Source: a virus
Direction: 5' to 3' (one strand)
IMG/VR virus record: IMGVR_UViG_3300045996_000553
Coordinates: 1 to 62,055 of that record
DNA length: 62,055 nucleotides
Under the pieces are notes generated by a model. That model was given only the letters and a program-made list of their open reading frames with translations, ran no database searches and had not been told where the DNA came from. How positions within the stretch are numbered: the first letter of the stretch is position 1; every line of letters begins with the position of its first letter. The translations under genes and the position numbers were made by a program. This document shows positions 1 through 62,055 of this stretch, piece by piece.

Positions 1-370
1 CGGCAAAATCGAACCGGGACGTTCCGAAAGTTTGGAAGGAGCGCATTGCCTCGCTAAAGGCATGAATACCCGAACCCTCGGCGTGTGCTGTATCGGAAAT
101 CCCGGTTGGAAAGTGCAGGCCGCAAAAGCGGCTCCAAAGGAAATTACCGTTCGACCGTATTTGACGCAACGACAGTTGGACGCGCTTGTTCACTGGCTTG
201 CCGTCAACTGCAAACAATACGACATCAACCCTTTGGGAACGATGAAACGGCCTTCGGATAAGAAGACTATCCCAACCATTACGCAACATTCGGATCATGA
301 TTCCGGCAAACCCTTTTGCGCTTCCCTTCGATTAGAAGAGATTCGTAAAATGGTTGCCAAGAAATTATAG
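1..370 (+). CDS. N-acetylmuramoyl-L-alanine amidase (endolysin), C-terminal part
   Basis: This is the second part of an Amidase_2/T7-lysozyme-type endolysin whose first 63 codons lie at 61865-62055. The last two bases of the window plus base 1 form an Asn codon, and the frame stays open across the join to give 186 aa in total. The enzyme cuts the amide bond between N-acetylmuramic acid and L-Ala in peptidoglycan at lysis. GAHC followed by TRTLGVCCIGN is the family core. The later H...KPFC supplies the His and Cys expected as zinc ligands, as in T7 lysozyme. No separate cell-wall-binding domain is visible. The joined frame itself is seen in the sequence; the circularity is inferred from it. 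Confidence 0.93.
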   Translation, partial: GKIEPGRSESLEGAHCLAKGMNTRTLGVCCIGNPGWKVQAAKAAPKEITVRPYLTQRQLDALVHWLAVNCKQYDINPLGTMKRPSDKKTIPTITQHSDHDSGKPFCASLRLEEIRKMVAKKL

Positions 371-381
371 GAGATATTCAA

Positions 382-534
382 ATGGGATTGCTTGAACTTT
401 TGATCGTTATTCTTTTGATTTGCTGGCTAATGGGAGGAGTGTTCAGCATTGGCGGAAGTCTCCTGAACGTTCTCCTCGTTATCGCCATTGTGCTAGTCTT
501 GGTTCGGCTTATTCAGGGAAGAAACGTAATCTAA
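382..534 (+). CDS. Small two-helix membrane protein, Lmo0937/DUF5670-like, possible second holin
   Basis: A 50-aa protein starts at ATG 382 behind the ribosome site AGGAGAT. Two hydrophobic segments (about residues 3-20 and 26-43) flank a short GG-containing turn, and the tail is basic (RLIQGRNVI). Pattern and length resemble the Lmo0937 family of Gram-positive membrane proteins. Its position immediately after the endolysin gene suggests a lysis role such as holin or antiholin, which is inference. Its stop codon overlaps, on the opposite strand, the stop codon of the primase-polymerase gene, so the two transcription units converge tail to tail with no spacer. Confidence 0.75.
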   Translation: MGLLELLIVILLICWLMGGVFSIGGSLLNVLLVIAIVLVLVRLIQGRNVI

Positions 535-545
535 ACTCCGTTTCT
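520..545. terminator. Weak hairpin across two convergent stop codons
   Basis: A 7-bp inverted repeat (AGAAACG/CGTTTCT) brackets both stop codons where the rightward late unit and the leftward replication unit meet. It lacks a long T tract, so termination here is only suggested. Confidence 0.3.
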
Positions 546-2558
546 CCTTGAACTTTTCCATCTGTGTTGCTCGATAGTCATTTCAACTTCTTCGAGCAAC
601 TTTTTTTCGTCTATTTTGCTAGGTCCGTCCTTGTCAGGATCGTAGAGTTCCACTTCGGGAACGCAAGCATAACCTTGAGCCGTCCAGATAATGCCGAACT
701 CTTCTAGATTTCTAGCTATCGTGGTTGTGCCTACTTTAAAATGCGCGGCATAGTCTTTATGCGTTCTTGGTTTTTCCAGTTCCGTAAAGTCTCGGTAAGC
801 CTCCCGTTGCGCGTCATACTTTCTAACCGGAGACATTGTTTCTTTTGCCTTTGTTCCCGGCCTCGGTTCATCGTCAGCCATTTCGGTAATTTTCGTATCG
901 AACGAATATTCGTCAATATAAAAATCCAGCTTGATGTTCTTATACTTGGAAGCAGATTTATTCCCCCGTTCAATCACGATCTGAGTAGGATTTTCACCAC
1001 TTCCGAATGCGATCATCGTTTCAGCGAAAGCATTGAGAAGCTGGCTGCCAAGCATAGTGTCTCGCAAACGTTGCGTATCCTTCAGTTCAGCCTTCGATGC
1101 ATGATGAATAATCATAATGGTTGTGTTGTATTTCACCTGCCATTTTTTTAGGATTTGCATATGGTAAGCGGCTTTTTGGAAATGATCGTCCGACAAAGCC
1201 ATTGTGTAAAAAGGGTCTAAGAAAATCGCCGTAGGACACTCGAAATGCCGTCCCTGCAACACGTCTCGCTCAAAATAGTGCAACGTATCGGGGTCGTGAA
1301 AAGAAAAGGTAGGCGCGTTATCGCGATCACTGAGCATAATATTTGGATGGTTCATAACCGGGAAGTGAAATTCTTCGTTCGCTTCATCCCACGTCGGAAC
1401 GCTTCCGCCGATTTGCCCCATACGCCGGAAGAAGATGCTCGGATGATCCTCCTGCTGAACGATATAAACCAAACCTTGTTTACGAATGGGGAATCTCTTT
1501 AAGAAAGGTTCACCTGTGGCGATACAGTGAGCCATGTGGTAGCTGAGATAAGACTTGTAACGCTGAGGGGCTGAACAGATAAATCCTCCGCTAGCGACAG
1601 GCAACCAGTCTTCGATGATCCATTCGATTTCCGCCGATCCATAACGATCCAGTCCTTCAGAAAACGTGATCGAAGGGAAACCGATCTTTGCCTTAGATGG
1701 TTTGTTCGTTGCATCTGCGCGTAAGTCATCCACAGTCTTAATCGGGATGCTTTGCTGATTCTTCCTCTCATGGGTTTTAAATACGCTAGATACGATTGTT
1801 TTAATATCCTTTGGCGCAAGCGGAGGGATGCAATATGCGTTATTCCATTCCATCGTATTGTTGTAGACTTGCTCAAAAGCAAGTCCTTTTCGTATGAGTT
1901 TGCCGACATAAGAGGCTGTGGAATCATTCCTTGACCCTTCTTCGATATAAAAAGATATTTCTTCTTCATCCGTATCCGTATCCTGATAGTAGACTTCCTT
2001 TGCAACCGTCTCAGGCTCCCGCAGACGCTCTTTAACGGCTTCGGGCAGTTCTATTACGGGAACGTCGCTCTCTACGCTGTAATCGCCTAATACGTGGTTA
2101 GAAGGGGGGATGACGATATACTGCCCGTCCGTCAGAAACTCGATGCCGGGAAGGAGTTTTACCTTCTTGCAATACAAGGCATCGTATAAAAAATAGAAGT
2201 GCCAACCGTTTCCGCCTGTCTTGACGGTATAGGTTTCCGGCAAACCATTAGGAAAAAGGATTTTTAAGGATTCGGTTCCTCCATTTCTCGGATCAACGTC
2301 CACACAGCAAAGTTTTCCCATTTTTCCAAGGGCAATACCCCAATTGGCGTTTGGAAATATAATGTTCCATCGGGCAATTTTATCCCTGCTTGTTGTAGCG
2401 GAATGGAATCCGTCTTGAACGCAAGGATGTTTCCCGTAAGGATGCTTCTCGCCTTTTTTTGTTCCACAGGAGCAGTCTCCGTTATCCGTAACGTGATGGA
2501 GGGGAAATACGGGGATTTCCTGTTCCATATACCATTTCAATTTCTCTTCTATTGTCAT
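531..2558 (-). CDS. Primase-polymerase fused to RepA-like ATPase (replicative primase/helicase)
   Basis: This 675-aa protein probably initiates phage DNA replication. The N-terminus (about 1-195) looks like a bifunctional primase/polymerase domain: it has a Cys-rich CSCG...KHPC segment (29-46), the metal-binding DVD at 87-89 and a GWHFYF motif. Residues about 207-265 resemble the primase C-terminal PriCT module. The middle (about 320-520) is a RecA/AAA_25-like ATPase with a degenerate P-loop (CSAPQRYKS), a Walker B (IFLDP) and an IIHHASK sensor-like motif. The C-terminus (about 590-650) could form a winged helix. It is the last gene of the leftward unit, 4 bases after the cytosine methyltransferase gene. 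The altered P-loop is worth noting; the overall class is clear. Confidence 0.88.
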   Translation of the reverse strand: MTIEEKLKWYMEQEIPVFPLHHVTDNGDCSCGTKKGEKHPYGKHPCVQDGFHSATTSRDKIARWNIIFPNANWGIALGKMGKLCCVDVDPRNGGTESLKILFPNGLPETYTVKTGGNGWHFYFLYDALYCKKVKLLPGIEFLTDGQYIVIPPSNHVLGDYSVESDVPVIELPEAVKERLREPETVAKEVYYQDTDTDEEEISFYIEEGSRNDSTASYVGKLIRKGLAFEQVYNNTMEWNNAYCIPPLAPKDIKTIVSSVFKTHERKNQQSIPIKTVDDLRADATNKPSKAKIGFPSITFSEGLDRYGSAEIEWIIEDWLPVASGGFICSAPQRYKSYLSYHMAHCIATGEPFLKRFPIRKQGLVYIVQQEDHPSIFFRRMGQIGGSVPTWDEANEEFHFPVMNHPNIMLSDRDNAPTFSFHDPDTLHYFERDVLQGRHFECPTAIFLDPFYTMALSDDHFQKAAYHMQILKKWQVKYNTTIMIIHHASKAELKDTQRLRDTMLGSQLLNAFAETMIAFGSGENPTQIVIERGNKSASKYKNIKLDFYIDEYSFDTKITEMADDEPRPGTKAKETMSPVRKYDAQREAYRDFTELEKPRTHKDYAAHFKVGTTTIARNLEEFGIIWTAQGYACVPEVELYDPDKDGPSKIDEKKLLEEVEMTIEQHRWKSSRRNGV

Positions 2559-2562
2559 AACG

Positions 2563-3171
2563 TTAAAAATCCCATTGAGATGCCATAGCGTTTGCTATGC
2601 CTTGAAAAGTTTGGCTTCTTATTTTCATACGCTGTTCTTTAGGCAACGCCGCAGCTTTCACATACCAAGTAGCCATTCTTTTGCCGCTTTTGAAAGTAGT
2701 GTATTCAGGTTCTACAATTTCAGTAGGCAATAGCGGCGGAAGATTCTTTAACCATAAACAGGTTTTCTTTGCTTCTTCATGTCCAAACTGCCAGGGTTGG
2801 ATGATTTGATTCGGTTTTCGCCACTTGGTAGACATTATTCCTACAGGATTTTCAATACATATTTTTTCTATATTCGATGTTGCAATCGCCATAAAGAGAT
2901 TTATCGCATTTTCTCTGTCTTGTTCTCTTGTAGGGAAGCGGTCCTTGTATTCAGGTTTAAACCATTTGTTTCCCGTTACAGTCAAATACGTGCAAGGCGG
3001 GTGAGCAATCATCAAATCCCATTCTTCATCCAGTATATCAAGCACGTCTCCTAAAATATGCGGTCCTTCCCGTTCCGTAGGCAATAAATCACAACTGAAG
3101 GCTTCATGTCCTTTTGCTATAAACGCATCCCGAACTATTCCGCTAAACTCACACGCGACTAAGACTTTCAT
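2563..3171 (-). CDS. Phage-type DNA cytosine methyltransferase
   Basis: This 202-aa protein has the compact layout of phage cytosine methyltransferase-like proteins. An N-terminal SAM-binding strand with CEFSG is followed by HPPC with Cys60, which would be the catalytic cysteine, and ENPVG at 107-111 corresponds to the ENV motif of C5 methylases. It would transfer methyl from SAM to cytosine in phage or host DNA, probably for protection from restriction. It is shorter than full C5 methylases and has no clear target-recognition domain. A terminator lies just upstream (3192-3218), so it may be read by leakage from upstream or from an unseen promoter. Confidence 0.75.
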   Translation of the reverse strand: MKVLVACEFSGIVRDAFIAKGHEAFSCDLLPTEREGPHILGDVLDILDEEWDLMIAHPPCTYLTVTGNKWFKPEYKDRFPTREQDRENAINLFMAIATSNIEKICIENPVGIMSTKWRKPNQIIQPWQFGHEEAKKTCLWLKNLPPLLPTEIVEPEYTTFKSGKRMATWYVKAAALPKEQRMKIRSQTFQGIANAMASQWDF

Positions 3172-3191
3172 TTGACCTGCTTTCAGAGACG

Positions 3192-3218
3192 AAAAAAGGC
3201 AGTCGTGAAACTGCCTTT
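3192..3218 (-). terminator. Rho-independent terminator
   Basis: A 9-bp perfect stem (bases 3195-3203 with 3210-3218) has a 6-nt loop and is followed on the minus strand by a run of T (A run at 3192-3197 on the plus strand). It lies downstream of the 85-aa gene at 3243-3500. Confidence 0.85.
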
Positions 3219-3242
3219 ATTTGAGTTAGTCTGATAAAGGTT

Positions 3243-3500
3243 CTAAGATGCTTCGCTATCCGTGTCCGGTTCTCCTTTTTGAAATGTCAGAAGAATCTTC
3301 GGAAGCGTCTCGCCTTTCAAGTATACATATTCGTGAATGATTTTGGCGGTTGTATCGATTTTTCCTTCAGGAGTTCGGATGATGGTTTTAAGCGCATCCT
3401 GAACTCCCGCAGGAATCGCGAACCTGCCTTCCAAACGAATATGGTTTTCCCCCGCATGGCTAATGCGGTCAATTTTCTTAACGTCTGTGGTAGTTTCCAT
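3243..3500 (-). CDS. Hypothetical protein (85 aa)
   Basis: I do not recognise this protein. It is soluble and mildly acidic, with no membrane segment or cysteine motif. It has its own ribosome site (CCGGAGATAATA before ATG), a candidate promoter at 3540-3568 and a strong terminator at 3192-3218. It therefore looks like an independently transcribed single-gene unit between two methyltransferase genes. Confidence 0.7.
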   Translation of the reverse strand: METTTDVKKIDRISHAGENHIRLEGRFAIPAGVQDALKTIIRTPEGKIDTTAKIIHEYVYLKGETLPKILLTFQKGEPDTDSEAS

Positions 3501-3539
3501 TATTATCTCCGGTTTAAGGGCAGACTGCCTGCCAAGGAT

Positions 3540-3568
3540 AGTTTATCATAAAGACGAAATATTGACAA
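3540..3568 (-). promoter_or_regulatory. Candidate promoter for 3243-3500
   Basis: On the minus strand TTGTCA and TAAACT are separated by 17 bases, about 40 bases upstream of the start codon. Both boxes match only moderately. Confidence 0.5.
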
Positions 3569-3570
3569 GG

Positions 3571-4212
3571 TTAGGATTTTTTCTTATAAGCGTAAGAAAT
3601 CGTCGGTTCCGCCGTATACCCCCATTGCCATAGAAACCATGAATAGTTGTGTCGCGGTCCTTTGTCTCCCGGTTTGTAAGGAATCCAACGGGGTCGCCAT
3701 GTCAAATCAATCTTCTTAGCGAACGGCGGTTTGCTGAATAGATCGTTTCTACCTGAAGCGGAATCATACTCTTTCCGAAGCAACATGGCTACGGTTCCGT
3801 TGTTCTCTTTCGTCAGTTCCAAGGCTTTGCGTATGAACTTTTCAGCGATTTTCTTGTCTTCCCCACCATACGGAGGGTTGGTTATAATGGCTTTTGCCCA
3901 AAGGTTTTCACGCATTTTTAAGAAATCTACTGTAGATTTCCCTTGTCCCTTTTCTTCGTCAATAAAATCCATGTCTTCGTAACCGTAATCAAACAAGTCA
4001 GTAGAATTTACGGCAGTAAAATATTTTTTCAATACTTCTGACATGGTTCCTGTTCCGCAAGCAGGTTCCCAAATATTCGATCTGTCTGTTAGACAAAAAG
4101 GCGGTTTGAAAAGAAACGGTATTAACGCTTCCGTCACTTCTGACGGAGTAGGGTAGAAATCCGCTTCTATCCGTTCAAAGTTAGAGTTTCCCATTGCTTT
4201 ATCGTTATTCAT
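3571..4212 (-). CDS. DNA N6-adenine methyltransferase
   Basis: A class I SAM-dependent methyltransferase of 213 aa. WEPACGTG (about 48-55) is the SAM-binding motif I and TNPPYGG (about 111-117) holds the NPPY catalytic motif of N6-adenine (or N4-cytosine) DNA methylases. The frame is open upstream to 4242, but ATG 4212 has the ribosome site GAAGGGAG about 10 bases ahead, while ATG 4242 has none. The gene overlaps the end of the sigma-like gene by 8 bases, so the two are probably co-translated. It is one of three methyltransferase genes in this block and probably modifies phage DNA against host restriction. Confidence 0.85.
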   Translation of the reverse strand: MNNDKAMGNSNFERIEADFYPTPSEVTEALIPFLFKPPFCLTDRSNIWEPACGTGTMSEVLKKYFTAVNSTDLFDYGYEDMDFIDEEKGQGKSTVDFLKMRENLWAKAIITNPPYGGEDKKIAEKFIRKALELTKENNGTVAMLLRKEYDSASGRNDLFSKPPFAKKIDLTWRPRWIPYKPGDKGPRHNYSWFLWQWGYTAEPTISYAYKKKS

Positions 4213-4834
4213 AAAACCATAACTCCCTTCGTAATTCTTCATAAATTTGGTTTTTCAACTGCGTTCCTCTGGCTCCGTCGATACCCAACGCTTTAGCCAT
4301 TTCGTAAGGACCGTTGCCTTGCATAAGCAGATAGATAACCTTCGCTTTACGCTCCGGTTTCATGCGGCCTTGCCCCATAACCTTTTCTATAGCGGCTTCC
4401 ACGTCCATTTTCAGACGTTGATGAGGCGAGAAATCTTCCGATACGCCTTTCAACAAAACCCAAAATTCGCTTACGCCTTCGTTGTCATTGTTGTAAACGT
4501 AATCGGTAGATAAACATATCTTAGGATCGTTGTCTCTAGGCGTATGAATGACCGAGTTGTTCCACCTGAGATAGTCTTCCGCGTGACGGTATTTGAAAAC
4601 TGCGTTGTAGAAATAAGTTTTGAACTTTACGCCTTGTTTCGGGCGAAAGTTCAGTATGGCTCTCCAAAACGCTTCGTTCAAGTGAGACAGCAACTCTTCA
4701 CGGTTGAATACGGTTCCGAAACCAAGAAACTGTTGCGCCGAACAATAAATCAGTCCTCGGTATCTTCGGTAGAGCACTTCTCCCGCTTCCGCGTGTTTCT
4801 TGGCGAGTTTGCAGAGTTGTTCATCCGTAAGCAT
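4205..4834 (-). CDS. Sigma-70-family-like RNA polymerase sigma factor
   Basis: A 209-aa protein with a sigma region 2-like stretch: an acidic helix HLNEAFWRAILNF followed by KFKTYFYNAVFKY, which matches the core-binding and -10-melting helices of ECF/sigma-70 factors. The C-terminal segment (MAKALGIDGARGTQLKNQ) could be the region 4 helix-turn-helix. Residues about 95-150 are unusual and acidic. It could redirect host RNA polymerase to later phage promoters, possibly the short '-10-only' sites near 37346, 44602 and 60765. That link is inference. Confidence 0.68.
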   Translation of the reverse strand: MLTDEQLCKLAKKHAEAGEVLYRRYRGLIYCSAQQFLGFGTVFNREELLSHLNEAFWRAILNFRPKQGVKFKTYFYNAVFKYRHAEDYLRWNNSVIHTPRDNDPKICLSTDYVYNNDNEGVSEFWVLLKGVSEDFSPHQRLKMDVEAAIEKVMGQGRMKPERKAKVIYLLMQGNGPYEMAKALGIDGARGTQLKNQIYEELRRELWFYE

Positions 4835-5045
4835 TTATCCTACTCTCGTGTTTTTTCGTGTAGCAGACGTAATCGACGTGCGTTTGAAGCAATTTGCCTC
4901 TGGTTGAAACCAGAATAGCGGTATCGCCTCGAATTTCCTTCAACCGGAAGGTTGCTTTACGTCCAATCCAAGAAACGTGAACGCCGTAGTTCAGAATATT
5001 CGTCAGGTCTTTTTTAGGGACTTTAACCAGAGTATCACTATTCAT
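4821..5045 (-). CDS. Hypothetical protein (74 aa)
   Basis: A basic beta-rich protein (NYGVHVSWIGRKATFRLKEI) that I do not recognise. The open frame extends to 5090, but ATG 5045 overlaps the stop codon of the 59-aa gene upstream (ATGA), the coupling style used throughout this operon, so I place the start there. It overlaps the start of the sigma-like gene by 14 bases. Confidence 0.6.
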   Translation of the reverse strand: MNSDTLVKVPKKDLTNILNYGVHVSWIGRKATFRLKEIRGDTAILVSTRGKLLQTHVDYVCYTKKHESRINAYG

Positions 5046-5221
5046 TGGACGGAAAACCAGTGATCGACATGAATAGTCATCATAACACAACCCTCTTCAT
5101 CATAACATTTCAGATTATTGTTATCGTCCGTATTATATCCTACACATTCGACTTCGATTTCTCTTGATTTGTCGATAAACTCTGATACCGTGATCCTGAT
5201 GATTTTTTCAGTTGTTTCCAT
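5042..5221 (-). CDS. Hypothetical protein (59 aa)
   Basis: A small gene fitted exactly between its neighbours. ATG 5221-5219 directly follows the stop codon of the RuvC-like gene, with an AAGGAGATT ribosome site inside that gene's end. Its TGA overlaps the next ATG. The protein starts METTEKIIRITVSEF and ends HVDHWFSVQ, with two cysteines. Function unknown. Confidence 0.7.
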   Translation of the reverse strand: METTEKIIRITVSEFIDKSREIEVECVGYNTDDNNNLKCYDEEGCVMMTIHVDHWFSVQ

Positions 5222-5671
5222 TTAAATCTCCTTTCCGAAGTAGAGAAAATAGAGCCCGTGTCGAATACTGTCTCTTTCGTGTTTGTTCTTCACATACAAA
5301 CCCATTTCTTTCAAACGGTCGTTTGTGAAGAAACCTTTCGCCATACTCGCGCTTTGATAGACGATCTTATAACCTTTGAACCATTCCTCAAGTTTTCCGA
5401 TGATCTTTGGCGTAAGCATCGGATCGTTCGTAAGAGATTTCGCTTTATGCGCGTAAATGCGGAAGGATTCGATGATGATGTAGTCAAACTCAGCCCAAGG
5501 CGGATATTCGTCCTTTATACGGTGTATAGATAGCTCTTCATAACGAACGTGCCAAGAACGCCAGTAGTTTCCTTCCACGAAAAAAGCAAAAGCAGAGGTT
5601 TCTCCTGGGTCTATGCTCAAGATGTTCAATGGCTTGCGTTTTGAAATGTCAGGTATCACGATTTCCTCCAT
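5222..5671 (-). CDS. RuvC-like Holliday junction resolvase/endonuclease
   Basis: A 149-aa protein with the RNase H-fold signature of RuvC-type nucleases: SIDPGETSAFAFF with Asp21, YIIIESF with Glu68 and KHERDSIRHG with Asp134. These acidic residues would bind two metal ions and cut branched DNA. In a phage the likely job is to resolve recombination or replication junctions before packaging. Its start overlaps the MT-A70-like gene by 23 bases. Confidence 0.8.
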   Translation of the reverse strand: MEEIVIPDISKRKPLNILSIDPGETSAFAFFVEGNYWRSWHVRYEELSIHRIKDEYPPWAEFDYIIIESFRIYAHKAKSLTNDPMLTPKIIGKLEEWFKGYKIVYQSASMAKGFFTNDRLKEMGLYVKNKHERDSIRHGLYFLYFGKEI

Positions 5672-6284
5672 TAGCGCAGAAATCGCAGGGATAACTCATT
5701 TGTGAACAAGTGCAACTCCATTCCTTTTCCAATTCATCCCCAAAAGCATCCCAACCCGGCCTACGTCGTCTTGCGAAAATTTCAAGATACGGCCCATCCA
5801 ACAGTTGTTCTATCCGGTCCTGAACCGTTTCTGGTTTCCTTGAATGAACGTTGTCGGGACGGGGTTCAAACACCCAACTCTCCATACCCTCATCCTTGAT
5901 TGGCAACGGTCTTCCTCTGGCTTGCGGAGAGGCCCACAGAACGAGTTCTCCCGCGTGTTTGATAAGGCTTGGCCTACCTCCCTGTCCGTTGATCGGCTTG
6001 CCGTCTTGTGTAGTTTTGCACCAGTCAAACGCTATTCCTCGGTAGTAGAGGTTCCAACGCTTAATGGCTTCTATGGCTACGTCAAGTTTTGGCCCTGTCG
6101 CCCATACGAAAAGAATTGATTTCGGAAGAAGAACGTCTCGCACAGGAAGATTAAAGATTTCTTCATCTGTCATCGTTTTATAATGTTTTCCGCAGGCTTG
6201 ATCTTTCGTTTGAGAGCCGTAATAGGAAACCGGATAGTCGATAACGACAACAGGATATTTTTTATCTGAAAACGAAGTAATCAA
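5649..6284 (-). CDS. MT-A70-family methyltransferase-like protein with altered catalytic motif
   Basis: A 211-aa protein aligned by eye to phage MT-A70 N6-adenine methyltransferases: GKHYKTMTDEEIFNLPV (32-48), FVWATGP, LVLWASP, EIFARRRRPGW and DAFGDE are typical blocks. The family's catalytic DPPW is replaced by DYPV at 16-19, so the enzyme may be inactive, specialised or a partner of the other methyltransferase. The C-terminus adds a cysteine cluster (CTCSQMSYPCDFC) that could bind zinc. It overlaps both neighbours slightly, so it belongs to the same operon. Confidence 0.78.
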   Translation of the reverse strand: MITSFSDKKYPVVVIDYPVSYYGSQTKDQACGKHYKTMTDEEIFNLPVRDVLLPKSILFVWATGPKLDVAIEAIKRWNLYYRGIAFDWCKTTQDGKPINGQGGRPSLIKHAGELVLWASPQARGRPLPIKDEGMESWVFEPRPDNVHSRKPETVQDRIEQLLDGPYLEIFARRRRPGWDAFGDELEKEWSCTCSQMSYPCDFCANGGNRDT

Positions 6285-6511
6285 TAGCGTCCGAAATTCC
6301 TTTCCAGTTCAAACTCATCCATGATGTATTCTCCTGTTCGGTTTCTGCTTGCTAGTTCATCTTCGCAATACTCTACGATAAAATCCTCTTCGATGTTGTT
6401 GATACTCCACTCAAGATAAGTATTCGGAACGTCTTCGATACTTTCTCCTTCGTGTTTGCCGTAGGTGAAGACGTAACTTGTCTGTGTGAAAGATAGTTCT
6501 TGTTCAGCCAT
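6281..6511 (-). CDS. DUF3820-like small protein (76 aa)
   Basis: The segment YGKHEGESIEDVPNTYLEW resembles the 'GKYKG..i.dvP..YL.W' pattern of DUF3820-type proteins, often found beside phage DNA metabolism genes. ATG 6511 overlaps the last base of the polymerase stop codon (TAATG), which argues for this start over the longer frame to 6541. Function unknown. Confidence 0.65.
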   Translation of the reverse strand: MAEQELSFTQTSYVFTYGKHEGESIEDVPNTYLEWSINNIEEDFIVEYCEDELASRNRTGEYIMDEFELERNFGRY

Positions 6512-7845
6512 TATGCTTCCCATCCTTTCAGTTCGTTCCAACGTTTCCCGTATTTCGCATCCGATTTTAAAGGAACAGCAAACCGAACAACCTTCTCCAA
6601 AGCCATATGAGATAAGATTTTCGGTATCCAGAAATCTAAAGCGTTATCATTTATTTCGAAAATTACGCTATCATGCACAGCAAGGTGCATAGTCGGTGCT
6701 TCCGGTCCATACGCCTGAAACTCCGCGTCCATATTCGTAATCGCTATACGAAGGACTTCATTCGCTCCTCCCTGGATTACAGGGTTCGGCGCAGCATACG
6801 CCTTGTTGTAAAGCCTCCCGTCTTTCAGAAGAATATCAGGAAAACGGCGAACCCTTCCCGTCCACATCTTCACGTAGCGATTTCGCTGTGCGAATGATAC
6901 GGTTTTGTCGATCCATGCTTTGATAGCGGGAAATCGCTTGTTGTAGTCGTCTAAGATATTTTTGGATGCTCCGAGTTCCGTCCAAAACAGTTTCCCTTCT
7001 TCGGTAGACCATTCAGGATAGGTTTCATCTTTCTTTCTTCGCATATTCTTTGCAAGGTAAAATCCTGTTTCTTCCGCATTTTCACACGTAAAAATATCCA
7101 TCGTTTGCAGTAAGTCTATTAGTTTCACGCCTTCCAGTCGCAGCGAGTTCACAAGTCCTTGAGGACCGGCTCCATAAATGGCTGTAAAGTTTACGCGCTT
7201 TGCAACTTGTCTCGGTATGTTAAGCAGTTCAGCCGTTTGCGTGTGAACGTCGATGCCATTGTTGTAAGCGTAAATCAGATTCGGGTCCTGCGACATATGA
7301 GCAAGAATACGAAGTTCGATCTGACTTTCATCACAGTCCACAAGCGTTTTACCGGGAGGAGATACAATGGCTCCCCGCACGTTGTAGATTTCGCTCTCCC
7401 TCGGCAGAGTTTGCAAGGCAGGACGCTTGATCGAAGCCCTACCTGCCGCCGTCAGCAAGGCGAAATCAGGATGAAGGCGATTGTTCTCATCCAAACATTC
7501 GAGGAACGGGATGAAATAAGTGTCTCTCGCTCTCCCCCATTTTCGGTAGTCGTTCAATAGCATGGCTATCGGGTGTTCGCTATCTTCCAAAGCCTGCCTT
7601 GCCGTCGATTTCATTCCTAGGACTTTACCGACCTGTGCAGGAGAGTTCAGATTGAACTCCGTTCCTGCTTGCCGATGGATTTCAAGTTCAAGTTCCGACT
7701 GTTTTTCATTGCAGTTGATAACGGCTTGGTTAACGAAATCCGTGTCGATAAGACAGCCGTTGTCCTCCATTCGACCTACTGCTTCACCATAACGACATAT
7801 ATCAATTGCTAAATCCCAAAGTCCCTGCTGTTCAAGTCCTTTCAC
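6511..7845 (-). CDS. polA: Family A DNA polymerase, polymerase domain only
   Basis: A 444-aa Pol I-type polymerase core without an exonuclease domain. Motif A is CDESQIELR, with catalytic Asp172 but Glu in place of the usual Tyr. Motif B has R212, K216, NF219-220 and YG224-225. Motif C is HDSVIF, with Asp392 followed by Ser instead of the usual Glu. It copies phage DNA and presumably works with the separate exonuclease encoded just upstream. It starts at GTG 7845, which overlaps the exonuclease stop by one base (TAGTG) behind a GGGAG ribosome site, so the two subunits are translationally coupled. Confidence 0.92.
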   Translation of the reverse strand: MKGLEQQGLWDLAIDICRYGEAVGRMEDNGCLIDTDFVNQAVINCNEKQSELELEIHRQAGTEFNLNSPAQVGKVLGMKSTARQALEDSEHPIAMLLNDYRKWGRARDTYFIPFLECLDENNRLHPDFALLTAAGRASIKRPALQTLPRESEIYNVRGAIVSPPGKTLVDCDESQIELRILAHMSQDPNLIYAYNNGIDVHTQTAELLNIPRQVAKRVNFTAIYGAGPQGLVNSLRLEGVKLIDLLQTMDIFTCENAEETGFYLAKNMRRKKDETYPEWSTEEGKLFWTELGASKNILDDYNKRFPAIKAWIDKTVSFAQRNRYVKMWTGRVRRFPDILLKDGRLYNKAYAAPNPVIQGGANEVLRIAITNMDAEFQAYGPEAPTMHLAVHDSVIFEINDNALDFWIPKILSHMALEKVVRFAVPLKSDAKYGKRWNELKGWEA

Positions 7846-8765
7846 TATTTACTCCCGTATCTGAGCAATTCATACAATTTATAAGTCAAAACAGCGTCTT
7901 GCTTTGCATACAAAGCAACGATTTCCAAGTCCAACTTCGCCAGTATCGACATAGGTTCAACTTTCTTTATGGCTGAAATCGCAATCATCGCCTTATTTCT
8001 CGCTTCGTAAAACGTGAGGAAATCGAGCAGCCCTGCCGAATGATCTTTCAGCTTTCGCTTGTTTATGTCAGCTATCTTCCCTCGCAACGTCGCTATGGTT
8101 TCTCCCATCTTTTCCAAATCAACAGATTCGTCCAGTTCTTCTCCTTTCTCTCGTTTCTTTTCCAGTCGATTGTATTGCAGCGTTAAAGGTTTCAGGGCTT
8201 CTTTGTAAACAGCTTTCTGTTCGGCTCTCCACGATTGTTCCATATGGCGAAGTTCGATTTCAGCAGCATCCCGTATCATTATTTGAGCGTTTAAACTCTC
8301 CGCAAGGTATTCGTTTGCAGCTTGTTTCAACGCCGTCTGTTCCGCCGTTTCGTCTATGCCGAAGTATTTTGCAGCCATAGGCTTCAGTCCGAAGGAAGGT
8401 TCGTTTTCTTCGTTCAGATGGGCCAGGAGCATACCGTCTACAATAAAAGCGTTTACCTCCACTCCTTCGTGCTTTAAAAACTTCGTATCGAACTTCCCGT
8501 TCCACGTAATGAGCCAGTTATCCTGATTTCCGAAGTATTCACGGACTTGATCGTGAAAGAGTTCAGGAGAGAGTTGGTAGTTGATTTCGTGACGTATCGG
8601 GATATAGTAGGACTGCTCGTTGCTTGGCAGAAAAAAGGAGTGTCCGATGATCTTATCCCCATTGAAAGGACGTAAACCCGTCGTTTCCAAATCAAAAGCG
8701 ACAGACTGATTGGAATACAGTTCTTCAATAAATGGTTTCAGTTGTTCTTCGTTTTGGATAATCAT
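7845..8765 (-). CDS. DNA polymerase 3'-5' exonuclease subunit (DEDDy)
   Basis: A 306-aa DnaQ/Pol I-type proofreading exonuclease. Exo I is FDLETTGL (24-31), Exo II is NGKFDTKF (89-96) and Exo III is YAKQD (286-290), which makes it the DEDDy class. Between Exo II and Exo III lies a long charged, helical insertion (about 150-250) likely to form a coiled coil, possibly the docking surface for the polymerase. In most phages this domain is fused to the polymerase; here it is a separate gene coupled to it. Confidence 0.88.
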   Translation of the reverse strand: MIIQNEEQLKPFIEELYSNQSVAFDLETTGLRPFNGDKIIGHSFFLPSNEQSYYIPIRHEINYQLSPELFHDQVREYFGNQDNWLITWNGKFDTKFLKHEGVEVNAFIVDGMLLAHLNEENEPSFGLKPMAAKYFGIDETAEQTALKQAANEYLAESLNAQIMIRDAAEIELRHMEQSWRAEQKAVYKEALKPLTLQYNRLEKKREKGEELDESVDLEKMGETIATLRGKIADINKRKLKDHSAGLLDFLTFYEARNKAMIAISAIKKVEPMSILAKLDLEIVALYAKQDAVLTYKLYELLRYGSK

Positions 8766-8796
8766 TCAAACGCTCACTCGCTTTCAAGATAAAATA

Positions 8797-8834
8797 AATG
8801 AGCCACAGTCGAATCCGTTCTTCTATGGCTCATT
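8797..8834 (-). terminator. Hairpin with T-rich tail, probable terminator
   Basis: A perfect 9-bp stem (8797-8805 with 8826-8834) has a 20-nt loop. On the minus strand it is followed by TTTATTTTATC. It lies between the peptide gene at 8926-8985 and the exonuclease gene. A second, imperfect 8-bp hairpin (8841-8848 with 8863-8870) sits beside it. Confidence 0.55.
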
Positions 8835-8925
8835 GGGAGAGGCTAGGACAAAGGGAGGCTTATCCTAACCGTATCCTCATCCAATCACAATCGCATTTAG
8901 AAAGGTTCGATTGAATGAGAAATTG

Positions 8926-8985
8926 TTAAAATCCAAACCAAGAAGGCGGATAACCATACCAGATAGAAGTGAACCAACTCCACAT
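8926..8985 (-). CDS. Very small aromatic-rich peptide gene (19 aa)
   Basis: A 19-codon frame, MWSWFTSIWYGYPPSWFGF, follows a textbook ribosome site (AAGGAG, 6 bases before ATG). It contains four Trp, two Tyr and four Phe. It occupies an otherwise gene-free stretch (8766-9063) between two hairpins. It could be a leader peptide that senses aromatic amino acids or a membrane-active peptide. The ribosome site is the only direct support for translation. Confidence 0.45.
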   Translation of the reverse strand: MWSWFTSIWYGYPPSWFGF

Positions 8986-9006
8986 AATTTTCTCCTTGTG
9001 AAAGTT

Positions 9007-9058
9007 TTTCAGGCGATAGTTCATCGCGCTCACGACAGTTGCCAACTATCGCCTGAAA
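9007..9058 (-). terminator. 15-bp hairpin at the end of the 9064-9579 gene
   Basis: A perfect 15-bp inverted repeat (9007-9021 with 9044-9058) has a 22-nt loop and lies 5 bases after the stop codon of the gene upstream. The minus-strand 3' flank is AACTTTC, a poor T tract. It may stop transcription or protect the mRNA end. Confidence 0.5.
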
Positions 9059-9063
9059 CCGTA

Positions 9064-9579
9064 TTAAATCACGAAGTTTTCAGCCAGTTCCTCGGCGCGT
9101 TCGTCAGGAGGAAGGACTTTCTTGATTTTAGCGGTCGTTCTTCCTTCCCAAGTATTGTGAATGACGTAAAGAATAACGGCCCGACCGAGAAGTTCAGATG
9201 GTTTGGCTTTCCATTGCATCCTGCCGGGGATGGTGGGATGAGGAATCTCCCTCGCCTTCAATGCGCGGAGAACATCGTCGTTGATCCATTGAACGTTTTT
9301 CACCTTGCCTTCTTTGATAAAGGTAAGGAACTGAGGAAGAGATTTGTTGCGCCATTCGCCTTCTTCCGTCACGACGAAATAGTAATTGCAATACCATTCC
9401 GTAGTTGTAGGACCTCCCGCCGATTGAATGTCCACGAGTTTTGCGGCGTAGAACCCTTCCGGCATAATCTCCGGTTGATCGAATACGAGTTCAGCGTCGG
9501 GATCGAACTGATCCCCCTGCATATACTCGTTTGATCCTGCTTCGGGAATTTCTTCATCTGCGAATTCAGTTTTTAGCAT
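9064..9579 (-). CDS. DUF669-like protein, putative single-strand DNA-binding protein
   Basis: A 171-aa acidic protein. After an acidic N-terminus, EGFYAAKLVDIQ begins a beta-rich core reminiscent of DUF669/OB-fold proteins that sit beside Sak4-like ATPases in phages. The C-terminus is acidic-hydrophobic (ERAEELAENFVI), as in many SSB-type proteins. Its position between the recombination ATPase and the polymerase supports an ssDNA-binding role, but the fold is inferred from pattern only. It has its own promoter (9632-9660) and is followed by a strong hairpin. Confidence 0.55.
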   Translation of the reverse strand: MLKTEFADEEIPEAGSNEYMQGDQFDPDAELVFDQPEIMPEGFYAAKLVDIQSAGGPTTTEWYCNYYFVVTEEGEWRNKSLPQFLTFIKEGKVKNVQWINDDVLRALKAREIPHPTIPGRMQWKAKPSELLGRAVILYVIHNTWEGRTTAKIKKVLPPDERAEELAENFVI

Positions 9580-9585
9580 TTGTTT

Positions 9586-9849
9586 TTAATCTCCTGTGTT
9601 TGATGTGTGAATTGTTTGTTGTTCCTTATTTAGTGTAGTTGATCGTCTTTCGTTTGTCAAGTCTTCGTCTTGAACTTCTTTTAAAATTCTGTGAACTTCT
9701 TCAACTTCAAGCAACGGTTCGCAAAATCCTTCGTTTTGATGTTCAAGCATTTCTCGGCATTTTTCCATGGTATGGCCTTCGTTCAAGAAGATAAACGCTT
9801 GACTTCTCAAGAAAATGTATCGCCTCCCTCCATACATTTCAATCTGCAT
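9586..9849 (-). CDS. Stand-alone PriCT-like protein (87 aa)
   Basis: Residues about 6-58 match the primase C-terminal (PriCT_1-like) pattern: RSQAFIFLNEGHTMEKC, then HQNEGFCEPLLEVEEVHRIL. In primases this helical module follows the catalytic domain and binds the template. Here it stands alone, with a polar tail. It overlaps the Sak4-like gene by 11 bases, and a promoter for the next gene is embedded in its 3' end. It may assist the primase-polymerase at 531-2558 in trans. Confidence 0.6.
   Translation of the reverse strand: MQIEMYGGRRYIFLRSQAFIFLNEGHTMEKCREMLEHQNEGFCEPLLEVEEVHRILKEVQDEDLTNERRSTTLNKEQQTIHTSNTGD
9632..9660 (-). promoter_or_regulatory. Promoter for 9064-9579
   Basis: TTGACA and TACACT are separated by 17 bases on the minus strand, inside the 3' end of the upstream gene and about 50 bases before the next start codon. 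Confidence 0.75.
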
Positions 9850-10645
9850 TTTCCCTTCCTAAAATCGCATCCATGATCTTCTGCATCGTCGGGTCCACCA
9901 TATCTCCGATGTTCGCAGCCGAACCCCTGGCTTTGGCATAGTAACTTTTATTCGGAATCGTGCAAAAACATCGCTTGTCCTCGTTAATGGCGACTCCTTT
10001 CTCATCTTCGCCTACCTTCACCTTGCGGAACCTCATAAATCCCGCAACGCTCGATAGTCGTTCCAATGGCTCTCTACTTCCTTCGGATACGGCAAATACT
10101 TCCCTCTGGCCTACAACCCGATCCCCTGCCGTAATGTCCTCCGTTTTGGTATGGCAGGTAACAATCACGTTGATGGGAAGAGAGAATAGGTTCTTCGTCA
10201 GCATCCTCATTTTCCGGTTCACGTTCACATATTCCGCCTGTGAAATCGTAAACTCCTTGTTGTCCCAAACATTCGTAATCCCGGCCCTCTTTCTTCCTTC
10301 CGCCAGTATTTGTTCAGCCGCAGCTTCGGAATAGGTGTCTAAGATTACGGTTTTGTATGGACATTCCCCTTTCTTTAAAGATTCCGCGAAATGCCAAAAG
10401 GCTTTGAAGAGTTGATCCCAACTTTCGCAGTCAGCATACCTTGGACGCGGTTCAGGAAGGCTGTCTATGCCGTCTACGCCACCTTCGCGAAAGAGGATAA
10501 AGGCAGGAGAGAGTTCGGGAACGTGTTCAGCCGTTGCAGCAAGCCAAGTCTTTCCGATGCCGGGAGGACCGCCGATCACTAACCGTAACGGCTTGGCTCC
10601 CGGTTGTATCTCTTTCGCTCCCAACAGTTCGTCTAAATCCGTCAC
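9839..10645 (-). CDS. Sak4-like RecA-type ATPase (phage recombination/annealing)
   Basis: A 268-aa phage nucleotide-binding protein. Walker A is GGPPGIGKT at 25-33 and Walker B is VILDT at 100-104. INVIVTCHT is the following core strand. The family pairs with ssDNA-binding proteins to promote single-strand annealing, and here a DUF669-like gene lies two genes downstream. It starts at GTG 10645 with GGAGG ahead, overlapping the stop of the 122-aa gene (GTGA). Confidence 0.85.
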   Translation of the reverse strand: MTDLDELLGAKEIQPGAKPLRLVIGGPPGIGKTWLAATAEHVPELSPAFILFREGGVDGIDSLPEPRPRYADCESWDQLFKAFWHFAESLKKGECPYKTVILDTYSEAAAEQILAEGRKRAGITNVWDNKEFTISQAEYVNVNRKMRMLTKNLFSLPINVIVTCHTKTEDITAGDRVVGQREVFAVSEGSREPLERLSSVAGFMRFRKVKVGEDEKGVAINEDKRCFCTIPNKSYYAKARGSAANIGDMVDPTMQKIMDAILGRENAD

Positions 10646-11010
10646 TTTTCCTCCAATATGTGTTTTACAAGTTCAGCTAAACGAAGACTATCATCGCGTA
10701 TTTTATGCTCTCGTATTACTACAGTTGCGTAATACAGTAAATCTTCACGATACTTGTCCAGAACGTTTTCTTTCGGCAACTGCTCAAGAATTTGTATGGC
10801 TTTCTTCGTAGTGTCGTAAATAGCTGAAACACTAGAACTCAGTTGTGCGGAAGTTAATAAATCAATCGCAGCTTGCAGAGACGGTTCCGGTTCGTTGTAG
10901 TATGCGATGATTTTGTCTGCTGAATCTTCAAAACTTCTATCCATAAAACCCGTGCGTTGACAGTGTTTAAATAACGCTTTAGCCAGTTTCTCCCGATCAA
11001 TCTCGCTCAT
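10642..11010 (-). CDS. Hypothetical helical protein (122 aa)
   Basis: An all-helical, charged protein that I do not recognise. It lies between a PriCT-like gene and the Sak4-like ATPase, overlapping the first by 14 bases and the second by 4, so it is probably part of the replication/recombination operon. Confidence 0.65.
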   Translation of the reverse strand: MSEIDREKLAKALFKHCQRTGFMDRSFEDSADKIIAYYNEPEPSLQAAIDLLTSAQLSSSVSAIYDTTKKAIQILEQLPKENVLDKYREDLLYYATVVIREHKIRDDSLRLAELVKHILEEK

Positions 11011-11485
11011 CTTTCCCTCCTATGTGTTTTTCAATGATTGCGATTGCTTGTTCAACATGAGCATTAGGCGCAATAAGTTGTTTCAGATGCGCTAAAGCAT
11101 CTTCAAGCGTTTTCTCTTCTTCCGGTTGCCAATCTTTTAGAAATGTTTCTATGGCTTCTTCTATAGAAGAGTGTCCGTTACCGCAAGCGTAATAAACGGA
11201 TTTCTCTAATTCAATAGCCCTCTCGTTTTTATTTACAACAGTCCAACCCGCTTCGACTAAAATCTTTATGGCTTCCGCAGGCGTGATTGCCACATCTTCT
11301 CCTTTATAAGTATCATATACACTTTGAAAAATTGCTCTTACATCTTCTTCTTGTAAAGATGGACTACATTCTGAGAAATTCTTACGGCGTAAACTCCATA
11401 ATGCCGTATCTCTATCAAGTTTATCGTTTTTCATTTTGTTAGCATACTCTACCAATGCGTTATATCTTTCCCCTGGTTTAATCAT
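10997..11485 (-). CDS. PriCT-like protein (162 aa)
   Basis: The N-terminal 60 residues follow the PriCT pattern: GERYNALVEYANKM...WSLRRKNFSECSPSLQEEDVRAIFQSV. The remainder is helical and acidic (EEKTLEDALAHLKQL). It is the third copy of this module in the replication block. The start overlaps the nuclease stop (ATGA). A role as primase accessory factor is inference. Confidence 0.6.
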   Translation of the reverse strand: MIKPGERYNALVEYANKMKNDKLDRDTALWSLRRKNFSECSPSLQEEDVRAIFQSVYDTYKGEDVAITPAEAIKILVEAGWTVVNKNERAIELEKSVYYACGNGHSSIEEAIETFLKDWQPEEEKTLEDALAHLKQLIAPNAHVEQAIAIIEKHIGGKDERD

Positions 11486-12492
11486 TTCTCCCTCCGATCA
11501 AAGTTCAACCCAATATACTCCGTCATATCCTCTCCCCGAAGTTCGCCTACGCAAACTTCCTTGAAGGAACAGTAACCGCATTTGAACTTATCCGGTTCGC
11601 GATAGGACAGGTCAGCGATCTTCTCCATACTCTCTAGTCTGTTCTGAAGATCGACGTAGAAGTTGTCGATTTCCTTTTCGCTTCGGTAAACCTCCTTCCG
11701 GTCAAAAAACGCTTTCTGGCTGAGTTTCGGATACATTTCCTCTTCATAAGCAGAGAGTAAGTGGCTTTCTCCCGCAGCGATGACTTGCATACGATACGTT
11801 TCCCACTCGGTAAAACACTCCGCTACCGAGACGTATCCGCCGATTTTATTCTTTGTCTTGTTTAGAGACGGGATAACGGGAAGTTTGGCGAGGATTTGAT
11901 TGTAGATGAAACCCAGGGTATCGTATCCGTATTCCCTTGCCGCCCACTGGTAAATCCCGATCTGAGCGTCAAGTTCAAGCCCTTCGTAATCCCGAAACGT
12001 TTTGCCGGGAAACTTATGATCGACAAGCCATAAACGACCGAGACTATCCTTTATAATCAAATCCCATACGCCTACCAGAACGTAATCCGTATTCGGAACA
12101 GGAATCTCGAAACGCTTCTCCACTTCCAAAACTTCCCACGTCCGATCCACGTCCTTCCATTTGAACATATACCGAGTGAATACTTCCCGAACCCTTTCCG
12201 TAATCTCGGATAAGTCGATCTGAGTAAAAACCAAGTATTCTTCATCGTTTTCATCTTCGATAGGCTCTACCGGATTCGTAATGGTTAGGTTAATGGCTTT
12301 GTCTCGCCAAGCATCCAGAGCAGCGTTCCAATCTTCTCCCTTATAGTAGGCTTCAAGGCAAGCGTGACCTGCTGAACCAAAAGAGAGGGCTTCGTTCAAG
12401 GACTTGGTTCGCAGTCCTCGCGTATAACCGTATTCAAACATTTTTTTACATTTGCTGAACGTGTCTAGTGCGCTATAAGAGATTGTTTTCAT
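11482..12492 (-). CDS. Cas4/AddB-like PD-(D/E)XK nuclease with iron-sulfur cysteines
   Basis: A 336-aa nuclease. Catalytic residues are seen as Glu123, Asp144 (VGVWDLI) and DHK at 158-160 (LVDHK), followed by Q177...Y181 of the PDDEXK_1 family. Cys15 near the N-terminus and CGYC...C (305, 308, 314) would ligate a 4Fe-4S cluster as in Cas4 and AddB. It probably acts as an exonuclease that makes single strands for the Sak4-like recombination pathway. The start ATG overlaps the upstream stop by 4 bases. Confidence 0.85.
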   Translation of the reverse strand: MKTISYSALDTFSKCKKMFEYGYTRGLRTKSLNEALSFGSAGHACLEAYYKGEDWNAALDAWRDKAINLTITNPVEPIEDENDEEYLVFTQIDLSEITERVREVFTRYMFKWKDVDRTWEVLEVEKRFEIPVPNTDYVLVGVWDLIIKDSLGRLWLVDHKFPGKTFRDYEGLELDAQIGIYQWAAREYGYDTLGFIYNQILAKLPVIPSLNKTKNKIGGYVSVAECFTEWETYRMQVIAAGESHLLSAYEEEMYPKLSQKAFFDRKEVYRSEKEIDNFYVDLQNRLESMEKIADLSYREPDKFKCGYCSFKEVCVGELRGEDMTEYIGLNFDRREK

Positions 12493-12734
12493 TCTTTCAA
12501 CTCCAAAACTTGAAGTGTTTCAATCAGTTCCTCATCTTTCTTTAAAATATGCCAGTCGTTAGGATTTTTTAACGAAGTATATGTTTTATACTCGCCCGTT
12601 GTTCTTATTCGTTCGACTGTTATTACTCTGATAGTGTTTATTTCCTCATAGTTAGCCCATTCGTTATCCCAAAATACAACCTCCATATCGTCATCGTATG
12701 GCTCTAACGCTTTAATCAGTTCAGCTTTCGTCAT
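12489..12734 (-). CDS. Small hypothetical protein (81 aa), paralogue of its neighbour
   Basis: It starts MTKAELIKALEPYDDDMEVV, a pattern common in small phage proteins in which a leucine helix is followed by 'D.D.eV'. The upstream neighbour carries the same pattern, so the two look like duplicates. The start at ATG 12734 has AAGGAG ahead; the longer frame to 12770 has no ribosome site. Function unknown. Confidence 0.65.
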   Translation of the reverse strand: MTKAELIKALEPYDDDMEVVFWDNEWANYEEINTIRVITVERIRTTGEYKTYTSLKNPNDWHILKKDEELIETLQVLELKE

Positions 12735-12954
12735 TCTGTAATCTCCTTCTCTCCGTTCGCAACCAGTCATCGTAAGCCATAGGGTTAGCTAGATAAAGAA
12801 CGTTTCTTTTGACGTAATACTGAGAGTTATCTTGATAAATCCCTTCAATAGCATCCTCTCCCATGCTTTCCTCGTGATTCATTTCCCAAATTATTCTTAC
12901 TTCCAAATCTTTATCGTGTTGCGATAGAATTTCTATGACTTCTTCAACCGTCAT
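12721..12954 (-). CDS. Small hypothetical protein (77 aa), paralogue of its neighbour
   Basis: It starts MTVEEVIEILSQHDKDLEVR and shares its opening with the 81-aa protein just downstream. The ribosome site GAGGAGGT is better spaced (9 bases) for ATG 12954 than for ATG 12960. It is the first gene behind the promoter at 12975-13003. Confidence 0.68.
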   Translation of the reverse strand: MTVEEVIEILSQHDKDLEVRIIWEMNHEESMGEDAIEGIYQDNSQYYVKRNVLYLANPMAYDDWLRTERRRLQNDES

Positions 12955-12974
12955 AATCATTTACCTCCTCTGAT

Positions 12975-13003
12975 AGTCTAGCAGTTCGTCTTTACCTTGT
13001 CAA
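12975..13003 (-). promoter_or_regulatory. Promoter for the 12954 to 9839 gene string
   Basis: TTGACA and TAGACT are separated by 17 bases on the minus strand, about 20 bases before the start codon at 12954. The nuclease, PriCT-like and Sak4-like genes follow without large gaps. Confidence 0.75.
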
Positions 13004-13007
13004 GTTT

Positions 13008-13205
13008 TCATCTTCGTAATATCTGCAATCCCCAAAAATAACAGATTGGCAAAGACAAGGGCCAGGTCGCTCCCATAATTGCGGCGGTTATTCCTGTCCA
13101 GAACTCTTCCCAAAAATCCTTATCGTCTTCCCGGCAAGCTGACACTACCCAAAGACAAACATAAATCGAAATGATTAAGTAGATTGCCGTTGCGAAATAG
13201 ATCAT
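13008..13205 (-). CDS. Small membrane protein (65 aa), tandem paralogue
   Basis: It has two hydrophobic helices separated by a charged stretch (REDDKDFWEEF) and ends in WPLSLPICYFWGLQILRR. ATG 13205 overlaps the stop of the next gene upstream (ATGA), which favours it over the longer frame to 13256. Both this protein and its upstream neighbour start MIY and have the same helix-charged loop-helix plan with a WP motif, so they look like old tandem duplicates. Function unknown. Confidence 0.65.
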   Translation of the reverse strand: MIYFATAIYLIISIYVCLWVVSACREDDKDFWEEFWTGITAAIMGATWPLSLPICYFWGLQILRR

Positions 13206-13402
13206 CGTTTTCTTCCCGCCATATCCGCTAGTGCAATCAAAATGGCAATAGGCCAAAACAAAGCCGCTAAGAATATCCCCGTATAAACCGCTTCGACGCT
13301 AAAAACAGTATGCGGGAACTTTCCGTCCTTTTCATTTTTCATTCCCCTAACCATCATCGCTATAGCGATTGTCAAATACAACAATATAAAGACGTATATC
13401 AT
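13202..13402 (-). CDS. Small membrane protein (66 aa), tandem paralogue
   Basis: Two predicted membrane helices (about 2-19 and 38-58) flank a lysine-rich linker, with a basic end (GRKR). The ribosome site AAGGAGGAA lies 6 bases ahead. That site sits inside a duplicated copy of the helicase gene's last codons (13403-13438). Function unknown. Confidence 0.65.
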   Translation of the reverse strand: MIYVFILLYLTIAIAMMVRGMKNEKDGKFPHTVFSVEAVYTGIFLAALFWPIAILIALADMAGRKR

Positions 13403-13420
13403 CGTCGTTCCTCCTTCACG

Positions 13421-13437
13421 CGCTTGTCAGCCATTTT
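13421..13437. repeat. 17-bp direct repeat, copy 1
   Basis: Identical to 13664-13680. On the minus strand it encodes MADKR of an 11-codon frame (MADKRVKEERR) that copies the end of the SNF2 helicase (MADKRVREERR). It lies downstream of the 67-aa gene. Confidence 0.8.
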
Positions 13438-13639
13438 AAAATCCACTATATTCATCGTTAGACTGATAACGAAGCAAAACGTAATCTAAATCTTCGTCGC
13501 ACAGTTCGATAAAGAGAGGTTTCCTCTCTCGGCTTTGCCAACTTCCACTAGGCGCAAAATATCTCGCCATGTATGTCAGTTCCAATCGCGTTTCATCAGA
13601 TAAGTTTTCCGTTGCTTTTCTGAATTCTCCTAACGTCAT
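13436..13639 (-). CDS. Hypothetical protein (67 aa)
   Basis: It starts MTLGEFRKATENLSDETRLEL, again the helix-plus-'D..L.V/L' opening seen in the two small proteins at 12489-12954. It lies exactly between the two copies of the 17-bp repeat, as if the gene had been inserted or duplicated with the helicase 3' end. Function unknown. Confidence 0.62.
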   Translation of the reverse strand: MTLGEFRKATENLSDETRLELTYMARYFAPSGSWQSRERKPLFIELCDEDLDYVLLRYQSNDEYSGF

Positions 13640-13641
13640 AT

Positions 13642-15066
13642 CTATCTCCTTTCTTCTCTAACTCGCTTGTCAGCCATTTTGATAATCTCCTCCGTCAGTT
13701 CCCGTTTGTTGTTCAGAAGCGGTTCTATACGCAGCGTTTCTATACTATTCTCCACAAGCAGTTCATAAATGGTTACGGCTTTCTTTTGCCCCGGCCTGTG
13801 TATCCGGTTCGCAGCCTGTTCGTTCGCAGCGTCACTCCACACTTTATCTAGGAAAACACAGATACTCGCTTCCGTAAGGTTTAAGCCTACGCCTCCGCTT
13901 TGCGTCGTCAGCCATACCACCTGAACGTCATTCTCCTTCCTGAAAGCGGATAGGGCTTCGTCTCGCAGTCGCGTATTCTCTTTCCCTGTGTGTCTCACAG
14001 CCTTAATGCCGTTCTCCTCACACATCGCCATTCCGAGCGTTACAGCCCGTTCAAACTGCGTGAATACGACGATCTTTTGATCTGTGGATTGGATGAGTTC
14101 AAGCAGGACTTCAAACTTCGAGGTTTTCCAACCATGGCCGAACTTTTCACCATTCAGAAGCGGCATAACGGCAAGGTCAGGACTGATGCAAAACTGCTTG
14201 AGTCTCGTTATCTGGCTGATAATAACCGGAGCCGCTACCTCCCGGTTCTCTTTCAATTGCGCTATCCACTCGGCAAGCATTTCATCGTAAACCTTCTGCT
14301 CATCCGGTTTCAGCTTCACATAGATTTTTTGGTAAGTTTTTTCCGGCAGGTCAGGAAGGACTTCCTCTTTCAGTTTACGGCGAAAGATCGGAGCTATTTC
14401 CTGTTTCAAAGCGTCAGGGTTTTTCGAGCGTATTCCCACCGTTACCCCGCCGAAAGCGTTCTTCTCCTTTCCGCAGCCATAGACAGGATGATCGACAAAA
14501 CGCCAGTAACTCGAATATCTCTGACGATCTATCATATGAAGCAGCGTCCATAAATCGGGAACCTTGTTGTAAATAGGAGTTCCCGTTAGCAAAAACAGAG
14601 TAGGTATGTGTTGCGCTAGATGGTTGATGCCAAGATAGGAGAGCGTTTTCCGGTTCCGAAGCACATGGGCTTCATCCACGCTCAAACTCTCGAAACCCAT
14701 CTTCGCTATGGCTGACAGTTCAAAAGGAATCGTTCGATCCTTTTTGATCTTCAACTGTTCATAGTTGCAACAAAGGACCCCTTGCCTCCCCATGTATTCT
14801 GAAAGAATTTGTTCCCGTTTTTTCGCCGTTCCTTCAAGGATCGTGAACGGGGCTTCGGGATACCATAAAGAAAACTCAGCCTGCCAGTTCCTTTTTAGAC
14901 TGGCGGGACAGACGACAAGCATTTTGGAGTGTTTCAGGGCTTTGAGCGTCATAATCACGGAATTGGTTTTGCCCAATCCCATATCATCGCCTAAAATGCA
15001 TCGCTTCTGCTGAACCATCCAGTTACGGTTTTCTACCTGGTGCGGGAAAGGTTTCAGTTCAGTCAT
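13642..15066 (-). CDS. SNF2-family DNA helicase
   Basis: A superfamily 2 SNF2-type ATPase of 474 aa. Motif I is GDDMGLGKT, motif II is VDEAH, motif III is LLTGTP, motif V is TTQSGGVGLNL and motif VI is NRIHRPGQ. Such phage enzymes translocate on duplex DNA and are thought to help recombination or replication. ATG 15066 overlaps the upstream stop (ATGA), which is preferred over the longer frame to 15093. The last eleven codons are repeated at 13403-13438. Confidence 0.92.
   Translation of the reverse strand: MTELKPFPHQVENRNWMVQQKRCILGDDMGLGKTNSVIMTLKALKHSKMLVVCPASLKRNWQAEFSLWYPEAPFTILEGTAKKREQILSEYMGRQGVLCCNYEQLKIKKDRTIPFELSAIAKMGFESLSVDEAHVLRNRKTLSYLGINHLAQHIPTLFLLTGTPIYNKVPDLWTLLHMIDRQRYSSYWRFVDHPVYGCGKEKNAFGGVTVGIRSKNPDALKQEIAPIFRRKLKEEVLPDLPEKTYQKIYVKLKPDEQKVYDEMLAEWIAQLKENREVAAPVIISQITRLKQFCISPDLAVMPLLNGEKFGHGWKTSKFEVLLELIQSTDQKIVVFTQFERAVTLGMAMCEENGIKAVRHTGKENTRLRDEALSAFRKENDVQVVWLTTQSGGVGLNLTEASICVFLDKVWSDAANEQAANRIHRPGQKKAVTIYELLVENSIETLRIEPLLNNKRELTEEIIKMADKRVREERR
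13664..13680. repeat. 17-bp direct repeat, copy 2
   Basis: Identical to 13421-13437. This copy is inside the 3' end of the SNF2 helicase gene. Confidence 0.8.
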
Positions 15067-15491
15067 TTTTGTTCCATACCGCAAGCACGACAAGTCCCGT
15101 CCGTTACCGTGTCACAGTTCCAACAAAGATTCGGTTCCTTCGGTTCTCTGATTTCCGTAACTTTTACTTTTATCCAATGGTTTTCTTTCTTTATAGTTTC
15201 GGAAAATGCTAATAACGTAACGGGAGAAAACCAACCTTCCCATTCAAACAAAGGAGGTTCTTCCGTTTCTTCTTCGATTAGCGGGAGAAGTTCGGCAAAA
15301 TCACAAACGATTTCACCTATACCATTTATTTGAACATCAGCCATACTGCCTTCACATACTTCTTTTATTACTCCCATTTCTCCGATATGTTCTCCTATCG
15401 CATATTCATACGAAGCAATATATTTTTGCAATCCTGGTATGCCTAAATCAGCAACCACGCGCACTCTATCTCCTACCTTGAAGTTATGCAT
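15063..15491 (-). CDS. KOW/SH3-like protein with C-terminal zinc ribbon (142 aa)
   Basis: The N-terminus (HNFKVGDRVRVVADLG, later GEMGVIKEV) resembles small beta-barrel domains that contact nucleic acid. The C-terminus CWNC...CRACG is a zinc-ribbon pair. It could be a helicase partner, since its stop overlaps the helicase start. Function unknown. Confidence 0.62.
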   Translation of the reverse strand: MHNFKVGDRVRVVADLGIPGLQKYIASYEYAIGEHIGEMGVIKEVCEGSMADVQINGIGEIVCDFAELLPLIEEETEEPPLFEWEGWFSPVTLLAFSETIKKENHWIKVKVTEIREPKEPNLCWNCDTVTDGTCRACGMEQK

Positions 15492-15493
15492 AA

Positions 15494-15766
15494 TCAGTTT
15501 CTCCCTGGACGGTAATCCATCGCTTCAGCCATTGCTCTATCGGTATCTACGTTCTTCGCATCCGCTTCCAGTTCCACAACGTTTTCTAAAATATCGCTCA
15601 ACGCTTCGGCGCATTTTGAACACGCATGACCGTCGTTTTTCCTATAGGTGTGCCCACCGATCTTTACGCCTGGAATCGTAATATGAACCGTATCCCGTTC
15701 CGTAAGGTAGGGCAACGTGTCGGATTTTTGGCAAAAGTCGCACTGGAAAACTTTTATTTCAGCCAT
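15494..15766 (-). CDS. Zinc-finger-like hypothetical protein (90 aa)
   Basis: FQCDFCQKS near the N-terminus and HACSKCAEAL later give a CxxC...CxxC pair that should bind one zinc. The C-terminus is an acidic helix. Two bases separate it from the next gene downstream. Function unknown. Confidence 0.65.
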   Translation of the reverse strand: MAEIKVFQCDFCQKSDTLPYLTERDTVHITIPGVKIGGHTYRKNDGHACSKCAEALSDILENVVELEADAKNVDTDRAMAEAMDYRPGRN

Positions 15767-15778
15767 AACAAGTATCTC

Positions 15779-16225
15779 CTATCGTAAAATAGTTTCGTTT
15801 AAAACTTTTTCAAGCGAATTCAAGTTTCCAGGCGTTTGATCTTTCACGTATTTTAACGCTGCCATGTAAACGTTCTCCAAACAGCGCGTTCGATCTTTCA
15901 CACGTTCAAGCAACGCGCACGTATGATCTTCTTCGATGTATTTCACCATATCCGAAGAACGCCTTGCTCTCATTTCCTGTTTGATAACGATCATATTTTT
16001 ATCTATGGCGGTTTTGGCAAAAACGGCTTTACTTCTCCATTTCTGAAAGTCGATATTGCTTATTCGCATCCCAAAATTATCTGTTTTGTTCCGGTTGGCT
16101 AGTTGTTGTTCAATGTGCATTTTTTCCGTTTTCAATCTATCGAATTCTTCTTCCAGTTCCTCCATTTCCCATGTAGAAACGTTTGTCGTATCTTTTAACG
16201 GTTTATCCTCATAAATTTCAGCCAT
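15779..16225 (-). CDS. Coiled-coil hypothetical protein (148 aa)
   Basis: Residues about 18-45 form a long charged helix (EMEELEEEFDRLKTEKMHIE) likely to be a coiled coil. The remainder is helical and basic. It sits in the operon between a zinc-finger-like gene and a small helical gene. Not recognised. Confidence 0.65.
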   Translation of the reverse strand: MAEIYEDKPLKDTTNVSTWEMEELEEEFDRLKTEKMHIEQQLANRNKTDNFGMRISNIDFQKWRSKAVFAKTAIDKNMIVIKQEMRARRSSDMVKYIEEDHTCALLERVKDRTRCLENVYMAALKYVKDQTPGNLNSLEKVLNETILR

Positions 16226-16226
16226 G

Positions 16227-16439
16227 TTAGATCAATCCTTTCGGCTCATAGGGTTTCACTTGAGTGAAACATCCTTGTTTTATGGCTTGTTCGATATGGT
16301 GCAGAACCAATCCGAGTTCCAATACGCCTTGTTCCAACACGCTTGCTTTTATTTCCCCGATGATTTCTCCAATTAAATCAAGACTCAAACTTTCGGCAAT
16401 CTCTTTTGAAGAGTTATCCAAGCAGTTATGTTCAGCCAT
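16227..16439 (-). CDS. Small helical hypothetical protein (70 aa)
   Basis: It starts MAEHNCLDNSSKEIAESLSL at ATG 16439 behind GAAAGG; the open frame continues to 16451 without a better site. Leucine and isoleucine-rich helices (LIGEIIGEIKASVLEQG) suggest a small oligomer. Function unknown. Confidence 0.6.
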   Translation of the reverse strand: MAEHNCLDNSSKEIAESLSLDLIGEIIGEIKASVLEQGVLELGLVLHHIEQAIKQGCFTQVKPYEPKGLI

Positions 16440-16441
16440 TA

Positions 16442-16549
16442 TCAACCACAACCTTTCTCACTCAAAAATGTGAACAACTGGTAACAAAAGAACGTCCATG
16501 CCGCCGCTACGAACAACCAGGACAGTTTATCTCCTAACGTTGAATTCAT
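16442..16549 (-). CDS. Single-pass membrane peptide (35 aa)
   Basis: A 35-aa frame starts at ATG 16549, which overlaps the stop codon of the gene upstream (ATGA) and follows GGAGG at 9 bases. One hydrophobic segment (WLFVAAAWTFFCYQLFTFL) is followed by a short polar tail. Function unknown; the coupling to another one-helix membrane protein suggests a pair. Confidence 0.65.
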   Translation of the reverse strand: MNSTLGDKLSWLFVAAAWTFFCYQLFTFLSEKGCG

Positions 16550-16770
16550 CTGCTCATACCTCCAATAAAAGCCAACAAGTGAAAGATCAACCAGACAGGG
16601 AGAATAATGATAAGGAAACCTGTCAGAAACCCTCCTGTGAACGTTTTAGGCGGATTGCGAGTAGGAAGAGGTTCTTCCCGTTGCCTTCGCTGTCCCGCTG
16701 TCCTGGCGCGTTTGGGCCGCGCTTCTCTTTCCCAATCCTCTTCGGGCAGTTTCTCGCCTGCTTCCAACAT
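16546..16770 (-). CDS. Basic tail plus one membrane helix (74 aa)
   Basis: The first 42 residues are highly charged, Arg/Pro/Glu-rich and cytoplasmic in character. They are followed by GGFLTGFLIIILPVWLIFHL, a single membrane helix. It is the first gene downstream of the promoter at 16849-16878 and is coupled to the 35-aa membrane peptide. Function unknown. Confidence 0.65.
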   Translation of the reverse strand: MLEAGEKLPEEDWEREARPKRARTAGQRRQREEPLPTRNPPKTFTGGFLTGFLIIILPVWLIFHLLAFIGGMSR

Positions 16771-16848
16771 AAAATCTCCTCTCGTAAATAGGACGGGAAA
16801 ATGATTTTAAATGAGTTTATCAGCTTAAGTCAGTTTCTAAGTGTCTTT

Positions 16849-16878
16849 ATTCTATCTGGTTTCCGTCTTGTTTGTCAA
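16849..16878 (-). promoter_or_regulatory. Strong sigma-A/70-type promoter
   Basis: TTGACA and TAGAAT are separated by 18 bases on the minus strand, about 80 bases ahead of the 74-aa membrane gene. It probably drives the string from 16770 down to the helicase. Confidence 0.8.
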
Positions 16879-17088
16879 CTAAGACTTACTTCCTCCTCTC
16901 GCTGACGTGGAATCGAACAACAATTTGCAAATGAACGCCAATCGAAACATTTCCCAAAAAGACAGTTTCGGAAGTCCGAAAATCGGCATAGTAGTATTCC
17001 AAAGATACTGACAAAACCACGTTCCGACAAAGAAAAACGCTGCTGCCATTCCGATTATGGAAAGACAAGAAATTGCTTTTTCACTCAT
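16879..17088 (-). CDS. Two-helix membrane protein (69 aa)
   Basis: Helix 1 is about residues 8-28 (IIGMAAAFFFVGTWFCQYLW) and helix 2 is about 44-60, joined by PIFGLPKLSFWE. The 'P.FG.P.LSF' joint occurs in other small phage membrane proteins of unknown function. The gene overlaps the upstream gene by 4 bases. A holin-like role cannot be excluded, but it lies in the early region. Confidence 0.62.
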   Translation of the reverse strand: MSEKAISCLSIIGMAAAFFFVGTWFCQYLWNTTMPIFGLPKLSFWEMFRLAFICKLLFDSTSARGGSKS

Positions 17089-17288
17089 ACCTCTTCCCCT
17101 TTCTTAATCCGAACAGGTTTTCCGTTCGGTTGGATGAAATAGCAATCGACGGAAAATCCTTGGTTTTCAAAGAAGTTGTTCAGTTCCTCCTCCCACGTTT
17201 CAGGATCGGTTCTGATCGGAATATCCGCTTGATGCCAGTCTTTGTAATCCGTTGTAATCAGGTCGCCTGTTCTTGGTTTACGTTTCAT
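17085..17288 (-). CDS. Hypothetical protein (67 aa)
   Basis: A polar protein with a Trp-containing acidic centre (RTDPETWEEELNNFFENQG) and a basic C-terminus. Coupled to its neighbours by 4-base overlaps on both sides. Not recognised. Confidence 0.62.
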   Translation of the reverse strand: MKRKPRTGDLITTDYKDWHQADIPIRTDPETWEEELNNFFENQGFSVDCYFIQPNGKPVRIKKGEEV

Positions 17289-17581
17289 ATTCTTACCCCT
17301 TCCCGATAGCCATGCTCAACCATTTCCAAATCTTCGCCATAAGCGGATTCAATCCGTATGCCGCAATTCCCGCATTCTAAGGAATCATCTTCATAGTTGA
17401 CCTCAACGTGTGTAGGGGTGTTCTCCGGCCCGTATTCTCCTCTGACTTCCCTAGAGGCGCAATCAGGGCAAGAGACTTCGCCTGTGTTTTCGTTGAAGTA
17501 GTAAAGCGGATAACCACCGGGCCAAGCCCAGGCCATAAGCGTAGATTCGGATACGAAACTGTCTGACGTGATTTCAGGCAT
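17285..17581 (-). CDS. Zinc-ribbon hypothetical protein (98 aa)
   Basis: CPDCASREV at about 38-46 and CGNCGIRI at about 71-78 form a CxxC...CxxC zinc ribbon within an acidic protein. It may bind nucleic acid or a host protein. Not recognised further. Confidence 0.65.
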   Translation of the reverse strand: MPEITSDSFVSESTLMAWAWPGGYPLYYFNENTGEVSCPDCASREVRGEYGPENTPTHVEVNYEDDSLECGNCGIRIESAYGEDLEMVEHGYREGVRI

Positions 17582-17599
17582 TTTGAAGTTTCCTTTCTT

Positions 17600-17737
17600 C
17601 TACAATTTGTTCAACAAATTTTTTATATGCATTGCAACATGATAATTCGCTTCTCTAACCACATATTTTTTATTTAAAAGATCATATACGTGATAGTAAT
17701 TGCAATAATCACTTTCCTCTACAATAAATCTTTTCAT
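17600..17737 (-). CDS. Small hypothetical protein (45 aa)
   Basis: It starts MKRFIVEESDYCNYYHVYDL behind a strong AGGAGG site at 7 bases and ends NLLNKL. It is preceded by the structured element at 17787-17850. Tyr-rich, not recognised. Confidence 0.7.
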   Translation of the reverse strand: MKRFIVEESDYCNYYHVYDLLNKKYVVREANYHVAMHIKNLLNKL

Positions 17738-17786
17738 TTCTTTACCTCCTAAAATGACCTGTGACAATCCTTATTCGATGTTGCAT

Positions 17787-17850
17787 AAGATACCCTGCTG
17801 ATGAGGCTTGCCCCTCTCTCCGTTGAACCTGGAAGGAGTGCGGGTATCTT
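17787..17850 (-). promoter_or_regulatory. Structured leader RNA element with 9-bp closing stem
   Basis: A perfect 9-bp stem (17787-17795 with 17842-17850) encloses 46 bases that can form two further short hairpins (GAGG/CCTC and CTCC/GGAG), giving a three-way junction. It lies 49 bases ahead of the 45-aa gene and 11 bases after the previous stop codon. There is no T tract, so it is not a simple terminator. A regulatory role is inferred. Confidence 0.45.
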
Positions 17851-17861
17851 GTGGTTTCGGT

Positions 17862-18095
17862 TTACTTGGAGAAGTTTTTAATCAGGTTTTTATATTCCGC
17901 AGGGCTTGTGTCAAAGGTAGCGGGGAAAATGTTTTTGAATTCAGGATAGACAGAAGTTAAAGCGGCAATTCCGCTATACTCCTCATCTATCGCTTGCACA
18001 ATATCGCCTGTCTTGGAATTCATAACGACATAAACTCTTCGGGGATTGCCGTTTCGATCATTCCCCGCGTTTAATCTGATAGCTGTGTGAGTCAT
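17862..18095 (-). CDS. Hypothetical protein (77 aa)
   Basis: It starts MTHTAIRLNAGNDRNGNPRR at ATG 18095 behind AAAGGAAC. The open frame reaches 18128 but overlaps the preceding gene without a ribosome site. YVVMNSKTGDIVQAIDEEY is a likely beta hairpin, and 'GN.RR.YVVM' is frequent in small phage proteins of unknown role. Confidence 0.65.
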   Translation of the reverse strand: MTHTAIRLNAGNDRNGNPRRVYVVMNSKTGDIVQAIDEEYSGIAALTSVYPEFKNIFPATFDTSPAEYKNLIKNFSK

Positions 18096-18097
18096 TT

Positions 18098-18337
18098 TTA
18101 GAGTTCCTTTCCTTTTCCGATTCCCCATGAAAAACCGATAACGAAGTTATAGAGGCTTTCCGTATTGTTAAATGTAAACTTCTTGAAACAACCTTCCACC
18201 GTAAAGCAAAGTTCTTTCCGAGACTCTCCTTCCACGTCTAAAATATCGATAGCAATACCGTAAAGTTTGGAAACGTCTGCCGCTATCTGTTTAGCGGCTT
18301 CCAGGTTAAAATCGAAGTCTGTTTTCGCTTGTTGCAT
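18098..18337 (-). CDS. Hypothetical protein (79 aa)
   Basis: A small alpha/beta protein starting MQQAKTDFDFNLEAAKQI. Its ribosome site (GAAAGG, 8 bases ahead) is buried in the outer stem of the RNA element at 18346-18411, so translation should depend on that fold opening. Not recognised. Confidence 0.68.
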   Translation of the reverse strand: MQQAKTDFDFNLEAAKQIAADVSKLYGIAIDILDVEGESRKELCFTVEGCFKKFTFNNTESLYNFVIGFSWGIGKGKEL

Positions 18338-18345
18338 AATATCCC

Positions 18346-18411
18346 AACCTTTCCCTGTAGTTCACAGGCAAGCCCTTTGCAGGGCTTCCGCACTCGTTAA
18401 GCCGAAAGGTT
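18346..18411 (-). promoter_or_regulatory. Three-way-junction RNA element 1 hiding a ribosome site
   Basis: The outer stem is 8 bp (18404-18411 with 18346-18353). Two inner hairpins are 18370-18376/18381-18387 (7 bp) and 18354-18358/18364-18368 (5 bp), and a 16-nt single strand lies at 18388-18403. On the minus strand the 5' side of the outer stem overlaps the TAA stop of the 18410-18955 gene, and the 3' side is the GAAAGG ribosome site of the 79-aa gene. Its twin is at 20644-20709, with a similar single strand. Confidence 0.7.
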
Positions 18412-18955
18412 ATGCAGTTTGAATAATCTCTCCAATCATCGTTTTGGGGATGCGATAGCGGCAATTCATATATACGCCGATGATTTTCGGGTCGGATTGT
18501 ATAACTGTAACTTGTGGAATGCTGCTATTGATAAGGGACAAGGTATCCCCTGGTTTGATATTTTCCAAAACGTTCTTTAACCTTGCCTTCTCATCTTTCT
18601 TGTAGGCTTGTTGTTCGGCGCATTTTATCCGGTAGTTTGCGGCGGATTCGTTTGGGCAGGGAACTTCTTCAAACCATTTGAGAGGGCAATCGTAGTAAAA
18701 AGGATGCATACTCTCATCGAGTCCCTTGTATCCCCAACCATAACCACGAGAGGAAACGAGAAGATCAATCCGAATATATTTGAGAAGGGATATGCCTTCG
18801 GGAGACTTTTTCTCCCACAAGGAATAAACCGTGTTCCCTACGGTTTTCTTCTCCTTGCAGGTATGAACGATGCCTGTGTGTCCATCTCCCCAATTCTTTG
18901 TTATGTCTGCAATAATGCTTGCCTTGGTTGCGCCGTAAGTGTAAGAAGTTCCCAT
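18410..18955 (-). CDS. Conserved phage hypothetical protein (181 aa), DUF6927-like
   Basis: It starts MGTSYTYGATKASIIADI. A GYGWGYKGLDESMHPFYYDC block and WFEEVPCPNESA resemble a widespread, uncharacterised phage/plasmid family (DUF6927-like by memory). The C-terminal part (PGDTLSLINSSIPQVTVI) looks like a small beta barrel. Function unknown. The stop codon forms part of the RNA element at 18346-18411. Confidence 0.65.
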   Translation of the reverse strand: MGTSYTYGATKASIIADITKNWGDGHTGIVHTCKEKKTVGNTVYSLWEKKSPEGISLLKYIRIDLLVSSRGYGWGYKGLDESMHPFYYDCPLKWFEEVPCPNESAANYRIKCAEQQAYKKDEKARLKNVLENIKPGDTLSLINSSIPQVTVIQSDPKIIGVYMNCRYRIPKTMIGEIIQTA

Positions 18956-18989
18956 TTGTTTTATTCTCCTTTGTGAGTGTGTAAGTATG

Positions 18990-19028
18990 TCTCTCCTCTG
19001 TCTTTATCTTATCTTAACAGAGGAGAGA
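18990..19028 (-). promoter_or_regulatory. 11-bp leader hairpin
   Basis: A perfect 11-bp inverted repeat (18990-19000 with 19018-19028) has a 17-nt loop and lies about 35 bases ahead of the 181-aa gene. The minus-strand 3' flank has no T run, so this is probably an mRNA leader hairpin or processing site. Confidence 0.55.
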
Positions 19029-19054
19029 AAGGAACTGGTATTTTTAATAGGGTT

Positions 19055-19420
19055 TCAGGAAAGATAGATCAGTTCATCGTCTCCTGTATAAGCGTCTGTC
19101 TCTCCGTAACTGTGAGAAATTTGCGTCAGTTCTTCCCCGTTCTGTAAATCCCCGTCCCAAAACCCAGCGCCGTGTCTGTTGCGTGTCAACCAGAAGTCCA
19201 TTCCGGCTTTTTTATCGGAATAATCTCCTGCTTGAAATTCCTCTTCCCATAACGGCGAACAGATTTTGTAAAACGCGCTACATTCTAATTCGATTCTTTC
19301 CTGCGCCTCTTCGGAAAAATCGAATTGGTCTTTATCATCGGGGATAAGATCGTCCGTATCCCCTTGTGACGTAAAGAAAATCGCTTCAATGTATCCCTGC
19401 TTAAATTCTGTGTATCCCAT
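19055..19420 (-). CDS. Conserved phage hypothetical protein (121 aa)
   Basis: It contains GYIEAIFFTS near the N-terminus and AGMDFWLTRNRHGAGFWDGD near residues 73-92, a pairing I recognise from uncharacterised proteins in many unrelated phages. Strongly acidic. Function unknown. Confidence 0.7.
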   Translation of the reverse strand: MGYTEFKQGYIEAIFFTSQGDTDDLIPDDKDQFDFSEEAQERIELECSAFYKICSPLWEEEFQAGDYSDKKAGMDFWLTRNRHGAGFWDGDLQNGEELTQISHSYGETDAYTGDDELIYLS

Positions 19421-19454
19421 GATTTAACCCTCCAAAATAACCTGCATAGTGACG

Positions 19455-19658
19455 CTAACGAACAAAACTGTGATGATGAGCCATTATCGCATCCTCTAAA
19501 ATCTGAATTCCACGCGGAGATTGCAATTCTACGCAAAGATTACAACCTTTCTCCCTACACGGACGGCAACCTTCTTGATACGGGATTGTGCAGTCACAAA
19601 GATGCGTAAAACCCTCTTGTTTTAGTTGAATCAGCATTGCTTTTGCTTTCTTTGTCAT
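19455..19658 (-). CDS. Cysteine-rich hypothetical protein (67 aa)
   Basis: CDC, CRPC and CNLC clusters within residues 21-42 suggest one or two zinc or iron-sulfur sites. The ribosome site is GAAAGGAT. A leader hairpin (19709-19752) lies about 50 bases ahead. Not recognised. Confidence 0.65.
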   Translation of the reverse strand: MTKKAKAMLIQLKQEGFTHLCDCTIPYQEGCRPCREKGCNLCVELQSPRGIQILEDAIMAHHHSFVR

Positions 19659-19708
19659 TGCTGTATCCTTTCATATTCCAATGTTGCGTTTGTTTACTGT
19701 GTAGCAAT

Positions 19709-19752
19709 CAGGCGCAATGGTTTGAACCTATCCCTTGGAAGCGATGCGCCTG
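19709..19752 (-). promoter_or_regulatory. 8-bp leader hairpin
   Basis: A perfect CAGGCGCA/TGCGCCTG stem (19709-19716 with 19745-19752) has a 28-nt loop. It lies between the 152-aa gene and the cysteine-rich gene and is not followed by a T run. Confidence 0.45.
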
Positions 19753-19763
19753 TGATTTTTACG

Positions 19764-20222
19764 TTAGATCAAAACTTCTTCATATTCCCGATTCTCTATC
19801 TCGGTTTCAATGTAACCTTCCGCTAGTTCCGTATAATTTACGCCTCTCTTTCCGATCCAATTTCTCATTCGACTAGCTAAAACTTTGACAGCTTTCTCTT
19901 TGCTTTCCGATAACGTGTAAATCTGTTTGGCTTGTTTTGTCCAATAGTTGTAAGAATCCTGGTCATTGTCCATTTCTAAACCAACCTGCCACGTTTTGTA
20001 ATTTGTGTATCCCTGGTAGCTTTCTTCCGCTTTCTCCTCTTCATAACCGTCAAACCATTGTCCGTAACGTTTCGTTCGGTTTGTTTCCGTTTTGCCTGTT
20101 GCAGTTGTGGAACTCGTTTCGGGATTCTGGCAATGGGCTTGCGCTTCCTCTAGTGTTAAGCCTTTCTTGATTGTTCGGTTTGCGGAATTTTGGAAATGTC
20201 GAATGATTCGATAGGTCGCCAT
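19764..20222 (-). CDS. Fusion of two common phage hypothetical domains (152 aa)
   Basis: The N-terminal half (YRIIRHFQNS...GLTLEEAQAHCQNPETSS...WFDGYEE) is a small domain found alone in many actinophages and other phages. The C-terminal half (GYTNYKTWQVGLEMDND...YWTKQAKQI) is another widespread stand-alone family ('TNYETW.V.LW.DND'). Here they are joined in one protein. Both roles are unknown; the fusion suggests that they act together. Confidence 0.72.
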   Translation of the reverse strand: MATYRIIRHFQNSANRTIKKGLTLEEAQAHCQNPETSSTTATGKTETNRTKRYGQWFDGYEEEKAEESYQGYTNYKTWQVGLEMDNDQDSYNYWTKQAKQIYTLSESKEKAVKVLASRMRNWIGKRGVNYTELAEGYIETEIENREYEEVLI

Positions 20223-20227
20223 TTTGA

Positions 20228-20434
20228 TTACTCCTTCTCATCTATCGGGGAATGATAAATTCCGCTTCGTGTTTTAGGTTCCAGTTTTAAAACATCTTCC
20301 GCAAACAGGAAAGAAGATGTTAAATACTTCTTCCCTAATCGCTTTTCTTTACTCCAGACCGCTTTATCGTTTTTCCATCCGACAAAATATGCTTCTGTGG
20401 ACATTTTGCGAATGTGTCCGACTTCGTAAGACAT
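20228..20434 (-). CDS. Hypothetical protein (68 aa)
   Basis: It starts MSYEVGHIRKMSTEAYFVGW behind GGGAG and is basic in the centre, with a polar end. It lies 5 bases from both neighbours. Not recognised. Confidence 0.62.
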   Translation of the reverse strand: MSYEVGHIRKMSTEAYFVGWKNDKAVWSKEKRLGKKYLTSSFLFAEDVLKLEPKTRSGIYHSPIDEKE

Positions 20435-20438
20435 TTTG

Positions 20439-20633
20439 TTACTCTCCCTTTCTCATAATTGCCGCCATTCGATTAAACTTCTCGGTATTGTTTTCTTTCC
20501 AGACGCTAGCGGCTTGTCTCGCTTCGTTCCTGCTAGATGACAATGGCTTTTCGTTTCGTCTTGTTTCTTCCGTGTCAATAGTTTGTAAAGCCATAAAGGG
20601 AATTCTTGTTTTCTCGTTTAACATACTTTTCAT
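20439..20633 (-). CDS. Hypothetical basic protein (64 aa)
   Basis: ATG 20633 follows GAAAGG at 10 bases, and that ribosome site is the 3' side of the outer stem of the RNA element at 20644-20709. The open frame continues to 20693 through the element but has no ribosome site there. The protein is rich in Arg, Glu and Ser (ETRRNEKPLSSSRNEARQAA) and probably disordered. Confidence 0.6.
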   Translation of the reverse strand: MKSMLNEKTRIPFMALQTIDTEETRRNEKPLSSSRNEARQAASVWKENNTEKFNRMAAIMRKGE

Positions 20634-20643
20634 CGGTTTGTTT

Positions 20644-20709
20644 CCTTTCCCCTTATCAGAAGGGTAGGAAGCCATTAAAGACTTCCCCCGCACGATTTAC
20701 GCCGAAAGG
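20644..20709 (-). promoter_or_regulatory. Three-way-junction RNA element 2 hiding a ribosome site
   Basis: The outer stem is 20704-20709 with 20644-20649 (CCTTTC/GAAAGG). Inner hairpins are 20667-20671/20682-20686 and 20650-20654/20660-20664, and the single strand is at 20687-20703. The arrangement copies element 1 (18346-18411): TAACCTTTCGGC starts at the upstream stop codon, the single strand is similar (CCGCAC...GCC on the plus strand), and the GAAAGG ribosome site of the next gene is paired. Confidence 0.68.
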
Positions 20710-21105
20710 TTAAAGCAGGTTTCCTTCGGAATCCGTCAGACACTCGTCTAATGGTTGCACCGGATACATAATCGAGCCGATATTCCTGTATTGCGTCTGA
20801 TAATGTTTGTTGCGAAATTCTTCTTCATTCTGGTAGGTTGTGTATGCCGTTTTCACAATGGCGTTTGGGTTTAACTGGTAGAGATTGGAAAAGAATTTTG
20901 CGAATCCATACCAGTTAATCGCGTTCTTTTTCCTGCCGCTCATTCCCGATTGTGAAAGCCATTTCTTTTCTTGCGGATTCGGGGAAAGTTTCACGTTAAA
21001 TCTGTCGCCTTTGGCATTTAACGGCTTGAAATTGTCCAACCGAATTCCGCCTGTGAGGATAGCTGCTTGCTCTATCTGTTCCTTTGTGACGTTTGCAATA
21101 ACCAT
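20710..21105 (-). CDS. Conserved hypothetical protein (131 aa)
   Basis: It starts MVIANVTKEQIEQAAILTGG at ATG 21105, behind AAAGGA; the frame to 21123 begins with GTG and lacks a site. NAINWYGFAKFFSNLY and IVKTAYTTYQNEEEF resemble small phage proteins of the type 'CWHGHRDFFRALF...VRTAFTTY' seen in other early regions. Function unknown. Confidence 0.65.
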   Translation of the reverse strand: MVIANVTKEQIEQAAILTGGIRLDNFKPLNAKGDRFNVKLSPNPQEKKWLSQSGMSGRKKNAINWYGFAKFFSNLYQLNPNAIVKTAYTTYQNEEEFRNKHYQTQYRNIGSIMYPVQPLDECLTDSEGNLL

Positions 21106-21123
21106 TGGAATAGTTCCTTTCAC

Positions 21124-21190
21124 GTTCGGATTAGACTCATTCAGCTAGGGATTCATCCGATTTACCCTAAGACCCCTAGAAAGGGGTTTC
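21124..21190 (-). promoter_or_regulatory. Structured leader ahead of the 131-aa gene
   Basis: The minus-strand leader can form CCCC(TTTCTA)GGGG near 21168-21182, TAGGG/CCCTA, and TCGGAT/ATCCGA stems. These compete with each other, and no T run follows. It fits the pattern of structured leaders in this region. Confidence 0.4.
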
Positions 21191-21194
21191 GTCT

Positions 21195-21452
21195 TTAATC
21201 TTCGTAAAGTAGGCAATCTTCTTCCTGGCAAGGGCAAGTTTCAACGGTTCGCATTGCATAGCTATCACGCGCTACTGCTTCATAGTCGCCATTAGAGCCG
21301 GATACTTTGAAACCCTGTTCCTTGTAATCCTCTTTCGCGCTGATTGCATAACTTACAGCGTCTTTTCGGTTTGTGAATACTTGGTTATCATCCGGCATAC
21401 AACCGGGAATTCCTACCAGAACGTGATAATGTTGAAACTGCTTGGTTGCCAT
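21195..21452 (-). CDS. Hypothetical protein (85 aa)
   Basis: It starts MATKQFQHYHVLVGIPGCMP and has the pattern of a small alpha/beta protein (NRKDAVSYAISAKEDYKEQG), with an acidic Cys-containing tail (CPCQEEDC). A 12-bp leader hairpin lies 24 bases ahead. Not recognised. Confidence 0.66.
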   Translation of the reverse strand: MATKQFQHYHVLVGIPGCMPDDNQVFTNRKDAVSYAISAKEDYKEQGFKVSGSNGDYEAVARDSYAMRTVETCPCQEEDCLLYED

Positions 21453-21475
21453 AATGGTTGCCTTTCGTGGAATGT

Positions 21476-21518
21476 AGCAAGCAAGACTGTTTTTGAGAAT
21501 TGTCGGGTCTTGCTTGCT
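21476..21518 (-). promoter_or_regulatory. 12-bp leader hairpin
   Basis: A perfect 12-bp inverted repeat (21476-21487 with 21507-21518) has a 19-nt loop. It lies between two genes, 24 bases ahead of the next start codon. No T run follows on the minus strand. Confidence 0.6.
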
Positions 21519-21532
21519 AGGGTTGGTTGTTG

Positions 21533-21829
21533 TTAGATCATTCTTCCGTATTCATCCCGAAGGATGTTAGCGTTGTGTGAACCATAACGCGCCGCTTTTG
21601 ACTTCGTGATATTCCAATATTTGATAAGATTGGTTCCGTCTTGAAGAACAATACCGGGAATATCTTCCTCTAGCGTATTCGGGTAATCTTCGGGAAAGTC
21701 TCTAACTTCCTGCCATTCTTTTACCGCTTCTTTGTAATACTGTAGGGCTTTCTTTTCCTCTCCAAATTTCACGATAGAGGATTGGTAATACTTTCCGTTT
21801 TCTCTGTCGATAAACCTAACGTAATACAT
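21533..21829 (-). CDS. Hypothetical protein (98 aa)
   Basis: It starts MYYVRFIDRENGKYYQSSIV. It is alpha/beta with an acidic loop (FPEDYPNTLEEDIPG) and no special motif. It is the last leftward gene before the gene-free candidate origin. Not recognised. Confidence 0.64.
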   Translation of the reverse strand: MYYVRFIDRENGKYYQSSIVKFGEEKKALQYYKEAVKEWQEVRDFPEDYPNTLEEDIPGIVLQDGTNLIKYWNITKSKAARYGSHNANILRDEYGRMI

Positions 21830-22442
21830 TTCATCTTCCTTTCGTCTGTCGTTCGCCTTAACAACACCATTTTAGCAGGATGAAATAAAGATGGGAACTA
21901 TCATTTCTGATAGTGTTTTCTCGTCTTTAAATCGTCTGTCTTGACGCTTGCTCATAAGCAATCTTGTTTATTGTCTGTCCTTGCCTATGGAACGTCCTGT
22001 AGTAAAGGTGTGAACAGACGTTCATACTCGTTAAAGCCATTAGACGGTGTTAGGCGTGGATTTATACCTATACGCTTGTATCTTGGTAAACGTCCTATGC
22101 TTTCCTCCTTCGTAAACAATAGGTTATAAGCGAAAAACGGGTCTAAATCAGTATGCTAGGTTAGTAAAACCATTTGATAAGCAATAAAGCGTTGCATAAT
22201 AAAGAATGAGTATCGTTAAGCGTATCGTTAGAGGAAAAATGAGGGTATCGTTAGGCGTGGATTAGGCGTGAGCGGTCGCTTCTTGGCAATAGACCCAACC
22301 ATTGGGAAGAGTAAGGGACCGTCTCGCTTGGTAGTAGCATAGGAGTTCAACCCTAACCCAGATCGGGGATAGATATATATTATTCTATCCCCGTAGGGGA
22401 TATAATATATATCTATTCCCCTGGGAAGGGTCCGGGAATTTT
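21830..22442. other. Gene-free region with iteron-like repeats; candidate replication origin
   Basis: No convincing gene on either strand in about 600 bases, which is rare in this compact genome. It holds three copies of GTATCGTTA (22210, 22222, 22245), a 14-bp exact repeat GTTAGGCGTGGATT (22049-22062 and 22250-22263), a further TTAGGCGTG at 22262, and a 57-nt palindrome at 22365-22421. Short repeats plus an AT-rich dyad are typical of phage origins. It could also be a packaging or partition site. Confidence 0.45.
22365..22421. repeat. 57-nt AT-rich palindrome (about 25 bp of stem)
   Basis: The left arm starts GGGGATAGATATATATTA and the right arm ends TAATATATATCTAT plus CCCC. The inner part TATCCCC(gta)GGGGATA is perfect; there is one 3-nt bulge and one single-base bulge. 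It is the strongest dyad in the window. No T run on either side, so a plain terminator is unlikely. Confidence 0.75.
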
Positions 22443-22643
22443 TTATGCTCGGTTGCTTTCCCGAATTTCGTATCTCGAAAAAGTTTTGAGAATTCGCGAT
22501 TGGTTTTCGAGGTGATCTTGGAGTTTTTCCACCGAGGAAAAAGTTTGGGTTCGGGTTCCGAATTCCCCGATTGCATAAAAGCCGGAAAAAACCCGATAGA
22601 CGGTAAAAGATTCGTTTTGAGTTCGGATTACTGCTATTGGCAT
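22443..22643 (-). CDS. Hypothetical protein (66 aa)
   Basis: It starts MPIAVIRTQNESFTVYRVFS behind AAAAGGAG at 7 bases. Beta-rich N-terminus, basic C-terminus. It lies directly beside the 57-nt palindrome. Not recognised. Confidence 0.55.
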   Translation of the reverse strand: MPIAVIRTQNESFTVYRVFSGFYAIGEFGTRTQTFSSVEKLQDHLENQSRILKTFSRYEIRESNRA

Positions 22644-22769
22644 CTCATTCTCCTTTTTGGAATAGGGCTATTTGACCTGAGAATCGTTTCTGTGACGTTT
22701 TAATGGTTTGGGCGGGTGATTTACCGTAGGCCGGAAAAATTTTGTCTCTCCGCCCATTCTTGCGGGAAT

Positions 22770-22922
22770 TCAGGGGAGTTTCGGTTGGAACGAATCGAGT
22801 TCCCCTGCAAAATCTCTTAAGCGAGCAAATAACTCTAAGTCTCTTGCGCTCATTCCGGCCCATAATTTTGTTGCGAGAGGAAACATTTCATAAATCTTTT
22901 CTTGCAAGGGAGTGAACTTCAT
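22770..22922 (-). CDS. Small hypothetical protein (50 aa)
   Basis: MKFTPLQEKIYEMFPLATKL continues with a helix-forming region rich in Leu and Arg (SARDLELFARLRDFAGELD). It follows a 9-bp leader hairpin (22942-22964) and the site AAAGGC. A competing frame (22645-22863) overlaps it, but this frame has the better context. Confidence 0.58.
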   Translation of the reverse strand: MKFTPLQEKIYEMFPLATKLWAGMSARDLELFARLRDFAGELDSFQPKLP

Positions 22923-22941
22923 TTTAGGAATAGCCTTTCTT

Positions 22942-22964
22942 GCCCCTACGTTGACCGTAGGGGC
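22942..22964 (-). promoter_or_regulatory. 9-bp leader hairpin
   Basis: A perfect GCCCCTACG/CGTAGGGGC stem (22942-22950 with 22956-22964) has a 5-nt loop and lies just ahead of the ribosome site of the 50-aa gene. No T run follows. Confidence 0.55.
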
Positions 22965-23026
22965 GATAGAATATGGTTTGGGTGTGATTTGACGTGGAAG
23001 GTTGAAATTTTGCGTGTGTGGCGATT

Positions 23027-23230
23027 TTAGAAGCGTTCCACTTCTAACGATTCTGCCCCGTAACGTTCGGCTAGCAGGTTAAACGTTTTCTCCACTTGTT
23101 TCGCTTCGATATGCGCGGCGGAAGTAATTTCCTCTTCCCATCTCACCCAGGAAGAGTAATTTCCGAATCCTGCGTAATACTTGCCCGTCAGTTTGCGCTT
23201 GATAGCATAAATTCCCGTTGCGTATTGCAT
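23027..23230 (-). CDS. Hypothetical protein (67 aa)
   Basis: It starts MQYATGIYAIKRKLTGKYYA behind GGGCAATG-type context and ends in an acidic helix. Aromatic-rich N-terminal beta segment. Not recognised. Confidence 0.6.
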   Translation of the reverse strand: MQYATGIYAIKRKLTGKYYAGFGNYSSWVRWEEEITSAAHIEAKQVEKTFNLLAERYGAESLEVERF

Positions 23231-23280
23231 TGCATTGCCCTTTCTAAGCGTGAATCAGTGTCATTTGTTGCAATTTCCCG

Positions 23281-23299
23281 CCCCGGAATCGAACCGGGG
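23281..23299 (-). other. tRNA T-arm-like hairpin
   Basis: On the minus strand CCCCGGTTCGATTCCGGGG matches a tRNA TpsiC arm exactly, including GTTCGATTC, just after the stop of the 43-aa gene. No acceptor, D or anticodon arm accompanies it, so it is not a tRNA gene. Confidence 0.5.
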
Positions 23300-23308
23300 A
23301 GAAACCAT

Positions 23309-23440
23309 TCAGGAAGTTTTGATTTTTTTCTTATCGGCCTTGATTTTTTCGATTCGACAGGTTGTGCAAAGGGTTTCACCCACATAACCCACAAACCAAT
23401 TGCATACTTCACATTTCACGATTTTAGGCTCTCTTTCCAT
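23309..23440 (-). CDS. Zinc-ribbon protein (43 aa)
   Basis: A small gene starting MEREPKIVKCEVCNWFVGYV and continuing LCTTCR. The CEVC...CTTC pair should bind zinc, and the Lys-rich tail suggests nucleic acid binding. It has the ribosome site AAAGGGAG and a 7-bp leader hairpin at 23462-23482. Confidence 0.72.
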   Translation of the reverse strand: MEREPKIVKCEVCNWFVGYVGETLCTTCRIEKIKADKKKIKTS

Positions 23441-23461
23441 AATGGTTGCTCCCTTTCATTG

Positions 23462-23482
23462 CCTCGCTAGCTTAAAGCGAGG
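23462..23482 (-). promoter_or_regulatory. 7-bp leader hairpin
   Basis: CCTCGCT/AGCGAGG (23462-23468 with 23476-23482) has a 7-nt loop and ends about 12 bases before the AAAGGGAG site of the zinc-ribbon gene. No T run. Confidence 0.45.
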
Positions 23483-23527
23483 TTACAGGTTTCTTTTACT
23501 AGAGGACGGTAGCGGGTAGCTAGCGTG

Positions 23528-23749
23528 CTACATACGCTTTGCAGGGATTCGATAAATCTCAGTTCCCATTGCCATTTCTCCGGCAAGCATATCGTGAAAG
23601 TCTGCGATATGCTTGTATGCAGCCGATACTCCCTTGGTTTGCTCCTCCCATACGCGCTTTGCTTTGTTCCACGTCACTACTGCCGATGTCTCGTATTGTG
23701 CCTTGACGGGTCTGTAGTTGCTTGCCGCCACATATAGCAGTTTATTCAT
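23528..23749 (-). CDS. Hypothetical protein (73 aa)
   Basis: It starts MNKLLYVAASNYRPVKAQYE behind AAGGAGCAACC and forms a small alpha/beta protein (AAYKHIADFHDMLAGEMAMG). It directly follows the first gene of the leftward early unit. Not recognised. Confidence 0.65.
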   Translation of the reverse strand: MNKLLYVAASNYRPVKAQYETSAVVTWNKAKRVWEEQTKGVSAAYKHIADFHDMLAGEMAMGTEIYRIPAKRM

Positions 23750-23758
23750 GGTTGCTCC

Positions 23759-23932
23759 TTAGAATGAATTGGTGAACCGAGCGAAGTCTGACACCGTTTT
23801 GAACGTGATGCTCTTCCCTGTAGCGCGGAAGGTATAGACTACTTCCCATGTTTTCTCCCCTGCCTCTACCTTGGCGGTAGCTTGATACCAGATTGCGCTT
23901 TCTTTGACCCGGTTGGCTTCGTATGTATTCAT
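23759..23932 (-). CDS. First early leftward gene, hypothetical (57 aa)
   Basis: The gene nearest the leftward early promoter. It starts MNTYEANRVKESAIWYQATA behind GGAAGGA and ends ARFTNSF. Probably a small beta-rich protein. Position suggests immediate-early expression and perhaps a host-directed role, which is inference. Confidence 0.68.
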   Translation of the reverse strand: MNTYEANRVKESAIWYQATAKVEAGEKTWEVVYTFRATGKSITFKTVSDFARFTNSF

Positions 23933-23984
23933 TGGGGTGTCCTTCCTTTATCCTTGGATCGTCTACACTTCGTCTTACACACTT

Positions 23985-24012
23985 ATTATAGCAGGTATTA
24001 TTTTATATGCAA
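23985..24012 (-). promoter_or_regulatory. Main early leftward promoter
   Basis: TTGCAT, a 16-base spacer and an extended TGCTATAAT on the minus strand, about 50 bases ahead of the 57-aa gene. A perfect -10 box and TGC extension make it the strongest leftward promoter seen. Confidence 0.82.
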
Positions 24013-24194
24013 GCCTTTTTGACTATTACTTTTGATAGGGGGGACCCATTTTTTTGTGGGACCATTCTCACAGGTAGTCCGACGCGATTCACCGTTACGA
24101 ATTTTTAAAATTTCCCACCCCTCTTTTACGTCCCTATTTCGTCTTTCCCTAACTTTCCAAAAAAATTTACTACAAAAATAATCAAAATAAAGTC

Positions 24195-24223
24195 TTGACA
24201 TCATCCTAAGAGTGTCCTATACT
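24195..24223 (+). promoter_or_regulatory. Main rightward early promoter
   Basis: TTGACA, 17 bases, TATACT. The same sequence plan (TCTTGACAT...TATACT) recurs at 26505-26533 and 28036-28064. Confidence 0.85.
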
Positions 24224-24285
24224 ATTAATGGTAGTGATTAATGCCCGATCCACTAACAACTCCCATTCACGAAAGGGCAACTCTA

Positions 24286-24816
24286 ATGGCGTTCGAGAGA
24301 TACAATCCGCAAACAAGAGCGACAAGAAAGTATGTCAAAGTCGAAGACGTTCCTCCGTTCCTGTCCATCGCAAAATCGTTGGGGATGTATGTCAATCCTT
24401 CAGCGATCCATCGTTTCGATCTGCACGCCTCCCGTTATGTCGATCTGTTTTACGACCGCTCCACTCAGAAAATCGCCCTTCGGTTTCTCGGGGAACCCAC
24501 CGATACGTCCTCCCGAAAGTTGACCCCGACGGAATCCGCAGTCGGGAACGTCGGGTTTCAGTTCTCCGCTTCAGGATTTCTGAACTTCTATGGCATCCCT
24601 GTGGTGGAAACCAGGAAATACAACCTCACCCTCTCTAATGGTTTGGTTGTGGCGGATTTGAAATCCCCGTTCGTTTCGACGGTTCAAAAACCGGAACCCC
24701 AAACATTGAAGGAAGTTTTTGAGGAAGAGGAATACGTCGCTCCCAAACCTCAGAAGAAAGTCGTCGCTCCGCTACCCTTCCCCTCCGTGTGGGAGCAAAC
24801 CAAAGGAGATTTTTAA
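24286..24816 (+). CDS. Hypothetical protein (176 aa)
   Basis: First gene of the rightward accessory block. ATG 24286 has AAAGGG 8 bases ahead, while the upstream in-frame ATG 24241 lacks a site. It starts MAFERYNPQTRATRKYVKVE, has a beta-rich middle and ends in an acidic, Pro-rich linker (EEEEYVAPKPQKKVVAPLP). Not recognised. Confidence 0.65.
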   Translation: MAFERYNPQTRATRKYVKVEDVPPFLSIAKSLGMYVNPSAIHRFDLHASRYVDLFYDRSTQKIALRFLGEPTDTSSRKLTPTESAVGNVGFQFSASGFLNFYGIPVVETRKYNLTLSNGLVVADLKSPFVSTVQKPEPQTLKEVFEEEEYVAPKPQKKVVAPLPFPSVWEQTKGDF

Positions 24817-24818
24817 CA

Positions 24819-25142
24819 ATGGCTGAGATTATCCTAGCGGGAGAAAAACAAACAGAAAAACCTTCGGTGGATGTGGAACTGAACGTGCTGTCGGTAAAAC
24901 TGGAAAACATCGACAACGAACTTTCGGCTTTAACAGGAGAACTGAATAACGTGCTTCAACCGGAGTTTACTGCAACAACGCTGAGTTCGGGAACTCTTTC
25001 GACAACAGGAGTTATACGTCTGAACGAAACGCCGGTGGTTTCTCAGGACAGCGTTCTGGTATCGAAGGTGAAATCCCTCTCGAAACAAGCGCAGGAGATG
25101 CATGATCGGCTGCATCGGCTGACGGAAAGGCTTCAGGTATGA
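24819..25142 (+). CDS. Coiled-coil hypothetical protein (107 aa)
   Basis: It starts MAEIILAGEKQTEKPSVDVE at ATG 24819 behind AAAGGAG. Helical heptads at about 25-45 and 85-107 (SLSKQAQEMHDRLHRLTERL) flank a Thr/Ser-rich segment. Coupled to the next gene by 4 bases. Unknown function. Confidence 0.65.
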   Translation: MAEIILAGEKQTEKPSVDVELNVLSVKLENIDNELSALTGELNNVLQPEFTATTLSSGTLSTTGVIRLNETPVVSQDSVLVSKVKSLSKQAQEMHDRLHRLTERLQV

Positions 25143-25465
25143 GCGAAAAAACCTGGTTGGAAAAACAAACCAAGAAACCTACGTTGCGAGAGGCGTTGAT
25201 GCAAAACGTCAAGGAGTTGGAGGAAGAACTCGCACAGCAGAAACAGCAGAACGATTTCCTTATGGCTCTCCTGGTTGAGATTTATGAGAACGTAAATATC
25301 ATGGACCTCTACACCAATATATTCACAATGGTTGAAGCCGTGATTTATGAAGGACGACCGGAATGTTTCGGAGGCGGGGAAATCTCTTACAACTTCGCCA
25401 AAGCAAGGTGGCATGAGTTCAAACAAATGGTTCTTGAAGGCAAGAAACCGACAAGAGGAGTCTAA
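25139..25465 (+). CDS. Coiled-coil hypothetical protein (108 aa)
   Basis: Residues about 20-45 (NVKELEEELAQQKQQNDFLM) form a strong coiled coil. Alpha-helical elsewhere. The start overlaps the preceding stop. Unknown. Confidence 0.65.
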   Translation: MSEKTWLEKQTKKPTLREALMQNVKELEEELAQQKQQNDFLMALLVEIYENVNIMDLYTNIFTMVEAVIYEGRPECFGGGEISYNFAKARWHEFKQMVLEGKKPTRGV

Positions 25466-25512
25466 CTAGCGTGATTTACGATTTCGAGGAAGCGAAGGAG
25501 GAAGGAGGAAGG

Positions 25513-25698
25513 ATGAAACAATGTGACTTGTGCAAAGAGAGCGAAAAACTGATTGAGAGATTTAAGGTTACGCTAGAAATGAAAGATGAAGCGAAAGGAG
25601 TTGTTTATAAATCTTTTGAAGATCGTGTTTTTGAAGTTTGTTGGGAATGTAGGGGAAAGATCAAAACGGTGTTTTTACAGAAGGATATGAATAAATGA
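25513..25698 (+). CDS. Zinc-ribbon protein (61 aa)
   Basis: MKQCDLCKESEKLIERFKVT with a later VCWECRGKI gives a CxxC...CxxC zinc ribbon. The start is uncertain: ATG 25513 has GGAGGAAGG close ahead, while an in-frame GTG at 25471 also has AGGAG. Unknown role. Confidence 0.62.
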   Translation: MKQCDLCKESEKLIERFKVTLEMKDEAKGVVYKSFEDRVFEVCWECRGKIKTVFLQKDMNK

Positions 25699-25901
25699 GC
25701 GTCAGACCGGAAGAACAAGCCCTGAAAGAACCGATAGATCAAATCCTTGAAGGGATCGACGCTTTCTCAAAAGCGGTGGATGAACGGATAAAAACAGACC
25801 GTGACTGGAAACCTGCTCACTTGTATGAAATCATGCGGATTCGCAACAAACTTTATGAACTTCAACTACCGCTAAGGAAAGTGAAACGGGAGACGTGGTG
25901 A
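25695..25901 (+). CDS. Hypothetical helical protein (68 aa)
   Basis: It starts MSVRPEEQALKEPIDQILEG and is entirely helical and charged. ATG overlaps the upstream stop by 4 bases. Not recognised. Confidence 0.62.
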   Translation: MSVRPEEQALKEPIDQILEGIDAFSKAVDERIKTDRDWKPAHLYEIMRIRNKLYELQLPLRKVKRETW

Positions 25902-25905
25902 CGAT

Positions 25906-26103
25906 ATGGCTGAAACTTACGCATATAACGAGGAAGGCTTTATGGTGGGCAAGATTTCACAACAGAGCGACGGAACCTATCGAGTGACGGTTATGCCTTT
26001 GGCGGGAGTTTCGACTACGCCTATGCACTCGCGGAAAGTGTATGACACGATAGCGAGTGCGAAGAAAGTTCTGCGGGACCTGGGCGCGAAGGAGTGGGAT
26101 TGA
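25906..26103 (+). CDS. Hypothetical protein (65 aa)
   Basis: Small alpha/beta protein starting MAETYAYNEEGFMVGKISQQ and ending DTIASAKKVLRDLGAKEWD, typical of small phage proteins with a beta sheet and a C-terminal helix. Unknown. Confidence 0.62.
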   Translation: MAETYAYNEEGFMVGKISQQSDGTYRVTVMPLAGVSTTPMHSRKVYDTIASAKKVLRDLGAKEWD

Positions 26104-26105
26104 TA

Positions 26106-26315
26106 ATGGCTGACCGAAACAACATCGCAAAACTTATCGAAGCGTTGCGGGAGAAAGGAGCGAAGGTGGCAATCAACGATTACGATATAACGGTTTATTA
26201 CGAAACGCGATCCATGCAAATAGACGACGGCGTTTCCGCCAATACGGAAGATACGGAAAATTTTGCCGATTTTATAATATTGCGATTATCGAAAGGCAGG
26301 AAATACATTGGCTGA
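26106..26315 (+). CDS. Hypothetical protein (69 aa)
   Basis: It starts MADRNNIAKLIEALREKGAK at ATG 26106, behind AAGGAG. Helix followed by beta strands (KVAINDYDITVYYETR). Unknown. Confidence 0.6.
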   Translation: MADRNNIAKLIEALREKGAKVAINDYDITVYYETRSMQIDDGVSANTEDTENFADFIILRLSKGRKYIG

Positions 26316-26508
26316 ACCGAAGTTCACGCGGGAAGAAATCGAAGAGGAGATAAAACTTCTCGAACAAGAGGATTATGTTAAGGCTCCTGAAATCATCGAA
26401 CAACTCCTGAAAGAAAATGACGAACTGAAAGCGATGTTGAAAGAAGCGAAAGAAGTTATACGGGAAGTGGAAGAGAAACATAACAAGATATATTTAATAT
26501 CGTCTTGA
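26308..26508 (+). CDS. Coiled-coil hypothetical protein (66 aa), TTG start
   Basis: It starts at TTG 26308 inside the previous gene's end, behind GCAGGA. Almost wholly coiled coil (EEIEEEIKLLEQEDYVKAPE, later LLKENDELKAMLKEAKEV). Its last codons overlap the -35 box of the next promoter. Unknown. Confidence 0.58.
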   Translation: MAEPKFTREEIEEEIKLLEQEDYVKAPEIIEQLLKENDELKAMLKEAKEVIREVEEKHNKIYLISS

Positions 26509-26533
26509 TTTTATCTATCAAACGTCTTATACT
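26505..26533 (+). promoter_or_regulatory. Rightward promoter
   Basis: TTGATT, 17 bases, TATACT, followed by GGTAGTGAAAGGAG. It shares the CGTCTTGA...GTCTTATACT plan with 28036-28064. Confidence 0.75.
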
Positions 26534-26553
26534 GGTAGTGAAAGGAGATTTAA

Positions 26554-26781
26554 ATGGTTGAACCACAGGAGGAACAACAACCGGCTTATAAGTTTCCGGT
26601 TAGGGTGAAGATGGTTGTAAGTATCGGGTATCCAACTGCGGAACACGTAGATGTTATTACGATTACCGAAGAAGAGTTAGGTTCCTCAACGCTTGAAGAA
26701 TACTGCGACGATTACGTTGAGCAAATGGCGAGGAATTACGCGGATAACTATTGGCAGGTTTTAGAAGGGGATGAGGAATGA
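26554..26781 (+). CDS. Hypothetical acidic protein (75 aa)
   Basis: It starts MVEPQEEQQPAYKFPVRVKM behind AAAGGAG, 20 bases after a promoter. Beta strands then an acidic helix (EEYCDDYVEQMARNYADN). Unknown. Confidence 0.64.
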   Translation: MVEPQEEQQPAYKFPVRVKMVVSIGYPTAEHVDVITITEEELGSSTLEEYCDDYVEQMARNYADNYWQVLEGDEE

Positions 26782-27062
26782 TTGAACTGACTGAAATTAA
26801 AACCAAGGTAAAACCGGATTTGTATTTGGGCGAGTTGAAGCCGGGGGATATTTTCAAGTTTCACGAAGCAAGTATCTCCGAACCTTTTCATATTTTCTGT
26901 TCTAAAGATGTTGCAACCATAGGCAGAGGAGTTTTTTGGGTGATTTGTTTACAAACAGATCAAGAATCCTACAGTTATTATCTGGCTGTGCCGCCCAATG
27001 AACACAGGAAAGTAACGCGCTATCTCCCTGCAAACGAGTGGCAGGTAAGGGAAGAGGAATAA
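26778..27062 (+). CDS. Hypothetical protein (94 aa)
   Basis: LKPGDIFKFHEASISEPFHI and the later strands read as a small beta barrel, as in some nucleic-acid or ligand-binding folds. Coupled to the previous gene by 4 bases. Unknown. Confidence 0.63.
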   Translation: MIELTEIKTKVKPDLYLGELKPGDIFKFHEASISEPFHIFCSKDVATIGRGVFWVICLQTDQESYSYYLAVPPNEHRKVTRYLPANEWQVREEE

Positions 27063-27063
27063 A

Positions 27064-27351
27064 ATGCCTCTACCTGTTATCAAAGCGAAAGAACCGTTAA
27101 CGCCTGACCTGAAGAAACGGTTGCGAACGTGGATTAGCCGGTGTGAATACGAAGTGCATATTTATGGTAGGTTGACGAAATCCAAACCTTATTTCGATTA
27201 CATAGAATATGTAGGTCCGGCTGCTTTAGTATCCGCCAAGGCTCCTACGGAAGAAATCGCAAAGTTTAGAAGGAGGCAGTTTGAACTTCAACTGTCTTAC
27301 ATTATGCAGGACGCTTCTCGGTTGAAAAGATGGAAAGCGGTGGAGTTGTGA
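27064..27351 (+). CDS. Hypothetical basic protein (95 aa)
   Basis: It starts MPLPVIKAKEPLTPDLKKRL; helical and basic at both ends (QDASRLKRWKAVEL). Unknown. Confidence 0.62.
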   Translation: MPLPVIKAKEPLTPDLKKRLRTWISRCEYEVHIYGRLTKSKPYFDYIEYVGPAALVSAKAPTEEIAKFRRRQFELQLSYIMQDASRLKRWKAVEL

Positions 27352-27485
27352 AGAAACTGAAGCCAAGGCCCGATAACCTGGAAAAAGCGGTAGAAGCCGT
27401 GTGCGCCGATCCTAGACCGCCTACGGAGGCTTTGAAGACGGCTCTATCGGAAGCGAGGAAATCTAGGAAAGGAAAAGAAGGATGA
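27348..27485 (+). CDS. Small hypothetical protein (45 aa), GTG start
   Basis: A frame that starts at GTG 27348, overlapping the upstream stop (GTGA), and ends at TGA overlapping the next ATG. It begins MKKLKPRPDNLEKAVEAVCA and ends with a Lys-rich tail. The tight fit between neighbours is the main support. Confidence 0.6.
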   Translation: MKKLKPRPDNLEKAVEAVCADPRPPTEALKTALSEARKSRKGKEG

Positions 27486-27772
27486 AAAACATTTACTTAT
27501 TAGAAGGACAGGAAGACGATTGGCGAGGCTTAGCTATCGTTGAAGCAAAAAATGAAATAGAAGCTAGCGCGATTGCCGAACAACGGTTGCCCTTGTCGTC
27601 TTTATCTATGTCTTGGACGATACCGTTCAAGATTACGAAACTGATTCCTGAAGACGGTTTTATTTTCAGTTTCGAGAAGTGGAGCGACGAAATAGCGAAG
27701 CTGAACGAGTATGAGGAACGGATTAAATATTTGGAGGAACTGCTTAGTCAATATGAGGCTAACTACCAATGA
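27482..27772 (+). CDS. Hypothetical protein (96 aa)
   Basis: It starts MKNIYLLEGQEDDWRGLAIV and has the 'YLL.....DD..G.aIV.A..E.eA' layout of small phage alpha/beta proteins, with a C-terminal coiled coil (NEYEERIKYLEELLSQYE). Unknown. Confidence 0.63.
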   Translation: MKNIYLLEGQEDDWRGLAIVEAKNEIEASAIAEQRLPLSSLSMSWTIPFKITKLIPEDGFIFSFEKWSDEIAKLNEYEERIKYLEELLSQYEANYQ

Positions 27773-28005
27773 CGTTCAAAGAAGCGGTTATTGAAGTGTT
27801 GAAAGAACTTCCCGGCGATGAAGCCTATGGGTTCAACGTAGTAGAAAGGGTAGCGCAGTTGACTGGGAATCGGCTGAGCATCTATTGGTTTTACATTCAA
27901 ATGGACAATTTGGAGGAGGAAGGTTTGGTAGGACATTACGATATGCCGGGAGGACCGGAACGAAATAGTATGCCGAAACGCTGTTGGTATTTGAGAAACC
28001 AATAA
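27769..28005 (+). CDS. Winged-helix (PadR-like) DNA-binding protein (78 aa)
   Basis: A complete small winged helix: an N-terminal helix, YGFNVVERVAQLTGNRLSIY with the recognition region, then MDNLEEEGLVGHYDM and a beta wing ending KRCWYLRN. The layout resembles PadR/phage wHTH regulators. It is the only clear DNA-binding regulator in the accessory block and could control the promoters at 24195, 26505 or 28036. Confidence 0.62.
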   Translation: MTFKEAVIEVLKELPGDEAYGFNVVERVAQLTGNRLSIYWFYIQMDNLEEEGLVGHYDMPGGPERNSMPKRCWYLRNQ

Positions 28006-28035
28006 TGGCTGTTCCAAGTTTCCCTGCGTAACGTC

Positions 28036-28064
28036 TTGACATTATCTGAAGTTTGTCTTATACT
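28036..28064 (+). promoter_or_regulatory. Rightward promoter
   Basis: TTGACA, 17 bases, TATACT, followed about 20 bases later by GGAGG and a start codon. Confidence 0.82.
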
Positions 28065-28084
28065 GAATGAGGAGGTAAATGAAT

Positions 28085-28495
28085 ATGGCTTTTAAAAAAT
28101 TTGATCGAGATTACCGAGTATGTAAAGCGAATTACTTGAAAACGCCTGTGGCAAGTCTTAACAAAGACGGGTTGATTACTTTATACAATGCGGCTTTGGA
28201 GTTGAAAGACGTTTCACGACTACCTTTTGTCAACTTTTATTTCGATGAATCGGAAAAGAAGTTAGGCATACAACCTATCAAAGTAAAAGAAGAGAATTCA
28301 AACGCTTTGTTTTATAACGGGCGAATGAACAATGCTTATGTAAGCGCAATGGCGATTCTGAATTATTATGAGATTGCGTTTAAAGATATAAAAAACAGAA
28401 AAGTCAGATTGTATTCGGTGGAATACGATGCGGAAAACAAAATGTTTGTTGTGGATTTGAATAAGGAGTTCGTAGATGAAAAAGAAGAATCGTGA
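28085..28495 (+). CDS. Hypothetical protein (136 aa)
   Basis: ATG 28085 is 9 bases after GGAGG; ATG 28079 is too close to it. It starts MAFKKFDRDYRVCKANYLKT. Alpha/beta, with VRLYSVEYDAENKMFVVDLN near the end. First gene behind the promoter at 28036. Unknown. Confidence 0.66.
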   Translation: MAFKKFDRDYRVCKANYLKTPVASLNKDGLITLYNAALELKDVSRLPFVNFYFDESEKKLGIQPIKVKEENSNALFYNGRMNNAYVSAMAILNYYEIAFKDIKNRKVRLYSVEYDAENKMFVVDLNKEFVDEKEES

Positions 28496-28763
28496 GCTGT
28501 TCGCGCAACTGCAAGATGAGAATGAGAAGCTGTTTTTTCAAATCGACGGGTTGAAGTCTGCTGTCAAGAACTCGGATCGTTTGTTGAACGACAAGCAAAC
28601 TCAACTTGAAAGAGCGTGGGAAATCATCAATGGCTATGCGCTTACTCATCATGAGTTTATCAAGCTGAAAGGTGAAGTCACAGCTTTAAAGATACAGCTT
28701 GAAGGCAAGTCGATGGACGATCTTCCTGAATTTGAGTTTGATGAAACGCCGAGCAAGCCGTAA
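28476..28763 (+). CDS. Coiled-coil hypothetical protein (95 aa)
   Basis: It begins MKKKNRELFAQLQDENEKLF and is a near-continuous coiled coil to about residue 75, followed by an acidic tail. Overlaps the preceding gene by 20 bases. Unknown. Confidence 0.62.
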   Translation: MKKKNRELFAQLQDENEKLFFQIDGLKSAVKNSDRLLNDKQTQLERAWEIINGYALTHHEFIKLKGEVTALKIQLEGKSMDDLPEFEFDETPSKP

Positions 28764-28773
28764 GGAGGTAGGG

Positions 28774-29031
28774 ATGGGCCATAAGACGTGCGAGGAGAAG
28801 CAGGTTTATCCTGATTTGCTTACGGCTCAGATTTCAGCCGCGCAAATCAACTTCGATCAAGACGACAGGAAACGTTTAAACGGGAGGAGGGTGAAGATAA
28901 AAACACGCGGAGAGCCGTTCCGGTCGATGGAATACGCGCCTTATCAGTGCGTGACGTGCGGTTTGTATCATCTGACGACGCAGAAGAAAACGGTGGAGTG
29001 GTTTAAACGGAAAGGAGAGTGCGTTGAATGA
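28774..29031 (+). CDS. Hypothetical protein with Cys pair (85 aa)
   Basis: ATG 28774 follows AAGGAGGTAGGG. Basic protein with QCVTCGLYHLTTQKKT near the C-terminus; a 'C..CG.yHlt..k' pattern of this type occurs in small phage proteins and suggests a zinc knuckle with the nearby His. Unknown role. Confidence 0.63.
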   Translation: MGHKTCEEKQVYPDLLTAQISAAQINFDQDDRKRLNGRRVKIKTRGEPFRSMEYAPYQCVTCGLYHLTTQKKTVEWFKRKGECVE

Positions 29032-29341
29032 TTTCGACAGGTTATGGCGGCTTATTACTTTCGGAGGGACAGGCACTTTAACGGGTGTTGGGATTAGGAT
29101 AGAGAAAGGACAGGTGATCTTGAGCAATCCGGCAGATAAGTTTGTTGAAGAGATAAAGAAGTTTCAGGAATCGGCAGGCAACGCTAAATCTTGGGAAGAG
29201 ATTGTGCAAGAGCATAAGACAACGAAAGAGAAGTTGGCGGTTGCATTGGAAGCGTTGGAGTTTATTTTTGAAAATGAATATAGTTCGGTTGCTGAAGCTG
29301 CTTTAATGGAAATCGAGAAGATGGGAGGAACAGGTGATTAA
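29024..29341 (+). CDS. Hypothetical protein (105 aa), TTG start
   Basis: TTG 29024 lies 6 bases after AGGAG and overlaps the previous gene's end. The N-terminus has a Gly/Thr-rich turn (LITFGGTGTLTGVGIRIE) and the rest is helical. Unknown. Confidence 0.6.
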   Translation: MNDFDRLWRLITFGGTGTLTGVGIRIEKGQVILSNPADKFVEEIKKFQESAGNAKSWEEIVQEHKTTKEKLAVALEALEFIFENEYSSVAEAALMEIEKMGGTGD

Positions 29342-29498
29342 CAAAGGCGAAGATTCCCGTTCCGAACAGTTCAAGGAGCAATTAATCTTGGAATACTTGG
29401 ATCGGGACGATGAAGCGAAAATCTTGCGGGAAATGCAGGAAGACAAAATCCTGCAAAAACGCAGGAAATCTTCTGAAAAAGTCGGCAAAAAGGCTTAG
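29334..29498 (+). CDS. Small charged protein (54 aa), GTG start
   Basis: GTG 29334 follows GGGAGGAACAG and overlaps the stop of the previous gene. It begins MINKGEDSRSEQFKEQLILE and ends in a strongly basic helix (QKRRKSSEKVGKKA). Unknown. Confidence 0.6.
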   Translation: MINKGEDSRSEQFKEQLILEYLDRDDEAKILREMQEDKILQKRRKSSEKVGKKA

Positions 29499-29521
29499 AT
29501 TGTTCGGGAAAGGAGTTAGGA

Positions 29522-29728
29522 ATGATTAGCGATGAAATCAAGGAAAAGATTGCCGAACTTTACAAAATGGTGAAATCGGAAAACTTGTCTTTTTCTTTTA
29601 TGGTGGCGGATCAAGAGCAAGTTCATCGGTGTAGCGGCGGGAGAATGGAAGTCATAATGTCACAAAATACGTATTTAAACTACCTGTTGTGCAAAGAATA
29701 CGATGCACAAGTGATGGAAAATGGATGA
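29522..29728 (+). CDS. Hypothetical protein (68 aa)
   Basis: It starts MISDEIKEKIAELYKMVKSE behind AAAGGAG. Helix then beta segments. Unknown. Confidence 0.62.
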   Translation: MISDEIKEKIAELYKMVKSENLSFSFMVADQEQVHRCSGGRMEVIMSQNTYLNYLLCKEYDAQVMENG

Positions 29729-29955
29729 AAGACTACCGCATTGTCTTTTTCTATGAAAACATCTGGTTCGCGTATTCCGTTCGGATAGAGGCTCATCTGG
29801 ATTACGACAACACGGATATACTTCTCTTCGGGTGGAAGAACCATATCGAGTGTCTGTCGGTCCCCGGTTGTCCGTTGCCGGAAGGGAAATACACGGATAT
29901 GTTTGCGGTCAGTCGGGTTGAAATCGTTGAAGTCGGGAGGAGGGTATATGCCTAA
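29725..29955 (+). CDS. Hypothetical protein (76 aa)
   Basis: ATG 29725 overlaps the previous stop (ATGA). MKDYRIVFFYENIWFAYSVR and LDYDNTDILLFGWKNH look like a beta-sandwich protein. Unknown. Confidence 0.62.
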   Translation: MKDYRIVFFYENIWFAYSVRIEAHLDYDNTDILLFGWKNHIECLSVPGCPLPEGKYTDMFAVSRVEIVEVGRRVYA

Positions 29956-30199
29956 AGAAGTTTTATCGCAAGACGTTATGGAAGTAGTAATAGATGATTT
30001 GCGAATTACTGTGGAAGGGTTGCGAGAACAGGTAAACTTTCTGGAAAGGAGGGAAGAGATTTTACTTCGGTGTGTGAATATTTACAGTAATGAAGAAAAG
30101 TGGTCTTGGGATGAAGAAGGCAAGTTTTGGGGTGGCGTAGGTCCGATGAACGCGAAACAAGCATTGGAAGAGTTGAAAAACTTGAAGGAGGAGAATTAG
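29948..30199 (+). CDS. Coiled-coil hypothetical protein (83 aa)
   Basis: ATG 29948 follows GGGAGGAGGG. It begins MPKEVLSQDVMEVVIDDLRI, with an N-terminal coiled coil and a Trp/Gly-rich middle. Unknown. Confidence 0.62.
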   Translation: MPKEVLSQDVMEVVIDDLRITVEGLREQVNFLERREEILLRCVNIYSNEEKWSWDEEGKFWGGVGPMNAKQALEELKNLKEEN

Positions 30200-30202
30200 C
30201 TT

Positions 30203-31177
30203 ATGGCAACATTGCCTAAAACAACAACAATCACTTTAGATTTGAATGTAAATGGCTGGATTTGTTCGATCCACAACGTTTCGTTAAATCCAAGAGCAAA
30301 GATATGCAAGTTGTGCGAACGGGAGCATGAGAAAGGGAAGTTGCAAGCCAACGATCCTCAGTGGGAAGAACATCTTAAAAAACTGAGGGAAGGCGATTGG
30401 TATGTGTCTCCTTCAGGAAAGTTGCCGGATTCTGTGATAGGAACGCCTGTAACAACCTCTGGCAATATTCAAATCGTATCTACGCCTAAAGAAGAAAGCA
30501 GTTGGTTAGGCGCAACGTTGAAAGACGGTCAAATCGTTGTTCCGATATGCGATCCTTCAATGAAACCGACGTTTAGCGAGTATTTGTTGAAAGAAGTTCG
30601 ACAGGAGCTTTTACAGCAGGAATCCACTTTTCAAGTAGCGTGGATGGAAAATACGATAAATCTTTACTTCTCAGGTGAAGCCGAAGGCAACGGAACAATA
30701 GGCACGTTGAAAAAAACGTATCAACAGTTCCTCAACTCCAAAGATCAAGAAAACATCGACACGTTTTCCGATTACCTGCTTTACCAAGCGTTGCCTGTGC
30801 TGGAAACGTTTCCAAACAAAATGAGAGGAGCGTTAGCGGCTTACTTCGGAGACGACAGCACAGTTTACAACATTCTCTTGGACGGAATGAAAACCTCTTA
30901 CAATGCCATGTTGCAGGAAAAAGAGACTACTCCTGAAATCGAATACGGTCAAATGGTGAAACTGCTTCCTCCTCACGAATATGCAGGCGTAACAGGAATA
31001 TACGTGAGAGATGAACTACAGCCTGAAGGACAGGTGAAGATGTTTGAGATTAACGTTAGTCCCTATCCCAATATGCAGTTTGATTCCAAAGCAAGTATGC
31101 AAGTCCCTGCGCTTGAAGGAGAATACGAACTTGTCAGGGAAACGGAAGCGGATGGTTTTTCCGTAACGGGCGCATAA
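30203..31177 (+). CDS. Large hypothetical protein with N-terminal zinc motif (324 aa)
   Basis: Last and largest gene of the rightward accessory block. CSIHNVSLNPRAKICKLCER at about 21-40 has one Cys plus a CxxC pair with His and may hold zinc. The centre is helical (EYLLKEVRQELLQQES) and the C-terminus is beta-rich. It has a GGAGGAG site and ends before a bidirectional terminator. I cannot assign a function. Confidence 0.7.
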   Translation: MATLPKTTTITLDLNVNGWICSIHNVSLNPRAKICKLCEREHEKGKLQANDPQWEEHLKKLREGDWYVSPSGKLPDSVIGTPVTTSGNIQIVSTPKEESSWLGATLKDGQIVVPICDPSMKPTFSEYLLKEVRQELLQQESTFQVAWMENTINLYFSGEAEGNGTIGTLKKTYQQFLNSKDQENIDTFSDYLLYQALPVLETFPNKMRGALAAYFGDDSTVYNILLDGMKTSYNAMLQEKETTPEIEYGQMVKLLPPHEYAGVTGIYVRDELQPEGQVKMFEINVSPYPNMQFDSKASMQVPALEGEYELVRETEADGFSVTGA

Positions 31178-31294
31178 ACTGTCATATATGATAATCGCCT
31201 ATAGGGGCAAGTCTGAGCAAGGTTCGTCCCGCGCAAGACCGGAAACGTTCTCAAATCATCGGGAATGAAAAGATTATCGCCGTCAGATATGATA
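31178..31294. repeat. Convergent intergenic stretch with imperfect repeats
   Basis: No gene. GTCATATATGATA (31181) and GTCAGATATGATA (31282) match at 12 of 13 positions; GATAATCGCC (31190) and GATTATCGCC (31272) match at 9 of 10, in swapped order. Confidence 0.5.
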
Positions 31295-31320
31295 AAGCCC
31301 TCCTTAATCGGAGGGCTTTT
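31295..31320. terminator. Bidirectional rho-independent terminator
   Basis: A perfect 9-bp AAGCCCTCC/GGAGGGCTT stem with a 6-nt loop and T-rich flank lies between the convergent 324-aa gene and the leftward fibre gene. It can serve both strands. Confidence 0.88.
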
Positions 31321-31327
31321 CTTATGT

Positions 31328-33340
31328 TTAATCGTTATCGAGCAGGATCAAATCCTCAAGATTGAGGGGACCGTCGCCTTCCGGTGGAGCCTGAACGCTG
31401 AACTCCTGCGTCCCAACCTTGATCTTATACCGCTTTCTGCCTGAAGTCATGGCTTCGTAAGTAATCAGTTGAAGTTCGGCGTAACCGTCTGCGTCCGTCG
31501 TATCGCTCAATACGGCGAGAGAAAGCAGCGCGTCGTCTATGGTGGCAAGGTCGTTGGGAGCGAGTTGGGCGGAGAAGAGAACGTTTTGTTCAGGCGTTCC
31601 GTCGATTTTATACCGATAGATGACGACGGTTCGCAGGTTCGCGGTCGGCGGGACCGTAGGCGAAATCGGAACCATATTGAACGTCGCGGCTTCGGGATTT
31701 TCGTCCACAACAAGAATCTGCGTAACGAGGCTGCTGTAACCGGGGATCGGATTGACGTTGACTTTGTAATCCCCGTCATCCAGGGAGAATTGAGCGATCC
31801 CCGTCAGCCCTGTTCGCTTTTGATCGATCAACGTCGTTTCGTTGTTGGCGAACACCGTAACCAACGCTCCTGTTATGGGAGTGGTTGTTACGGAGTTCCG
31901 AATGGTGATGTTGACGGTGTTCGCTCCCGAACCGTCTCCCGGTCCGTAAGGACCGGGGCCATGTTCGGCGGTGATTCCGTCAAGGATTTCTTGCAGCGTA
32001 GGGCCGGTTGCTCCGGTTGCGGCATTTTCAAGCGCGTTGACCGTGTAGCGGTAAACCGATCCGTCCAGTTCAAGCGCGGTGTCCAGTTTATTCGCAATCG
32101 TCAAAATGCTTGCGATGGAAGCGTTGGACGGCGCGGTGTAGGAACTCGCAAGCATAACCGCGCCTGTAATGCGAGTGAGAAGCGTATCCACATCGGCTGT
32201 AATCGCGTCCATGTCAACGTTTGCCGTTTCGCCTTCAAGTTCGATGTTCCCCAACAAGTCGGCTTGGGGAGGCAGGGAATCGACGGCAGGATTGTATTGT
32301 ATTCCCATAAACGTAGGCACTAACGGCATTTCAGGATTGACGAGCGATTCCAAGCCTTTTTGAATGGTTTCCAGGTCCGTTCCCGTAATGCCGGAACCGA
32401 TTTTAGCGGAAAGGTTGGGAATGTTGTCTCCAACGATCTTTCCGGCTTGTCCTGCGGTATAGGCCCCCGGCAGGGCAGTTGTCCAGGGGTCGCCTGCCGA
32501 ACCCAACGCTGCGCCCGTTGTGCCTGCGGTGACGTGTCCCGAAGCGACTTCATCCCATACTTGATCGGCAATTGCGCCCACAGTAGGAGGAGTTGTATAG
32601 GTAAACGTCGCCATTCGACTTGAAATCGTTGCGTTCAGGTTGTCTACGATAAGTTTTCCGATGCTGCCAACCGAAGTTAAAGCGGAAGTCAGCGCGTCCC
32701 AAATGGCTTGTATGCCTGCGGAGGACAGCGTGAAATTCGCTTTATCGGTGAGAGCGCGGGTTGTGACAGCCCACACATCGGCTGCGGCGTGTGTTGAAAG
32801 CCCGGTTTGGATTTTCGTTACGGCTGCTGCGGAGATTTCATCCGAACCAATGGCATCCGTCGCTATCGCTCCCGCGTCTATCGCTCCTGCTGCGAACACT
32901 CCTGATGTAATGGCTCCATCTGCCAGAGCATCGGCATCTATGGCATCGGTAGCTATAACGGCTGCGGTTATGGCGTTGTTGGCGAGTCCGAACCCTGTCT
33001 TATCGCTGACGACGTTCGCGTCCACTTCCGCTTCGATTTGGAACGTCCTGGGGGCGGTTCCGGTAACGCCTCCTACAGTCGCGGAAATATAGATATTGTA
33101 ACATTTTCCTTTTTCAAACCCGTTGGCTGCGGATAGCGTGATTTGTTCGGAATAGAACCCGGTCGTGTTCGTATCGTCCAGTTTAGCCATAGTTCCGCTC
33201 AAAATGGCGGTTCCGGTTTCATCTTCGTAGATTCTATAGGCAGGCGGCGAATCGGCATCCGTCGCCGCGCCTGTGGAAGCCGTATGCGTGTTGACGGAAA
33301 ACGTAAGCAGATTGTCTATGGCCCAGGACCCTAAATACAT
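31328..33340 (-). CDS. Virion structural protein / tail-fibre-type protein (670 aa)
   Basis: Starts MYLGSWAIDNLLTFSVNTHT, an opening I recognise from virion proteins of many uncharacterised siphophages. Residues about 1-105 form a beta-sandwich head. Next is a degenerate repeat stretch (about 110-185) of the type 'AI.A..I..DAI.A.AIA', as in fibre shafts. The C-terminal 200 residues hold Ig-like strands (NTVNITIRNSVTTTPITGAL). It is probably part of the tail tip or a side fibre. It is the last gene of an inverted block. Confidence 0.72.
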   Translation of the reverse strand: MYLGSWAIDNLLTFSVNTHTASTGAATDADSPPAYRIYEDETGTAILSGTMAKLDDTNTTGFYSEQITLSAANGFEKGKCYNIYISATVGGVTGTAPRTFQIEAEVDANVVSDKTGFGLANNAITAAVIATDAIDADALADGAITSGVFAAGAIDAGAIATDAIGSDEISAAAVTKIQTGLSTHAAADVWAVTTRALTDKANFTLSSAGIQAIWDALTSALTSVGSIGKLIVDNLNATISSRMATFTYTTPPTVGAIADQVWDEVASGHVTAGTTGAALGSAGDPWTTALPGAYTAGQAGKIVGDNIPNLSAKIGSGITGTDLETIQKGLESLVNPEMPLVPTFMGIQYNPAVDSLPPQADLLGNIELEGETANVDMDAITADVDTLLTRITGAVMLASSYTAPSNASIASILTIANKLDTALELDGSVYRYTVNALENAATGATGPTLQEILDGITAEHGPGPYGPGDGSGANTVNITIRNSVTTTPITGALVTVFANNETTLIDQKRTGLTGIAQFSLDDGDYKVNVNPIPGYSSLVTQILVVDENPEAATFNMVPISPTVPPTANLRTVVIYRYKIDGTPEQNVLFSAQLAPNDLATIDDALLSLAVLSDTTDADGYAELQLITYEAMTSGRKRYKIKVGTQEFSVQAPPEGDGPLNLEDLILLDND

Positions 33341-33342
33341 GA

Positions 33343-34431
33343 TTACCTCACTACGCTTCCGAAGACCGATCCGCTCCCGCCCCCGCCCGATTCTTGTCTT
33401 TGAACCGCGCCTCTATCAAGGTAACTTGTGTAGCTTTCGTTTTCAAACAATCCCGGTTCTCCGCTTCCTTTCGACAATGCGCCTGAAATCAGAGATAAAT
33501 CGGTGGAGGATACATGAGGGTCGCCGCTTTCAGTGATTTCCGATAGTGAGGGACTGTCGCCAAACGCGAATTCGGTTCCGCTTGTGTTGTTGTAAAAGGC
33601 ATTGCCTAATCGCATAACGACGTTGGAATTGGCTCCGGTATTATTGTTGATGCCGTAGCCTCCATTGGAAATGAACAAGCAATTAGCTACAAGATTATAA
33701 GTAGCGGGAAGAACGTCAAATCGTATTCCGTCTCCTCCGTTTCCTCTGAACGTGCAGGAAACAATGGTTACGAGAGTGCCCGTCGTAATGGCTTGGATGC
33801 CATGACTGCCGCAAGCGCGAAAGACGCACCCGATAACGCGGATTTGACCGGACGACTCCAATCCTACCCCGCCGCCGATGAAAACGCATCCCAACATATC
33901 CGCGCCGCTTCCGTTTAAAAATATCCTTGTAGCGGAGGAAGTTGCTTTGAACGAACAGCGCGAAAAAACATGAGAACTGCTGGTTTGGTTGCTTACGGCG
34001 TGTGAGCCGGACGCCGCGTTCGTATTCTCCATACGGCATCTGTCAAACCTCAAAGACGATCCGGTGACGTTCACAAGCCTTGCTGTGGGTGTGCCTGTTA
34101 TGTCCAAGTTAGTAATATACTGGTGCGCTCCTCCGGTGGTTAAACTTCCGGTCGTGAAGCTGATTACGGGTTTTGTCAAGGCCGGATTGCTGTCAATATC
34201 GCCAATCGTCGTGTTGTAACCTCTCCACCATACGGGCGCGGTTGTGGTCCCGGTCAAGGACAAGGCGCGGTTTGTTGTCGTGTTGGCGTAGGTTCCTGCT
34301 TTGATATTGATTCGCGTCCCGGCTCCCGGCGCGGCGGCAATGGCCTCCGCTAATGTCCAGGCGTTCGCCTCCGAAGTTCCGTCGTGCGCTCCGTCTCCCG
34401 CTACGGTCACATATCGTTCGGTCCAAGCCAA
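33343..34431 (-). CDS. Right-handed beta-helix virion protein (362 aa)
   Basis: Begins MAWTERYVTVAGDGAHDGTS, followed by the pectate-lyase-like repeat pattern with stacked strands and Asn turns (FDRCRMENTNA, SRCSFKATSS, GCVFRACGSHGI, SCTFRGNGGDGI, NCLFISNGGYGI). This is a parallel beta-helix typical of tailspikes or capsid/tail-attached adhesins that bind or cut polysaccharide. It ends in a Gly/Ser-rich tail. Two bases separate it from the next gene. Confidence 0.78.
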   Translation of the reverse strand: MAWTERYVTVAGDGAHDGTSEANAWTLAEAIAAAPGAGTRINIKAGTYANTTTNRALSLTGTTTAPVWWRGYNTTIGDIDSNPALTKPVISFTTGSLTTGGAHQYITNLDITGTPTARLVNVTGSSLRFDRCRMENTNAASGSHAVSNQTSSSHVFSRCSFKATSSATRIFLNGSGADMLGCVFIGGGVGLESSGQIRVIGCVFRACGSHGIQAITTGTLVTIVSCTFRGNGGDGIRFDVLPATYNLVANCLFISNGGYGINNNTGANSNVVMRLGNAFYNNTSGTEFAFGDSPSLSEITESGDPHVSSTDLSLISGALSKGSGEPGLFENESYTSYLDRGAVQRQESGGGGSGSVFGSVVR

Positions 34432-34435
34432 TTGC

Positions 34436-34735
34436 TTATCCGCCTACAGGTCGAACGCAAGCCTTTAGCACAACCGGATACTGCCCATGCGCTTCCATTG
34501 CATCTCGAATAGCGACGTTGAACGAATGGATGCCCAACACATCCGATCCGATCAGCAGGTGAGGGGGTCCGTCCGTGCGGGTATCCTCCCAATCGTGCGC
34601 TCCGTTGAGTTCGGCGTAAACATCATCAATGGCTGCAATATCGTCGTTTAAAGAATTAACAAGAGCGCGGATTTGTTCAGCGCGAACTCTTGTTCGTTCA
34701 TTTACATACTGCTGGATTTGAGCGTTTGTAGCCAT
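34436..34735 (-). CDS. Conserved small protein of fibre cassette (99 aa)
   Basis: MATNAQIQQYVNERTRVRAE, then DDIAAIDDVYAELN and DGPPHLLIGSDVLGIHSFN, is a pattern that accompanies the same fibre genes in other phages. Helical N-terminus. It could be a connector or folding factor for the fibres; the role is unknown. Confidence 0.65.
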   Translation of the reverse strand: MATNAQIQQYVNERTRVRAEQIRALVNSLNDDIAAIDDVYAELNGAHDWEDTRTDGPPHLLIGSDVLGIHSFNVAIRDAMEAHGQYPVVLKACVRPVGG

Positions 34736-34747
34736 TTAAACCTCCTG

Positions 34748-35125
34748 TTAAGCAAGAAGCGCAAGTAGATCGGTTTTAAGAGTGTCCCACGCGCCTTGCG
34801 TAAGGTCAGCGACTTTTCTTACGTCTACGCTAGGAGCGATTCTAACGGAACTGGCGTTGACGTTGTTGATGGTGGTAAGGATATTGTTGTTCTGCATATC
34901 CAAAGTCCCGCCTGCGGGAGTCAAGGCTACAATGGCAAGTCGTTCGTTTTCCAGTTCGGAACCTTCGATGGAATACAAACGGCTTGTATATCTTTGACGG
35001 GAAATCACTCCTCCTGAAGTCGTCAACTTGAGATTAGCGCGAATTTGAACCATTCGCACCGTCTTTTCGGGAACGTCTACAAAAAAGTCGTTCGGGTCGA
35101 AATCAAGTAGAGTGAAGTCTGCCAT
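34748..35125 (-). CDS. Hypothetical fibre-cassette protein (125 aa)
   Basis: ATG 35125 begins MADFTLLDFDPNDFFVDVPE just after the stop of the beta-helix gene; the longer frame to 35194 would overlap it heavily. Beta-rich, with an Asn-rich turn (DMQNNNILTTINNVNASSV). Possibly a virion protein, not recognised. Confidence 0.62.
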   Translation of the reverse strand: MADFTLLDFDPNDFFVDVPEKTVRMVQIRANLKLTTSGGVISRQRYTSRLYSIEGSELENERLAIVALTPAGGTLDMQNNNILTTINNVNASSVRIAPSVDVRKVADLTQGAWDTLKTDLLALLA

Positions 35126-35126
35126 A

Positions 35127-37319
35127 TTAAATCCACGAATTCCATACGCCTGCGCCTCGGTAAATGAAGGTTCGCGAACCGTAGTTCGTGGCAATCGTTA
35201 AATCAGCTTCCGCTACGGCTTGCGTGTCGCCATTTAGAACGTCTCCCACAAAAGGATGAATGACGATAGGGTTTGTTCCAGCGTTCCCGCCGCCGTCTAC
35301 TACCGTAATCATCCAACCCGGGGGGAGAGTTCCGAGAGAGCCGTTAGTATTTGGTAAACTGAGCGTTGTTCCCGCCGTTCCCGTATATACGACGTGTCGG
35401 CCTGTGTAAACGAACACGTTTAAAGTTGTGCTGGAAAGAAGTTGAACTTCCGGTCGGTTTCTCATTGCCGGATTGTGCAGGGTGCGGGTTTGTCCGGTGC
35501 TGGAATAAAACGTCGGATTGAGAAGCGTAGGATCGTAATAGTTTCCGCTTTCCCTGACTGTAACGGCTCCCGCAAGTCGAACCAATCCTGTTTCCGCACC
35601 TACTTTTTGGAACGTGTTATTGAAGAGAAGCAAAACAGGTGCGGAAGAGTTGTCTACGCCTACGTTCAATCTCGCCCCAATAAACTGATTGTTTTCCACA
35701 TTCAGCAGGTCGCAATACATCAAATAATCGCCCCACTCGCAATGGTTTCCGATAAATTCAAGAGACGCGCCCCTGAAAAATCGAACGGCGAGATTTGTAA
35801 ATTCTTTTAGTTTAAATCGGTTTCCTTCGACTAAATAGCGTCCGGTAACGGTTTGTGTGCTGGACGCTCCTCCGTGCTGAATTGCAACAGGATGAACGCC
35901 TCCTGATGCTCCGGTATTGTCGGCAGTTGCCGCTAGTCGAATAAAGTTATTGTTTCTGATGACGATATTATCCAATACGCCTACGCCTAAAAGAATAGAA
36001 GTTTGAATACAGCCTGTGTTGCCTGTTTGTGTTTTTCCCCAATCTTGGAAAGTGTTGTTTTGGATTTCAACGTCTCGGATGATTGCGGAAGCCGATAGGC
36101 TTGATTCCAACAAAATCGCGTTGGAACCTAGATCGGAGAAAATGTTTCCGTCAATCTTAATTCCCTGCGCCGTTGTCGCCGCGTTCATACTGATTCTGAT
36201 ACAGGTGGGATCGGGAGTCCCCGAACCGGAAACGAACTTGTTGAAAATGTTGTTGACGATAATAACGTTCGTCGTCGGGTAAGGAGTCTGCCCCGGCAAA
36301 ATGGCAATGCCGTATCCGCCTTCTATGTTTTCAAAGACGTTATTGGAAATAATAATGCCGTCTGCGTATTCCTGGGCTTCGATGATCCCGGCTGTAAACG
36401 CGGCATGAGAGCCGCAATCCCGGAACGTGTTTCCGTCTATTACACATTTGCCGGACGCGGTTTCAAACTGCTCAAGCAGAGGGGTTCCGGCGATTGCGTT
36501 TTCGATTTGACCGTCTAATTTAACCGAGCAGAAAACGTCCTCATGGTGATTGTGGGAATAAACGATTCCGCTAGATCGACCGAGAGTGTTTAGACAGGTT
36601 TTTCCTGCGAGGAAACGGCAGTTATGCACCGTTAACCGAGAGTTTTTAACGTCTGTTGCGCCGGAATCGTAGGACGTGCCATTCAAGCCGTCTAAGGACT
36701 TGGTTACGTCTGTTTTATCGACAAGGGCGGTATTGGCGAAACGGGTGAATACAACGCGCTCGAAAGTAAAGTCGCTTGATTCGTCTTCCATCAAAACCAA
36801 ATCGCGGTAATCGGATACGCCTTCGGAAATATCAGAATCGTCGGTGAGCGTGTCTTCCGATCCGTCCAGCTTCATATCCCTGAAAACAATATTGTGGCAA
36901 TCCAAAAACCGAAGCATTTTATTGTTGTTTTCGGAGAATTGCTTAAATCCCGTATGCGGTCCTAACCCTTGAAACGTAATGTTGTTGCGATCGTCAAGAC
37001 GAATAGATGCTTCGGAGAAATCCAGACGACCTCCAATGCCTCGATCCGTGCTGGCGAGTTCAAACATATCGTCAACAAGAATGGTGGCCCCGTCCGGCGC
37101 GGCGGCAATCAGGGCTTGAATGGCAATGGCTCTTTCATCTGCCGCCGCTTCGGTCGTCAGCGTGTTCTCAATGGTTTTAGATAAAGGAATAACGGGACCG
37201 TCTTTATAGAGAACGGTTTCTTCAAGCAAATCGCGTAAAGCGGTTGCGTCAATCAGAGGAGAAAGGGCGCGGTTGAACCTGTCGTCAAAATCGTCTCTAT
37301 CTGCGTTATTCCAAGCCAT
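35127..37319 (-). CDS. Tailspike-like right-handed beta-helix protein (730 aa)
   Basis: After an N-terminal helical/attachment region (about 1-100), a long parallel beta-helix follows, with many NNxF-type turns (IDGNTFRDCG, ISNNVFENIEGG, VNNIFNKFVSG, IQNNTFQDWG, IRNNNFIRLA, FNNTFQKVGA). The C-terminus (about 640-730) is a separate beta domain. Proteins of this design usually bind or degrade host surface glycans. It is the first gene of the inverted block and is read away from the terminase genes. Confidence 0.82.
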   Translation of the reverse strand: MAWNNADRDDFDDRFNRALSPLIDATALRDLLEETVLYKDGPVIPLSKTIENTLTTEAAADERAIAIQALIAAAPDGATILVDDMFELASTDRGIGGRLDFSEASIRLDDRNNITFQGLGPHTGFKQFSENNNKMLRFLDCHNIVFRDMKLDGSEDTLTDDSDISEGVSDYRDLVLMEDESSDFTFERVVFTRFANTALVDKTDVTKSLDGLNGTSYDSGATDVKNSRLTVHNCRFLAGKTCLNTLGRSSGIVYSHNHHEDVFCSVKLDGQIENAIAGTPLLEQFETASGKCVIDGNTFRDCGSHAAFTAGIIEAQEYADGIIISNNVFENIEGGYGIAILPGQTPYPTTNVIIVNNIFNKFVSGSGTPDPTCIRISMNAATTAQGIKIDGNIFSDLGSNAILLESSLSASAIIRDVEIQNNTFQDWGKTQTGNTGCIQTSILLGVGVLDNIVIRNNNFIRLAATADNTGASGGVHPVAIQHGGASSTQTVTGRYLVEGNRFKLKEFTNLAVRFFRGASLEFIGNHCEWGDYLMYCDLLNVENNQFIGARLNVGVDNSSAPVLLLFNNTFQKVGAETGLVRLAGAVTVRESGNYYDPTLLNPTFYSSTGQTRTLHNPAMRNRPEVQLLSSTTLNVFVYTGRHVVYTGTAGTTLSLPNTNGSLGTLPPGWMITVVDGGGNAGTNPIVIHPFVGDVLNGDTQAVAEADLTIATNYGSRTFIYRGAGVWNSWI

Positions 37320-37345
37320 ATTAGCCTCATCCTAAAAAAACTGCT

Positions 37346-37351
37346 ATGATT
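37346..37351 (+). promoter_or_regulatory. Extended -10 box directly ahead of the terminase start
   Basis: TGCTATGAT ends 5 bases before ATG 37357, so a transcript starting 6-7 bases downstream would be almost leaderless. Similar spacing occurs at 44602 and 60765. No clear -35 box. Confidence 0.45.
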
Positions 37352-37356
37352 GTCTT

Positions 37357-38019
37357 ATGAAAGTTTTGGCCCAACACGCGGAAGAACCTTTAATTGCTTA
37401 CAACGCCTTCTGTCTTGCGCTTGAAGTCGGCGTAGATGACAACGGCTCTATAGACTATCATACTATAGCACAGCGATTAAGGACAATCTATAAGCAGATT
37501 TACACGGCGGAAGAGGTTAGAGAGTGGGCGAAGCGGTATCAGTGGGAGTTTCGGTTGAAACTCGCCATAACTGCGCTTCACGATAAATACGCCGATAAGT
37601 ATATGGAAAATCACGGAGATATTAAACTCCGTCGAATGTCGTTCATTAATAAGCGCATCGGAACCGTCGATAAGCTGTGCGCCGAACTGGAAACGAAGAT
37701 TGTCGGCAGGATGGACGAACTTCCGCTTCGGGATCAAATCGCAACGTATGAGAAGATGATTTATTTACGGAACAAACTCTCCGAAATGCAGCGTATTGAA
37801 TCGGGAGAGGAAGCGTATCAGTCCACTACGATCAACTTTAATACCGTCTTTGCAGCCATTGAGAAGGAAGGCAAGTTCAAGCCCGATCAACTGGAACAGA
37901 TACGGGCAGGCGTGATTGCGAGGACGCAGGAAGATCGGGAGAAACTTCAGGCGGGGATGCCAAGCAGGATGCTCCCGCAACAGGAGTTAGTCAACGCTCT
38001 GGATCGGGAGGTAGACTGA
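37357..38019 (+). CDS. terS: Terminase small subunit
   Basis: A 220-aa protein immediately upstream of the large subunit genes. The N-terminus (YHTIAQRLRTIYKQIYTAEE) resembles a helix-turn-helix DNA-binding region. A long helical middle (RRMSFINKRIGTVDKLCAEL) would drive oligomerisation, and the C-terminus (PQQELVNALDREVD) could contact the large subunit. It recognises phage DNA for packaging. No clear ribosome site, which fits the leaderless reading of the -10 box just upstream. Confidence 0.72.
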   Translation: MKVLAQHAEEPLIAYNAFCLALEVGVDDNGSIDYHTIAQRLRTIYKQIYTAEEVREWAKRYQWEFRLKLAITALHDKYADKYMENHGDIKLRRMSFINKRIGTVDKLCAELETKIVGRMDELPLRDQIATYEKMIYLRNKLSEMQRIESGEEAYQSTTINFNTVFAAIEKEGKFKPDQLEQIRAGVIARTQEDREKLQAGMPSRMLPQQELVNALDREVD

Positions 38020-38228
38020 TGGACTTTTTTCTTGGTTTTTTTGCAGGGGAATTAACTGCTGTAATTATTTTTTACTTTATATTTAGACGACAGGAAAGTA
38101 AAGAAATTCCTACTTATTTTGAAGGAACGCGGCCTTCAACTCCTCCTCCATTTGGACACGCTAGACCTTTAATCCCGCCCGATCCTGAAGACGCGCCGCC
38201 TCCTCCTCCTCGGAAAAATCATGGATAA
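38019..38228 (+). CDS. Single-pass membrane protein with proline-rich tail (69 aa)
   Basis: It starts MDFFLGFFAGELTAVIIFYF, a hydrophobic helix, followed by a polar tail rich in proline (RPSTPPPFGHARPLIPPDPE, then PPPPPRKNHG). The tail could bind a partner or span a wall. A membrane protein inserted between terminase subunits is unusual. Good ribosome site (GGGAGG). Confidence 0.65.
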   Translation: MDFFLGFFAGELTAVIIFYFIFRRQESKEIPTYFEGTRPSTPPPFGHARPLIPPDPEDAPPPPPRKNHG

Positions 38229-39276
38229 CTTCGATCCCGAACTTTACGCCGAAGCCATTTATCAGGAACTCAAGGCGAAAAATCCTTCGGAACTGGCGGC
38301 AATCCTTCCGCTTTCTTATGGCGATCTGTATATCTCAACCAAGGAAGCGGGATTAAAGCGGTTTTATCCGAACAGCATCCAGGCTGCTTTCAATGACAAT
38401 GTATTCGGAGATATTGATTGGCGAACGTGTGCCGTAGGACTTTCCGGCGTTCGGCGGATTATTCTTAAAAGTCGTCAGTTGGGGTTTTCCACGAATACGG
38501 TTGGCTTGTATTTTATGGATACGCTTCATACCGGATACAAGAAGACGATCATTATGGCTCACGATCTGCCTTCAACCGTCGAACTCTTTAAAAAAGTCCG
38601 GTTGATGTATGAAATGCTGCCTGTCGAAGTGAAGAAACGGTTCGGCAAGCCGGGAACTGCTTCAAAGTATGAACTCTTCTGGCCTGAGATACAGGCTTCC
38701 ATTCTGGTAGGGACGGCAGGATCGGCGGATTTCGGCGCGTCACAGACGGTCAACAACGTGCTTCTAACGGAAATCCCGCGTTGGCCTGATGGAGCCATGC
38801 AAGCGGTCGCTGACGGGTTGATGAACGCGGTTCCGATGGGCGGGAACATCATCATCGAATCGACGGCAAGAGGCGTGGGCAACGACTTTCACAGGCGTTG
38901 GCTCGAAGCCATGTCAGGGCGAAGCGTATTCAGGCCGTTGTTTTACAGTTGGAAAGACTTTCCTGAGTATCAGCTTACGCCGAATCAATGGCACATGCTT
39001 CCTACGGAGTTCATTCCCGAAGACATATCGGACGAAGAACTAGGCCTGATGCGAGACTGGAAGCTGACGATCAATCAAATCGCATGGCGACGGTGGAAGA
39101 TTGCCGAACTTGAATCCGAAGATTTGTTCGCGCAAAACTTTCCTCTTTACTGGCAGGAAGCGTTTCGGACTTCCGGTATGTCCTACTTCAACAACAAGAA
39201 GCTAGGGGAAGAGTTGGCGAGAATAGAGCAGGTTTCTTACGGAAACGGAGTGGATTATGTTTCCGCATTTGCTTAA
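38221..39276 (+). CDS. terL: Terminase large subunit, ATPase half
   Basis: A 351-aa packaging motor ATPase. The Walker A variant is KSRQLGFS at 83-90, the Walker B region VLLTE at 180-184 (Thr where the usual Asp stands) and motif C IIIESTARG from 211. It ends in FRTSGMSYFNN, which in other phages leads directly into the nuclease domain. Here the frame stops and the nuclease follows in another frame with its own ribosome site. It pumps DNA into the prohead. Confidence 0.85.
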   Translation: MDNFDPELYAEAIYQELKAKNPSELAAILPLSYGDLYISTKEAGLKRFYPNSIQAAFNDNVFGDIDWRTCAVGLSGVRRIILKSRQLGFSTNTVGLYFMDTLHTGYKKTIIMAHDLPSTVELFKKVRLMYEMLPVEVKKRFGKPGTASKYELFWPEIQASILVGTAGSADFGASQTVNNVLLTEIPRWPDGAMQAVADGLMNAVPMGGNIIIESTARGVGNDFHRRWLEAMSGRSVFRPLFYSWKDFPEYQLTPNQWHMLPTEFIPEDISDEELGLMRDWKLTINQIAWRRWKIAELESEDLFAQNFPLYWQEAFRTSGMSYFNNKKLGEELARIEQVSYGNGVDYVSAFA

Positions 39277-39979
39277 ATGTATGGAAAACTTCACGACGGA
39301 TGAAGAACTGCGAAACAACTATTTCCACATCTATCATGAGCCGCATCCAAGCCGGGAAGTGTTTATAACGGCTGACGTTGCCGAAGGGTTGAACTCGTTA
39401 GGGAAACACGATTTCTCCGTTGCAAGCGTATGGGATATAAACAGTTGGGAGCAACTCGCACAGATACACGGACACTGGCCTACGAGCGTGTTTGCCGATA
39501 TGCTGATGGAACTCGGATACCTTTACGATCCGAGAGGTTGTCTGCTTATCCCCGAACGCAACCAATACGGACTTGCCATTATCGAGCGCATAGTCGCTTC
39601 CGATTATCCTTTAGGTGAATACGGGCTTTTCATCGCGGAAGATGAAAAGTATGGTTGGCCTACGAACGTGAAAACGCGGGTGTTGATGCTTGAAGCAGGG
39701 AAAGAACTCTTTGAAGACGGTTCGATGAAGGTTAACAGTATGCGAACCATTGAAGAAATGTTCGCGTTTATCAAGAAGGAGAACCGGAAGGTTGAAGCTG
39801 TTGGGGGAAGTTTTGACGATTGCGTCATTGATTTCTGTATTGCTGCGGCTTATCTATCTGCTTCGTCGCCTAAATACGTGCAACCCGTATCCGGTGGGCA
39901 GGAAAAATGGTATCCGGTGCATACGGGAGAAGAAAAAACGTTTCAGCCTGTAGGATATATGGGCGAGTTCGGTGTATAA
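39257..39979 (+). CDS. Terminase large subunit, nuclease half
   Basis: A 240-aa RNase H-fold nuclease domain: ITADVAEG with Asp40, LIPERN with Glu100 and SFDDCVID with Asp187/188 are the metal ligands. It cuts concatemeric DNA during packaging. Its ATG overlaps the ATPase half by 20 bases and has GGAG 6 bases ahead, so it can be made as a separate subunit. No standard slippery heptamer was seen, but a frameshift or sequence error cannot be ruled out. Confidence 0.82.
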   Translation: MFPHLLKCMENFTTDEELRNNYFHIYHEPHPSREVFITADVAEGLNSLGKHDFSVASVWDINSWEQLAQIHGHWPTSVFADMLMELGYLYDPRGCLLIPERNQYGLAIIERIVASDYPLGEYGLFIAEDEKYGWPTNVKTRVLMLEAGKELFEDGSMKVNSMRTIEEMFAFIKKENRKVEAVGGSFDDCVIDFCIAAAYLSASSPKYVQPVSGGQEKWYPVHTGEEKTFQPVGYMGEFGV

Positions 39980-40018
39980 TAAGTTGGGTCTAGTCAGCCC
40001 TTGTCCTTTCCAAAAAAT

Positions 40019-40058
40019 AATACCTCTTCTGCGTAGCGGGGGGAGGTATTTTTTTTTG
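40019..40058 (+). terminator. Rho-independent terminator after terminase
   Basis: An 8-bp AATACCTC/GAGGTATT stem (40019-40026 with 40043-40050) is followed by eight T. It separates terminase from portal. Confidence 0.88.
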
Positions 40059-40067
40059 TATCTCCGC

Positions 40068-40096
40068 TTGCCTATTGTTTGAATATAAACTAACAT
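40068..40096 (+). promoter_or_regulatory. Candidate promoter for the portal/head genes
   Basis: TTGCCT, 17 bases, TAACAT just downstream of the terminator. The -10 box is weak, but the location between terminator and portal supports it. Confidence 0.45.
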
Positions 40097-40149
40097 AAAG
40101 GCAACATACAGAAGAGTCCCGATATTTCTCCTTGTGACGATGGAACGGC

Positions 40150-40179
40150 AAGCGGGGAGCCTCACTTCCCTCCCCGCTT
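40150..40179 (+). promoter_or_regulatory. 10-bp leader hairpin ahead of the portal gene
   Basis: AAGCGGGGAG/CTCCCCGCTT (40150-40159 with 40170-40179) has a 10-nt loop and ends 12 bases before the portal start. It resembles a terminator stem but has only a short T/A flank. The portal start itself lacks a clear ribosome site. Confidence 0.55.
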
Positions 40180-40191
40180 TATTTAAACCTT

Positions 40192-41628
40192 ATGCCCGAA
40201 CTCTTATTCGATGCGGTCAACCCTCTCTCCGAAGCGGCGACGAAAGAATACGTCGCTTCGTGGAGTTACGGCAGTTGGTATGACGCACGGCCTGAAATCG
40301 CGCTTCCCCGTTCCATAGACGACAATACGACTTATCTACAGGTAGACCTTTACGACAAAATGCTTCTCGACGCTCAAGTCAGAGCGTCCGTGAACCTCCT
40401 CATTTATGGCATCGTCGGGGGAGGGCTTGAAGTCTACCCGGCAAGCGAGAGTGCTTCAGATAGAGATGTTGCGAAGTTCATCAAAGACGCGCTCCTTGAA
40501 GAAATCGAAGAAACTCCTCTCCTTACCGAAGTATTGCCGGATATGCTTTCCGCTATGGCGGTCGGCAACAAGATTTGTGAAATCGTTTGGAACACTCCCG
40601 GCGAATCGAGCCTTCGCGTAAAAGAAAATAAAGCCTGGACGATCAAGCGGCTTAAAGTAAAATCGCGTGAAGAAGTCGGTTTTTACGTGGACGCGCATAA
40701 GAACGTTATCGGGATCGTGGGCAAACTGCCGATTTGGGCCGAACTTCCTCCGCATACGTTTAGATCGTTATATGGTTATTCCGGCAATGAAGTCGTGTTC
40801 CCGATTGAATGGTATCGGGACAGTTTCGCATGGCTATCGTGGAAGCCAAAAGACAGCAATCCGTTAGGAACCTCGGAACTTCGGTCGGCCTACGATGCAT
40901 GGTGGTTCAAACAACAGGTAAAGCCGGAATACCTGAAGTATTTGGCTACCAGTTCAACGGGTTCGATATGGGCTGAAATGGCTCCGAACGCGGAACGCCG
41001 CAATCGCGTGAATACGCAGGGAGATATTGAAACAACGGCGGTAACTAACCCCGCCGATTTAATGGTTGCCGAAATCAAGAAGTTTCAGAACTCTTCCGCT
41101 ATGGCTGTAGCGAACGGAACGAAGTTGAATACGATCCAACCGACTTCAAACGACGGGATGCCGTTTAAAATCGCTCTCGATATTTTTAACGAGGAGATTA
41201 TCAAAGCCATTACGGGGCAGGTTGCCGCTACCGAGAAGGGCGCAGGCGCAGGACGCGCTCCGGTGATCGGGCAGGAAATTATGAATATGCCCGTTACCTA
41301 TGGTCGAATGGTTGCGGAACAGTGGATTCGCAGGTTCCTTGCAAAACCATTGGTTTACAAGAACTATTCCCGCTTGGTTAAAGTCCCGAAGATTGTTCTT
41401 CCCGGGCTGAATAAAGACGATTTCCTGACCTCCGCAAGCGGGGTTTCCAAGTTGCTTGAAACGGGCGCGATCCCGCCTGAGAAGTGGAACGAACTTTTCA
41501 CCCAAACCAATCTAGGAATGTTGTCTAGCGAGACTTATACGAAGATGACGGAACTTTATTGGAAGCAGAAGGAAAACGAAGCCAATCCGCCTGAACCGAA
41601 GGTTTCCCCGCCTTCAGGGAGCCGTTAG
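40192..41628 (+). CDS. Portal protein (DUF935/Mu gp29-like)
   Basis: A 478-aa portal of the DUF935 type. The N-terminus carries LYDKMLLDAQVRASVNLLIY, then VYPASESASDRDVAKFIKDA and MAVGNKICEIVWN. A later block with ITGQVAATEKGAGAG and the C-terminal helices complete the family. Twelve copies form the channel at the head vertex through which the terminase packages DNA. Confidence 0.88.
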   Translation: MPELLFDAVNPLSEAATKEYVASWSYGSWYDARPEIALPRSIDDNTTYLQVDLYDKMLLDAQVRASVNLLIYGIVGGGLEVYPASESASDRDVAKFIKDALLEEIEETPLLTEVLPDMLSAMAVGNKICEIVWNTPGESSLRVKENKAWTIKRLKVKSREEVGFYVDAHKNVIGIVGKLPIWAELPPHTFRSLYGYSGNEVVFPIEWYRDSFAWLSWKPKDSNPLGTSELRSAYDAWWFKQQVKPEYLKYLATSSTGSIWAEMAPNAERRNRVNTQGDIETTAVTNPADLMVAEIKKFQNSSAMAVANGTKLNTIQPTSNDGMPFKIALDIFNEEIIKAITGQVAATEKGAGAGRAPVIGQEIMNMPVTYGRMVAEQWIRRFLAKPLVYKNYSRLVKVPKIVLPGLNKDDFLTSASGVSKLLETGAIPPEKWNELFTQTNLGMLSSETYTKMTELYWKQKENEANPPEPKVSPPSGSR

Positions 41629-41693
41629 TTGCATAAATATTTCCAACCTGCTATATGTAAAGCAGACGGTTTGTTTGTTTGTAAAGGCGTGAT

Positions 41694-42659
41694 ATGTCTG
41701 ATTTAATGCTCAAGTTCAGCGTCGGGAACGCGAAACGACGCGGCATGATTTTTAAAGCCGATCTTTACCCTGACAAGGGGATTGATTTTACGCCTGAAAA
41801 GATCAAACAAGCCATAGAAGCGACTACGTTTCCCGTTCCAATCACGCACGATCATCTTGACGCTAAAGGCGTTTCCTCTATATTTGACGGCAGGCTAGGC
41901 AATCTGACACGCGCTTACGGCAATGACGACTATACGTTAATGTTCGGGGAATCCGAATGGCCCGATTGGGTTGAAGAAGCGATTCCCGAAAAAGATGTGT
42001 CGCTTTATTTTGACCCTGTAACGCTTGCCATTAAGAGTTGTTCCCTTGTTCCAAATCCCCGCGTAGAAGGCGCAGCCCTTTCCGAACGGCTGGCCTTCTC
42101 CTATGAACAACACCACAAAAAGGATGAAGATATGTCTTTCACCCTAGACGAACTCAAGAAGGTGTTTACAGACGCGATTTCGCCTCTGGTTCCTCAAAAG
42201 GTGGAAGACCCGCCAAAGGATGAGCCGAAGCCTGCGGAACTCGCGTTCCAAAAAGAGGCGGAAACGCTGAAAGCGCAACTTGAGGAACTGAAGAAAGAAA
42301 AAGCCCTCACGTTCGCTAAAACTCAGCTTGAAGCCGGAAAGATCGTCGGAACGGAAACGCTTTCCGTCGATCAACAGGTCAATCAACTCGCTACTCGTAT
42401 GCTTCGGGCGCAAGCCGATGATGCCAGGGACCTGCAAGACGGTCTGACGTTCTCTGCCGAAACGCCTTCTCGCGTAGCGGAACTTGAAGAGTTTTACAAA
42501 AACATGGTTCCTCTCGGCAAAGACGGTGAAGTGCTGAAAGGCGAAGTGCTTTTCTCCGATCAACGAAAACCGACTGAAGATCAAGACGAAGAAGATTTCA
42601 AGCGCATCATGGGCAAAGGCTCTCTTGGCAGGGCCGTTCTCAAGAAAGAGGATAACTAA
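41694..42659 (+). CDS. Capsid maturation protease with C-terminal scaffold
   Basis: The N-terminal ~140 residues (GIDFTPEKIKQAIEATTFPV, then THDHLD and SLYFDPVTLAIKSCSLVPNP) look like a Mu I-type/phage prohead protease, with His in THDHLD and Ser in SCSLVPNP as candidate catalytic residues. The C-terminal half is a charged coiled coil (ETLKAQLEELKKEKALTFA) typical of a scaffold. An internal ATG at 42132 has its own AAGGATGAAG site, so the scaffold may also be made alone. Confidence 0.75.
   Translation: MSDLMLKFSVGNAKRRGMIFKADLYPDKGIDFTPEKIKQAIEATTFPVPITHDHLDAKGVSSIFDGRLGNLTRAYGNDDYTLMFGESEWPDWVEEAIPEKDVSLYFDPVTLAIKSCSLVPNPRVEGAALSERLAFSYEQHHKKDEDMSFTLDELKKVFTDAISPLVPQKVEDPPKDEPKPAELAFQKEAETLKAQLEELKKEKALTFAKTQLEAGKIVGTETLSVDQQVNQLATRMLRAQADDARDLQDGLTFSAETPSRVAELEEFYKNMVPLGKDGEVLKGEVLFSDQRKPTEDQDEEDFKRIMGKGSLGRAVLKKEDN
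42132..42659 (+). CDS. Nested scaffold protein (internal start)
   Basis: In frame with the protease gene. ATG 42132 (residue 147) follows AGGATGAAGAT and begins MSFTLDELKKVFTDAISPLV, the start of the coiled-coil scaffold part. This mirrors lambda C/Nu3. Support is the ribosome site and the domain border; the product is inferred. Confidence 0.5.
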   Translation: MSFTLDELKKVFTDAISPLVPQKVEDPPKDEPKPAELAFQKEAETLKAQLEELKKEKALTFAKTQLEAGKIVGTETLSVDQQVNQLATRMLRAQADDARDLQDGLTFSAETPSRVAELEEFYKNMVPLGKDGEVLKGEVLFSDQRKPTEDQDEEDFKRIMGKGSLGRAVLKKEDN

Positions 42660-43207
42660 TGCCTCTCCTCACGGCTCCTACCTCCACATGGGTAGCGGGA
42701 AAACTTGAACCGTTCATGCACCCTGAGATTGTAAAAACTCAGGTGGTTCAGTTCGCGCCTGTGGCTTCCATCACTTTTTTCAAAAAAGGCACAGTTTTTT
42801 CTCAAGCCAATGTCACTCACGCGACGGTAGCTAGTCGCAACAAGTTCGTTCCGTATTCCAACGCCGCAGTAACAACAGGCTTGGAAACGGCGCGATGCAT
42901 CCTGCCTTATGATGTAGTTGTCGGAACGGACGGCACTTACTGGTATGGCAACTCTACCGTAGGTTCTTCTCCCGGCGTTTATGGCGAAACGCGCAAAGAC
43001 GTTGATATGTATTTCGGAGGTTGCTTCCTGACTTCTGATCTGTATGTCGGCGCAGGCCATGCGACGGATGGAACCGGGACGCGGCTCGATTCTACGAATT
43101 CTAATGATATGGTGGACACTTTGGCGGCGATTGCCGATCTGAACGGAACCATTATCATGCTGACTAGTCACGCTACTACCCCTGTAGTCTACGCCTTCCG
43201 CTTCTAA
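42659..43207 (+). CDS. Head decoration-like protein (182 aa)
   Basis: Lies between protease/scaffold and major capsid genes, where decoration proteins are usual. KKGTVFSQANVTHATVASRN and LPYDVVVGTDGTYWYG suggest a beta-rich particle protein of the type that stabilises the shell. Assigned mainly by position. Confidence 0.6.
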   Translation: MPLLTAPTSTWVAGKLEPFMHPEIVKTQVVQFAPVASITFFKKGTVFSQANVTHATVASRNKFVPYSNAAVTTGLETARCILPYDVVVGTDGTYWYGNSTVGSSPGVYGETRKDVDMYFGGCFLTSDLYVGAGHATDGTGTRLDSTNSNDMVDTLAAIADLNGTIIMLTSHATTPVVYAFRF

Positions 43208-43219
43208 GGAGAACCTACA

Positions 43220-44236
43220 ATGGCTTATTCTTGGCCTACAACGGCGGCTCTCCGAAAGATCACTTCGGTTAAAATCGAAGCGTTGATGGCGGATGATCCG
43301 ATTTCTTCCATTCTCCCTATTCAAAATGAGGATTCCCATTATCTCGAATGGGAAGTGGAAGACAACAATTACGGTTTGCAACAGGCGAGAGGGCTTAACG
43401 GCCCTCCGGCGCGTGTGAACAAACTCGGCGCAAAGCGTTACCTGTTTGAGCCGGGAGTTTACGGCGAGTTCATGGTTCTGAACGAAACCGAAATGACGAT
43501 GCTGGCGCGTGAAGTCGGCACGGTTAACGAGCGAATGACTGCGGATAAGTTGATCGACAAATACACGACTCAGCTTGCCCAACGCGAAGTTCGCCGCATT
43601 AAATACATCGGCTGGACTTTGCTCACAACCAAGTCTTTCTCGGTGACGGGTCCGAATGGGCAGGTATTGCATACCGATACCTTCTCCATTACGGACTACA
43701 ACGCGACGACCTGGGCGACGATTGCAAGCGCGACCCCGCTTGCCGATCTTGCGGCCCTTATCGCTCTCGGCCCTACTTACGGAACGAACTTCGGCGCAGG
43801 CGCGACGGTCTACATGAACGACGCGACGTTCCGCAATATGATGAAGAATACGAACGCTGCCGATCTTGGCGGAAGGCGCGTTACCGGGCTTCAGCCTGTG
43901 AACAACCGCCCCGGTCTTCAGGAAATCCTCACTGGCGACGGACTTGCCAACATTCAGGTTTACGATGGTTGGTATAACAATGACAGCGATACCATTACCC
44001 GTTTTATTCCTGACGGCAAGGCTGTCGCAGTCGGTCAGCGACCGAACGGGGAAGCCCTGGGCGAGTATGCGATGACGTTCAACGCAAACAACCCTGGCGG
44101 CGCATCCGGTCCTTACGCCTTCGTGAACGATACGAGAGGCAAAGCCGTTCCTCCGACGATTGAAATCCATCGTGGGCACAATGGCGGTCCTATCCTCTGG
44201 TATCCCGGTTCCATCGTTTTGATGGACGTTTCCTAA
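43220..44236 (+). CDS. Major capsid protein (E-type/HK97 fold)
   Basis: A 338-aa capsid protein. HYLEWEVEDNNYGLQQARGL, KRYLFEPGVYGEFMVLNETE and the IKYIGWTLL helix correspond to the E-loop and spine regions of Phage_cap_E-like proteins. The C-terminus ends GGPILWYPGSIVLMDVS. Strong ribosome site (GGAGA) and position support it. Confidence 0.88.
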   Translation: MAYSWPTTAALRKITSVKIEALMADDPISSILPIQNEDSHYLEWEVEDNNYGLQQARGLNGPPARVNKLGAKRYLFEPGVYGEFMVLNETEMTMLAREVGTVNERMTADKLIDKYTTQLAQREVRRIKYIGWTLLTTKSFSVTGPNGQVLHTDTFSITDYNATTWATIASATPLADLAALIALGPTYGTNFGAGATVYMNDATFRNMMKNTNAADLGGRRVTGLQPVNNRPGLQEILTGDGLANIQVYDGWYNNDSDTITRFIPDGKAVAVGQRPNGEALGEYAMTFNANNPGGASGPYAFVNDTRGKAVPPTIEIHRGHNGGPILWYPGSIVLMDVS

Positions 44237-44249
44237 AAGGAGGTTTAAT

Positions 44250-44543
44250 ATGGCAGCTTCCAAGGGAGCGGCGAACCGAGAAAAAACCTATTACATCGCG
44301 CAAGCAGGCGTGGGCAACAACGTGGTAGGCGATCCGATTGACGTTTCGGCTTATGGCGACAAAAAACTCAAACGGTTGATCGAAGACGGGTATCTGACAA
44401 CCGAGGCTCCCGAAGACGATGAAGTTGAACCGACTGACGAAGCAGACGCGACGCTAGAACCTGCAAGACGTTCCGGCGAAGCGACAGGTCAACCCAATCC
44501 TGACGAAGAGAAAAAAGGGTCGGGACGACCGAAAACAAGTTAA
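44250..44543 (+). CDS. Hypothetical head-associated protein (97 aa)
   Basis: An N-terminal ~45 residue folded part (YYIAQAGVGNNVVGDPIDVS) is followed by an acidic disordered tail (EAPEDDEVEPTDEADATLEP). It directly follows the major capsid gene and precedes a terminator. It could be a head-associated cement or joining protein. Unknown. Confidence 0.6.
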   Translation: MAASKGAANREKTYYIAQAGVGNNVVGDPIDVSAYGDKKLKRLIEDGYLTTEAPEDDEVEPTDEADATLEPARRSGEATGQPNPDEEKKGSGRPKTS

Positions 44544-44566
44544 ACAATCTCTGTGGGAGAGAGTGA

Positions 44567-44599
44567 GGGAAGGGGATTAAACGTTCCCTTCCCTTTTTT
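44567..44599 (+). terminator. Rho-independent terminator after the capsid operon
   Basis: GGGAAGGG/CCCTTCCC (44567-44574 with 44586-44593) is followed by six T. Confidence 0.88.
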
Positions 44600-44601
44600 G
44601 G

Positions 44602-44607
44602 TATTAT
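44602..44607 (+). promoter_or_regulatory. -10-like box just ahead of the 409-aa gene
   Basis: TATTAT ends 6 bases before ATG 44614, in the sequence TATTATAGACTTATG, comparable to TATGATTGTCTTATG ahead of terminase. Suggests a near-leaderless transcript. Confidence 0.4.
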
Positions 44608-44613
44608 AGACTT

Positions 44614-45843
44614 ATGAACTATAAAGCGAACGTTCTTAAATATGACGGCAATATCCGAGGGATTTATCTTATTCTCGGTCCTTCGGCTGTCGAACACGCT
44701 CCGATCATGGGGCAAATCGAAATATTAAAGAACTTTGACCGAATTATTTTAAATTATGACGATGACGCAGATGAGCGCGATGCTATCTATCAAGTGATTT
44801 CGGAAGTAAAAATGGTTGATTCAACCATTAAGTTTTACGGGTTTACCGAACGGCTTGAAGGAGAGATTTTCGCGGCTTGGCTGGCAAAAGCCGATGCTTG
44901 GGAAGCGGCTTACGGCAATATTCTTGATGGGCTTTACGTTGCAGATTTCGATGCGAATGATATATGGCCTGAAGATTATTCAAACGTTACTTATCCGATT
45001 GGCGGCGAGTTTACTCGCGCCGAACAAAATCTTGCCATTCTCGCTTGCCACAATCACGGATATGAATTATTTGCGGAATCCGGTTATCCCGAACTGACGC
45101 TTGGACCCGCAACCATAGGAGAAACTGCTTCTCTTATGGGAATAAATCAGGATTATCAAGACGGTATTCTTGTCAAAAACTGGTTCTCGGATCGAATCAA
45201 TACTCCGCAACGGGCAAAGCGAACGCGGCTTGGAACGCTTGCTTATTTGAAAGGTTATAAAGATTCGCTTGCCGGAAATCTTTTTACTGTGATTAGTTAC
45301 GATTCCGGTTCGGAATATACCGATCCCGAAGGGTTGACGGATCACGTTCCGATAGATCATTGGGACGTGCTTCACCGTGAAAAAGAGCAATACGGCATCG
45401 ACGGTTTTGCCGTGTTGACGGAAGAAGGCAATCCTTCCGCAAGATGGTTTTATACGAATAAATTGCGGGAGATATATCGCTACGATCCTCGAAAATCCGT
45501 TGTCGTTGACGGGATTACAACCAACATTCTTTTCGATTTTTTTAACGAAGTTTCTTACGATTATTCCGTTCTTTACGGCAACGTGTTGCCTACTGTTCAA
45601 GGTGAAACCGTTTCTCCGATTACCGTGAAATACAGGCGTTCAACCGATCTGGTTGACGGCGTTCCGTATTTTGATAAATCAGGGGAAATCGAAGTTACGC
45701 CTTACGATAACGGGTATTGGGAAGTGCTTCTAGGCGCGGCTCTTACTCCCGGTTCGTCTTATTCGATTACGGTTTCGGAAGAAGGTTGCAGAGGCGTAAA
45801 GAAGACAAAGACCTTGATCGGAGGAACCTCCGTTGAGTTTTGA
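44614..45843 (+). CDS. Putative TIM-barrel glycosidase-like virion protein (409 aa)
   Basis: Repeated strand-helix units ending in acidic residues (DRIILNYDDDADERDAIYQV, LDGLYVADFDAND, ISYDSGSE) read as a (beta/alpha)8 barrel of the glycoside hydrolase superfamily. DFDAND and NYDDD hold candidate acids. The last ~100 residues (YWEVLLGAALTPGSSYSITV) form an Ig-like beta domain, as in particle-attached proteins. It is a separate transcription unit (terminator before, -10 box at its start) between head and connector genes. It may be a head fibre with sugar-cleaving or sugar-binding activity. The fold is judged by pattern only. Confidence 0.55.
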   Translation: MNYKANVLKYDGNIRGIYLILGPSAVEHAPIMGQIEILKNFDRIILNYDDDADERDAIYQVISEVKMVDSTIKFYGFTERLEGEIFAAWLAKADAWEAAYGNILDGLYVADFDANDIWPEDYSNVTYPIGGEFTRAEQNLAILACHNHGYELFAESGYPELTLGPATIGETASLMGINQDYQDGILVKNWFSDRINTPQRAKRTRLGTLAYLKGYKDSLAGNLFTVISYDSGSEYTDPEGLTDHVPIDHWDVLHREKEQYGIDGFAVLTEEGNPSARWFYTNKLREIYRYDPRKSVVVDGITTNILFDFFNEVSYDYSVLYGNVLPTVQGETVSPITVKYRRSTDLVDGVPYFDKSGEIEVTPYDNGYWEVLLGAALTPGSSYSITVSEEGCRGVKKTKTLIGGTSVEF

Positions 45844-46276
45844 AGTTAAAGCAATGCGAAGTATGATGGTGCGGGAACTCGGCAAAAAAGGGGATCAAGA
45901 GTTCACTGATGATGTAGAAATGTTGTGGGATTATTACGAAACGATCCTTGATAACCCTACGTTTTCGCTCCTTTATGCTTCGGTAAAATATCACGCGCTG
46001 AACTTCATTCTTGCTGAAGCGGCGAACAGATACGACACTTCCGCTATGGATATTTCGGAGAAGGAAGGACAAGTTTTCGATCACTGGTGGAAAATGTATG
46101 ACCGCGTTGCGGCTCAACTTCAAACCGAACTTCAATTGGACACGGCGGGATTTGGTATTGCCATTGATGTGATGACGAAAACCTCTCCGCTTCCTTATAC
46201 CGATCTTTCAGGCATCAATCCTAACAATCCTTGGATTTCCGGTCTGCCGCTTCCTTACGGGATTGATCCGCAATGA
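45833..46276 (+). CDS. Head-tail adaptor/connector protein (147 aa), TTG start
   Basis: TTG 45833 follows GGAGG at 8 bases and overlaps the end of the previous gene. All-helical N-terminal two thirds (VEMLWDYYETILDNPTFSLL) fit head-completion adaptors of the HK97 gp6/SPP1 gp15 type. Assigned mainly by order. Confidence 0.6.
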   Translation: MSFEVKAMRSMMVRELGKKGDQEFTDDVEMLWDYYETILDNPTFSLLYASVKYHALNFILAEAANRYDTSAMDISEKEGQVFDHWWKMYDRVAAQLQTELQLDTAGFGIAIDVMTKTSPLPYTDLSGINPNNPWISGLPLPYGIDPQ

Positions 46277-46644
46277 TAGGCGAAGGGCATACGTGCGATA
46301 TATGGAAGCCTACGCAAACCATCGGGGATCAAAATAAGGTGTTGACCGCTTCTTACGAAATAAACGCATCTGATGTGGAGTGTCGCTTTCACGAAATCGG
46401 CTCCCGCGTTCGTATGCAGCTTGGCATTGCGGTAGACCCTACAGCAGACATTCAGGAACTTGAGGCAAAAGGAGCAGCCATAGAAGAACTGGATCAATAT
46501 TGGATTGTCAAATGGTTGGAAGAAGAGACGTATTGGCTCGTAACGCTTCCCGTTATGCACACGACAAAGCCGAAGGCGTATTGGAGAGCGACCTTGGAAA
46601 AGCTGCGAGGCGTTCCGGCAAGCGTAGAGGCGGGATATGATTAG
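46273..46644 (+). CDS. Head closure/stopper-like protein (123 aa)
   Basis: ATG overlaps the previous stop. It is beta-barrel in pattern (ECRFHEIGSRVRMQLGIAVD, then YWIVKWLEEETYWLVTLPVM), as in head-tail stopper proteins. Order between adaptor and tail-completion genes supports it. Confidence 0.58.
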   Translation: MIGEGHTCDIWKPTQTIGDQNKVLTASYEINASDVECRFHEIGSRVRMQLGIAVDPTADIQELEAKGAAIEELDQYWIVKWLEEETYWLVTLPVMHTTKPKAYWRATLEKLRGVPASVEAGYD

Positions 46645-47110
46645 AGCCGATTTCGAGTGTTTCTTTTCCGCCCTCCGCGATTTGATATACGACGTGTGGG
46701 AAATCCCTGATGGTTCGCCTATCCTTGAAGCGGGGGATGAACTGACGGAAGTTGACCCTGCCGATTTCGCGTTTCCCTGGGCCATAATAGAAGTAGGCGA
46801 CGAAGTAAGCGGGAACATCGGGCCTGCCGCTATGGATGTAACGTGGAATATCCCGGTTTATTTATGGCTTGTCACTGAAAAAACGGAAGACGAACACGCG
46901 GTTGAGGAAATGCGGGAAAAGTTGTCCGATCTTTCAACGAAGATATGGCGCGATCCGCATTTGAGAAACAACGCGAACAACGTTCAGCCAGGGAGCATTA
47001 GTTGGAATCCTTCCTCTCGCGCATGGCCTGTGGTTCCTGTGCAGGGAGTTACGGCGATGGGCGGATACGTTTTTAATACCTTTCAACTTATTGAATCGAG
47101 AGTGATGTGA
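46637..47110 (+). CDS. Tail terminator-like protein (157 aa)
   Basis: MIRADFECFFSALRDLIYDV, then PWAIIEVGDEVSGNIGPAAM and VTWNIPVYLWLVTEKTEDEH, is the alpha/beta layout of tail-completion/terminator proteins that cap the tail tube. Order in the operon agrees. Confidence 0.6.
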   Translation: MIRADFECFFSALRDLIYDVWEIPDGSPILEAGDELTEVDPADFAFPWAIIEVGDEVSGNIGPAAMDVTWNIPVYLWLVTEKTEDEHAVEEMREKLSDLSTKIWRDPHLRNNANNVQPGSISWNPSSRAWPVVPVQGVTAMGGYVFNTFQLIESRVM

Positions 47111-47598
47111 GACTGCACATAACGACGGATGGGACTTACTTGGCAAGGTGGCGGAACCGACAGATGAAGTTGGCTCCCGCCCTTCGACGTGCCGAAATCC
47201 GAGTTATGGAATACGCCAAAGAAAAAGCCATAGAATACTCCTCCAATCGCGCTTACTCAACGGCAGATGGTCGCAGGAAACGCAGGTATCCTTACGCGAA
47301 ACGGCATGTCAACGCCGCAACGGGAGCAAGAAATCCCGGTGCGCCTGGGTTGCCGCTTCCTGCCTTTAAGATCAATATTCAATCCGGCGATTTCGTGAAG
47401 AGTTGGGCGGTGAATACGCAGGAAACTCCTCAAGGATTCACGTCTTCTTTGTGGAATTACTCGGAACACGCAAAGTATATGCGGGGAACGAACCGGATGA
47501 TAGCGCGTCCGATCTTGCAGCGCGTCGGGCAGGATGTGAGAGCCTATCGTTTGAAAGTGGAGCCTGCGACGATACGAAAGGTGATGAAAGATGGGTGA
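47107..47598 (+). CDS. HK97 gp10-like tail completion protein (163 aa)
   Basis: A basic protein: GTG start overlapping the previous stop. MKLAPALRRAEIRVMEYAKE, then YSTADGRRKRRYPYAKRH and DFVKSWAVNTQETP, resembles gp10-family minor tail/neck proteins. Assigned by pattern and order. Confidence 0.6.
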   Translation: MRLHITTDGTYLARWRNRQMKLAPALRRAEIRVMEYAKEKAIEYSSNRAYSTADGRRKRRYPYAKRHVNAATGARNPGAPGLPLPAFKINIQSGDFVKSWAVNTQETPQGFTSSLWNYSEHAKYMRGTNRMIARPILQRVGQDVRAYRLKVEPATIRKVMKDG

Positions 47599-48091
47599 CA
47601 GCAATCCCGCCAATCGCCTATTCGCGTCGGACGTTTATACGCTTGTTTTGTATCATGGCGATCTTGAGTTTAGCGAACTGGATTACGACAATCCTAGCCA
47701 TAAAGTGTATAATATGCTTGCATTGTTTCGCTCGTTCCGACTGTCTTGCGCGGTGACGGAAGATGACGGTTCCGCTACCTGGGATACCGGGCATTACCCG
47801 CTTCCTTATCGCCAACGATGGACGTGCGAAGTCGAAATGGCGCAGGATATGTTTGTCACAGGCAACCAATACGATAGTATTTACCATCTTTTTAGAAGTT
47901 TGGGAGTGGGACCGTATTGGTTGGTTTTCAAAAAAGCTATATCAGCCGTCAATCCTACTCTTATCGCTACTCCTTACGGTCAACGGGGAAGCATTAACAA
48001 CTTTGCGGATATAGTTGCAATGGACGGCCCACAACTGCAAACGGCGACGTTCAGTATGTGGGGAGTTCCCGTAGCGATTCCCGTAGAATAG
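47591..48091 (+). CDS. Tail-tube-like protein 1 (166 aa)
   Basis: First of three consecutive genes of 152-168 aa with the beta-sandwich rhythm of tail tube proteins. RQRWTCEVEMAQDMFVTGNQ and LQTATFSMWGVPVAIPVE are central and terminal strands. It overlaps the upstream gene by 8 bases. It could be an initiator or tip ring of the tube. Less certain than the next gene. Confidence 0.5.
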   Translation: MGDSNPANRLFASDVYTLVLYHGDLEFSELDYDNPSHKVYNMLALFRSFRLSCAVTEDDGSATWDTGHYPLPYRQRWTCEVEMAQDMFVTGNQYDSIYHLFRSLGVGPYWLVFKKAISAVNPTLIATPYGQRGSINNFADIVAMDGPQLQTATFSMWGVPVAIPVE

Positions 48092-48100
48092 GAGTTTAAT

Positions 48101-48607
48101 ATGGCACTCGCAAATCGCGCTTATGTTTGGGAAAGTCAAGTAGTATCGCTGACGGATACCAACGGCGCATCTACCGATCAAGTAGCCAACTTGATTAAAA
48201 TTTTTCGCAACCTTGAAATACGAATTACGACCGATACGATGGAAGCCGATGTAGCGCATGATCCGGCTGACGATGAAAATATCTGGCGGCATCCGCGTCC
48301 GAGAAGTCGGGAATGGAATGTTAGCATTACAGCCGTTGTTACTGATAATGCGTCCAGTTCCGGCGCGACGGAACAACTTTTTGAGTTTGCCGGAATTGGT
48401 TTGGGATCATCTAGCAATGACGGTCAGATGGATTTTGCGTATCTTGGTCCAGTGCCAGTATCGCCGGGAACAGGTGCAGGCATATTTTCCGTATCAGGTT
48501 TGATGACAGTTGAATCCGTCGAACTCAACTACCCTGGGGAAGAAGCGGAACAAGTTATTAACCTCGTAGGTTACGGAACGCCTACCGTTGAACTTAGAAC
48601 TTCTTAG
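48101..48607 (+). CDS. Major tail tube-like protein 2 (168 aa)
   Basis: It starts MALANRAYVWESQVVSLTDT with a GGAG site. SREWNVSITAVVTDN, an Ala/Ser loop, and VSGLMTVESVELNYPGEEAE fit tail-tube proteins of long-tailed phages, which polymerise around the tape measure. One of three candidates for the major tube protein. Confidence 0.62.
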   Translation: MALANRAYVWESQVVSLTDTNGASTDQVANLIKIFRNLEIRITTDTMEADVAHDPADDENIWRHPRPRSREWNVSITAVVTDNASSSGATEQLFEFAGIGLGSSSNDGQMDFAYLGPVPVSPGTGAGIFSVSGLMTVESVELNYPGEEAEQVINLVGYGTPTVELRTS

Positions 48608-48615
48608 GAGACAAT

Positions 48616-49074
48616 ATGGCTGCTAACGTTACGGTTGCTGCTGAAGATCGTATCTATACCTGCGATGTGGCTCTTCTAGAGATAGGCGGAACCGATATTT
48701 TAGGTTTGTTTACGAACTGCTCTCTTCGTGTGAATTTTGATATGGTGAACGCTTTCTTGCCTCACGATATTAACGATTCCACAAGCAAGGGATTTATCCA
48801 AAATCGAACGAAACGCAAGCAATGGAGCGTTGAACTCGGAACGGTTGTGGAAAAAGTCCTCAATTCTTTCATTTTGCTTGAACTAGCTATCGCTCCTCCT
48901 GTGGGAGACATAGAACGAGATAGAGGGCAAATTTCCGTAGAAATCTGGCGACCGGGAGGAACAGCTTATACCGGGCTTGCTGTGATTACGGAAGCGGCTT
49001 TTACTATCAATATGGATAGCGTTATGATGCAATCCGGCACGTTGATGGGATACGGTCCACTTGTCGCAACATAA
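48616..49074 (+). CDS. Tail tube-like protein 3 (152 aa)
   Basis: TNCSLRVNFDMVNAFLPHD, KQWSVELGTVVEKVLNSF, QISVEIWRPGGTAYTGLAVI and FTINMDSVMMQSGTLMGYG give the same strand order as the neighbour upstream. It sits directly before the tail chaperone genes, the usual place of the major tail protein. Confidence 0.6.
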   Translation: MAANVTVAAEDRIYTCDVALLEIGGTDILGLFTNCSLRVNFDMVNAFLPHDINDSTSKGFIQNRTKRKQWSVELGTVVEKVLNSFILLELAIAPPVGDIERDRGQISVEIWRPGGTAYTGLAVITEAAFTINMDSVMMQSGTLMGYGPLVAT

Positions 49075-49083
49075 GGAGAATCA

Positions 49084-49587
49084 ATGAGCGATATTTATGA
49101 ACTTCCGAAAATGCGAAAGAAACTTACCAAGGAAGAACTTCTGAAGAAAGCGGATCGAATCTACCAAGAAGACTTCCCGATCAATAAGCCCGAATACGAC
49201 GGGGATGTGACCATTCGCGCCGTAGCGGATACGTCTGAGTTCAATCTTATTCAGGAAGAGATTGAAAAGCTTACGAAGATCAATGAGCATATCGGACTTC
49301 AGGGCAAGCGACGTTCGGAGCGTGAAATCTATGCGGCAGCGTATTGTTGCCAATGTATGATCGAACCGGATGTGACGATTGACGAAGCGTTTCAAATGCT
49401 GGATAACCTTGGGCCTGTCGCAACCATTATCGCCAATCGCATTATGTTGATTTCCGGTTTGACTTCGGGCAGCGTTGAAGCTGCGGAGGAAAAGCTGCGG
49501 AAAGATACATTTCCGTCTCATGCAAATGGCTCTAAGTTTCAAATATCTGAAGAGACACCCATCGGAGTTGGACCTGACGCTAACTGA
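49084..49587 (+). CDS. Tail assembly chaperone (gpG-like)
   Basis: A 167-aa, mainly helical protein (IQEEIEKLTKINEHIGLQGK, then IYAAAYCCQCMIEPDVTIDE) just ahead of the tape measure gene. It occupies the gpG position; a second frame (49475-49657) overlaps its 3' end, as expected for a frameshifted gpGT. It would coat the tape measure protein and recruit tube subunits. Confidence 0.75.
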   Translation: MSDIYELPKMRKKLTKEELLKKADRIYQEDFPINKPEYDGDVTIRAVADTSEFNLIQEEIEKLTKINEHIGLQGKRRSEREIYAAAYCCQCMIEPDVTIDEAFQMLDNLGPVATIIANRIMLISGLTSGSVEAAEEKLRKDTFPSHANGSKFQISEETPIGVGPDAN

Positions 49588-49657
49588 ATGGGTGGAGATG
49601 CAAGCGTTCGCGAACATCGAGCAAAAAGAAAACGAAAAGGCGATGAAGAGGAAGTAA
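49475..49657 (+). CDS. Tail assembly chaperone frameshift extension (gpT-like)
   Basis: This frame overlaps the end of the gpG-like gene in the +1 (or -2) frame and ends just before the tape measure gene. KYLKRHPSELDLTLTEWVEM followed by QAFANIEQKENEKAMKRK is typical of the T part of gpGT in other phages. It has no ribosome site, so it should be made as a fusion by ribosomal frameshifting. The exact slip site is unknown. Confidence 0.68.
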   Translation: MKLRRKSCGKIHFRLMQMALSFKYLKRHPSELDLTLTEWVEMQAFANIEQKENEKAMKRK

Positions 49658-49660
49658 TCA

Positions 49661-51175
49661 ATGGCGGATATTATCGACAGGCTGATAAGCAGGGTGGAGT
49701 TTGTCGGTATTGCCGTTGCCATATCGTCTATTAAAAACGTCACGACAGCACAGGAACGTCTTGAGAAACAGCAAGGGCGATTGGCTTCCGCAAGTGCAAA
49801 AGCGGCGGCAGCGCAAGATAAACTCAATCGGGCGCATGAACGGATGATGCGAAGCATCAACAGTCCGAACGGCACGTATCAAGGATTCCAACGGGCGCAG
49901 GCTGCGTATTTAGGACGATCCCAACAAGCATCGAACGCCTACAACATAATGAACACCCAACAACGGAAAGTAAATGCCGCCGATACGATGAAACAAAACG
50001 CTAGAGGCGATATGATGGCTACTATCGGCGGGGTAGTTGGCGTATATGCCGCGCAAAAAATAACGGAACTTGGCGCGGCTGCTATGGAAACGTCGATCAA
50101 GTTTGAAAACCTTCGCACGTCTCTTACCGTTCTTTATCGTGACGCGGCAGTTGGCGAACAAGCGTTTGAATGGGTAAAGAACTTTGCCAAGCAAACGCCG
50201 TTCTCTGTCGAAAGCGCGACACAGGCGTTTATTCGATTAACGACGCTCGGTATTCAGCCTACGGTTCGCAACCTTAAAATCCTCGGTGGACTTGGCAATA
50301 TGTTCGGACGCGATTTTTCCGATGTTGCTATGGCTGCAGGTATCGGCGCGGCAGGCAACTTTTCGCGTTTGATTAGAGGTTTTGGCATCCGACGCGAAGA
50401 CGTTGCCGCTAACGCGCCTAAAGGAACAGTTCCTTTGCAGGGAGCGATTGCCGCTAAAGATCGTCCTGTTGTATTTGAAGCCATTTTGAAAACGATTGAA
50501 CAAAAATTTCCCGGCGCGTTCGATAGATTTGCTGCAACGACGGAAACTGCTAGAAGTAACTTTTACGATAGCGTTCAACAGGTGTTGGCTTCAATGGCTA
50601 AACTTGCGTTTGGTTCTGATAGTTTGAAAAAAACCTTCGATGGTTTAAGACAAATAGCAGGTTTCGTCAACAATGTTATTAAAGCATTGGATATTTTCAA
50701 AGGCGCGTTGATCTTAGGCGCGACTGCATTTACTATCGGTGTTATCGAGATATTAGATAAAGTAACCTTTGGTTTGTTGAATAAACTGATAGGAGGGAAA
50801 CTTTCAACTGCATCGGATTATTTAGCGGCGGCAGGCCAAGAACAGTGGCGACAAATGGGTTTGACGCTGCAAAGTATGTCTAAATATGCGATAGCTTCAG
50901 AACCTCCCCAGGCCCCTTTAGGGAAGCCGCTAGGGGGCGAAGAAGCTAATACTATGGCGAACGCGATTCGGCAAATCGTCGGACAATCAGGTATCGCTCA
51001 AATCGGCGTGAACGCTTCCGAGTTGCCGGGGCTTGGCAATCCGATGAAGAAGCCTCCGGTAACGGTGAAGGTGGAAGGATCAAACGGCTCCAACTTCAAC
51101 CAACTAGTTGAGGAGATTTTGAACAAGTTTCTCTACGACGCGAACCGACATGGCTACTCCTTTGATACGAATTAA
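49661..51175 (+). CDS. Tape measure protein (504 aa)
   Basis: Helical N-terminus with a long coiled coil (TTAQERLEKQQGRLASASAK, later AAAAQDKLNRAHERM). The middle carries the tape-measure core (TSIKFENLRTSLTVLYRDAA, FAKQTPFSVESATQAFIRL, IGAAGNFSRLIRGFGI). A hydrophobic segment at about 345-375 is consistent with membrane passage. Using the usual ~0.15 nm per residue the tail would be short, roughly 75 nm. It follows the chaperone genes as expected. Confidence 0.85.
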   Translation: MADIIDRLISRVEFVGIAVAISSIKNVTTAQERLEKQQGRLASASAKAAAAQDKLNRAHERMMRSINSPNGTYQGFQRAQAAYLGRSQQASNAYNIMNTQQRKVNAADTMKQNARGDMMATIGGVVGVYAAQKITELGAAAMETSIKFENLRTSLTVLYRDAAVGEQAFEWVKNFAKQTPFSVESATQAFIRLTTLGIQPTVRNLKILGGLGNMFGRDFSDVAMAAGIGAAGNFSRLIRGFGIRREDVAANAPKGTVPLQGAIAAKDRPVVFEAILKTIEQKFPGAFDRFAATTETARSNFYDSVQQVLASMAKLAFGSDSLKKTFDGLRQIAGFVNNVIKALDIFKGALILGATAFTIGVIEILDKVTFGLLNKLIGGKLSTASDYLAAAGQEQWRQMGLTLQSMSKYAIASEPPQAPLGKPLGGEEANTMANAIRQIVGQSGIAQIGVNASELPGLGNPMKKPPVTVKVEGSNGSNFNQLVEEILNKFLYDANRHGYSFDTN

Positions 51176-51178
51176 ACT

Positions 51179-53557
51179 ATGCCTATTTGCGATAAATTTA
51201 CGGAAAGCGCAGGGATACGCTATATCTCGGTTAAAGAATCGGGATATGCTTTCGATGCGCGTCCCGGCGCGTCCGTAGATGCTTGGAAGTTTACAAACAC
51301 TTACGCTTGGCCTCCTCCTCAAAAGTTTTATGGCGCGGGGCCTGTAAAAGTCATTACGGCTGCAGAAATCAACTCGCCCATAACCCTTATGCCTGCGTAT
51401 CTTGATCCGACGTGGGAAACGAACACGTCCACCAAGAAAGAGTTTGCTAGAGAAAAACTGGATTACTACTCCATTGTATCTGGACAGTGGACGGAATACC
51501 CTCGACTTCACGAAAAAGATTGGGTTCATATCAACAAATCGGATACGGGAACGCTCAGAAGCAAGAAGCCTCTTGCCGCCAATCGCGGCCTTGCCATACA
51601 TTTCAGGGCTTACGGGCCTACGCTCGGTCAGCGAACGATTCTTTCCGTTCAGTTCGGATCGAACGACGTGAACAAAATGTTTACGCTGAACATCAATGCA
51701 GACGGCAAAGGCTACCTGTCTAAAGGCGTAGGCTCCTCGCTTCAAAAACTGGCTGAAGGCGACTTGGTTCCGAACCGTTGGGGAAGCCTTACCGAACAAT
51801 GGCATAAGGTTTTCATCCTCCCGCATGGACGGAACCGCATCCTGGTTACGTCCTCTTCGGGCGGTTCGTTTATGTGGCAAGACCCGAACATTCCGCGAAG
51901 CGAAGGCAACGATCTTATCTCCAAGCTGACCGAACTCGCTTATTATACGATTGTCGCCAATCAGAAAGTGGCGCATCAAATCCGTCCGATTGCTTATACG
52001 GGCGCAAGCGAAGGTTCTTCTACGGCAAAAAAAGCAACGGGAACCATTGAGCCGATTCATCCTGATTTGTTTTCGACGGAGCGCGAACCTGTTCTCGCTG
52101 AAACTATTCAAAGTATCGAATACGACCGGATGAACTCTGTTATCCTGCCGTCCCACGTTACGGTCACTTACCATAAGAATACGCTGTCTACGATGAAACG
52201 CTACAGCGTGAAGCCTGTCATCAAACTGGCGCGTCCGAATGTTTCCGAAGAACATATTTATCATTCGCCGTTCTTTTACCGAGGAGAAATTCGGCAAGAA
52301 GCGTTGCGGCAACAAACGCACGATGAATCGCTAGACTTTCTTTCAGATGTAGTGGAGTTCAATCACAACCAGGATGAAAAGTTAATGTCCGGTTCCATTC
52401 GTCTAAAGAACGGGCATAATCACGGTCAACTCAAGAATCTGTTCAATATCCCGTTTGAATGGAACGAAGACGGGAACGTTTGGATCAAAGGCATCCTGAC
52501 AAAACCAACCGTAACGGTGAAGGGCAATCAGCAGTTCCTTGAAATGGACTTGCAGGATATGCAGCGTTGGTTGGACAACACTTTCGTTGCCGATCTGAAC
52601 CGTTTGGACGGCATGGGAGTGGATGACGCGGTAAAAGCGTTGCTTGTCGCCGTAGGGTTCCCTAAAAACGGCGCATGGTGGGATATAGACGAAACGCCGT
52701 CTTATGTGGATCGTAAAACCGGAGAACGAAAGAAGGTTACAAAACTTTCCAAAGGGGAAGCTGACGATGATCCTACCAATCTAACGGATGTAATGCGAAG
52801 CGTTACCGATTGGCTGGATTATATCGTCAATACCTATACGTCTTCCTCCGAATACCCGTTCCGATGGGTTTATGGTTATCGTCCGTATTTGAATGTCGCA
52901 ACCGGGTTTTACGAATATCGCTTCTTCTTTAAAAATCCCTCGCAGTTTTCAACGACTCCGGTTAAGGTGTTCTGGCCTACAACCGATCTGGCGTTGTTGC
53001 CCGTAGACGACGGAGGAGGAGGAGCGACGGTTGAAACCGCTTACCGGAGCGTTCATCAAAATCTAACGAGTTATTTGATTGAGCCGCAATTCAACGCGCT
53101 TCATTGCGTCGGAATGGATGAAACTCAAAAACCGATCATCAAATACAAAGAAGATAAGAACAGCATCGACGCTACGCTTATGTATAACGCGACGGAAACC
53201 AAGCCTGCACAGCCTGCTAACTGGTTGGCGGAAAAACGCTACGTCGCTTATCTCGATAGCGCGTTGAACACGCCCGAACTCGTTACGGCGGCGATGGGCA
53301 AACTCTTTGCAAGAGGAAGCAAGACGCGACAGCATATCGAGTTCCAAGCGCAATGGGAGCCTACCATAAGGCTGTGGGATTTGATTAGAATAAAGAACTA
53401 TATGTCGAACGGCACGTCGCTTTCTACGCACGATTACCGTATCATCGGATTTAAAGTCGATCACAAGAACGACTGCAACGAAGCGTTTGCGGGGCAATAC
53501 ATTAACCGCCCTACCACCTACGTTGCGGAAAGATGGTATAACGAACGTGAGATTTAA
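51179..53557 (+). CDS. Tail tip / baseplate hub-like protein (792 aa)
   Basis: Large, beta-rich protein following the tape measure. The N-terminal ~300 residues form a beta domain. A central part (FNHNQDEKLMSGSIRLKNGH, KGNQQFLEMDLQDMQRWLD, then YTSSSEYPFRWVYGYRPYLN) resembles hub/tail-tip proteins that bind the tape measure end. I assign it by order and general pattern. The start has a weak ribosome site. Confidence 0.6.
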   Translation: MPICDKFTESAGIRYISVKESGYAFDARPGASVDAWKFTNTYAWPPPQKFYGAGPVKVITAAEINSPITLMPAYLDPTWETNTSTKKEFAREKLDYYSIVSGQWTEYPRLHEKDWVHINKSDTGTLRSKKPLAANRGLAIHFRAYGPTLGQRTILSVQFGSNDVNKMFTLNINADGKGYLSKGVGSSLQKLAEGDLVPNRWGSLTEQWHKVFILPHGRNRILVTSSSGGSFMWQDPNIPRSEGNDLISKLTELAYYTIVANQKVAHQIRPIAYTGASEGSSTAKKATGTIEPIHPDLFSTEREPVLAETIQSIEYDRMNSVILPSHVTVTYHKNTLSTMKRYSVKPVIKLARPNVSEEHIYHSPFFYRGEIRQEALRQQTHDESLDFLSDVVEFNHNQDEKLMSGSIRLKNGHNHGQLKNLFNIPFEWNEDGNVWIKGILTKPTVTVKGNQQFLEMDLQDMQRWLDNTFVADLNRLDGMGVDDAVKALLVAVGFPKNGAWWDIDETPSYVDRKTGERKKVTKLSKGEADDDPTNLTDVMRSVTDWLDYIVNTYTSSSEYPFRWVYGYRPYLNVATGFYEYRFFFKNPSQFSTTPVKVFWPTTDLALLPVDDGGGGATVETAYRSVHQNLTSYLIEPQFNALHCVGMDETQKPIIKYKEDKNSIDATLMYNATETKPAQPANWLAEKRYVAYLDSALNTPELVTAAMGKLFARGSKTRQHIEFQAQWEPTIRLWDLIRIKNYMSNGTSLSTHDYRIIGFKVDHKNDCNEAFAGQYINRPTTYVAERWYNEREI

Positions 53558-53768
53558 TCAGAACTTGGGCAAGCAGGCCAAAGGCGTAACGCATATATCT
53601 CCTATGGTAACGACGCGGCAGGCGTTCGGAAACGCCGTATTGAAAGACGCGCTTGCGTTGCCGGAAGGTCAGGCTTCGACTTCGCTGACCGACAGCGACG
53701 GAAAACAGCAATTCATCTTTGGCGTAACGCCGCTAACGAGTGATGTAAGAATGGGAAATGCTGAATAA
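53547..53768 (+). CDS. Small tail protein (73 aa), GTG start
   Basis: GTG 53547 lies in the 3' end of the hub gene and the frame begins MRFNQNLGKQAKGVTHISPM. The frame is open from 53487 but there it overlaps coding sequence. It overlaps the next gene by one base (TAATG). Probably a small tail-tip part; not recognised. Confidence 0.55.
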   Translation: MRFNQNLGKQAKGVTHISPMVTTRQAFGNAVLKDALALPEGQASTSLTDSDGKQQFIFGVTPLTSDVRMGNAE

Positions 53769-56700
53769 TGCCGTTTGGAGGAACGACCGGAGCCGATTAC
53801 AGGCGAAAATACAAGCGCACGTTTGAAAGAACGTATGTCGTATCGGGTCGGCTTACTCTTGATTATTGCGGAGGCACTTCGGATGGTTCGGGATGGGAAG
53901 GCAGCAACTACTACCATACTTACGTGCCGGGGCAGTTCCCGGGCCATAGAGTAACGGGATACGCAGGATTTGGGCCGCGATTTGAAGTGCGAACCGGACT
54001 TCAAAACAGTAATCCCTTGCGAGAAGGTTCCGTCGATCCGGCTTGGGTGACGCAAGTTTTAATGAATAATCAGCCGATTGTGATATGGGCAAACGACGCT
54101 GAAGCAAGTTGGGATGAAGACAACCCTGATTTAACTCCTCCTGGCGAAACCGTAACGATGGATTTTACTTCTACGGTTGCCTGCGAGGAATGGGCTTTCG
54201 AGAGTTGGTCTTATGGGTTGGTTCGTCCCGGTCGGCAAAACGACATGGTTCAAGCGTTGTATATGAAACCTGTCGGAACGGTTCATTCCTCATGGCTCAT
54301 TACAACAAGCGGCGGAAGTGAAATTGATCCTGCCCCTTCTAACGACACTCCTCCCAATCTTTCCAACCATTACAATAAGTTCGATACAATGGCGGAATGG
54401 GCGAACGGCTTTTCGGAAGGCGATCTTTCCGATTACGGCGGATTGGTTGACAATGGTTTCGGCTTGTATTTCAATGCAGGCTACTACGCGCCAACCGAAG
54501 GCGACTTGCCATTTCCCGCCATATTCGGAGAAGCGGCAGTTCAAACTTTTCACGGTCCTACCGAGTGGGGCGGAATCGCTTACCATTTTAACAATCCGGT
54601 TGCTCCCGCTAAAGCGCAAGGAACACCGATCACTAAGAGCGATTTCCAGTTTCAAGCAATTTCACGTCCCGGCACAGTCAGCTTTTTAGGCGTAGATACG
54701 GGTAGCGTGTATATCGTTCCCGATTACACCGTTCGTCTAAAAGGCGACGTGATTGATTGGGAAGAACGCTCTCTTCCCGTTCACATTGTCAACCATGAAA
54801 GCGTGTATGAAACGCCGATAACTTCTCCCATATCGACAGGCAGCAAGCAGGAAAATCCAGGGGATTACGATATTGTTCCTGACGATCTTGAGGAGTTGGG
54901 ACACGATCCCGCCGATTACGACTGCATTACGCTGAAAACAGGGCAGTCTTGGTCGTCCATGACGCTCGATCACGCTTCCTCGCTAGTGGTTGAAACGTTT
55001 GTCAGAAGTTATCCGGTCGGTTTTGCCTGGACCGCCACCGGATGCACAACTTCGACGGTTGCAGACGGATTAAGATGTGTCGCCACAGGCGCAAGTCCTA
55101 AAATTGAGCGCAACTATCGGAACGACTTCAACGACATTGCGCCGGATACGGGCGCGGGTCCTGCCGATTGGTTTAGCGACTACGGCGCGGAAATACCGGA
55201 CGAAGTATTGTTGTGGTTCACTACAGGCGAAACGAGTCCCGAATACTTTCAGAACTCCAAAGCCGAATGGCCCAAGGTAAGAAAGAAACTTCGTCCTGAC
55301 AGCGATATATTCAACTGGTCCACCTATCGCTATCTTTATGTAAAAGCGAAAGCGGATTCCGCCTGCAATCTCACCCTCTTGGTTGAATACGACAATCTTC
55401 GCATCAAGCCGAACGAAGCTAAAAACTTCGCTTACAATCCCGTTCGACAAGATTTTACCGTAACCATTGTAGTTCCATTAACAACCGCAATGGCGGAACA
55501 TGAAATCGACTTGCCGGGACTTTTAAAAGACACGAATGAAATCATCGGGCAAGACGGAATCCAGTCCATCAAAAAAGTCACGTATTCTTTTCCTGCCGGA
55601 AGAATCGTCACGCTCAATCAACTGACGCTGAAAGAGAAAAACAAAACCATTGTAGAGGTTCATCATCCGAACCCGCTTTCCGATCACTTTTCCATCGAAA
55701 ACTTTGAACTTGGCGGGATTACAGGGATAACGGACGGATACCGTTCCTTATGGCTTGACGGGTATTCCAAGTGGGGATTTCCGATCTATGAAGCCGATGA
55801 AACGTCGAACTTCCAAAGTTGCCTTCTGATGGGAAACCTCGCAACGGAAATCGGTTTGCAGGAAGGATGGTCGGCAACGCTTGGCGACGATCCTGATGAT
55901 AACGGCCCTGATACGTATTCTCCCAACTTTGCTATCTGGCTTGAAGAAACGTTTGGAAATACGTGTCCGGCGATCCTCGCGTCAAAGAGAGGGTATGGAG
56001 CCGTCAAGGTCTATCCCGAAAGCAATATGGAGTTTGAAATCAAAGCGACGGTGGGATTTGGCGCAATCGGACTTATTTACGATCCTGACACGCACTTGCC
56101 CGTTTCAACCAGAGTGCTTGCCGTAGACCCGTCCGACGATAGTTTCCCTTCGCTTCCCGCCTATATTGCGAGTGACGATTACGAGATTAAGGACGATTCG
56201 ACTTCAGATAGTCTGGGGCGGTTTGAGCATCAACTGAAGGACCCGATACCGCTTGAATGGCGTAGCGGTCCCAATACGCCGGATGAACAGGTCTATCCCA
56301 TTCCGCTTCCGATTTCAGGTCCGGGAGGAACCGATTTCTCCGCGATGCCTCTGCCTACGTTTTCACGCGGAATTATATGGCTTGCGTTCGGAGGCAAAGG
56401 CGTATTCGGGTCGGCGGAAGGCTATCCCGTCATCGTCACGTCTTCGGACCTTGATAGTTTCGTTGTCTTGGTTGAAGATGATACACTAAAACTGGCAAGA
56501 AGGATGGGCGCGGAAACCGCTTACACGCGGTTTGAAATCGGAACGGGCTTGAACGGCCCTTGGGTTGTAAAAAATGAAGCCAATAGAAGTTATCCGCTTT
56601 ATGTTGTCGGTCATTTGGATAGCGGTAATTTATTATTGCTTAAAAATACTCGGCTAGGCGCGGATACGGATTGGAAGATTAAAGTGGTTTGTCCCGGCAA

Positions 56701-56983
56701 ATGGGGTGTCGTGAAATACGAGGAGCATTTAAATCTGCTCTATCTCTCGTATTGGCACAATAATAACTTCTATTTAAGAATGAGCCGGGACGAAGGCGCG
56801 ACTTGGCTTACATGGTCGGGGCTTGCCAGTAAGGACGCGCTGATTAAAGAAAGCGTTCCCGAACAGCATTTTAGTTTCGATTTTTTAAACACAACGCGAC
56901 GAACGTTTGTCGGCGTTTACTTCAACGCGGCGAATGAACTGGTCACTTTGCAGTCTACGAACTTAGGGGAAACCTGGACATGA
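53768..56983 (+). CDS. Large tail protein (1071 aa)
   Basis: Beta-rich tail-tip or fibre protein. It begins MPFGGTTGADYRRKYKRTFE, and many aromatic strands with acidic loops follow. Around residues 880-1071 (IIWLAFGGKGVFGSAEGYPV, MSRDEGATWLTWSGL, STNLGETWT) there are Asp-box-like 'S.DgG.TW' turns, the hallmark of beta-propeller sialidase-like domains. That suggests a sugar-binding or sugar-cleaving end. It is coupled to the fibre gene downstream (4-base overlap). Confidence 0.58.
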   Translation: MPFGGTTGADYRRKYKRTFERTYVVSGRLTLDYCGGTSDGSGWEGSNYYHTYVPGQFPGHRVTGYAGFGPRFEVRTGLQNSNPLREGSVDPAWVTQVLMNNQPIVIWANDAEASWDEDNPDLTPPGETVTMDFTSTVACEEWAFESWSYGLVRPGRQNDMVQALYMKPVGTVHSSWLITTSGGSEIDPAPSNDTPPNLSNHYNKFDTMAEWANGFSEGDLSDYGGLVDNGFGLYFNAGYYAPTEGDLPFPAIFGEAAVQTFHGPTEWGGIAYHFNNPVAPAKAQGTPITKSDFQFQAISRPGTVSFLGVDTGSVYIVPDYTVRLKGDVIDWEERSLPVHIVNHESVYETPITSPISTGSKQENPGDYDIVPDDLEELGHDPADYDCITLKTGQSWSSMTLDHASSLVVETFVRSYPVGFAWTATGCTTSTVADGLRCVATGASPKIERNYRNDFNDIAPDTGAGPADWFSDYGAEIPDEVLLWFTTGETSPEYFQNSKAEWPKVRKKLRPDSDIFNWSTYRYLYVKAKADSACNLTLLVEYDNLRIKPNEAKNFAYNPVRQDFTVTIVVPLTTAMAEHEIDLPGLLKDTNEIIGQDGIQSIKKVTYSFPAGRIVTLNQLTLKEKNKTIVEVHHPNPLSDHFSIENFELGGITGITDGYRSLWLDGYSKWGFPIYEADETSNFQSCLLMGNLATEIGLQEGWSATLGDDPDDNGPDTYSPNFAIWLEETFGNTCPAILASKRGYGAVKVYPESNMEFEIKATVGFGAIGLIYDPDTHLPVSTRVLAVDPSDDSFPSLPAYIASDDYEIKDDSTSDSLGRFEHQLKDPIPLEWRSGPNTPDEQVYPIPLPISGPGGTDFSAMPLPTFSRGIIWLAFGGKGVFGSAEGYPVIVTSSDLDSFVVLVEDDTLKLARRMGAETAYTRFEIGTGLNGPWVVKNEANRSYPLYVVGHLDSGNLLLLKNTRLGADTDWKIKVVCPGKWGVVKYEEHLNLLYLSYWHNNNFYLRMSRDEGATWLTWSGLASKDALIKESVPEQHFSFDFLNTTRRTFVGVYFNAANELVTLQSTNLGETWT

Positions 56984-59900
56984 TACTTGAAATCACTACT
57001 GACCCCGTAGAAGGCGAAGACGGCGATATTTTTATGTCGCATTATCTGGATACTAAAAACAGCCTTGAGTTTAATATCCAGTTAGTAGAAAATCATCTGG
57101 AAAGTTTCCTCTACACGACGTTTGGCAGAGGCGTTTACGACGGCAGTTTTACAGGCGATCTGGTTTCAGACGGCGGGGGATTACTCGCTGAAATCGCGGC
57201 TCATACCTCGTTAGTCGATAACGTATTGGTTTTGGCAGACGTTGCCACATGGCCCATTCCCGATGACGATGAATCGTGGTTGTGGGAACTTCAAACCAAT
57301 ACGGACGATACGCCGCAATACGCCGTAACGGACAGTCTTACCGATCCTTCGACGGAAGAAATTCCGGCGCAACTCCTCGCTAAGATCACAACGGCGGCAG
57401 GAGCCATAACGCTGATTGATCCTCTGCACACTCTGGTTCCTATGCCGGGAACCGCAGGAGGGGGTTCGGGAACGGTTACATCGGTCGCTTTAGACGTATC
57501 GGCGCATCCTTGGTTGACGCTGACAGGCTCTCCCGTCACAACGACCGGAACGTTCACCATAGGGCTTGCAACGGGTCTGACCGCCAATCAATTCCTCGGA
57601 ACGCCGGATGCAACTACAGGCAGCGTTGGACTTCGCTCCTTGGTTTCCGGCGATTTGCCTCTCGTTCCGGTTTCCAAAGGCGGAACCGGGCTTTCAGCGC
57701 ATACGGTCGCCTCCCTCGTAGGAACTCATGCAACCGAAACAAGCGGCAGTCTCAGGTCTATCACCATTGGTTCGGGGCTTGATCTGACGGGGAACGTTCT
57801 TTCGGTTTCCGCCATAGCGGTTGAAGTGGATACGCTTGATGACGTAGTAGGGCGAGACAATGAAACTGCATTAACCATTGTTGCAGGCGGATTGGGCATC
57901 GCTCAAAGCACTCCTGAAACTTTGGTCCACATTACCGGAACAGGGACCGAAATTACTACAGGTTTGCTCGATACGAACCTGCGACTTCAAACCAATAGCG
58001 GAACCGCGAACGCCGGAAACGAAGTTAGTTTCCGAGGACATTCTTCTGCTGCTGAAAACGTCGGCGTTTACGCGGCGATTTCGGCTCCCGTTACCGCAAA
58101 TGACGGCACAGGCGCGACCGGATACGTCCTGATTTCAACGAAAGCCAGTCAAGCCGCTACGGGACTTGTGGAAAGAGCGAAGTTCGATTCCGCAGGCGTG
58201 ACGATTTCAACCGGAAAAATTATTGCTCCGAACGGGCAACTCACAGGATTGCTGTCCAAAGCGGTCCTTGGCACAGACGCTTCGGGAAACATCATCGAAT
58301 CGACTTCAGCCGGAACGGGAACCGTAACGAGCATCGCGCTTGCCGTTCCTTCCTATTTCTCCGTATCCGGCTCTCCCGTTACAGGTTCGGGAACCATTAC
58401 GATTGCCGCCGCTACCGGACAAACGGCGAACCGATTTCTCGCCACTCCTGACGGCACAACAGGCGCGTTGGGTTTAAGAGCCTTGGTTGTGGGCGACCTC
58501 CCCACCATTCCTGTTTCTATCGGAGGGACCGGACGGACAACGTTGACCGCAGGGACGATTTTAGGCGGCAACGGCACAAGCAACGTCGATCTGGTTGCGA
58601 TTGGAACGGGGCTTCTGCTATCGGGAGGAACGCTTTCCTCAACCGTAACCGGAAGCGTTCAAGACCTGCAAGACGTGACGGATGAAGGCGCAACGACAAC
58701 GGACGTAATCAATGTCGGCGGTTTGGTTTCTACAGGCAACGTTACCACAGACGGGCAGTTTACGATCACGTCTCCCGATCTGGACGTTCTTATAGATGAA
58801 GTCGTAGGACGTTTCGCGGTCACAACCGACGATTCCTCCACCATTACCAATCGAACGGTAATGGCTCTTGACGCTATTTCGGAAGGAACGTTCGCGGGAA
58901 CCGATCAAGCCGGAACGTCTTTTTCCGTTAAGTTGCATCAAAATCCAGGTATTATGGCGGAAGTTTTCAGGATTTACGCAAGCGGATTGGTTCAACTTCC
59001 CGGCGAAACGTCTAAAATCATTCAACTGGCGAGACGAACGGCGGCAGATACAGCCGGAAACACGCTTTCTATTCTGGCGGGAAGCGCGACGACGCTTGCC
59101 ACAAACAAAGCAGGCGGCGATCTTCGGCTATTTTCCGGCATTTCGACAGGCAACGCAGGGGCTTCCGTCACCATCTGGACCCCAACGCCTGGGTCAAGCG
59201 GAACCGGGGATCGGGCTTACGCGGTCAGAGGCACATTTAATAACACAGGTCTAACGGTTGTAGGAACTACGATTACGCCTTCCCTTCGGCTGACAGGACT
59301 TCTTTCCGCAGGCGTATTGGCGACGGATGGGAGTGGAAACGTTATTCTTTCCTCTCTCCCTGCTACAACCCCTTCCTGGGACGCTACGCTTGTTATATCA
59401 AATACAACGGATGAAAAAGCTGTAATGACGCGGAATCTTGCAAACGCCGCAAGCGATTATACATTCGCTATTACAGGCACTCCCGATCTTGGTTCGTCGC
59501 AAAGCAATTCTCAATCATCGGCTCTCCTGCGTTTGGGGAACGCGCTTTCCGGCGCAAGCAATCGAGGAACTTACTTCGGAATCAATATGCCTTCCGGCAC
59601 AAGTTCCGATTTTTTCAATATTCAACAAAACGGCGCGACAAAGCTGACATTCACCAATGGGGCGGGGTTGGTTCTTCCTGTCGATAGCGGGATTTTGGCG
59701 ATTGGGGCCGGATCGGGAGGAGCAGGCCCCGTAGGGACGAACGTCAACGGCAATATGTTCATTTTGGATACGCCGTCCGGCCTCACTCGAAACTGGATTG
59801 ATTTACAAAAAAATCACGTTTCGGCAGGCTATTGGGCTGACGACGGAACGGCTTGGATCAAGTCGCTTATTTTTGGAACTGCCGCTAATCACACGCTCAA

Positions 59901-60429
59901 TAATTCTGGACTTAACCTAGCGGCGGGAACGATGATTGCGCCTGCCGCTAGGCTCACAGGACTGGTTAGCAAAGCCGTCCTTGGAACAGACGGTTCCGGC
60001 AATATTATTGAAAGTTCGGTTTCAGGAGAGTCTTGGATTGGCGAGATTAAAATGTGGTCGCCTCAACCGGGGCAATCGGTAGACGCTACAAGCGGCAGCC
60101 CTTCGGCGGATTGGGCGGTTTGCGACGGTCGAACCGTGAACAGCATCACCACTCCCGATCTTGAAAATCTGTTTATCTTGGGCGCAACCGTAGCGGGGGC
60201 CAACCTTACCGGAGGTTCAAGCACTCACGTTCATTCGATTGACCCGCCGAATACGTCCTCTGCGGTATCGGGCGCAACGACCGCAATCGACATTGGAGGC
60301 GGCGGTCCAGTCGTCACCCGCCAAATCTCAGAACACGATCACGATGTGGACATTGCCGCGTTCGACTCTGCCTCTGCGGGTCACACCCCGCCTTACTACT
60401 CGCTCGTTTATGTCATGAAAGTCGCCTAG
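56980..60429 (+). CDS. Tail fibre with collar domain (1149 aa)
   Basis: A long repetitive fibre. Two copies of a ~75-residue block occur at about 160-245 and 445-525 (GTVTSVALDVSAHPWLTLTG versus GTVTSIALAVPSYFSVSGSP, both continuing to GGTG). The motif LTGLLSKAVLGTDASGNIIE recurs three times. The end (about 1020-1149) is a Phage_Tail_Collar-like domain: WIGEIKMWSPQPGQ, WAVCDGR, STHVHSI and EHDHDV. The HxH pairs could bind metal, as in T4-type fibre tips. It probably makes the receptor contact. Confidence 0.82.
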   Translation: MILEITTDPVEGEDGDIFMSHYLDTKNSLEFNIQLVENHLESFLYTTFGRGVYDGSFTGDLVSDGGGLLAEIAAHTSLVDNVLVLADVATWPIPDDDESWLWELQTNTDDTPQYAVTDSLTDPSTEEIPAQLLAKITTAAGAITLIDPLHTLVPMPGTAGGGSGTVTSVALDVSAHPWLTLTGSPVTTTGTFTIGLATGLTANQFLGTPDATTGSVGLRSLVSGDLPLVPVSKGGTGLSAHTVASLVGTHATETSGSLRSITIGSGLDLTGNVLSVSAIAVEVDTLDDVVGRDNETALTIVAGGLGIAQSTPETLVHITGTGTEITTGLLDTNLRLQTNSGTANAGNEVSFRGHSSAAENVGVYAAISAPVTANDGTGATGYVLISTKASQAATGLVERAKFDSAGVTISTGKIIAPNGQLTGLLSKAVLGTDASGNIIESTSAGTGTVTSIALAVPSYFSVSGSPVTGSGTITIAAATGQTANRFLATPDGTTGALGLRALVVGDLPTIPVSIGGTGRTTLTAGTILGGNGTSNVDLVAIGTGLLLSGGTLSSTVTGSVQDLQDVTDEGATTTDVINVGGLVSTGNVTTDGQFTITSPDLDVLIDEVVGRFAVTTDDSSTITNRTVMALDAISEGTFAGTDQAGTSFSVKLHQNPGIMAEVFRIYASGLVQLPGETSKIIQLARRTAADTAGNTLSILAGSATTLATNKAGGDLRLFSGISTGNAGASVTIWTPTPGSSGTGDRAYAVRGTFNNTGLTVVGTTITPSLRLTGLLSAGVLATDGSGNVILSSLPATTPSWDATLVISNTTDEKAVMTRNLANAASDYTFAITGTPDLGSSQSNSQSSALLRLGNALSGASNRGTYFGINMPSGTSSDFFNIQQNGATKLTFTNGAGLVLPVDSGILAIGAGSGGAGPVGTNVNGNMFILDTPSGLTRNWIDLQKNHVSAGYWADDGTAWIKSLIFGTAANHTLNNSGLNLAAGTMIAPAARLTGLVSKAVLGTDGSGNIIESSVSGESWIGEIKMWSPQPGQSVDATSGSPSADWAVCDGRTVNSITTPDLENLFILGATVAGANLTGGSSTHVHSIDPPNTSSAVSGATTAIDIGGGGPVVTRQISEHDHDVDIAAFDSASAGHTPPYYSLVYVMKVA

Positions 60430-60443
60430 TGAAAGGGTTATCT

Positions 60444-60731
60444 ATGTCTGCTAAAACAAATGTAGTCGAAGCGTTTCCCGAAGAGAAAAAAGAAGGAAAG
60501 ACTCCTACCGATCCCGAAACGACCGTTGTATTCGAGAATGGCGAGGAACTGACGGTAAAAGCCATTTGGGATGCTATCGTTCAGAGGGAAAGCGTTCGAC
60601 AGCAGCAAATCGCATTTATCAACGAACTTCAGGAAGAAATCAAGGAACATAAAGTCGAACGCCGCGTTTGGCTGAAGCAAATCCAGTTGCTACAACAAAC
60701 GCTAGAGAACGCTCCTAAGACGGAATCGTAA
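60444..60731 (+). CDS. Coiled-coil protein after the fibre gene (95 aa)
   Basis: ATG 60444 follows AAAGGG; GTG 60429 is an alternative. It starts MSAKTNVVEAFPEEKKEGKT and ends in a coiled coil (RESVRQQQIAFINELQEEIK). It may be a fibre chaperone or tail part. Unknown. Confidence 0.6.
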   Translation: MSAKTNVVEAFPEEKKEGKTPTDPETTVVFENGEELTVKAIWDAIVQRESVRQQQIAFINELQEEIKEHKVERRVWLKQIQLLQQTLENAPKTES

Positions 60732-60764
60732 CCGTAGTGTCGGATAAGCGCGACAGGGGTATGC

Positions 60765-60770
60765 TATAAT
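60765..60770 (+). promoter_or_regulatory. Extended -10 box ahead of the lysis genes
   Basis: TGCTATAAT is a perfect extended -10, 12 bases before ATG 60783. No clear -35 box. It is the third late-region site with a -10 close to the start codon. Confidence 0.5.
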
Positions 60771-60782
60771 AAGGACAACACC

Positions 60783-61310
60783 ATGCTTGTTACGATTAAA
60801 CACAATAGGTTTCCTTCTATGGCATCCCCTCCTAACGCCGAATCCAACTTTGCAATCATACAATGGCTAATCGGAGGAGGGCTTGTTGCGTTAATCGCCG
60901 CTTGGAACGACCGAAGGAAAACTCTCTTCCAACACAAGAATGAACTCGCGGAAATCGCTTTAAAAGAAAAAGCCGATGCGCTTGCCGATATTAAAAGCCG
61001 CGTAGACAGCATAGAAGTTGCGCGACGGGAAGCGCGTGAAGAATACATGGCTGAAAAAGCCATGTTTGAAATGCGAATAGGCGAACTCAACAACAAACTG
61101 GATCACGCGCAACATGAAGCGTTCAAGCGAGAAATTGCCCACAAGGAAGAAATTCAGACGTGGATGATTAAACTCATGGATCAGGAGCGAAATCATCAAG
61201 CGGAAAAGCAAGAATGGGTTCGCATCGTCACTGAACTTAAACTTGAGAATAAGGAAATGCAAGTTAAACTTGAACGACTTGAAGCGCATAATATCGCAAG
61301 GAGCAGCTAA
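60783..61310 (+). CDS. Membrane-anchored coiled-coil protein (175 aa), possible lysis protein
   Basis: One membrane helix (about 27-44, IIQWLIGGGLVALIAAW) is followed by a long charged coiled coil. The start is ATG 60783 behind AAGGA or ATG 60819. The layout and location next to the holin and amidase suggest a lysis accessory or spanin-like role, though no lipobox is seen. Confidence 0.62.
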   Translation: MLVTIKHNRFPSMASPPNAESNFAIIQWLIGGGLVALIAAWNDRRKTLFQHKNELAEIALKEKADALADIKSRVDSIEVARREAREEYMAEKAMFEMRIGELNNKLDHAQHEAFKREIAHKEEIQTWMIKLMDQERNHQAEKQEWVRIVTELKLENKEMQVKLERLEAHNIARSS

Positions 61311-61729
61311 TGTGGGACTGGAATCAATTTTGGAGAGATACGCAAGGACCGATTACGCAGTCCATTCTCATCATCTTTTCGGCTCTCGTTACGGTTCTGG
61401 TCGCCATTCTTACCTACGTTGCAGCGAAGATAGGCGCGTCTAAAATCCGGTTTCATGAAGCCGTTACGGAAGATGCCAAGATCGACACCGTAATGAAGAA
61501 AGCGGATATTATCGTTCCCGCCGTTGAACAAATGGCTCTCGCGACCGGAGCCAAAGGTCCTGCGAAGAAAGCCTTGGCGAGAGACGTAATGAACCGTATT
61601 ACGGCTAATGATATTTCTGACGAACTGGTTGAACACGTTATCGAGCGCAAGATTGCCGAAGGAAACGCCGAAGCGTTGAATCCAACCGATAAGTTGGATA
61701 TTACCGCGAAGTTGGACACGTCGAAATGA
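61310..61729 (+). CDS. Holin, LLH family
   Basis: A 139-aa protein with an N-terminal membrane helix (SILIIFSALVTVLVAILTYV) followed by a charged helical part (IIVPAVEQMALATGAKGPAK, later ITANDISDELVEHVIERKI). This is the plan of the LL-H holin family, common in Gram-positive phages. It would form the membrane lesions that release the amidase. Confidence 0.78.
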   Translation: MWDWNQFWRDTQGPITQSILIIFSALVTVLVAILTYVAAKIGASKIRFHEAVTEDAKIDTVMKKADIIVPAVEQMALATGAKGPAKKALARDVMNRITANDISDELVEHVIERKIAEGNAEALNPTDKLDITAKLDTSK

Positions 61730-61884
61730 AGATCAACTTGGGAAAAGTCGTTCGCTATTTGACCTCGCCTAAAGAAGCAAAACGGAGATTAGCGAAAGAG
61801 TTTGCCGAAGAAGAGTTGAAGCGCGTTGCGGCAAGAAAAGCCAAACGCAAACGAGAGGAAGCCGATGCCGCCTACCCTGAATAA
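61726..61884 (+). CDS. Small highly charged protein in lysis cassette (52 aa)
   Basis: ATG 61726 overlaps the holin stop (ATGA) and the frame ends inside the amidase gene (20-base overlap). It begins MKINLGKVVRYLTSPKEAKR and is rich in Lys, Arg, Glu and Ala. Unknown; the tight overlaps support translation. Confidence 0.62.
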   Translation: MKINLGKVVRYLTSPKEAKRRLAKEFAEEELKRVAARKAKRKREEADAAYPE

Positions 61885-62055
61885 AAACGAAATAAAAGGG
61901 ATCGTTATTCACGTTTCCGCTTCGACGTGGGGAGACGCTTCCGCTATCGACTCCTGGCACAAGCAGCGAGGGTGGAGTCAAATAGGCTATCATGGAGTTA
62001 TCCTGAACGGCAGGCGAAACTACGCTTCCGAATACTCCGAAACTTTGGACGGCAA
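61865..62055 (+). CDS. N-acetylmuramoyl-L-alanine amidase (endolysin), N-terminal part
   Basis: ATG 61865 opens a frame that runs to the window end and continues at base 1 (see 1-370). IVIHVSASTWGDASAID contains the first zinc-ligand His of the Amidase_2 fold, and WSQIGYHGVILNGRR matches the family. The complete protein is 186 aa. Confidence 0.92.
   Translation, partial: MPPTLNKNEIKGIVIHVSASTWGDASAIDSWHKQRGWSQIGYHGVILNGRRNYASEYSETLDG

Follow-up and report, generated by a model that had tools for sequence, protein, structure and literature searches.

The window analysed here, the whole stretch of 62,055 bases, is a virus record from an uncultured tailed phage, whose head proteins are distant relatives of those of Microcystis phage Mae-JY24 (capsid 30%, portal 22%). 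On the minus strand it carries an operon composed of small genes without an assigned function, and two intercistronic gaps of this operon hold RNAs of 62-66 nt, here called elements A and B, each of which abuts the TAA stop codon of the upstream gene. Among named phages, Microcystis phage Mvi-JY20 has the best relative of the gene upstream of B. The proteins flanking A and those flanking B are unrelated to each other, so the pair is not a product of gene duplication, and duplicated genes were rejected as its source. GAAAGG is the Shine-Dalgarno (SD) sequence of many genes in the operon (window 15000-24000, minus strand), a usage that would fit a host with a 16S rRNA ending in ...CCUUUCU. The genes, the elements and their parts are as follows, in the order of the minus strand.

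20710..21105, minus strand: gene upstream of A, 131 aa, without a family match
20710..20712, minus strand: TAA stop codon of the gene upstream of A, abutting P1 (sequence)
20644..20709, minus strand: element A, whole, from the 5' strand to the 3' strand of P1 (sequence; fold z -2.95; CM R1 62.8 bits)
20704..20709, minus strand: 5' strand of P1 in A, CCUUUC, the SD complement (sequence, pair count)
20688..20703, minus strand: junction strand of A, GGCGUAAAUCGUGCGG (12 of 16 bases as in B)
20666..20687, minus strand: hairpin P2 of A, 7-8 bp, 6-nt loop (compensatory changes; probability 0.83-0.99 in all contexts)
20650..20664, minus strand: hairpin P3 of A, 5 bp, 5-nt loop (pair count; probability 0.22-0.91 by context)
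20644..20649, minus strand: 3' strand of P1 in A, GAAAGG, the SD of the next gene (sequence)
20439..20633, minus strand: gene downstream of A, 64 aa, without a significant family match or a tblastn match in phages
18410..18955, minus strand: gene upstream of B, 181 aa, PHROG 21047 (unknown function)
18410..18412, minus strand: TAA stop codon of the gene upstream of B, abutting P1 (sequence)
18348..18409, minus strand: element B, whole core, 62 nt (sequence; fold z -2.85; CM R1 82.1 bits)
18404..18409, minus strand: 5' strand of P1 in B, CCUUUC (sequence, pair count)
18388..18403, minus strand: junction strand of B, GGCUUAACGAGUGCGG (conserved relative to A)
18370..18387, minus strand: hairpin P2 of B, 7 bp, GCAA tetraloop (pair count; probability 0.94-0.98 in all contexts)
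18354..18368, minus strand: hairpin P3 of B, 5 bp, 5-nt loop (pair count; probability 0.96-0.98 in all contexts)
18348..18353, minus strand: 3' strand of P1 in B, GAAAGG, the SD of the next gene (sequence)
18098..18337, minus strand: gene downstream of B, 79 aa, without a significant family match or a tblastn match in phages

Three further observations concern other parts of the window. DNA polymerase I is split over two adjoining genes (window 6511-8765, minus strand), one for an exonuclease-like part of 306 aa and one for a polymerase part of 444 aa, which match the stretches 656-825 and 846-1237 of PHROG 17. A 37-nt direct repeat, 78% identical, lies at window 13401-13437 and 13644-13680 with a spacing of 243 nt, and its second copy covers the end of a helicase gene. 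The IMG/VR contig 3300042904_000270 is 99.8% identical to window 32152-44892 (12.7 kb) and is probably the same phage, from the same or a sister sample.

A first-pass annotation had described one RNA architecture at two sites, beginning on a stop codon and containing a conserved unpaired strand, and all of this was recovered. In A and B alike the start of TAACCTTTCGGC is the stop codon of the upstream gene (TAA at 20712-20710 for A and 18412-18410 for B), which is followed by the strand GGCNTAANNNGTGCGG, a pair of hairpins and, last, GAAAGG. More exactly, the order in both is CCUUUC, GGCNUAANNNGUGCGG, P2, 1-2 nt, P3 and GAAAGG, with P3 consisting of 5 bp and a 5-nt loop in each. CCUUUC complements GAAAGG exactly, and together with GGCNUAANNNGUGCGG it makes a 22-nt core identical at 18 of 22 positions, 12 of the 16 junction bases being common to A and B. 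In B, outer AA/UU pairs lengthen the core to 18411-18346. The next ATG lies 10 nt past GAAAGG (at 20633 for A and 18337 for B), and the stop-to-start gap is 76 nt for A and 72 nt for B.

As bare sequence similarity the 25-nt repeat shared by A and B is unexceptional, comparable chance repeats being found elsewhere in the window, and the significance of the pair therefore comes from the stop-codon register and the fold. The 22-nt core at up to 3 mismatches occurs twice in 62 kb (0.04 expected). Among 22-mers downstream of the ORF stops of the window, A and B are the top pair (18/22, with the runner-up at 15/22), and column shuffles reached 18/22 in 0.25% (294 stops) and 0.05% (159 stops) of cases (2000 runs). 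The isolated elements fold better than shuffled sequences (z = -2.95 for A and -2.85 for B). The hairpin sequences of P2 and P3 are unrelated between A and B and their positions are the same: all 18 stem pairs are formed in both elements, and 8 of these 18, all in P2 and P3, have changed on both sides (for the alignment, P2 of A was trimmed by two loop bases and a closing pair). In a control with the partners slid by 1-3 columns, 39-74% were paired and 0-2 pairs were double-changed. This covariation is that between two paralogous copies, which are few, and not a family-wide one, and the whole case consists of these two copies in one uncultured phage. The six pairs of P1 are invariant, so the comparative support is limited to P2 and P3. 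The earlier claim that the agreement of the stems implies selection on the fold is thus supported for P2 and P3 by the compensatory changes in their sequences; this support does not extend to P1, which never varies.

A further point of the first-pass annotation was that the elements hide the SD of the gene that follows. The complementarity of CCUUUC and GAAAGG agrees with this, and P1 has a probability of 0.94-0.98 in the isolated element. However, with 10-100 nt of flanking mRNA the probability of P1 is 0.04-0.59 and the pairing of the SD is 23-71%. P2 and P3 of B and P2 of A form in nearly all contexts, and P3 of A is weaker with long flanks. When a ribosome block around the stop codon was modelled, the mean unpaired fraction of the SD went from 0.39-0.55 to 0.43-0.54; a ribosome stalled on the stop codon is predicted to open the SD little or not at all. 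A similar measure gave accessibilities of 0.18 to 0.98 for ribosome sites elsewhere in the region, and the sites of A and B fall inside this range. Because the energy models omit tertiary contacts and bound factors, folding in context is compatible with a P1 lid, and the modelled lid over the SD would be weak by itself, poised rather than locked. When 14-17 nt of flank are included, the predicted minimum for B has P1 shifted into a different, GU-rich register, UUUCGGCUU/AGGUUGGGA; this register is impossible in A, so it was not adopted as the common fold.

In accordance with the first-pass annotation, A and B belong to no RNA family described in Rfam 15, which gave 0 matches in the whole window at the gathering threshold and 0 matches in 18330-20725 at E<=5 with permissive filters. 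The hammerhead core (CUGANGA, GAAA and NUH/GUC at a three-stem junction) is absent from both elements by reading of the sequence. There is no intrinsic terminator (a G+C hairpin followed by a U run) at A or B, and this reading was rejected, as was that of a sigma-70 promoter. A stop-codon readthrough peptide was rejected too: the frames of A and B yield unrelated peptides, and the identity covers third codon positions as well. So were a programmed frameshift, A and B having no common slippery site, and a pseudoknot between the junction and a hairpin loop, which has no register common to both.

A third copy was found neither in viral contigs, genome contigs and named phages nor in eleven further related virus records and 798 genomes. 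The CM, which recovers both window copies as a positive control, had no match in the related phages G001-G013 or in 398 + 400 genomes of two phyla, and a blastn comparison of both elements with named phages left the core unmatched. The exact 22-nt core is absent from the viral contigs. The core plus one P1 base, TCGGCNTAANNNGTGCGG, occurs in at least 120 stretches; the P1 complement lies downstream in none among the matches listed, which look like chance or coding sequence. Five base pairs of P1 with a relaxed junction selected 41 viral contigs, none of which has the fold of A and B, and their CM scores (<=21 bits) are due to the selecting pattern. The core with a free 5' strand of P1 was matched by three contigs representing one sequence, which folds differently. 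In genome contigs, 62 pattern matches screened for P1 and open frames gave no third copy; the best of the genome-contig matches (L221, 27 bits) has another fold and lies inside an opposite-strand open frame, and a weak CM match (L189) is within an open reading frame. The pattern searches reach just those copies that retain most of the core, and more diverged relatives of A and B may exist. As to the homologues with covariation looked for since the first reading, none appeared anywhere searched, but A and B covary mutually. In G007, a close relative of the phage (capsid 95% identical), the neighbouring genes on either side are retained, whereas the accessory interval at 18.1-21.9 kb is replaced by sequence without any element of the A/B type.

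Other RNAs are present in the operon. Ahead of the gene upstream of A lies a hammerhead-like ribozyme (window 21194-21126, minus strand) that begins 1 nt past the stop codon at 21197-21195 and reads AGAC-GAAAC-hairpin-GUC-stem I (closed)-CUGAAUGA-GUCU. It has a possible 6-bp pseudoknot between loop I (UCGGAU) and the 3' tail (AUCCGA), a trait that has been reported for type II hammerheads (PMC3088659). The window copy has no Rfam match at gathering; its core is longer by one base, and its activity may be lower. The copy in G007, in a similar location (L143:19387-19442, plus strand), has the canonical core CUGACGA and a weak match to the Rfam family Hammerhead_3 (19.4 bits, E 0.036, below gathering). 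Since the hammerhead-like element is also stop-adjacent, the RNA cassettes of this operon appear to begin where genes end, and stop adjacency is weaker evidence for coupling at A and B.

A further recurring intergenic RNA has a closing stem of 5-8 bp and one inner hairpin, followed, before the stem closes, by UAGGUUCAAAN, which resembles a tRNA T-arm. No tRNA was found in the window by ARAGORN, and Rfam families gave no match to this RNA. Its copies are as follows.

19752-19703, minus strand: copy in the window phage
L144:394-456 and L144:1219-1285, plus strand: two copies in the relative G007
L131:19549-19603, plus strand: possible copy in the distant phage G001

A hairpin with the closing stem AGATACCC/GGGTATCT is found at window 17850-17770 (minus strand) and at L144:1219-1285 (plus strand); the interiors differ, and the strand UAGGUUCAAA is in the relative's copy only.

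In A and B a fixed P1 and 12 fixed bases out of 16 in the junction stand against P2 and P3 sequences and flanking genes that differ, a pattern that, judged from the sequences, looks like that of a recognition site. Our preferred reading, which we put forward tentatively, is that A and B are cis-acting translational operators, closed by a factor and opened by a terminating ribosome. Each would act between two cistrons of a polycistronic phage mRNA, where P1 would pair the internal anti-Shine-Dalgarno sequence CCUUUC with the GAAAGG of the next gene. P2 and P3 would serve as scaffold hairpins, P3 adjoining P1 without a linker so that stacking is possible, and the 16-nt junction strand would be the part recognised. 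A trans-acting factor, be it a ligand or a protein of the phage or of the host, would bind this strand, stabilise the weak P1 and turn the gene off, whereas a ribosome terminating at the abutting stop codon would cover CCUUUC and open P1. Translation of the next gene would then report both the factor and upstream translation, and one factor could set two unrelated genes jointly. We infer the formation of P1 in the mRNA, the factor on the junction strand and the opening by the ribosome. The SD complement in P1, the pairing of 100% of the stem positions, the double changes in 8 of 18 pairs and the stop-to-SD position in both elements argue for an operator; against it stand a P1 without covariation support, an SD that is not strongly hidden when folded in context and is no less accessible than the range of other genes allows, a stop-adjacent place that the hammerhead-like element has too, and the failure to find a third copy in the collections searched.

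The same abutting stop codon and the same SD complement in P1 would also be expected from plain termination-coupled translation, the simplest model of the first-pass annotation, in which the fold shuts the SD and a ribosome finishing the upstream gene opens it with no factor, as in the precedents of rpmI-rplT and MS2 coat-lysis (PMC12548453). However, such a lid, opened by the ribosome alone, needs no 12 fixed unpaired bases, so that a factor-binding site is favoured; moreover, the modelled block around the stop alters SD exposure little, and the hammerhead-like element is equally stop-adjacent. We regard plain coupling as rather unlikely. Small ribozymes typically combine an invariant unpaired core with stems that change freely, and the location of A and B is of the same type as that of the hammerhead-like element one gene upstream of A, which would suit a catalytic or processing element (a new self-cleaving ribozyme or an RNase site) separating the cistrons. 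That explanation is improbable, because an invariant P1 complementary to the SD is needless for a ribozyme and no Rfam ribozyme model matched, even at E<=5. Chance resemblance, or functionless remnants of mobile or duplicated sequence, would account for the lack of a third copy in all collections searched, for the absence from the close relative G007, where the accessory region is replaced, and for a 25-nt repeat of an identity that is not rare in the window. Nevertheless, pairing was retained despite full replacement of the P2 and P3 sequences, and the register with the stop codons and the thermodynamic z-scores also speak against chance, which we consider improbable.

A wider possibility is that A and B represent a novel class of phage RNA, either a ligand- or protein-sensing three-way junction or a self-cleaving ribozyme, that is placed between cistrons, reads upstream translation by way of the adjoining stop codon and controls two unrelated genes jointly by means of a single conserved junction strand; we hold this to be unlikely. 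If the operator reading is true, 66 nt would join two controls, a readout of upstream translation and the sensing of a factor through a conserved unpaired strand, and undescribed RNA switches would stand beside hammerhead-like ribozymes in phage accessory operons made up of small genes without known function.

In riboswitches that sequester the SD and in ribosomal-protein operators, a junction with a conserved unpaired strand is combined with variable hairpins and with an SD in the closing stem. A and B resemble them in the conserved junction strand, the variable hairpins and a putative closing stem containing the SD; unlike them, they are without an Rfam match and are situated between genes rather than at the head of an operon. 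The type II hammerhead (RF02276 kind) of the same operon is, like A and B, a three-stem intergenic RNA that starts at a stop codon, but A and B are without the CUGANGA, GAAA and GUC core. Translational coupling by RNA unfolding has been described for E. coli rpmI-rplT, with a gap of +52 nt, and for MS2 coat-lysis, where the upstream ribosome can disturb from afar a fold that covers the SD, and initiation is not blocked (PMC12548453). What A and B would have in common with these systems is a lid over the downstream SD, and the geometry is similar. They differ in that their lid is weak in context and the coupling only putative, and in having a three-way junction whose unpaired strand is fixed and which occurs twice, before unrelated genes.

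Follow-up and report, generated by a model that had tools for sequence, protein, structure and literature searches.

Phage adsorption is usually credited to the tail, and the phage genes called morons are defined by a promoter of their own, a terminator of their own and absence from the same slot in relatives. Glycan binding on the head has been proposed for the head spike fibre of RcGTA, a protein dominated by β-strands and anchored by its N terminus, in the text of PMC10218006 available to us; in the partly accessible literature, no barrel, glycosidase or decoration protein on phage heads answering to the description given below was found. In GH71 and GH99, the catalytic D/E-x-x-E pair sits at the start of the β8–α8 loop (PMC12394665). 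On the side of expression, leaderless genes are marked by a TANNNT box some 12 bp upstream of the start codon (PMC3160421), and a downstream SD that stays hidden until upstream translation opens it is a described mode of translational coupling (PMC12548453), these three articles being cited for the sections that were available.

A tailed-phage record of 62,055 bases, analysed as a whole and called the window here, encodes on its plus strand a 409-aa ORF with an ATG start (44614–45843). The first-pass annotation had placed this ORF between the capsid and connector genes, and the ORF itself, the PHROG and Pfam matches of the capsid protein and a syntenic homologue all confirm that placement. Downstream follow small ORFs, which by position would serve the neck or tail completion, and then a tail protein (PHROG 1407, E 5.8e-4) and the tape-measure protein. 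With confidence somewhat short of even, we tentatively favour the reading that the ORF encodes an accessory late protein, built of a GH-like barrel and a C-terminal domain, which would have a leaderless start, be coupled to the neck gene and be displayed for glycan binding. The features concerned are as follows.

37342–37359, plus strand: second leaderless-type extended -10 (TGCTATGAT, 6 nt, ATG), belonging to the first late-operon gene (37357); the only other pattern match in the window and the relative.
42659–43207, plus strand: head decoration protein (PHROG 49, E 1.7e-4; 54% identical to the relative).
43220–44236, plus strand: major capsid protein (PHROG 29, E 1.5e-16; Pfam Phage_cap_E PF03864, E 1.5e-11).
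44250–44543, plus strand: 97-aa ORF between the capsid gene and the terminator (77% identical to the relative).
44565–44595, plus strand: intrinsic terminator hairpin behind the capsid genes, a 13-pair stem and then T's, inside a 40-nt block identical in the contig L004.
44599–44607, plus strand: putative extended -10 promoter TGGTATTAT, 6 nt before the ATG, without SD, of leaderless type (conserved sequence pattern).
44614–45843, plus strand: CDS of the 409-aa orphan protein (ORF; syntenic homologue 45% identical in L004 and L005).
44614–45516, plus strand: predicted N-terminal (β/α)8-like domain, about aa 1–301 (D[GRK]hhh at four strands kept in both homologues; strand/helix alternation in low-confidence models).
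45565–45840, plus strand: conserved β-rich C-terminal domain, aa 318–409 (68% identical between the homologues; strands in a weak model).
45814–45843, plus strand: 30-nt block identical to L004, with a hairpin (45819–45832) hiding the SD GGAGG, and the TTG start of the 147-aa gene.
45833–46276, plus strand: next gene, 147 aa, a neck or connector candidate by position (overlaps the 409-aa ORF; 81% identical in L004).

The 409-aa ORF is a real gene, because it is kept in place in a second phage kind: in IMG/VR, a homologue with 45% identity over 412 columns occupies the same place in two contigs (L004 and L005). A near-identical partial copy of 93 aa stands at the end of a further contig (L001). 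When IMG/VR was scanned with four other queries (capsid protein, 147-aa neck candidate, terminase and the homologue itself), the contigs already named came up and no others. A scan of viral contigs with a degenerate code of NHG-[FY]-E-h-F-A gave four stretches, two of which are the known relatives; the other two (L022 and L023) keep the frame open for only 39 and 43 residues and bear no relation to the 409-aa protein. No relatives of the ORF were detected in the phage, plasmid and genome collections, and pattern scans of genome contigs, with 117 stretches for the 409-aa ORF and 211 for the large terminase, yielded no confirmed relative and no host. The earlier remark that no named family was recognised also holds, as Pfam, PHROGs, NCBIfam and the PDB sequences contained no relative above chance. 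By sequence comparison and on the searches made, the protein and its homologue are the two distinct members of an orphan family.

Several leads were rejected. Streptococcus phages Javan330, Javan331 and MissE1 matched 55–60% of the L004 protein at 22.6–23.4% identity (E 0.1–2), which was put down to composition; two of these leads are fibre proteins (Gp58, PHROG tail/hyaluronidase), with profile-comparison probabilities of 0.85% and 0.21%. The tblastn matches to Arthrobacter phage Sporto, Variovorax, Acinetobacter phage Stupor, a faecal phage record, Rhizobium and Serratia phage PCH45 (E of at least 1) were at chance level, as were the PDB sequence matches to D-Ala-D-Ala ligase (E 0.5 and 0.17) and a terpenoid synthase (E 0.84), and those of the C-terminal domain to CTPR-rv4 and TNFSF18 (E 0.075–1.9). 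PHROG 15633 (E 0.034) and PHROG 34290 (E 0.31) were not accepted, and neither were CBM_48 (E 0.13), RuvA_N (E 0.18) and NF041856 (E 0.15), all below the curated cut-offs.

Elsewhere in the window, the large terminase is encoded by two overlapping ORFs in different frames, 38221–39276 (the ATPase part) and 39257–39979 (the nuclease half by position), and it is equally split in L004 (1434–2489 and 2470–3198); the arrangement would represent either a true split gene or a programmed frameshift. A divergent minus-strand block with fibre- or spike-like genes lies just before the late operon (31328–37319; PHROG tail fiber, E 2.1e-6; tail spike, E 8.7e-7). Neither a tRNA nor an Rfam family was found in the 62,055 bases.

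The region between the capsid genes and the 409-aa gene contains two conserved elements. A terminator had been claimed directly upstream of the gene, and the hairpin found there, with its 13 pairs and T's, is present in both phages; the folding energy of the intergenic RNA is -27.8 kcal/mol (z -3.67) in the window and -28.5 kcal/mol (z -3.75) in the homologue. The -10 box noted earlier at the start codon proved to be the extended -10 at 44599–44607. With both strands of the window searched, the pattern TG.TA..AT......ATG matches twice in all; it also matches twice in the 44-kb relative, and the genes concerned are the same. In 100 first-order randomisations of the window it occurred 0.19 times on average and at most twice, but this rarity alone is not a clean test, since the pattern was composed after reading the 409-aa gene; as far as sequence can tell, its recurrence in two phages before the same pair of genes carries more weight. 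Most other genes of the phage carry an SD. A hairpin followed by T's (GCGGGGAG...CTCCCCGC, 40150–40194) also immediately precedes the portal gene's ATG; this gene is without an SD, and L004 shows the same.

At the other end of the gene, the TTG start of the 147-aa gene (45833) falls inside the last codons of the 409-aa ORF, and the SD (GGAGG) of this next gene lies within CGGAGGAACCTCCG, which is able to self-fold. Between 44540 and 45870, the only blocks of at least 20 nt identical to the relative are 44565–44604 (40 nt), comprising the terminator and most of the -10, and 45814–45843 (30 nt), comprising the SD hairpin and the start. Because the SD of the 147-aa gene is hidden in a hairpin inside the 409-aa ORF, translational coupling of the former to the latter is predicted. 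Nine of the ten codons compared at the ORF end are identical; before aa 396, where the codons of invariant residues other than M and W were counted, the figure is 81 of 166. The identity of the last C-terminal residues may stem from the DNA constraint of the next gene's start. The single terminator-like site at the 3′ end of the ORF is a 5-pair hairpin that holds the SD of the next gene; such sites were not above chance in the scan (19 versus 21.8 in shuffles), and no convincing terminator was found behind the 409-aa gene.

The proteins of the two phages have diverged at very different rates. Identity amounts to 95% for the capsid protein and 98% for the N-part of the large terminase, and the fast diverging proteins include the 409-aa ORF (45%), the decoration protein (54%), two ORFs of the tail-tube region (41% and 45%) and the tape-measure protein (48%). 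Along the 409-aa ORF, identity is 26% at aa 13–100, 57% at aa 101–190 and 35% at aa 191–300, and the C-terminal domain, at 66% over aa 319–409, exceeds both flanks of the barrel. A variable barrel on a conserved C-terminal domain would fit a displayed glycan-binding protein of the head or neck; however, fast change is not proof of exposure, since the internal tape-measure protein diverges as much. The proteins of the tail-tip region (51179–60429; 792, 1071 and 1149 aa) are 91%, 79% and 86% identical between the phages, and no PHROG match was obtained for the 792- and 1071-aa ones. Conserved tail-tip proteins beside tail-tube and tape-measure proteins at 41–48% are the reverse of what is usually expected for host-range genes.

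The N-terminal domain is likely, judging from motif and models, to be a (β/α)8-like barrel. In such a barrel, D[GRK]hhh is expected at the even strands, and both homologues show it at four segments, which read FDRIIL, LDGLYV, QDGILV and IDGFAV in the window and are independent of the models. Column shuffling gave a mean of 0.034, with none of 5000 shuffles reaching four, for a pattern that was chosen post hoc. Of the 19 ORFs of at least 250 aa that were called greedily, the remaining 18 contain at most one such segment each, in a set that lacks some true genes such as the capsid gene. The TIM-barrel pattern proposed in the first-pass annotation is thereby retained in its four strands and alternating elements, on models of low confidence: AlphaFold2 with two sequences modelled the whole protein at a pLDDT of 35.7 and the L004 N-terminal domain at 44.9 (pTM 0.44); in the latter, residues 6–106 reach about 70 and form β1-α1-β2-α2-β3-α3-β4. 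The fold search that had been proposed alongside structure prediction gave weak matches to GH99 and Agn1p, none of them significant. With the first model, GH99 came top in Foldseek at E 0.012, nothing reached E 0.001, and the top rows were a mixture of GH99, response regulators, Rag GTPases, isocitrate lyase and phosphoesterases. With the second model, Agn1p (GH71) came top in VIA-align (Z 7.9, rmsd 3.5, 113 residues); the VIA-align scores of both models lie in a range that the tool calls common. Agn1p/GH99 would thus be a weak, albeit repeated and in-register, lead for this domain. As for the Ig-like tail once proposed, a conserved β-rich C-terminal domain is supported and the Ig-like fold itself is not established.

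The same models could be read as a structural protein of the head or neck that has neither a barrel nor a sugar role but alternates β and α elements in another way, as Rossmann-, CheY- or GTPase-like folds do. Rag GTPases (Z 8.2 and 7.8) score above Agn1p in the first model, where the latter ranks 12th (Z 6.3, rmsd 3.8, 113 residues), CheY-like chains match too, and a pLDDT of about 70 is limited to β1–β4; nevertheless, D[GRK]hhh segments up to about aa 268 suggest some eight strands in about 290 aa, beyond what a single Rossmann-type fold needs, and we regard this fold as very unlikely. A barrel, in turn, could be an active virion-mounted glycoside hydrolase that trims capsule or exopolysaccharide near the particle. 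Besides the barrel-like pattern itself, invariant residues in its best-conserved part (aa 101–190, 57% identical) include D113 and E155, where strands 4 and 5 are predicted to end, and K188/N189, where strand 6 would end, which leaves room for a pocket of a different type, for binding or catalysis. On the other hand, the predicted ends of strands 7 and 8 lack a conserved acid, the predicted β8–α8 loop (at the inferred position of strand 8) does not contain the D/E-x-x-E pair of GH71/GH99, and the sole D/E-x-x-E conserved in both homologues is DADE (aa 51–54), after predicted strand 2. No glycosidase family profile matched: GH71/GH99 gave nothing in the Pfam scan (E up to 10 for the window protein and up to 1 for the L004 protein), the GH71 profile PF03659 had no match in either of the two phage records searched, and Spherulin-4-like PF12138 matched none of three phage records at E up to 10 and did not appear in the Pfam scan. 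The original claim of a glycosidase fold keeps its TIM-like pattern; glycosidase activity is unsupported, and the hydrolase, which corresponds to the first-pass reading, is in our view quite improbable.

The gene might also encode a non-virion late protein, i.e., an assembly helper or host-modifying enzyme carried as moron-like cargo and merely located in the head module, which we consider unlikely yet worth serious attention. This would agree with a putative promoter of its own behind a terminator, with the lowest GC3 (0.417) among 13 genes compared, and with the failure to find the ORF near the capsid gene of two distant relatives, Microcystis phage Mae-JY24 and Bacillus phage 031MP004. These traits are what remains of the earlier label "moron-like". 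However, the gene is present in both close phage kinds, in place and at 45% identity, and no convincing terminator follows it. It also overlaps the next late gene, and the ribosome-binding site of that gene is placed in the conserved hairpin within the 409-aa ORF. Since its 3′ end holds the conserved SD hairpin and the start of the next structural gene, the 409-aa gene would be integral to the late operon, and the promoter, terminator and SD-hairpin features suggest that it opens a late transcription unit rather than being a free-standing moron.

In the favoured reading of a displayed accessory protein, transcription of the capsid genes would end, at least partly, at the hairpin 44565–44595, and RNA polymerase would restart at the extended -10 directly after it, giving a leaderless mRNA that starts at the ATG of the 409-aa gene. 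Ribosomes completing this gene would unfold the hairpin over the SD of the 147-aa gene, by which the amount of the 409-aa protein is proposed to be tied to the neck and tail genes. The conserved C-terminal domain would most likely fix the protein to the outside of the head or neck, so that the fast-evolving barrel is displayed to host or environmental glycans; glycan binding on the head or neck is our best guess. The full combination, in which a new GH-like barrel family without the GH71/GH99 pair acts lectin-like on the head or neck, is expressed from a leaderless promoter, is coupled to the neck gene and has its dose follow particle assembly, is a rather doubtful proposition, although a real one. 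If true, a barrel of the head/neck module that binds or cuts glycans would be a further example, next to the few like the RcGTA head spikes, of a head that helps in finding the host, and terminator, leaderless promoter and SD hairpin would together form a compact means by which a phage balances its capsid, accessory and neck proteins against one another.

Compared with known systems, the predicted barrel followed by a C-terminal β domain has the domain order of GH71 (PMC12394665, in the sections available), a C-terminal β-sandwich after the barrel being found in GH71 only and not in GH99, and the models match GH71 (Agn1p) and GH99 weakly and in register. Unlike GH71 members such as Agn1p and AnGH71C, and unlike GH99, the 409-aa protein has neither a profile match nor the D/E-x-x-E pair in the predicted β8–α8 loop and is encoded in a phage head module. 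Its nearest functional analogue is the RcGTA head spike fibre, likewise proposed, in the available text of PMC10218006, to bind glycans from the head; the likeness is one of role alone, for a putative head location, whereas the 409-aa protein appears barrel-like with a proposed C-terminal anchor. As in bacterial leaderless genes (PMC3160421, in the part consulted), the -10 hexamer begins 12 nt upstream of an ATG that lacks an SD; unlike there, the pattern is seen in just two late genes and is known from sequence alone. Like phage morons, the gene has its own putative promoter after a terminator and is lower in GC3, and it would be optional in distant relatives, two of which did not show it near the capsid gene, whereas, unlike them, it has no convincing terminator of its own, overlaps the next structural gene and probably controls its translation.
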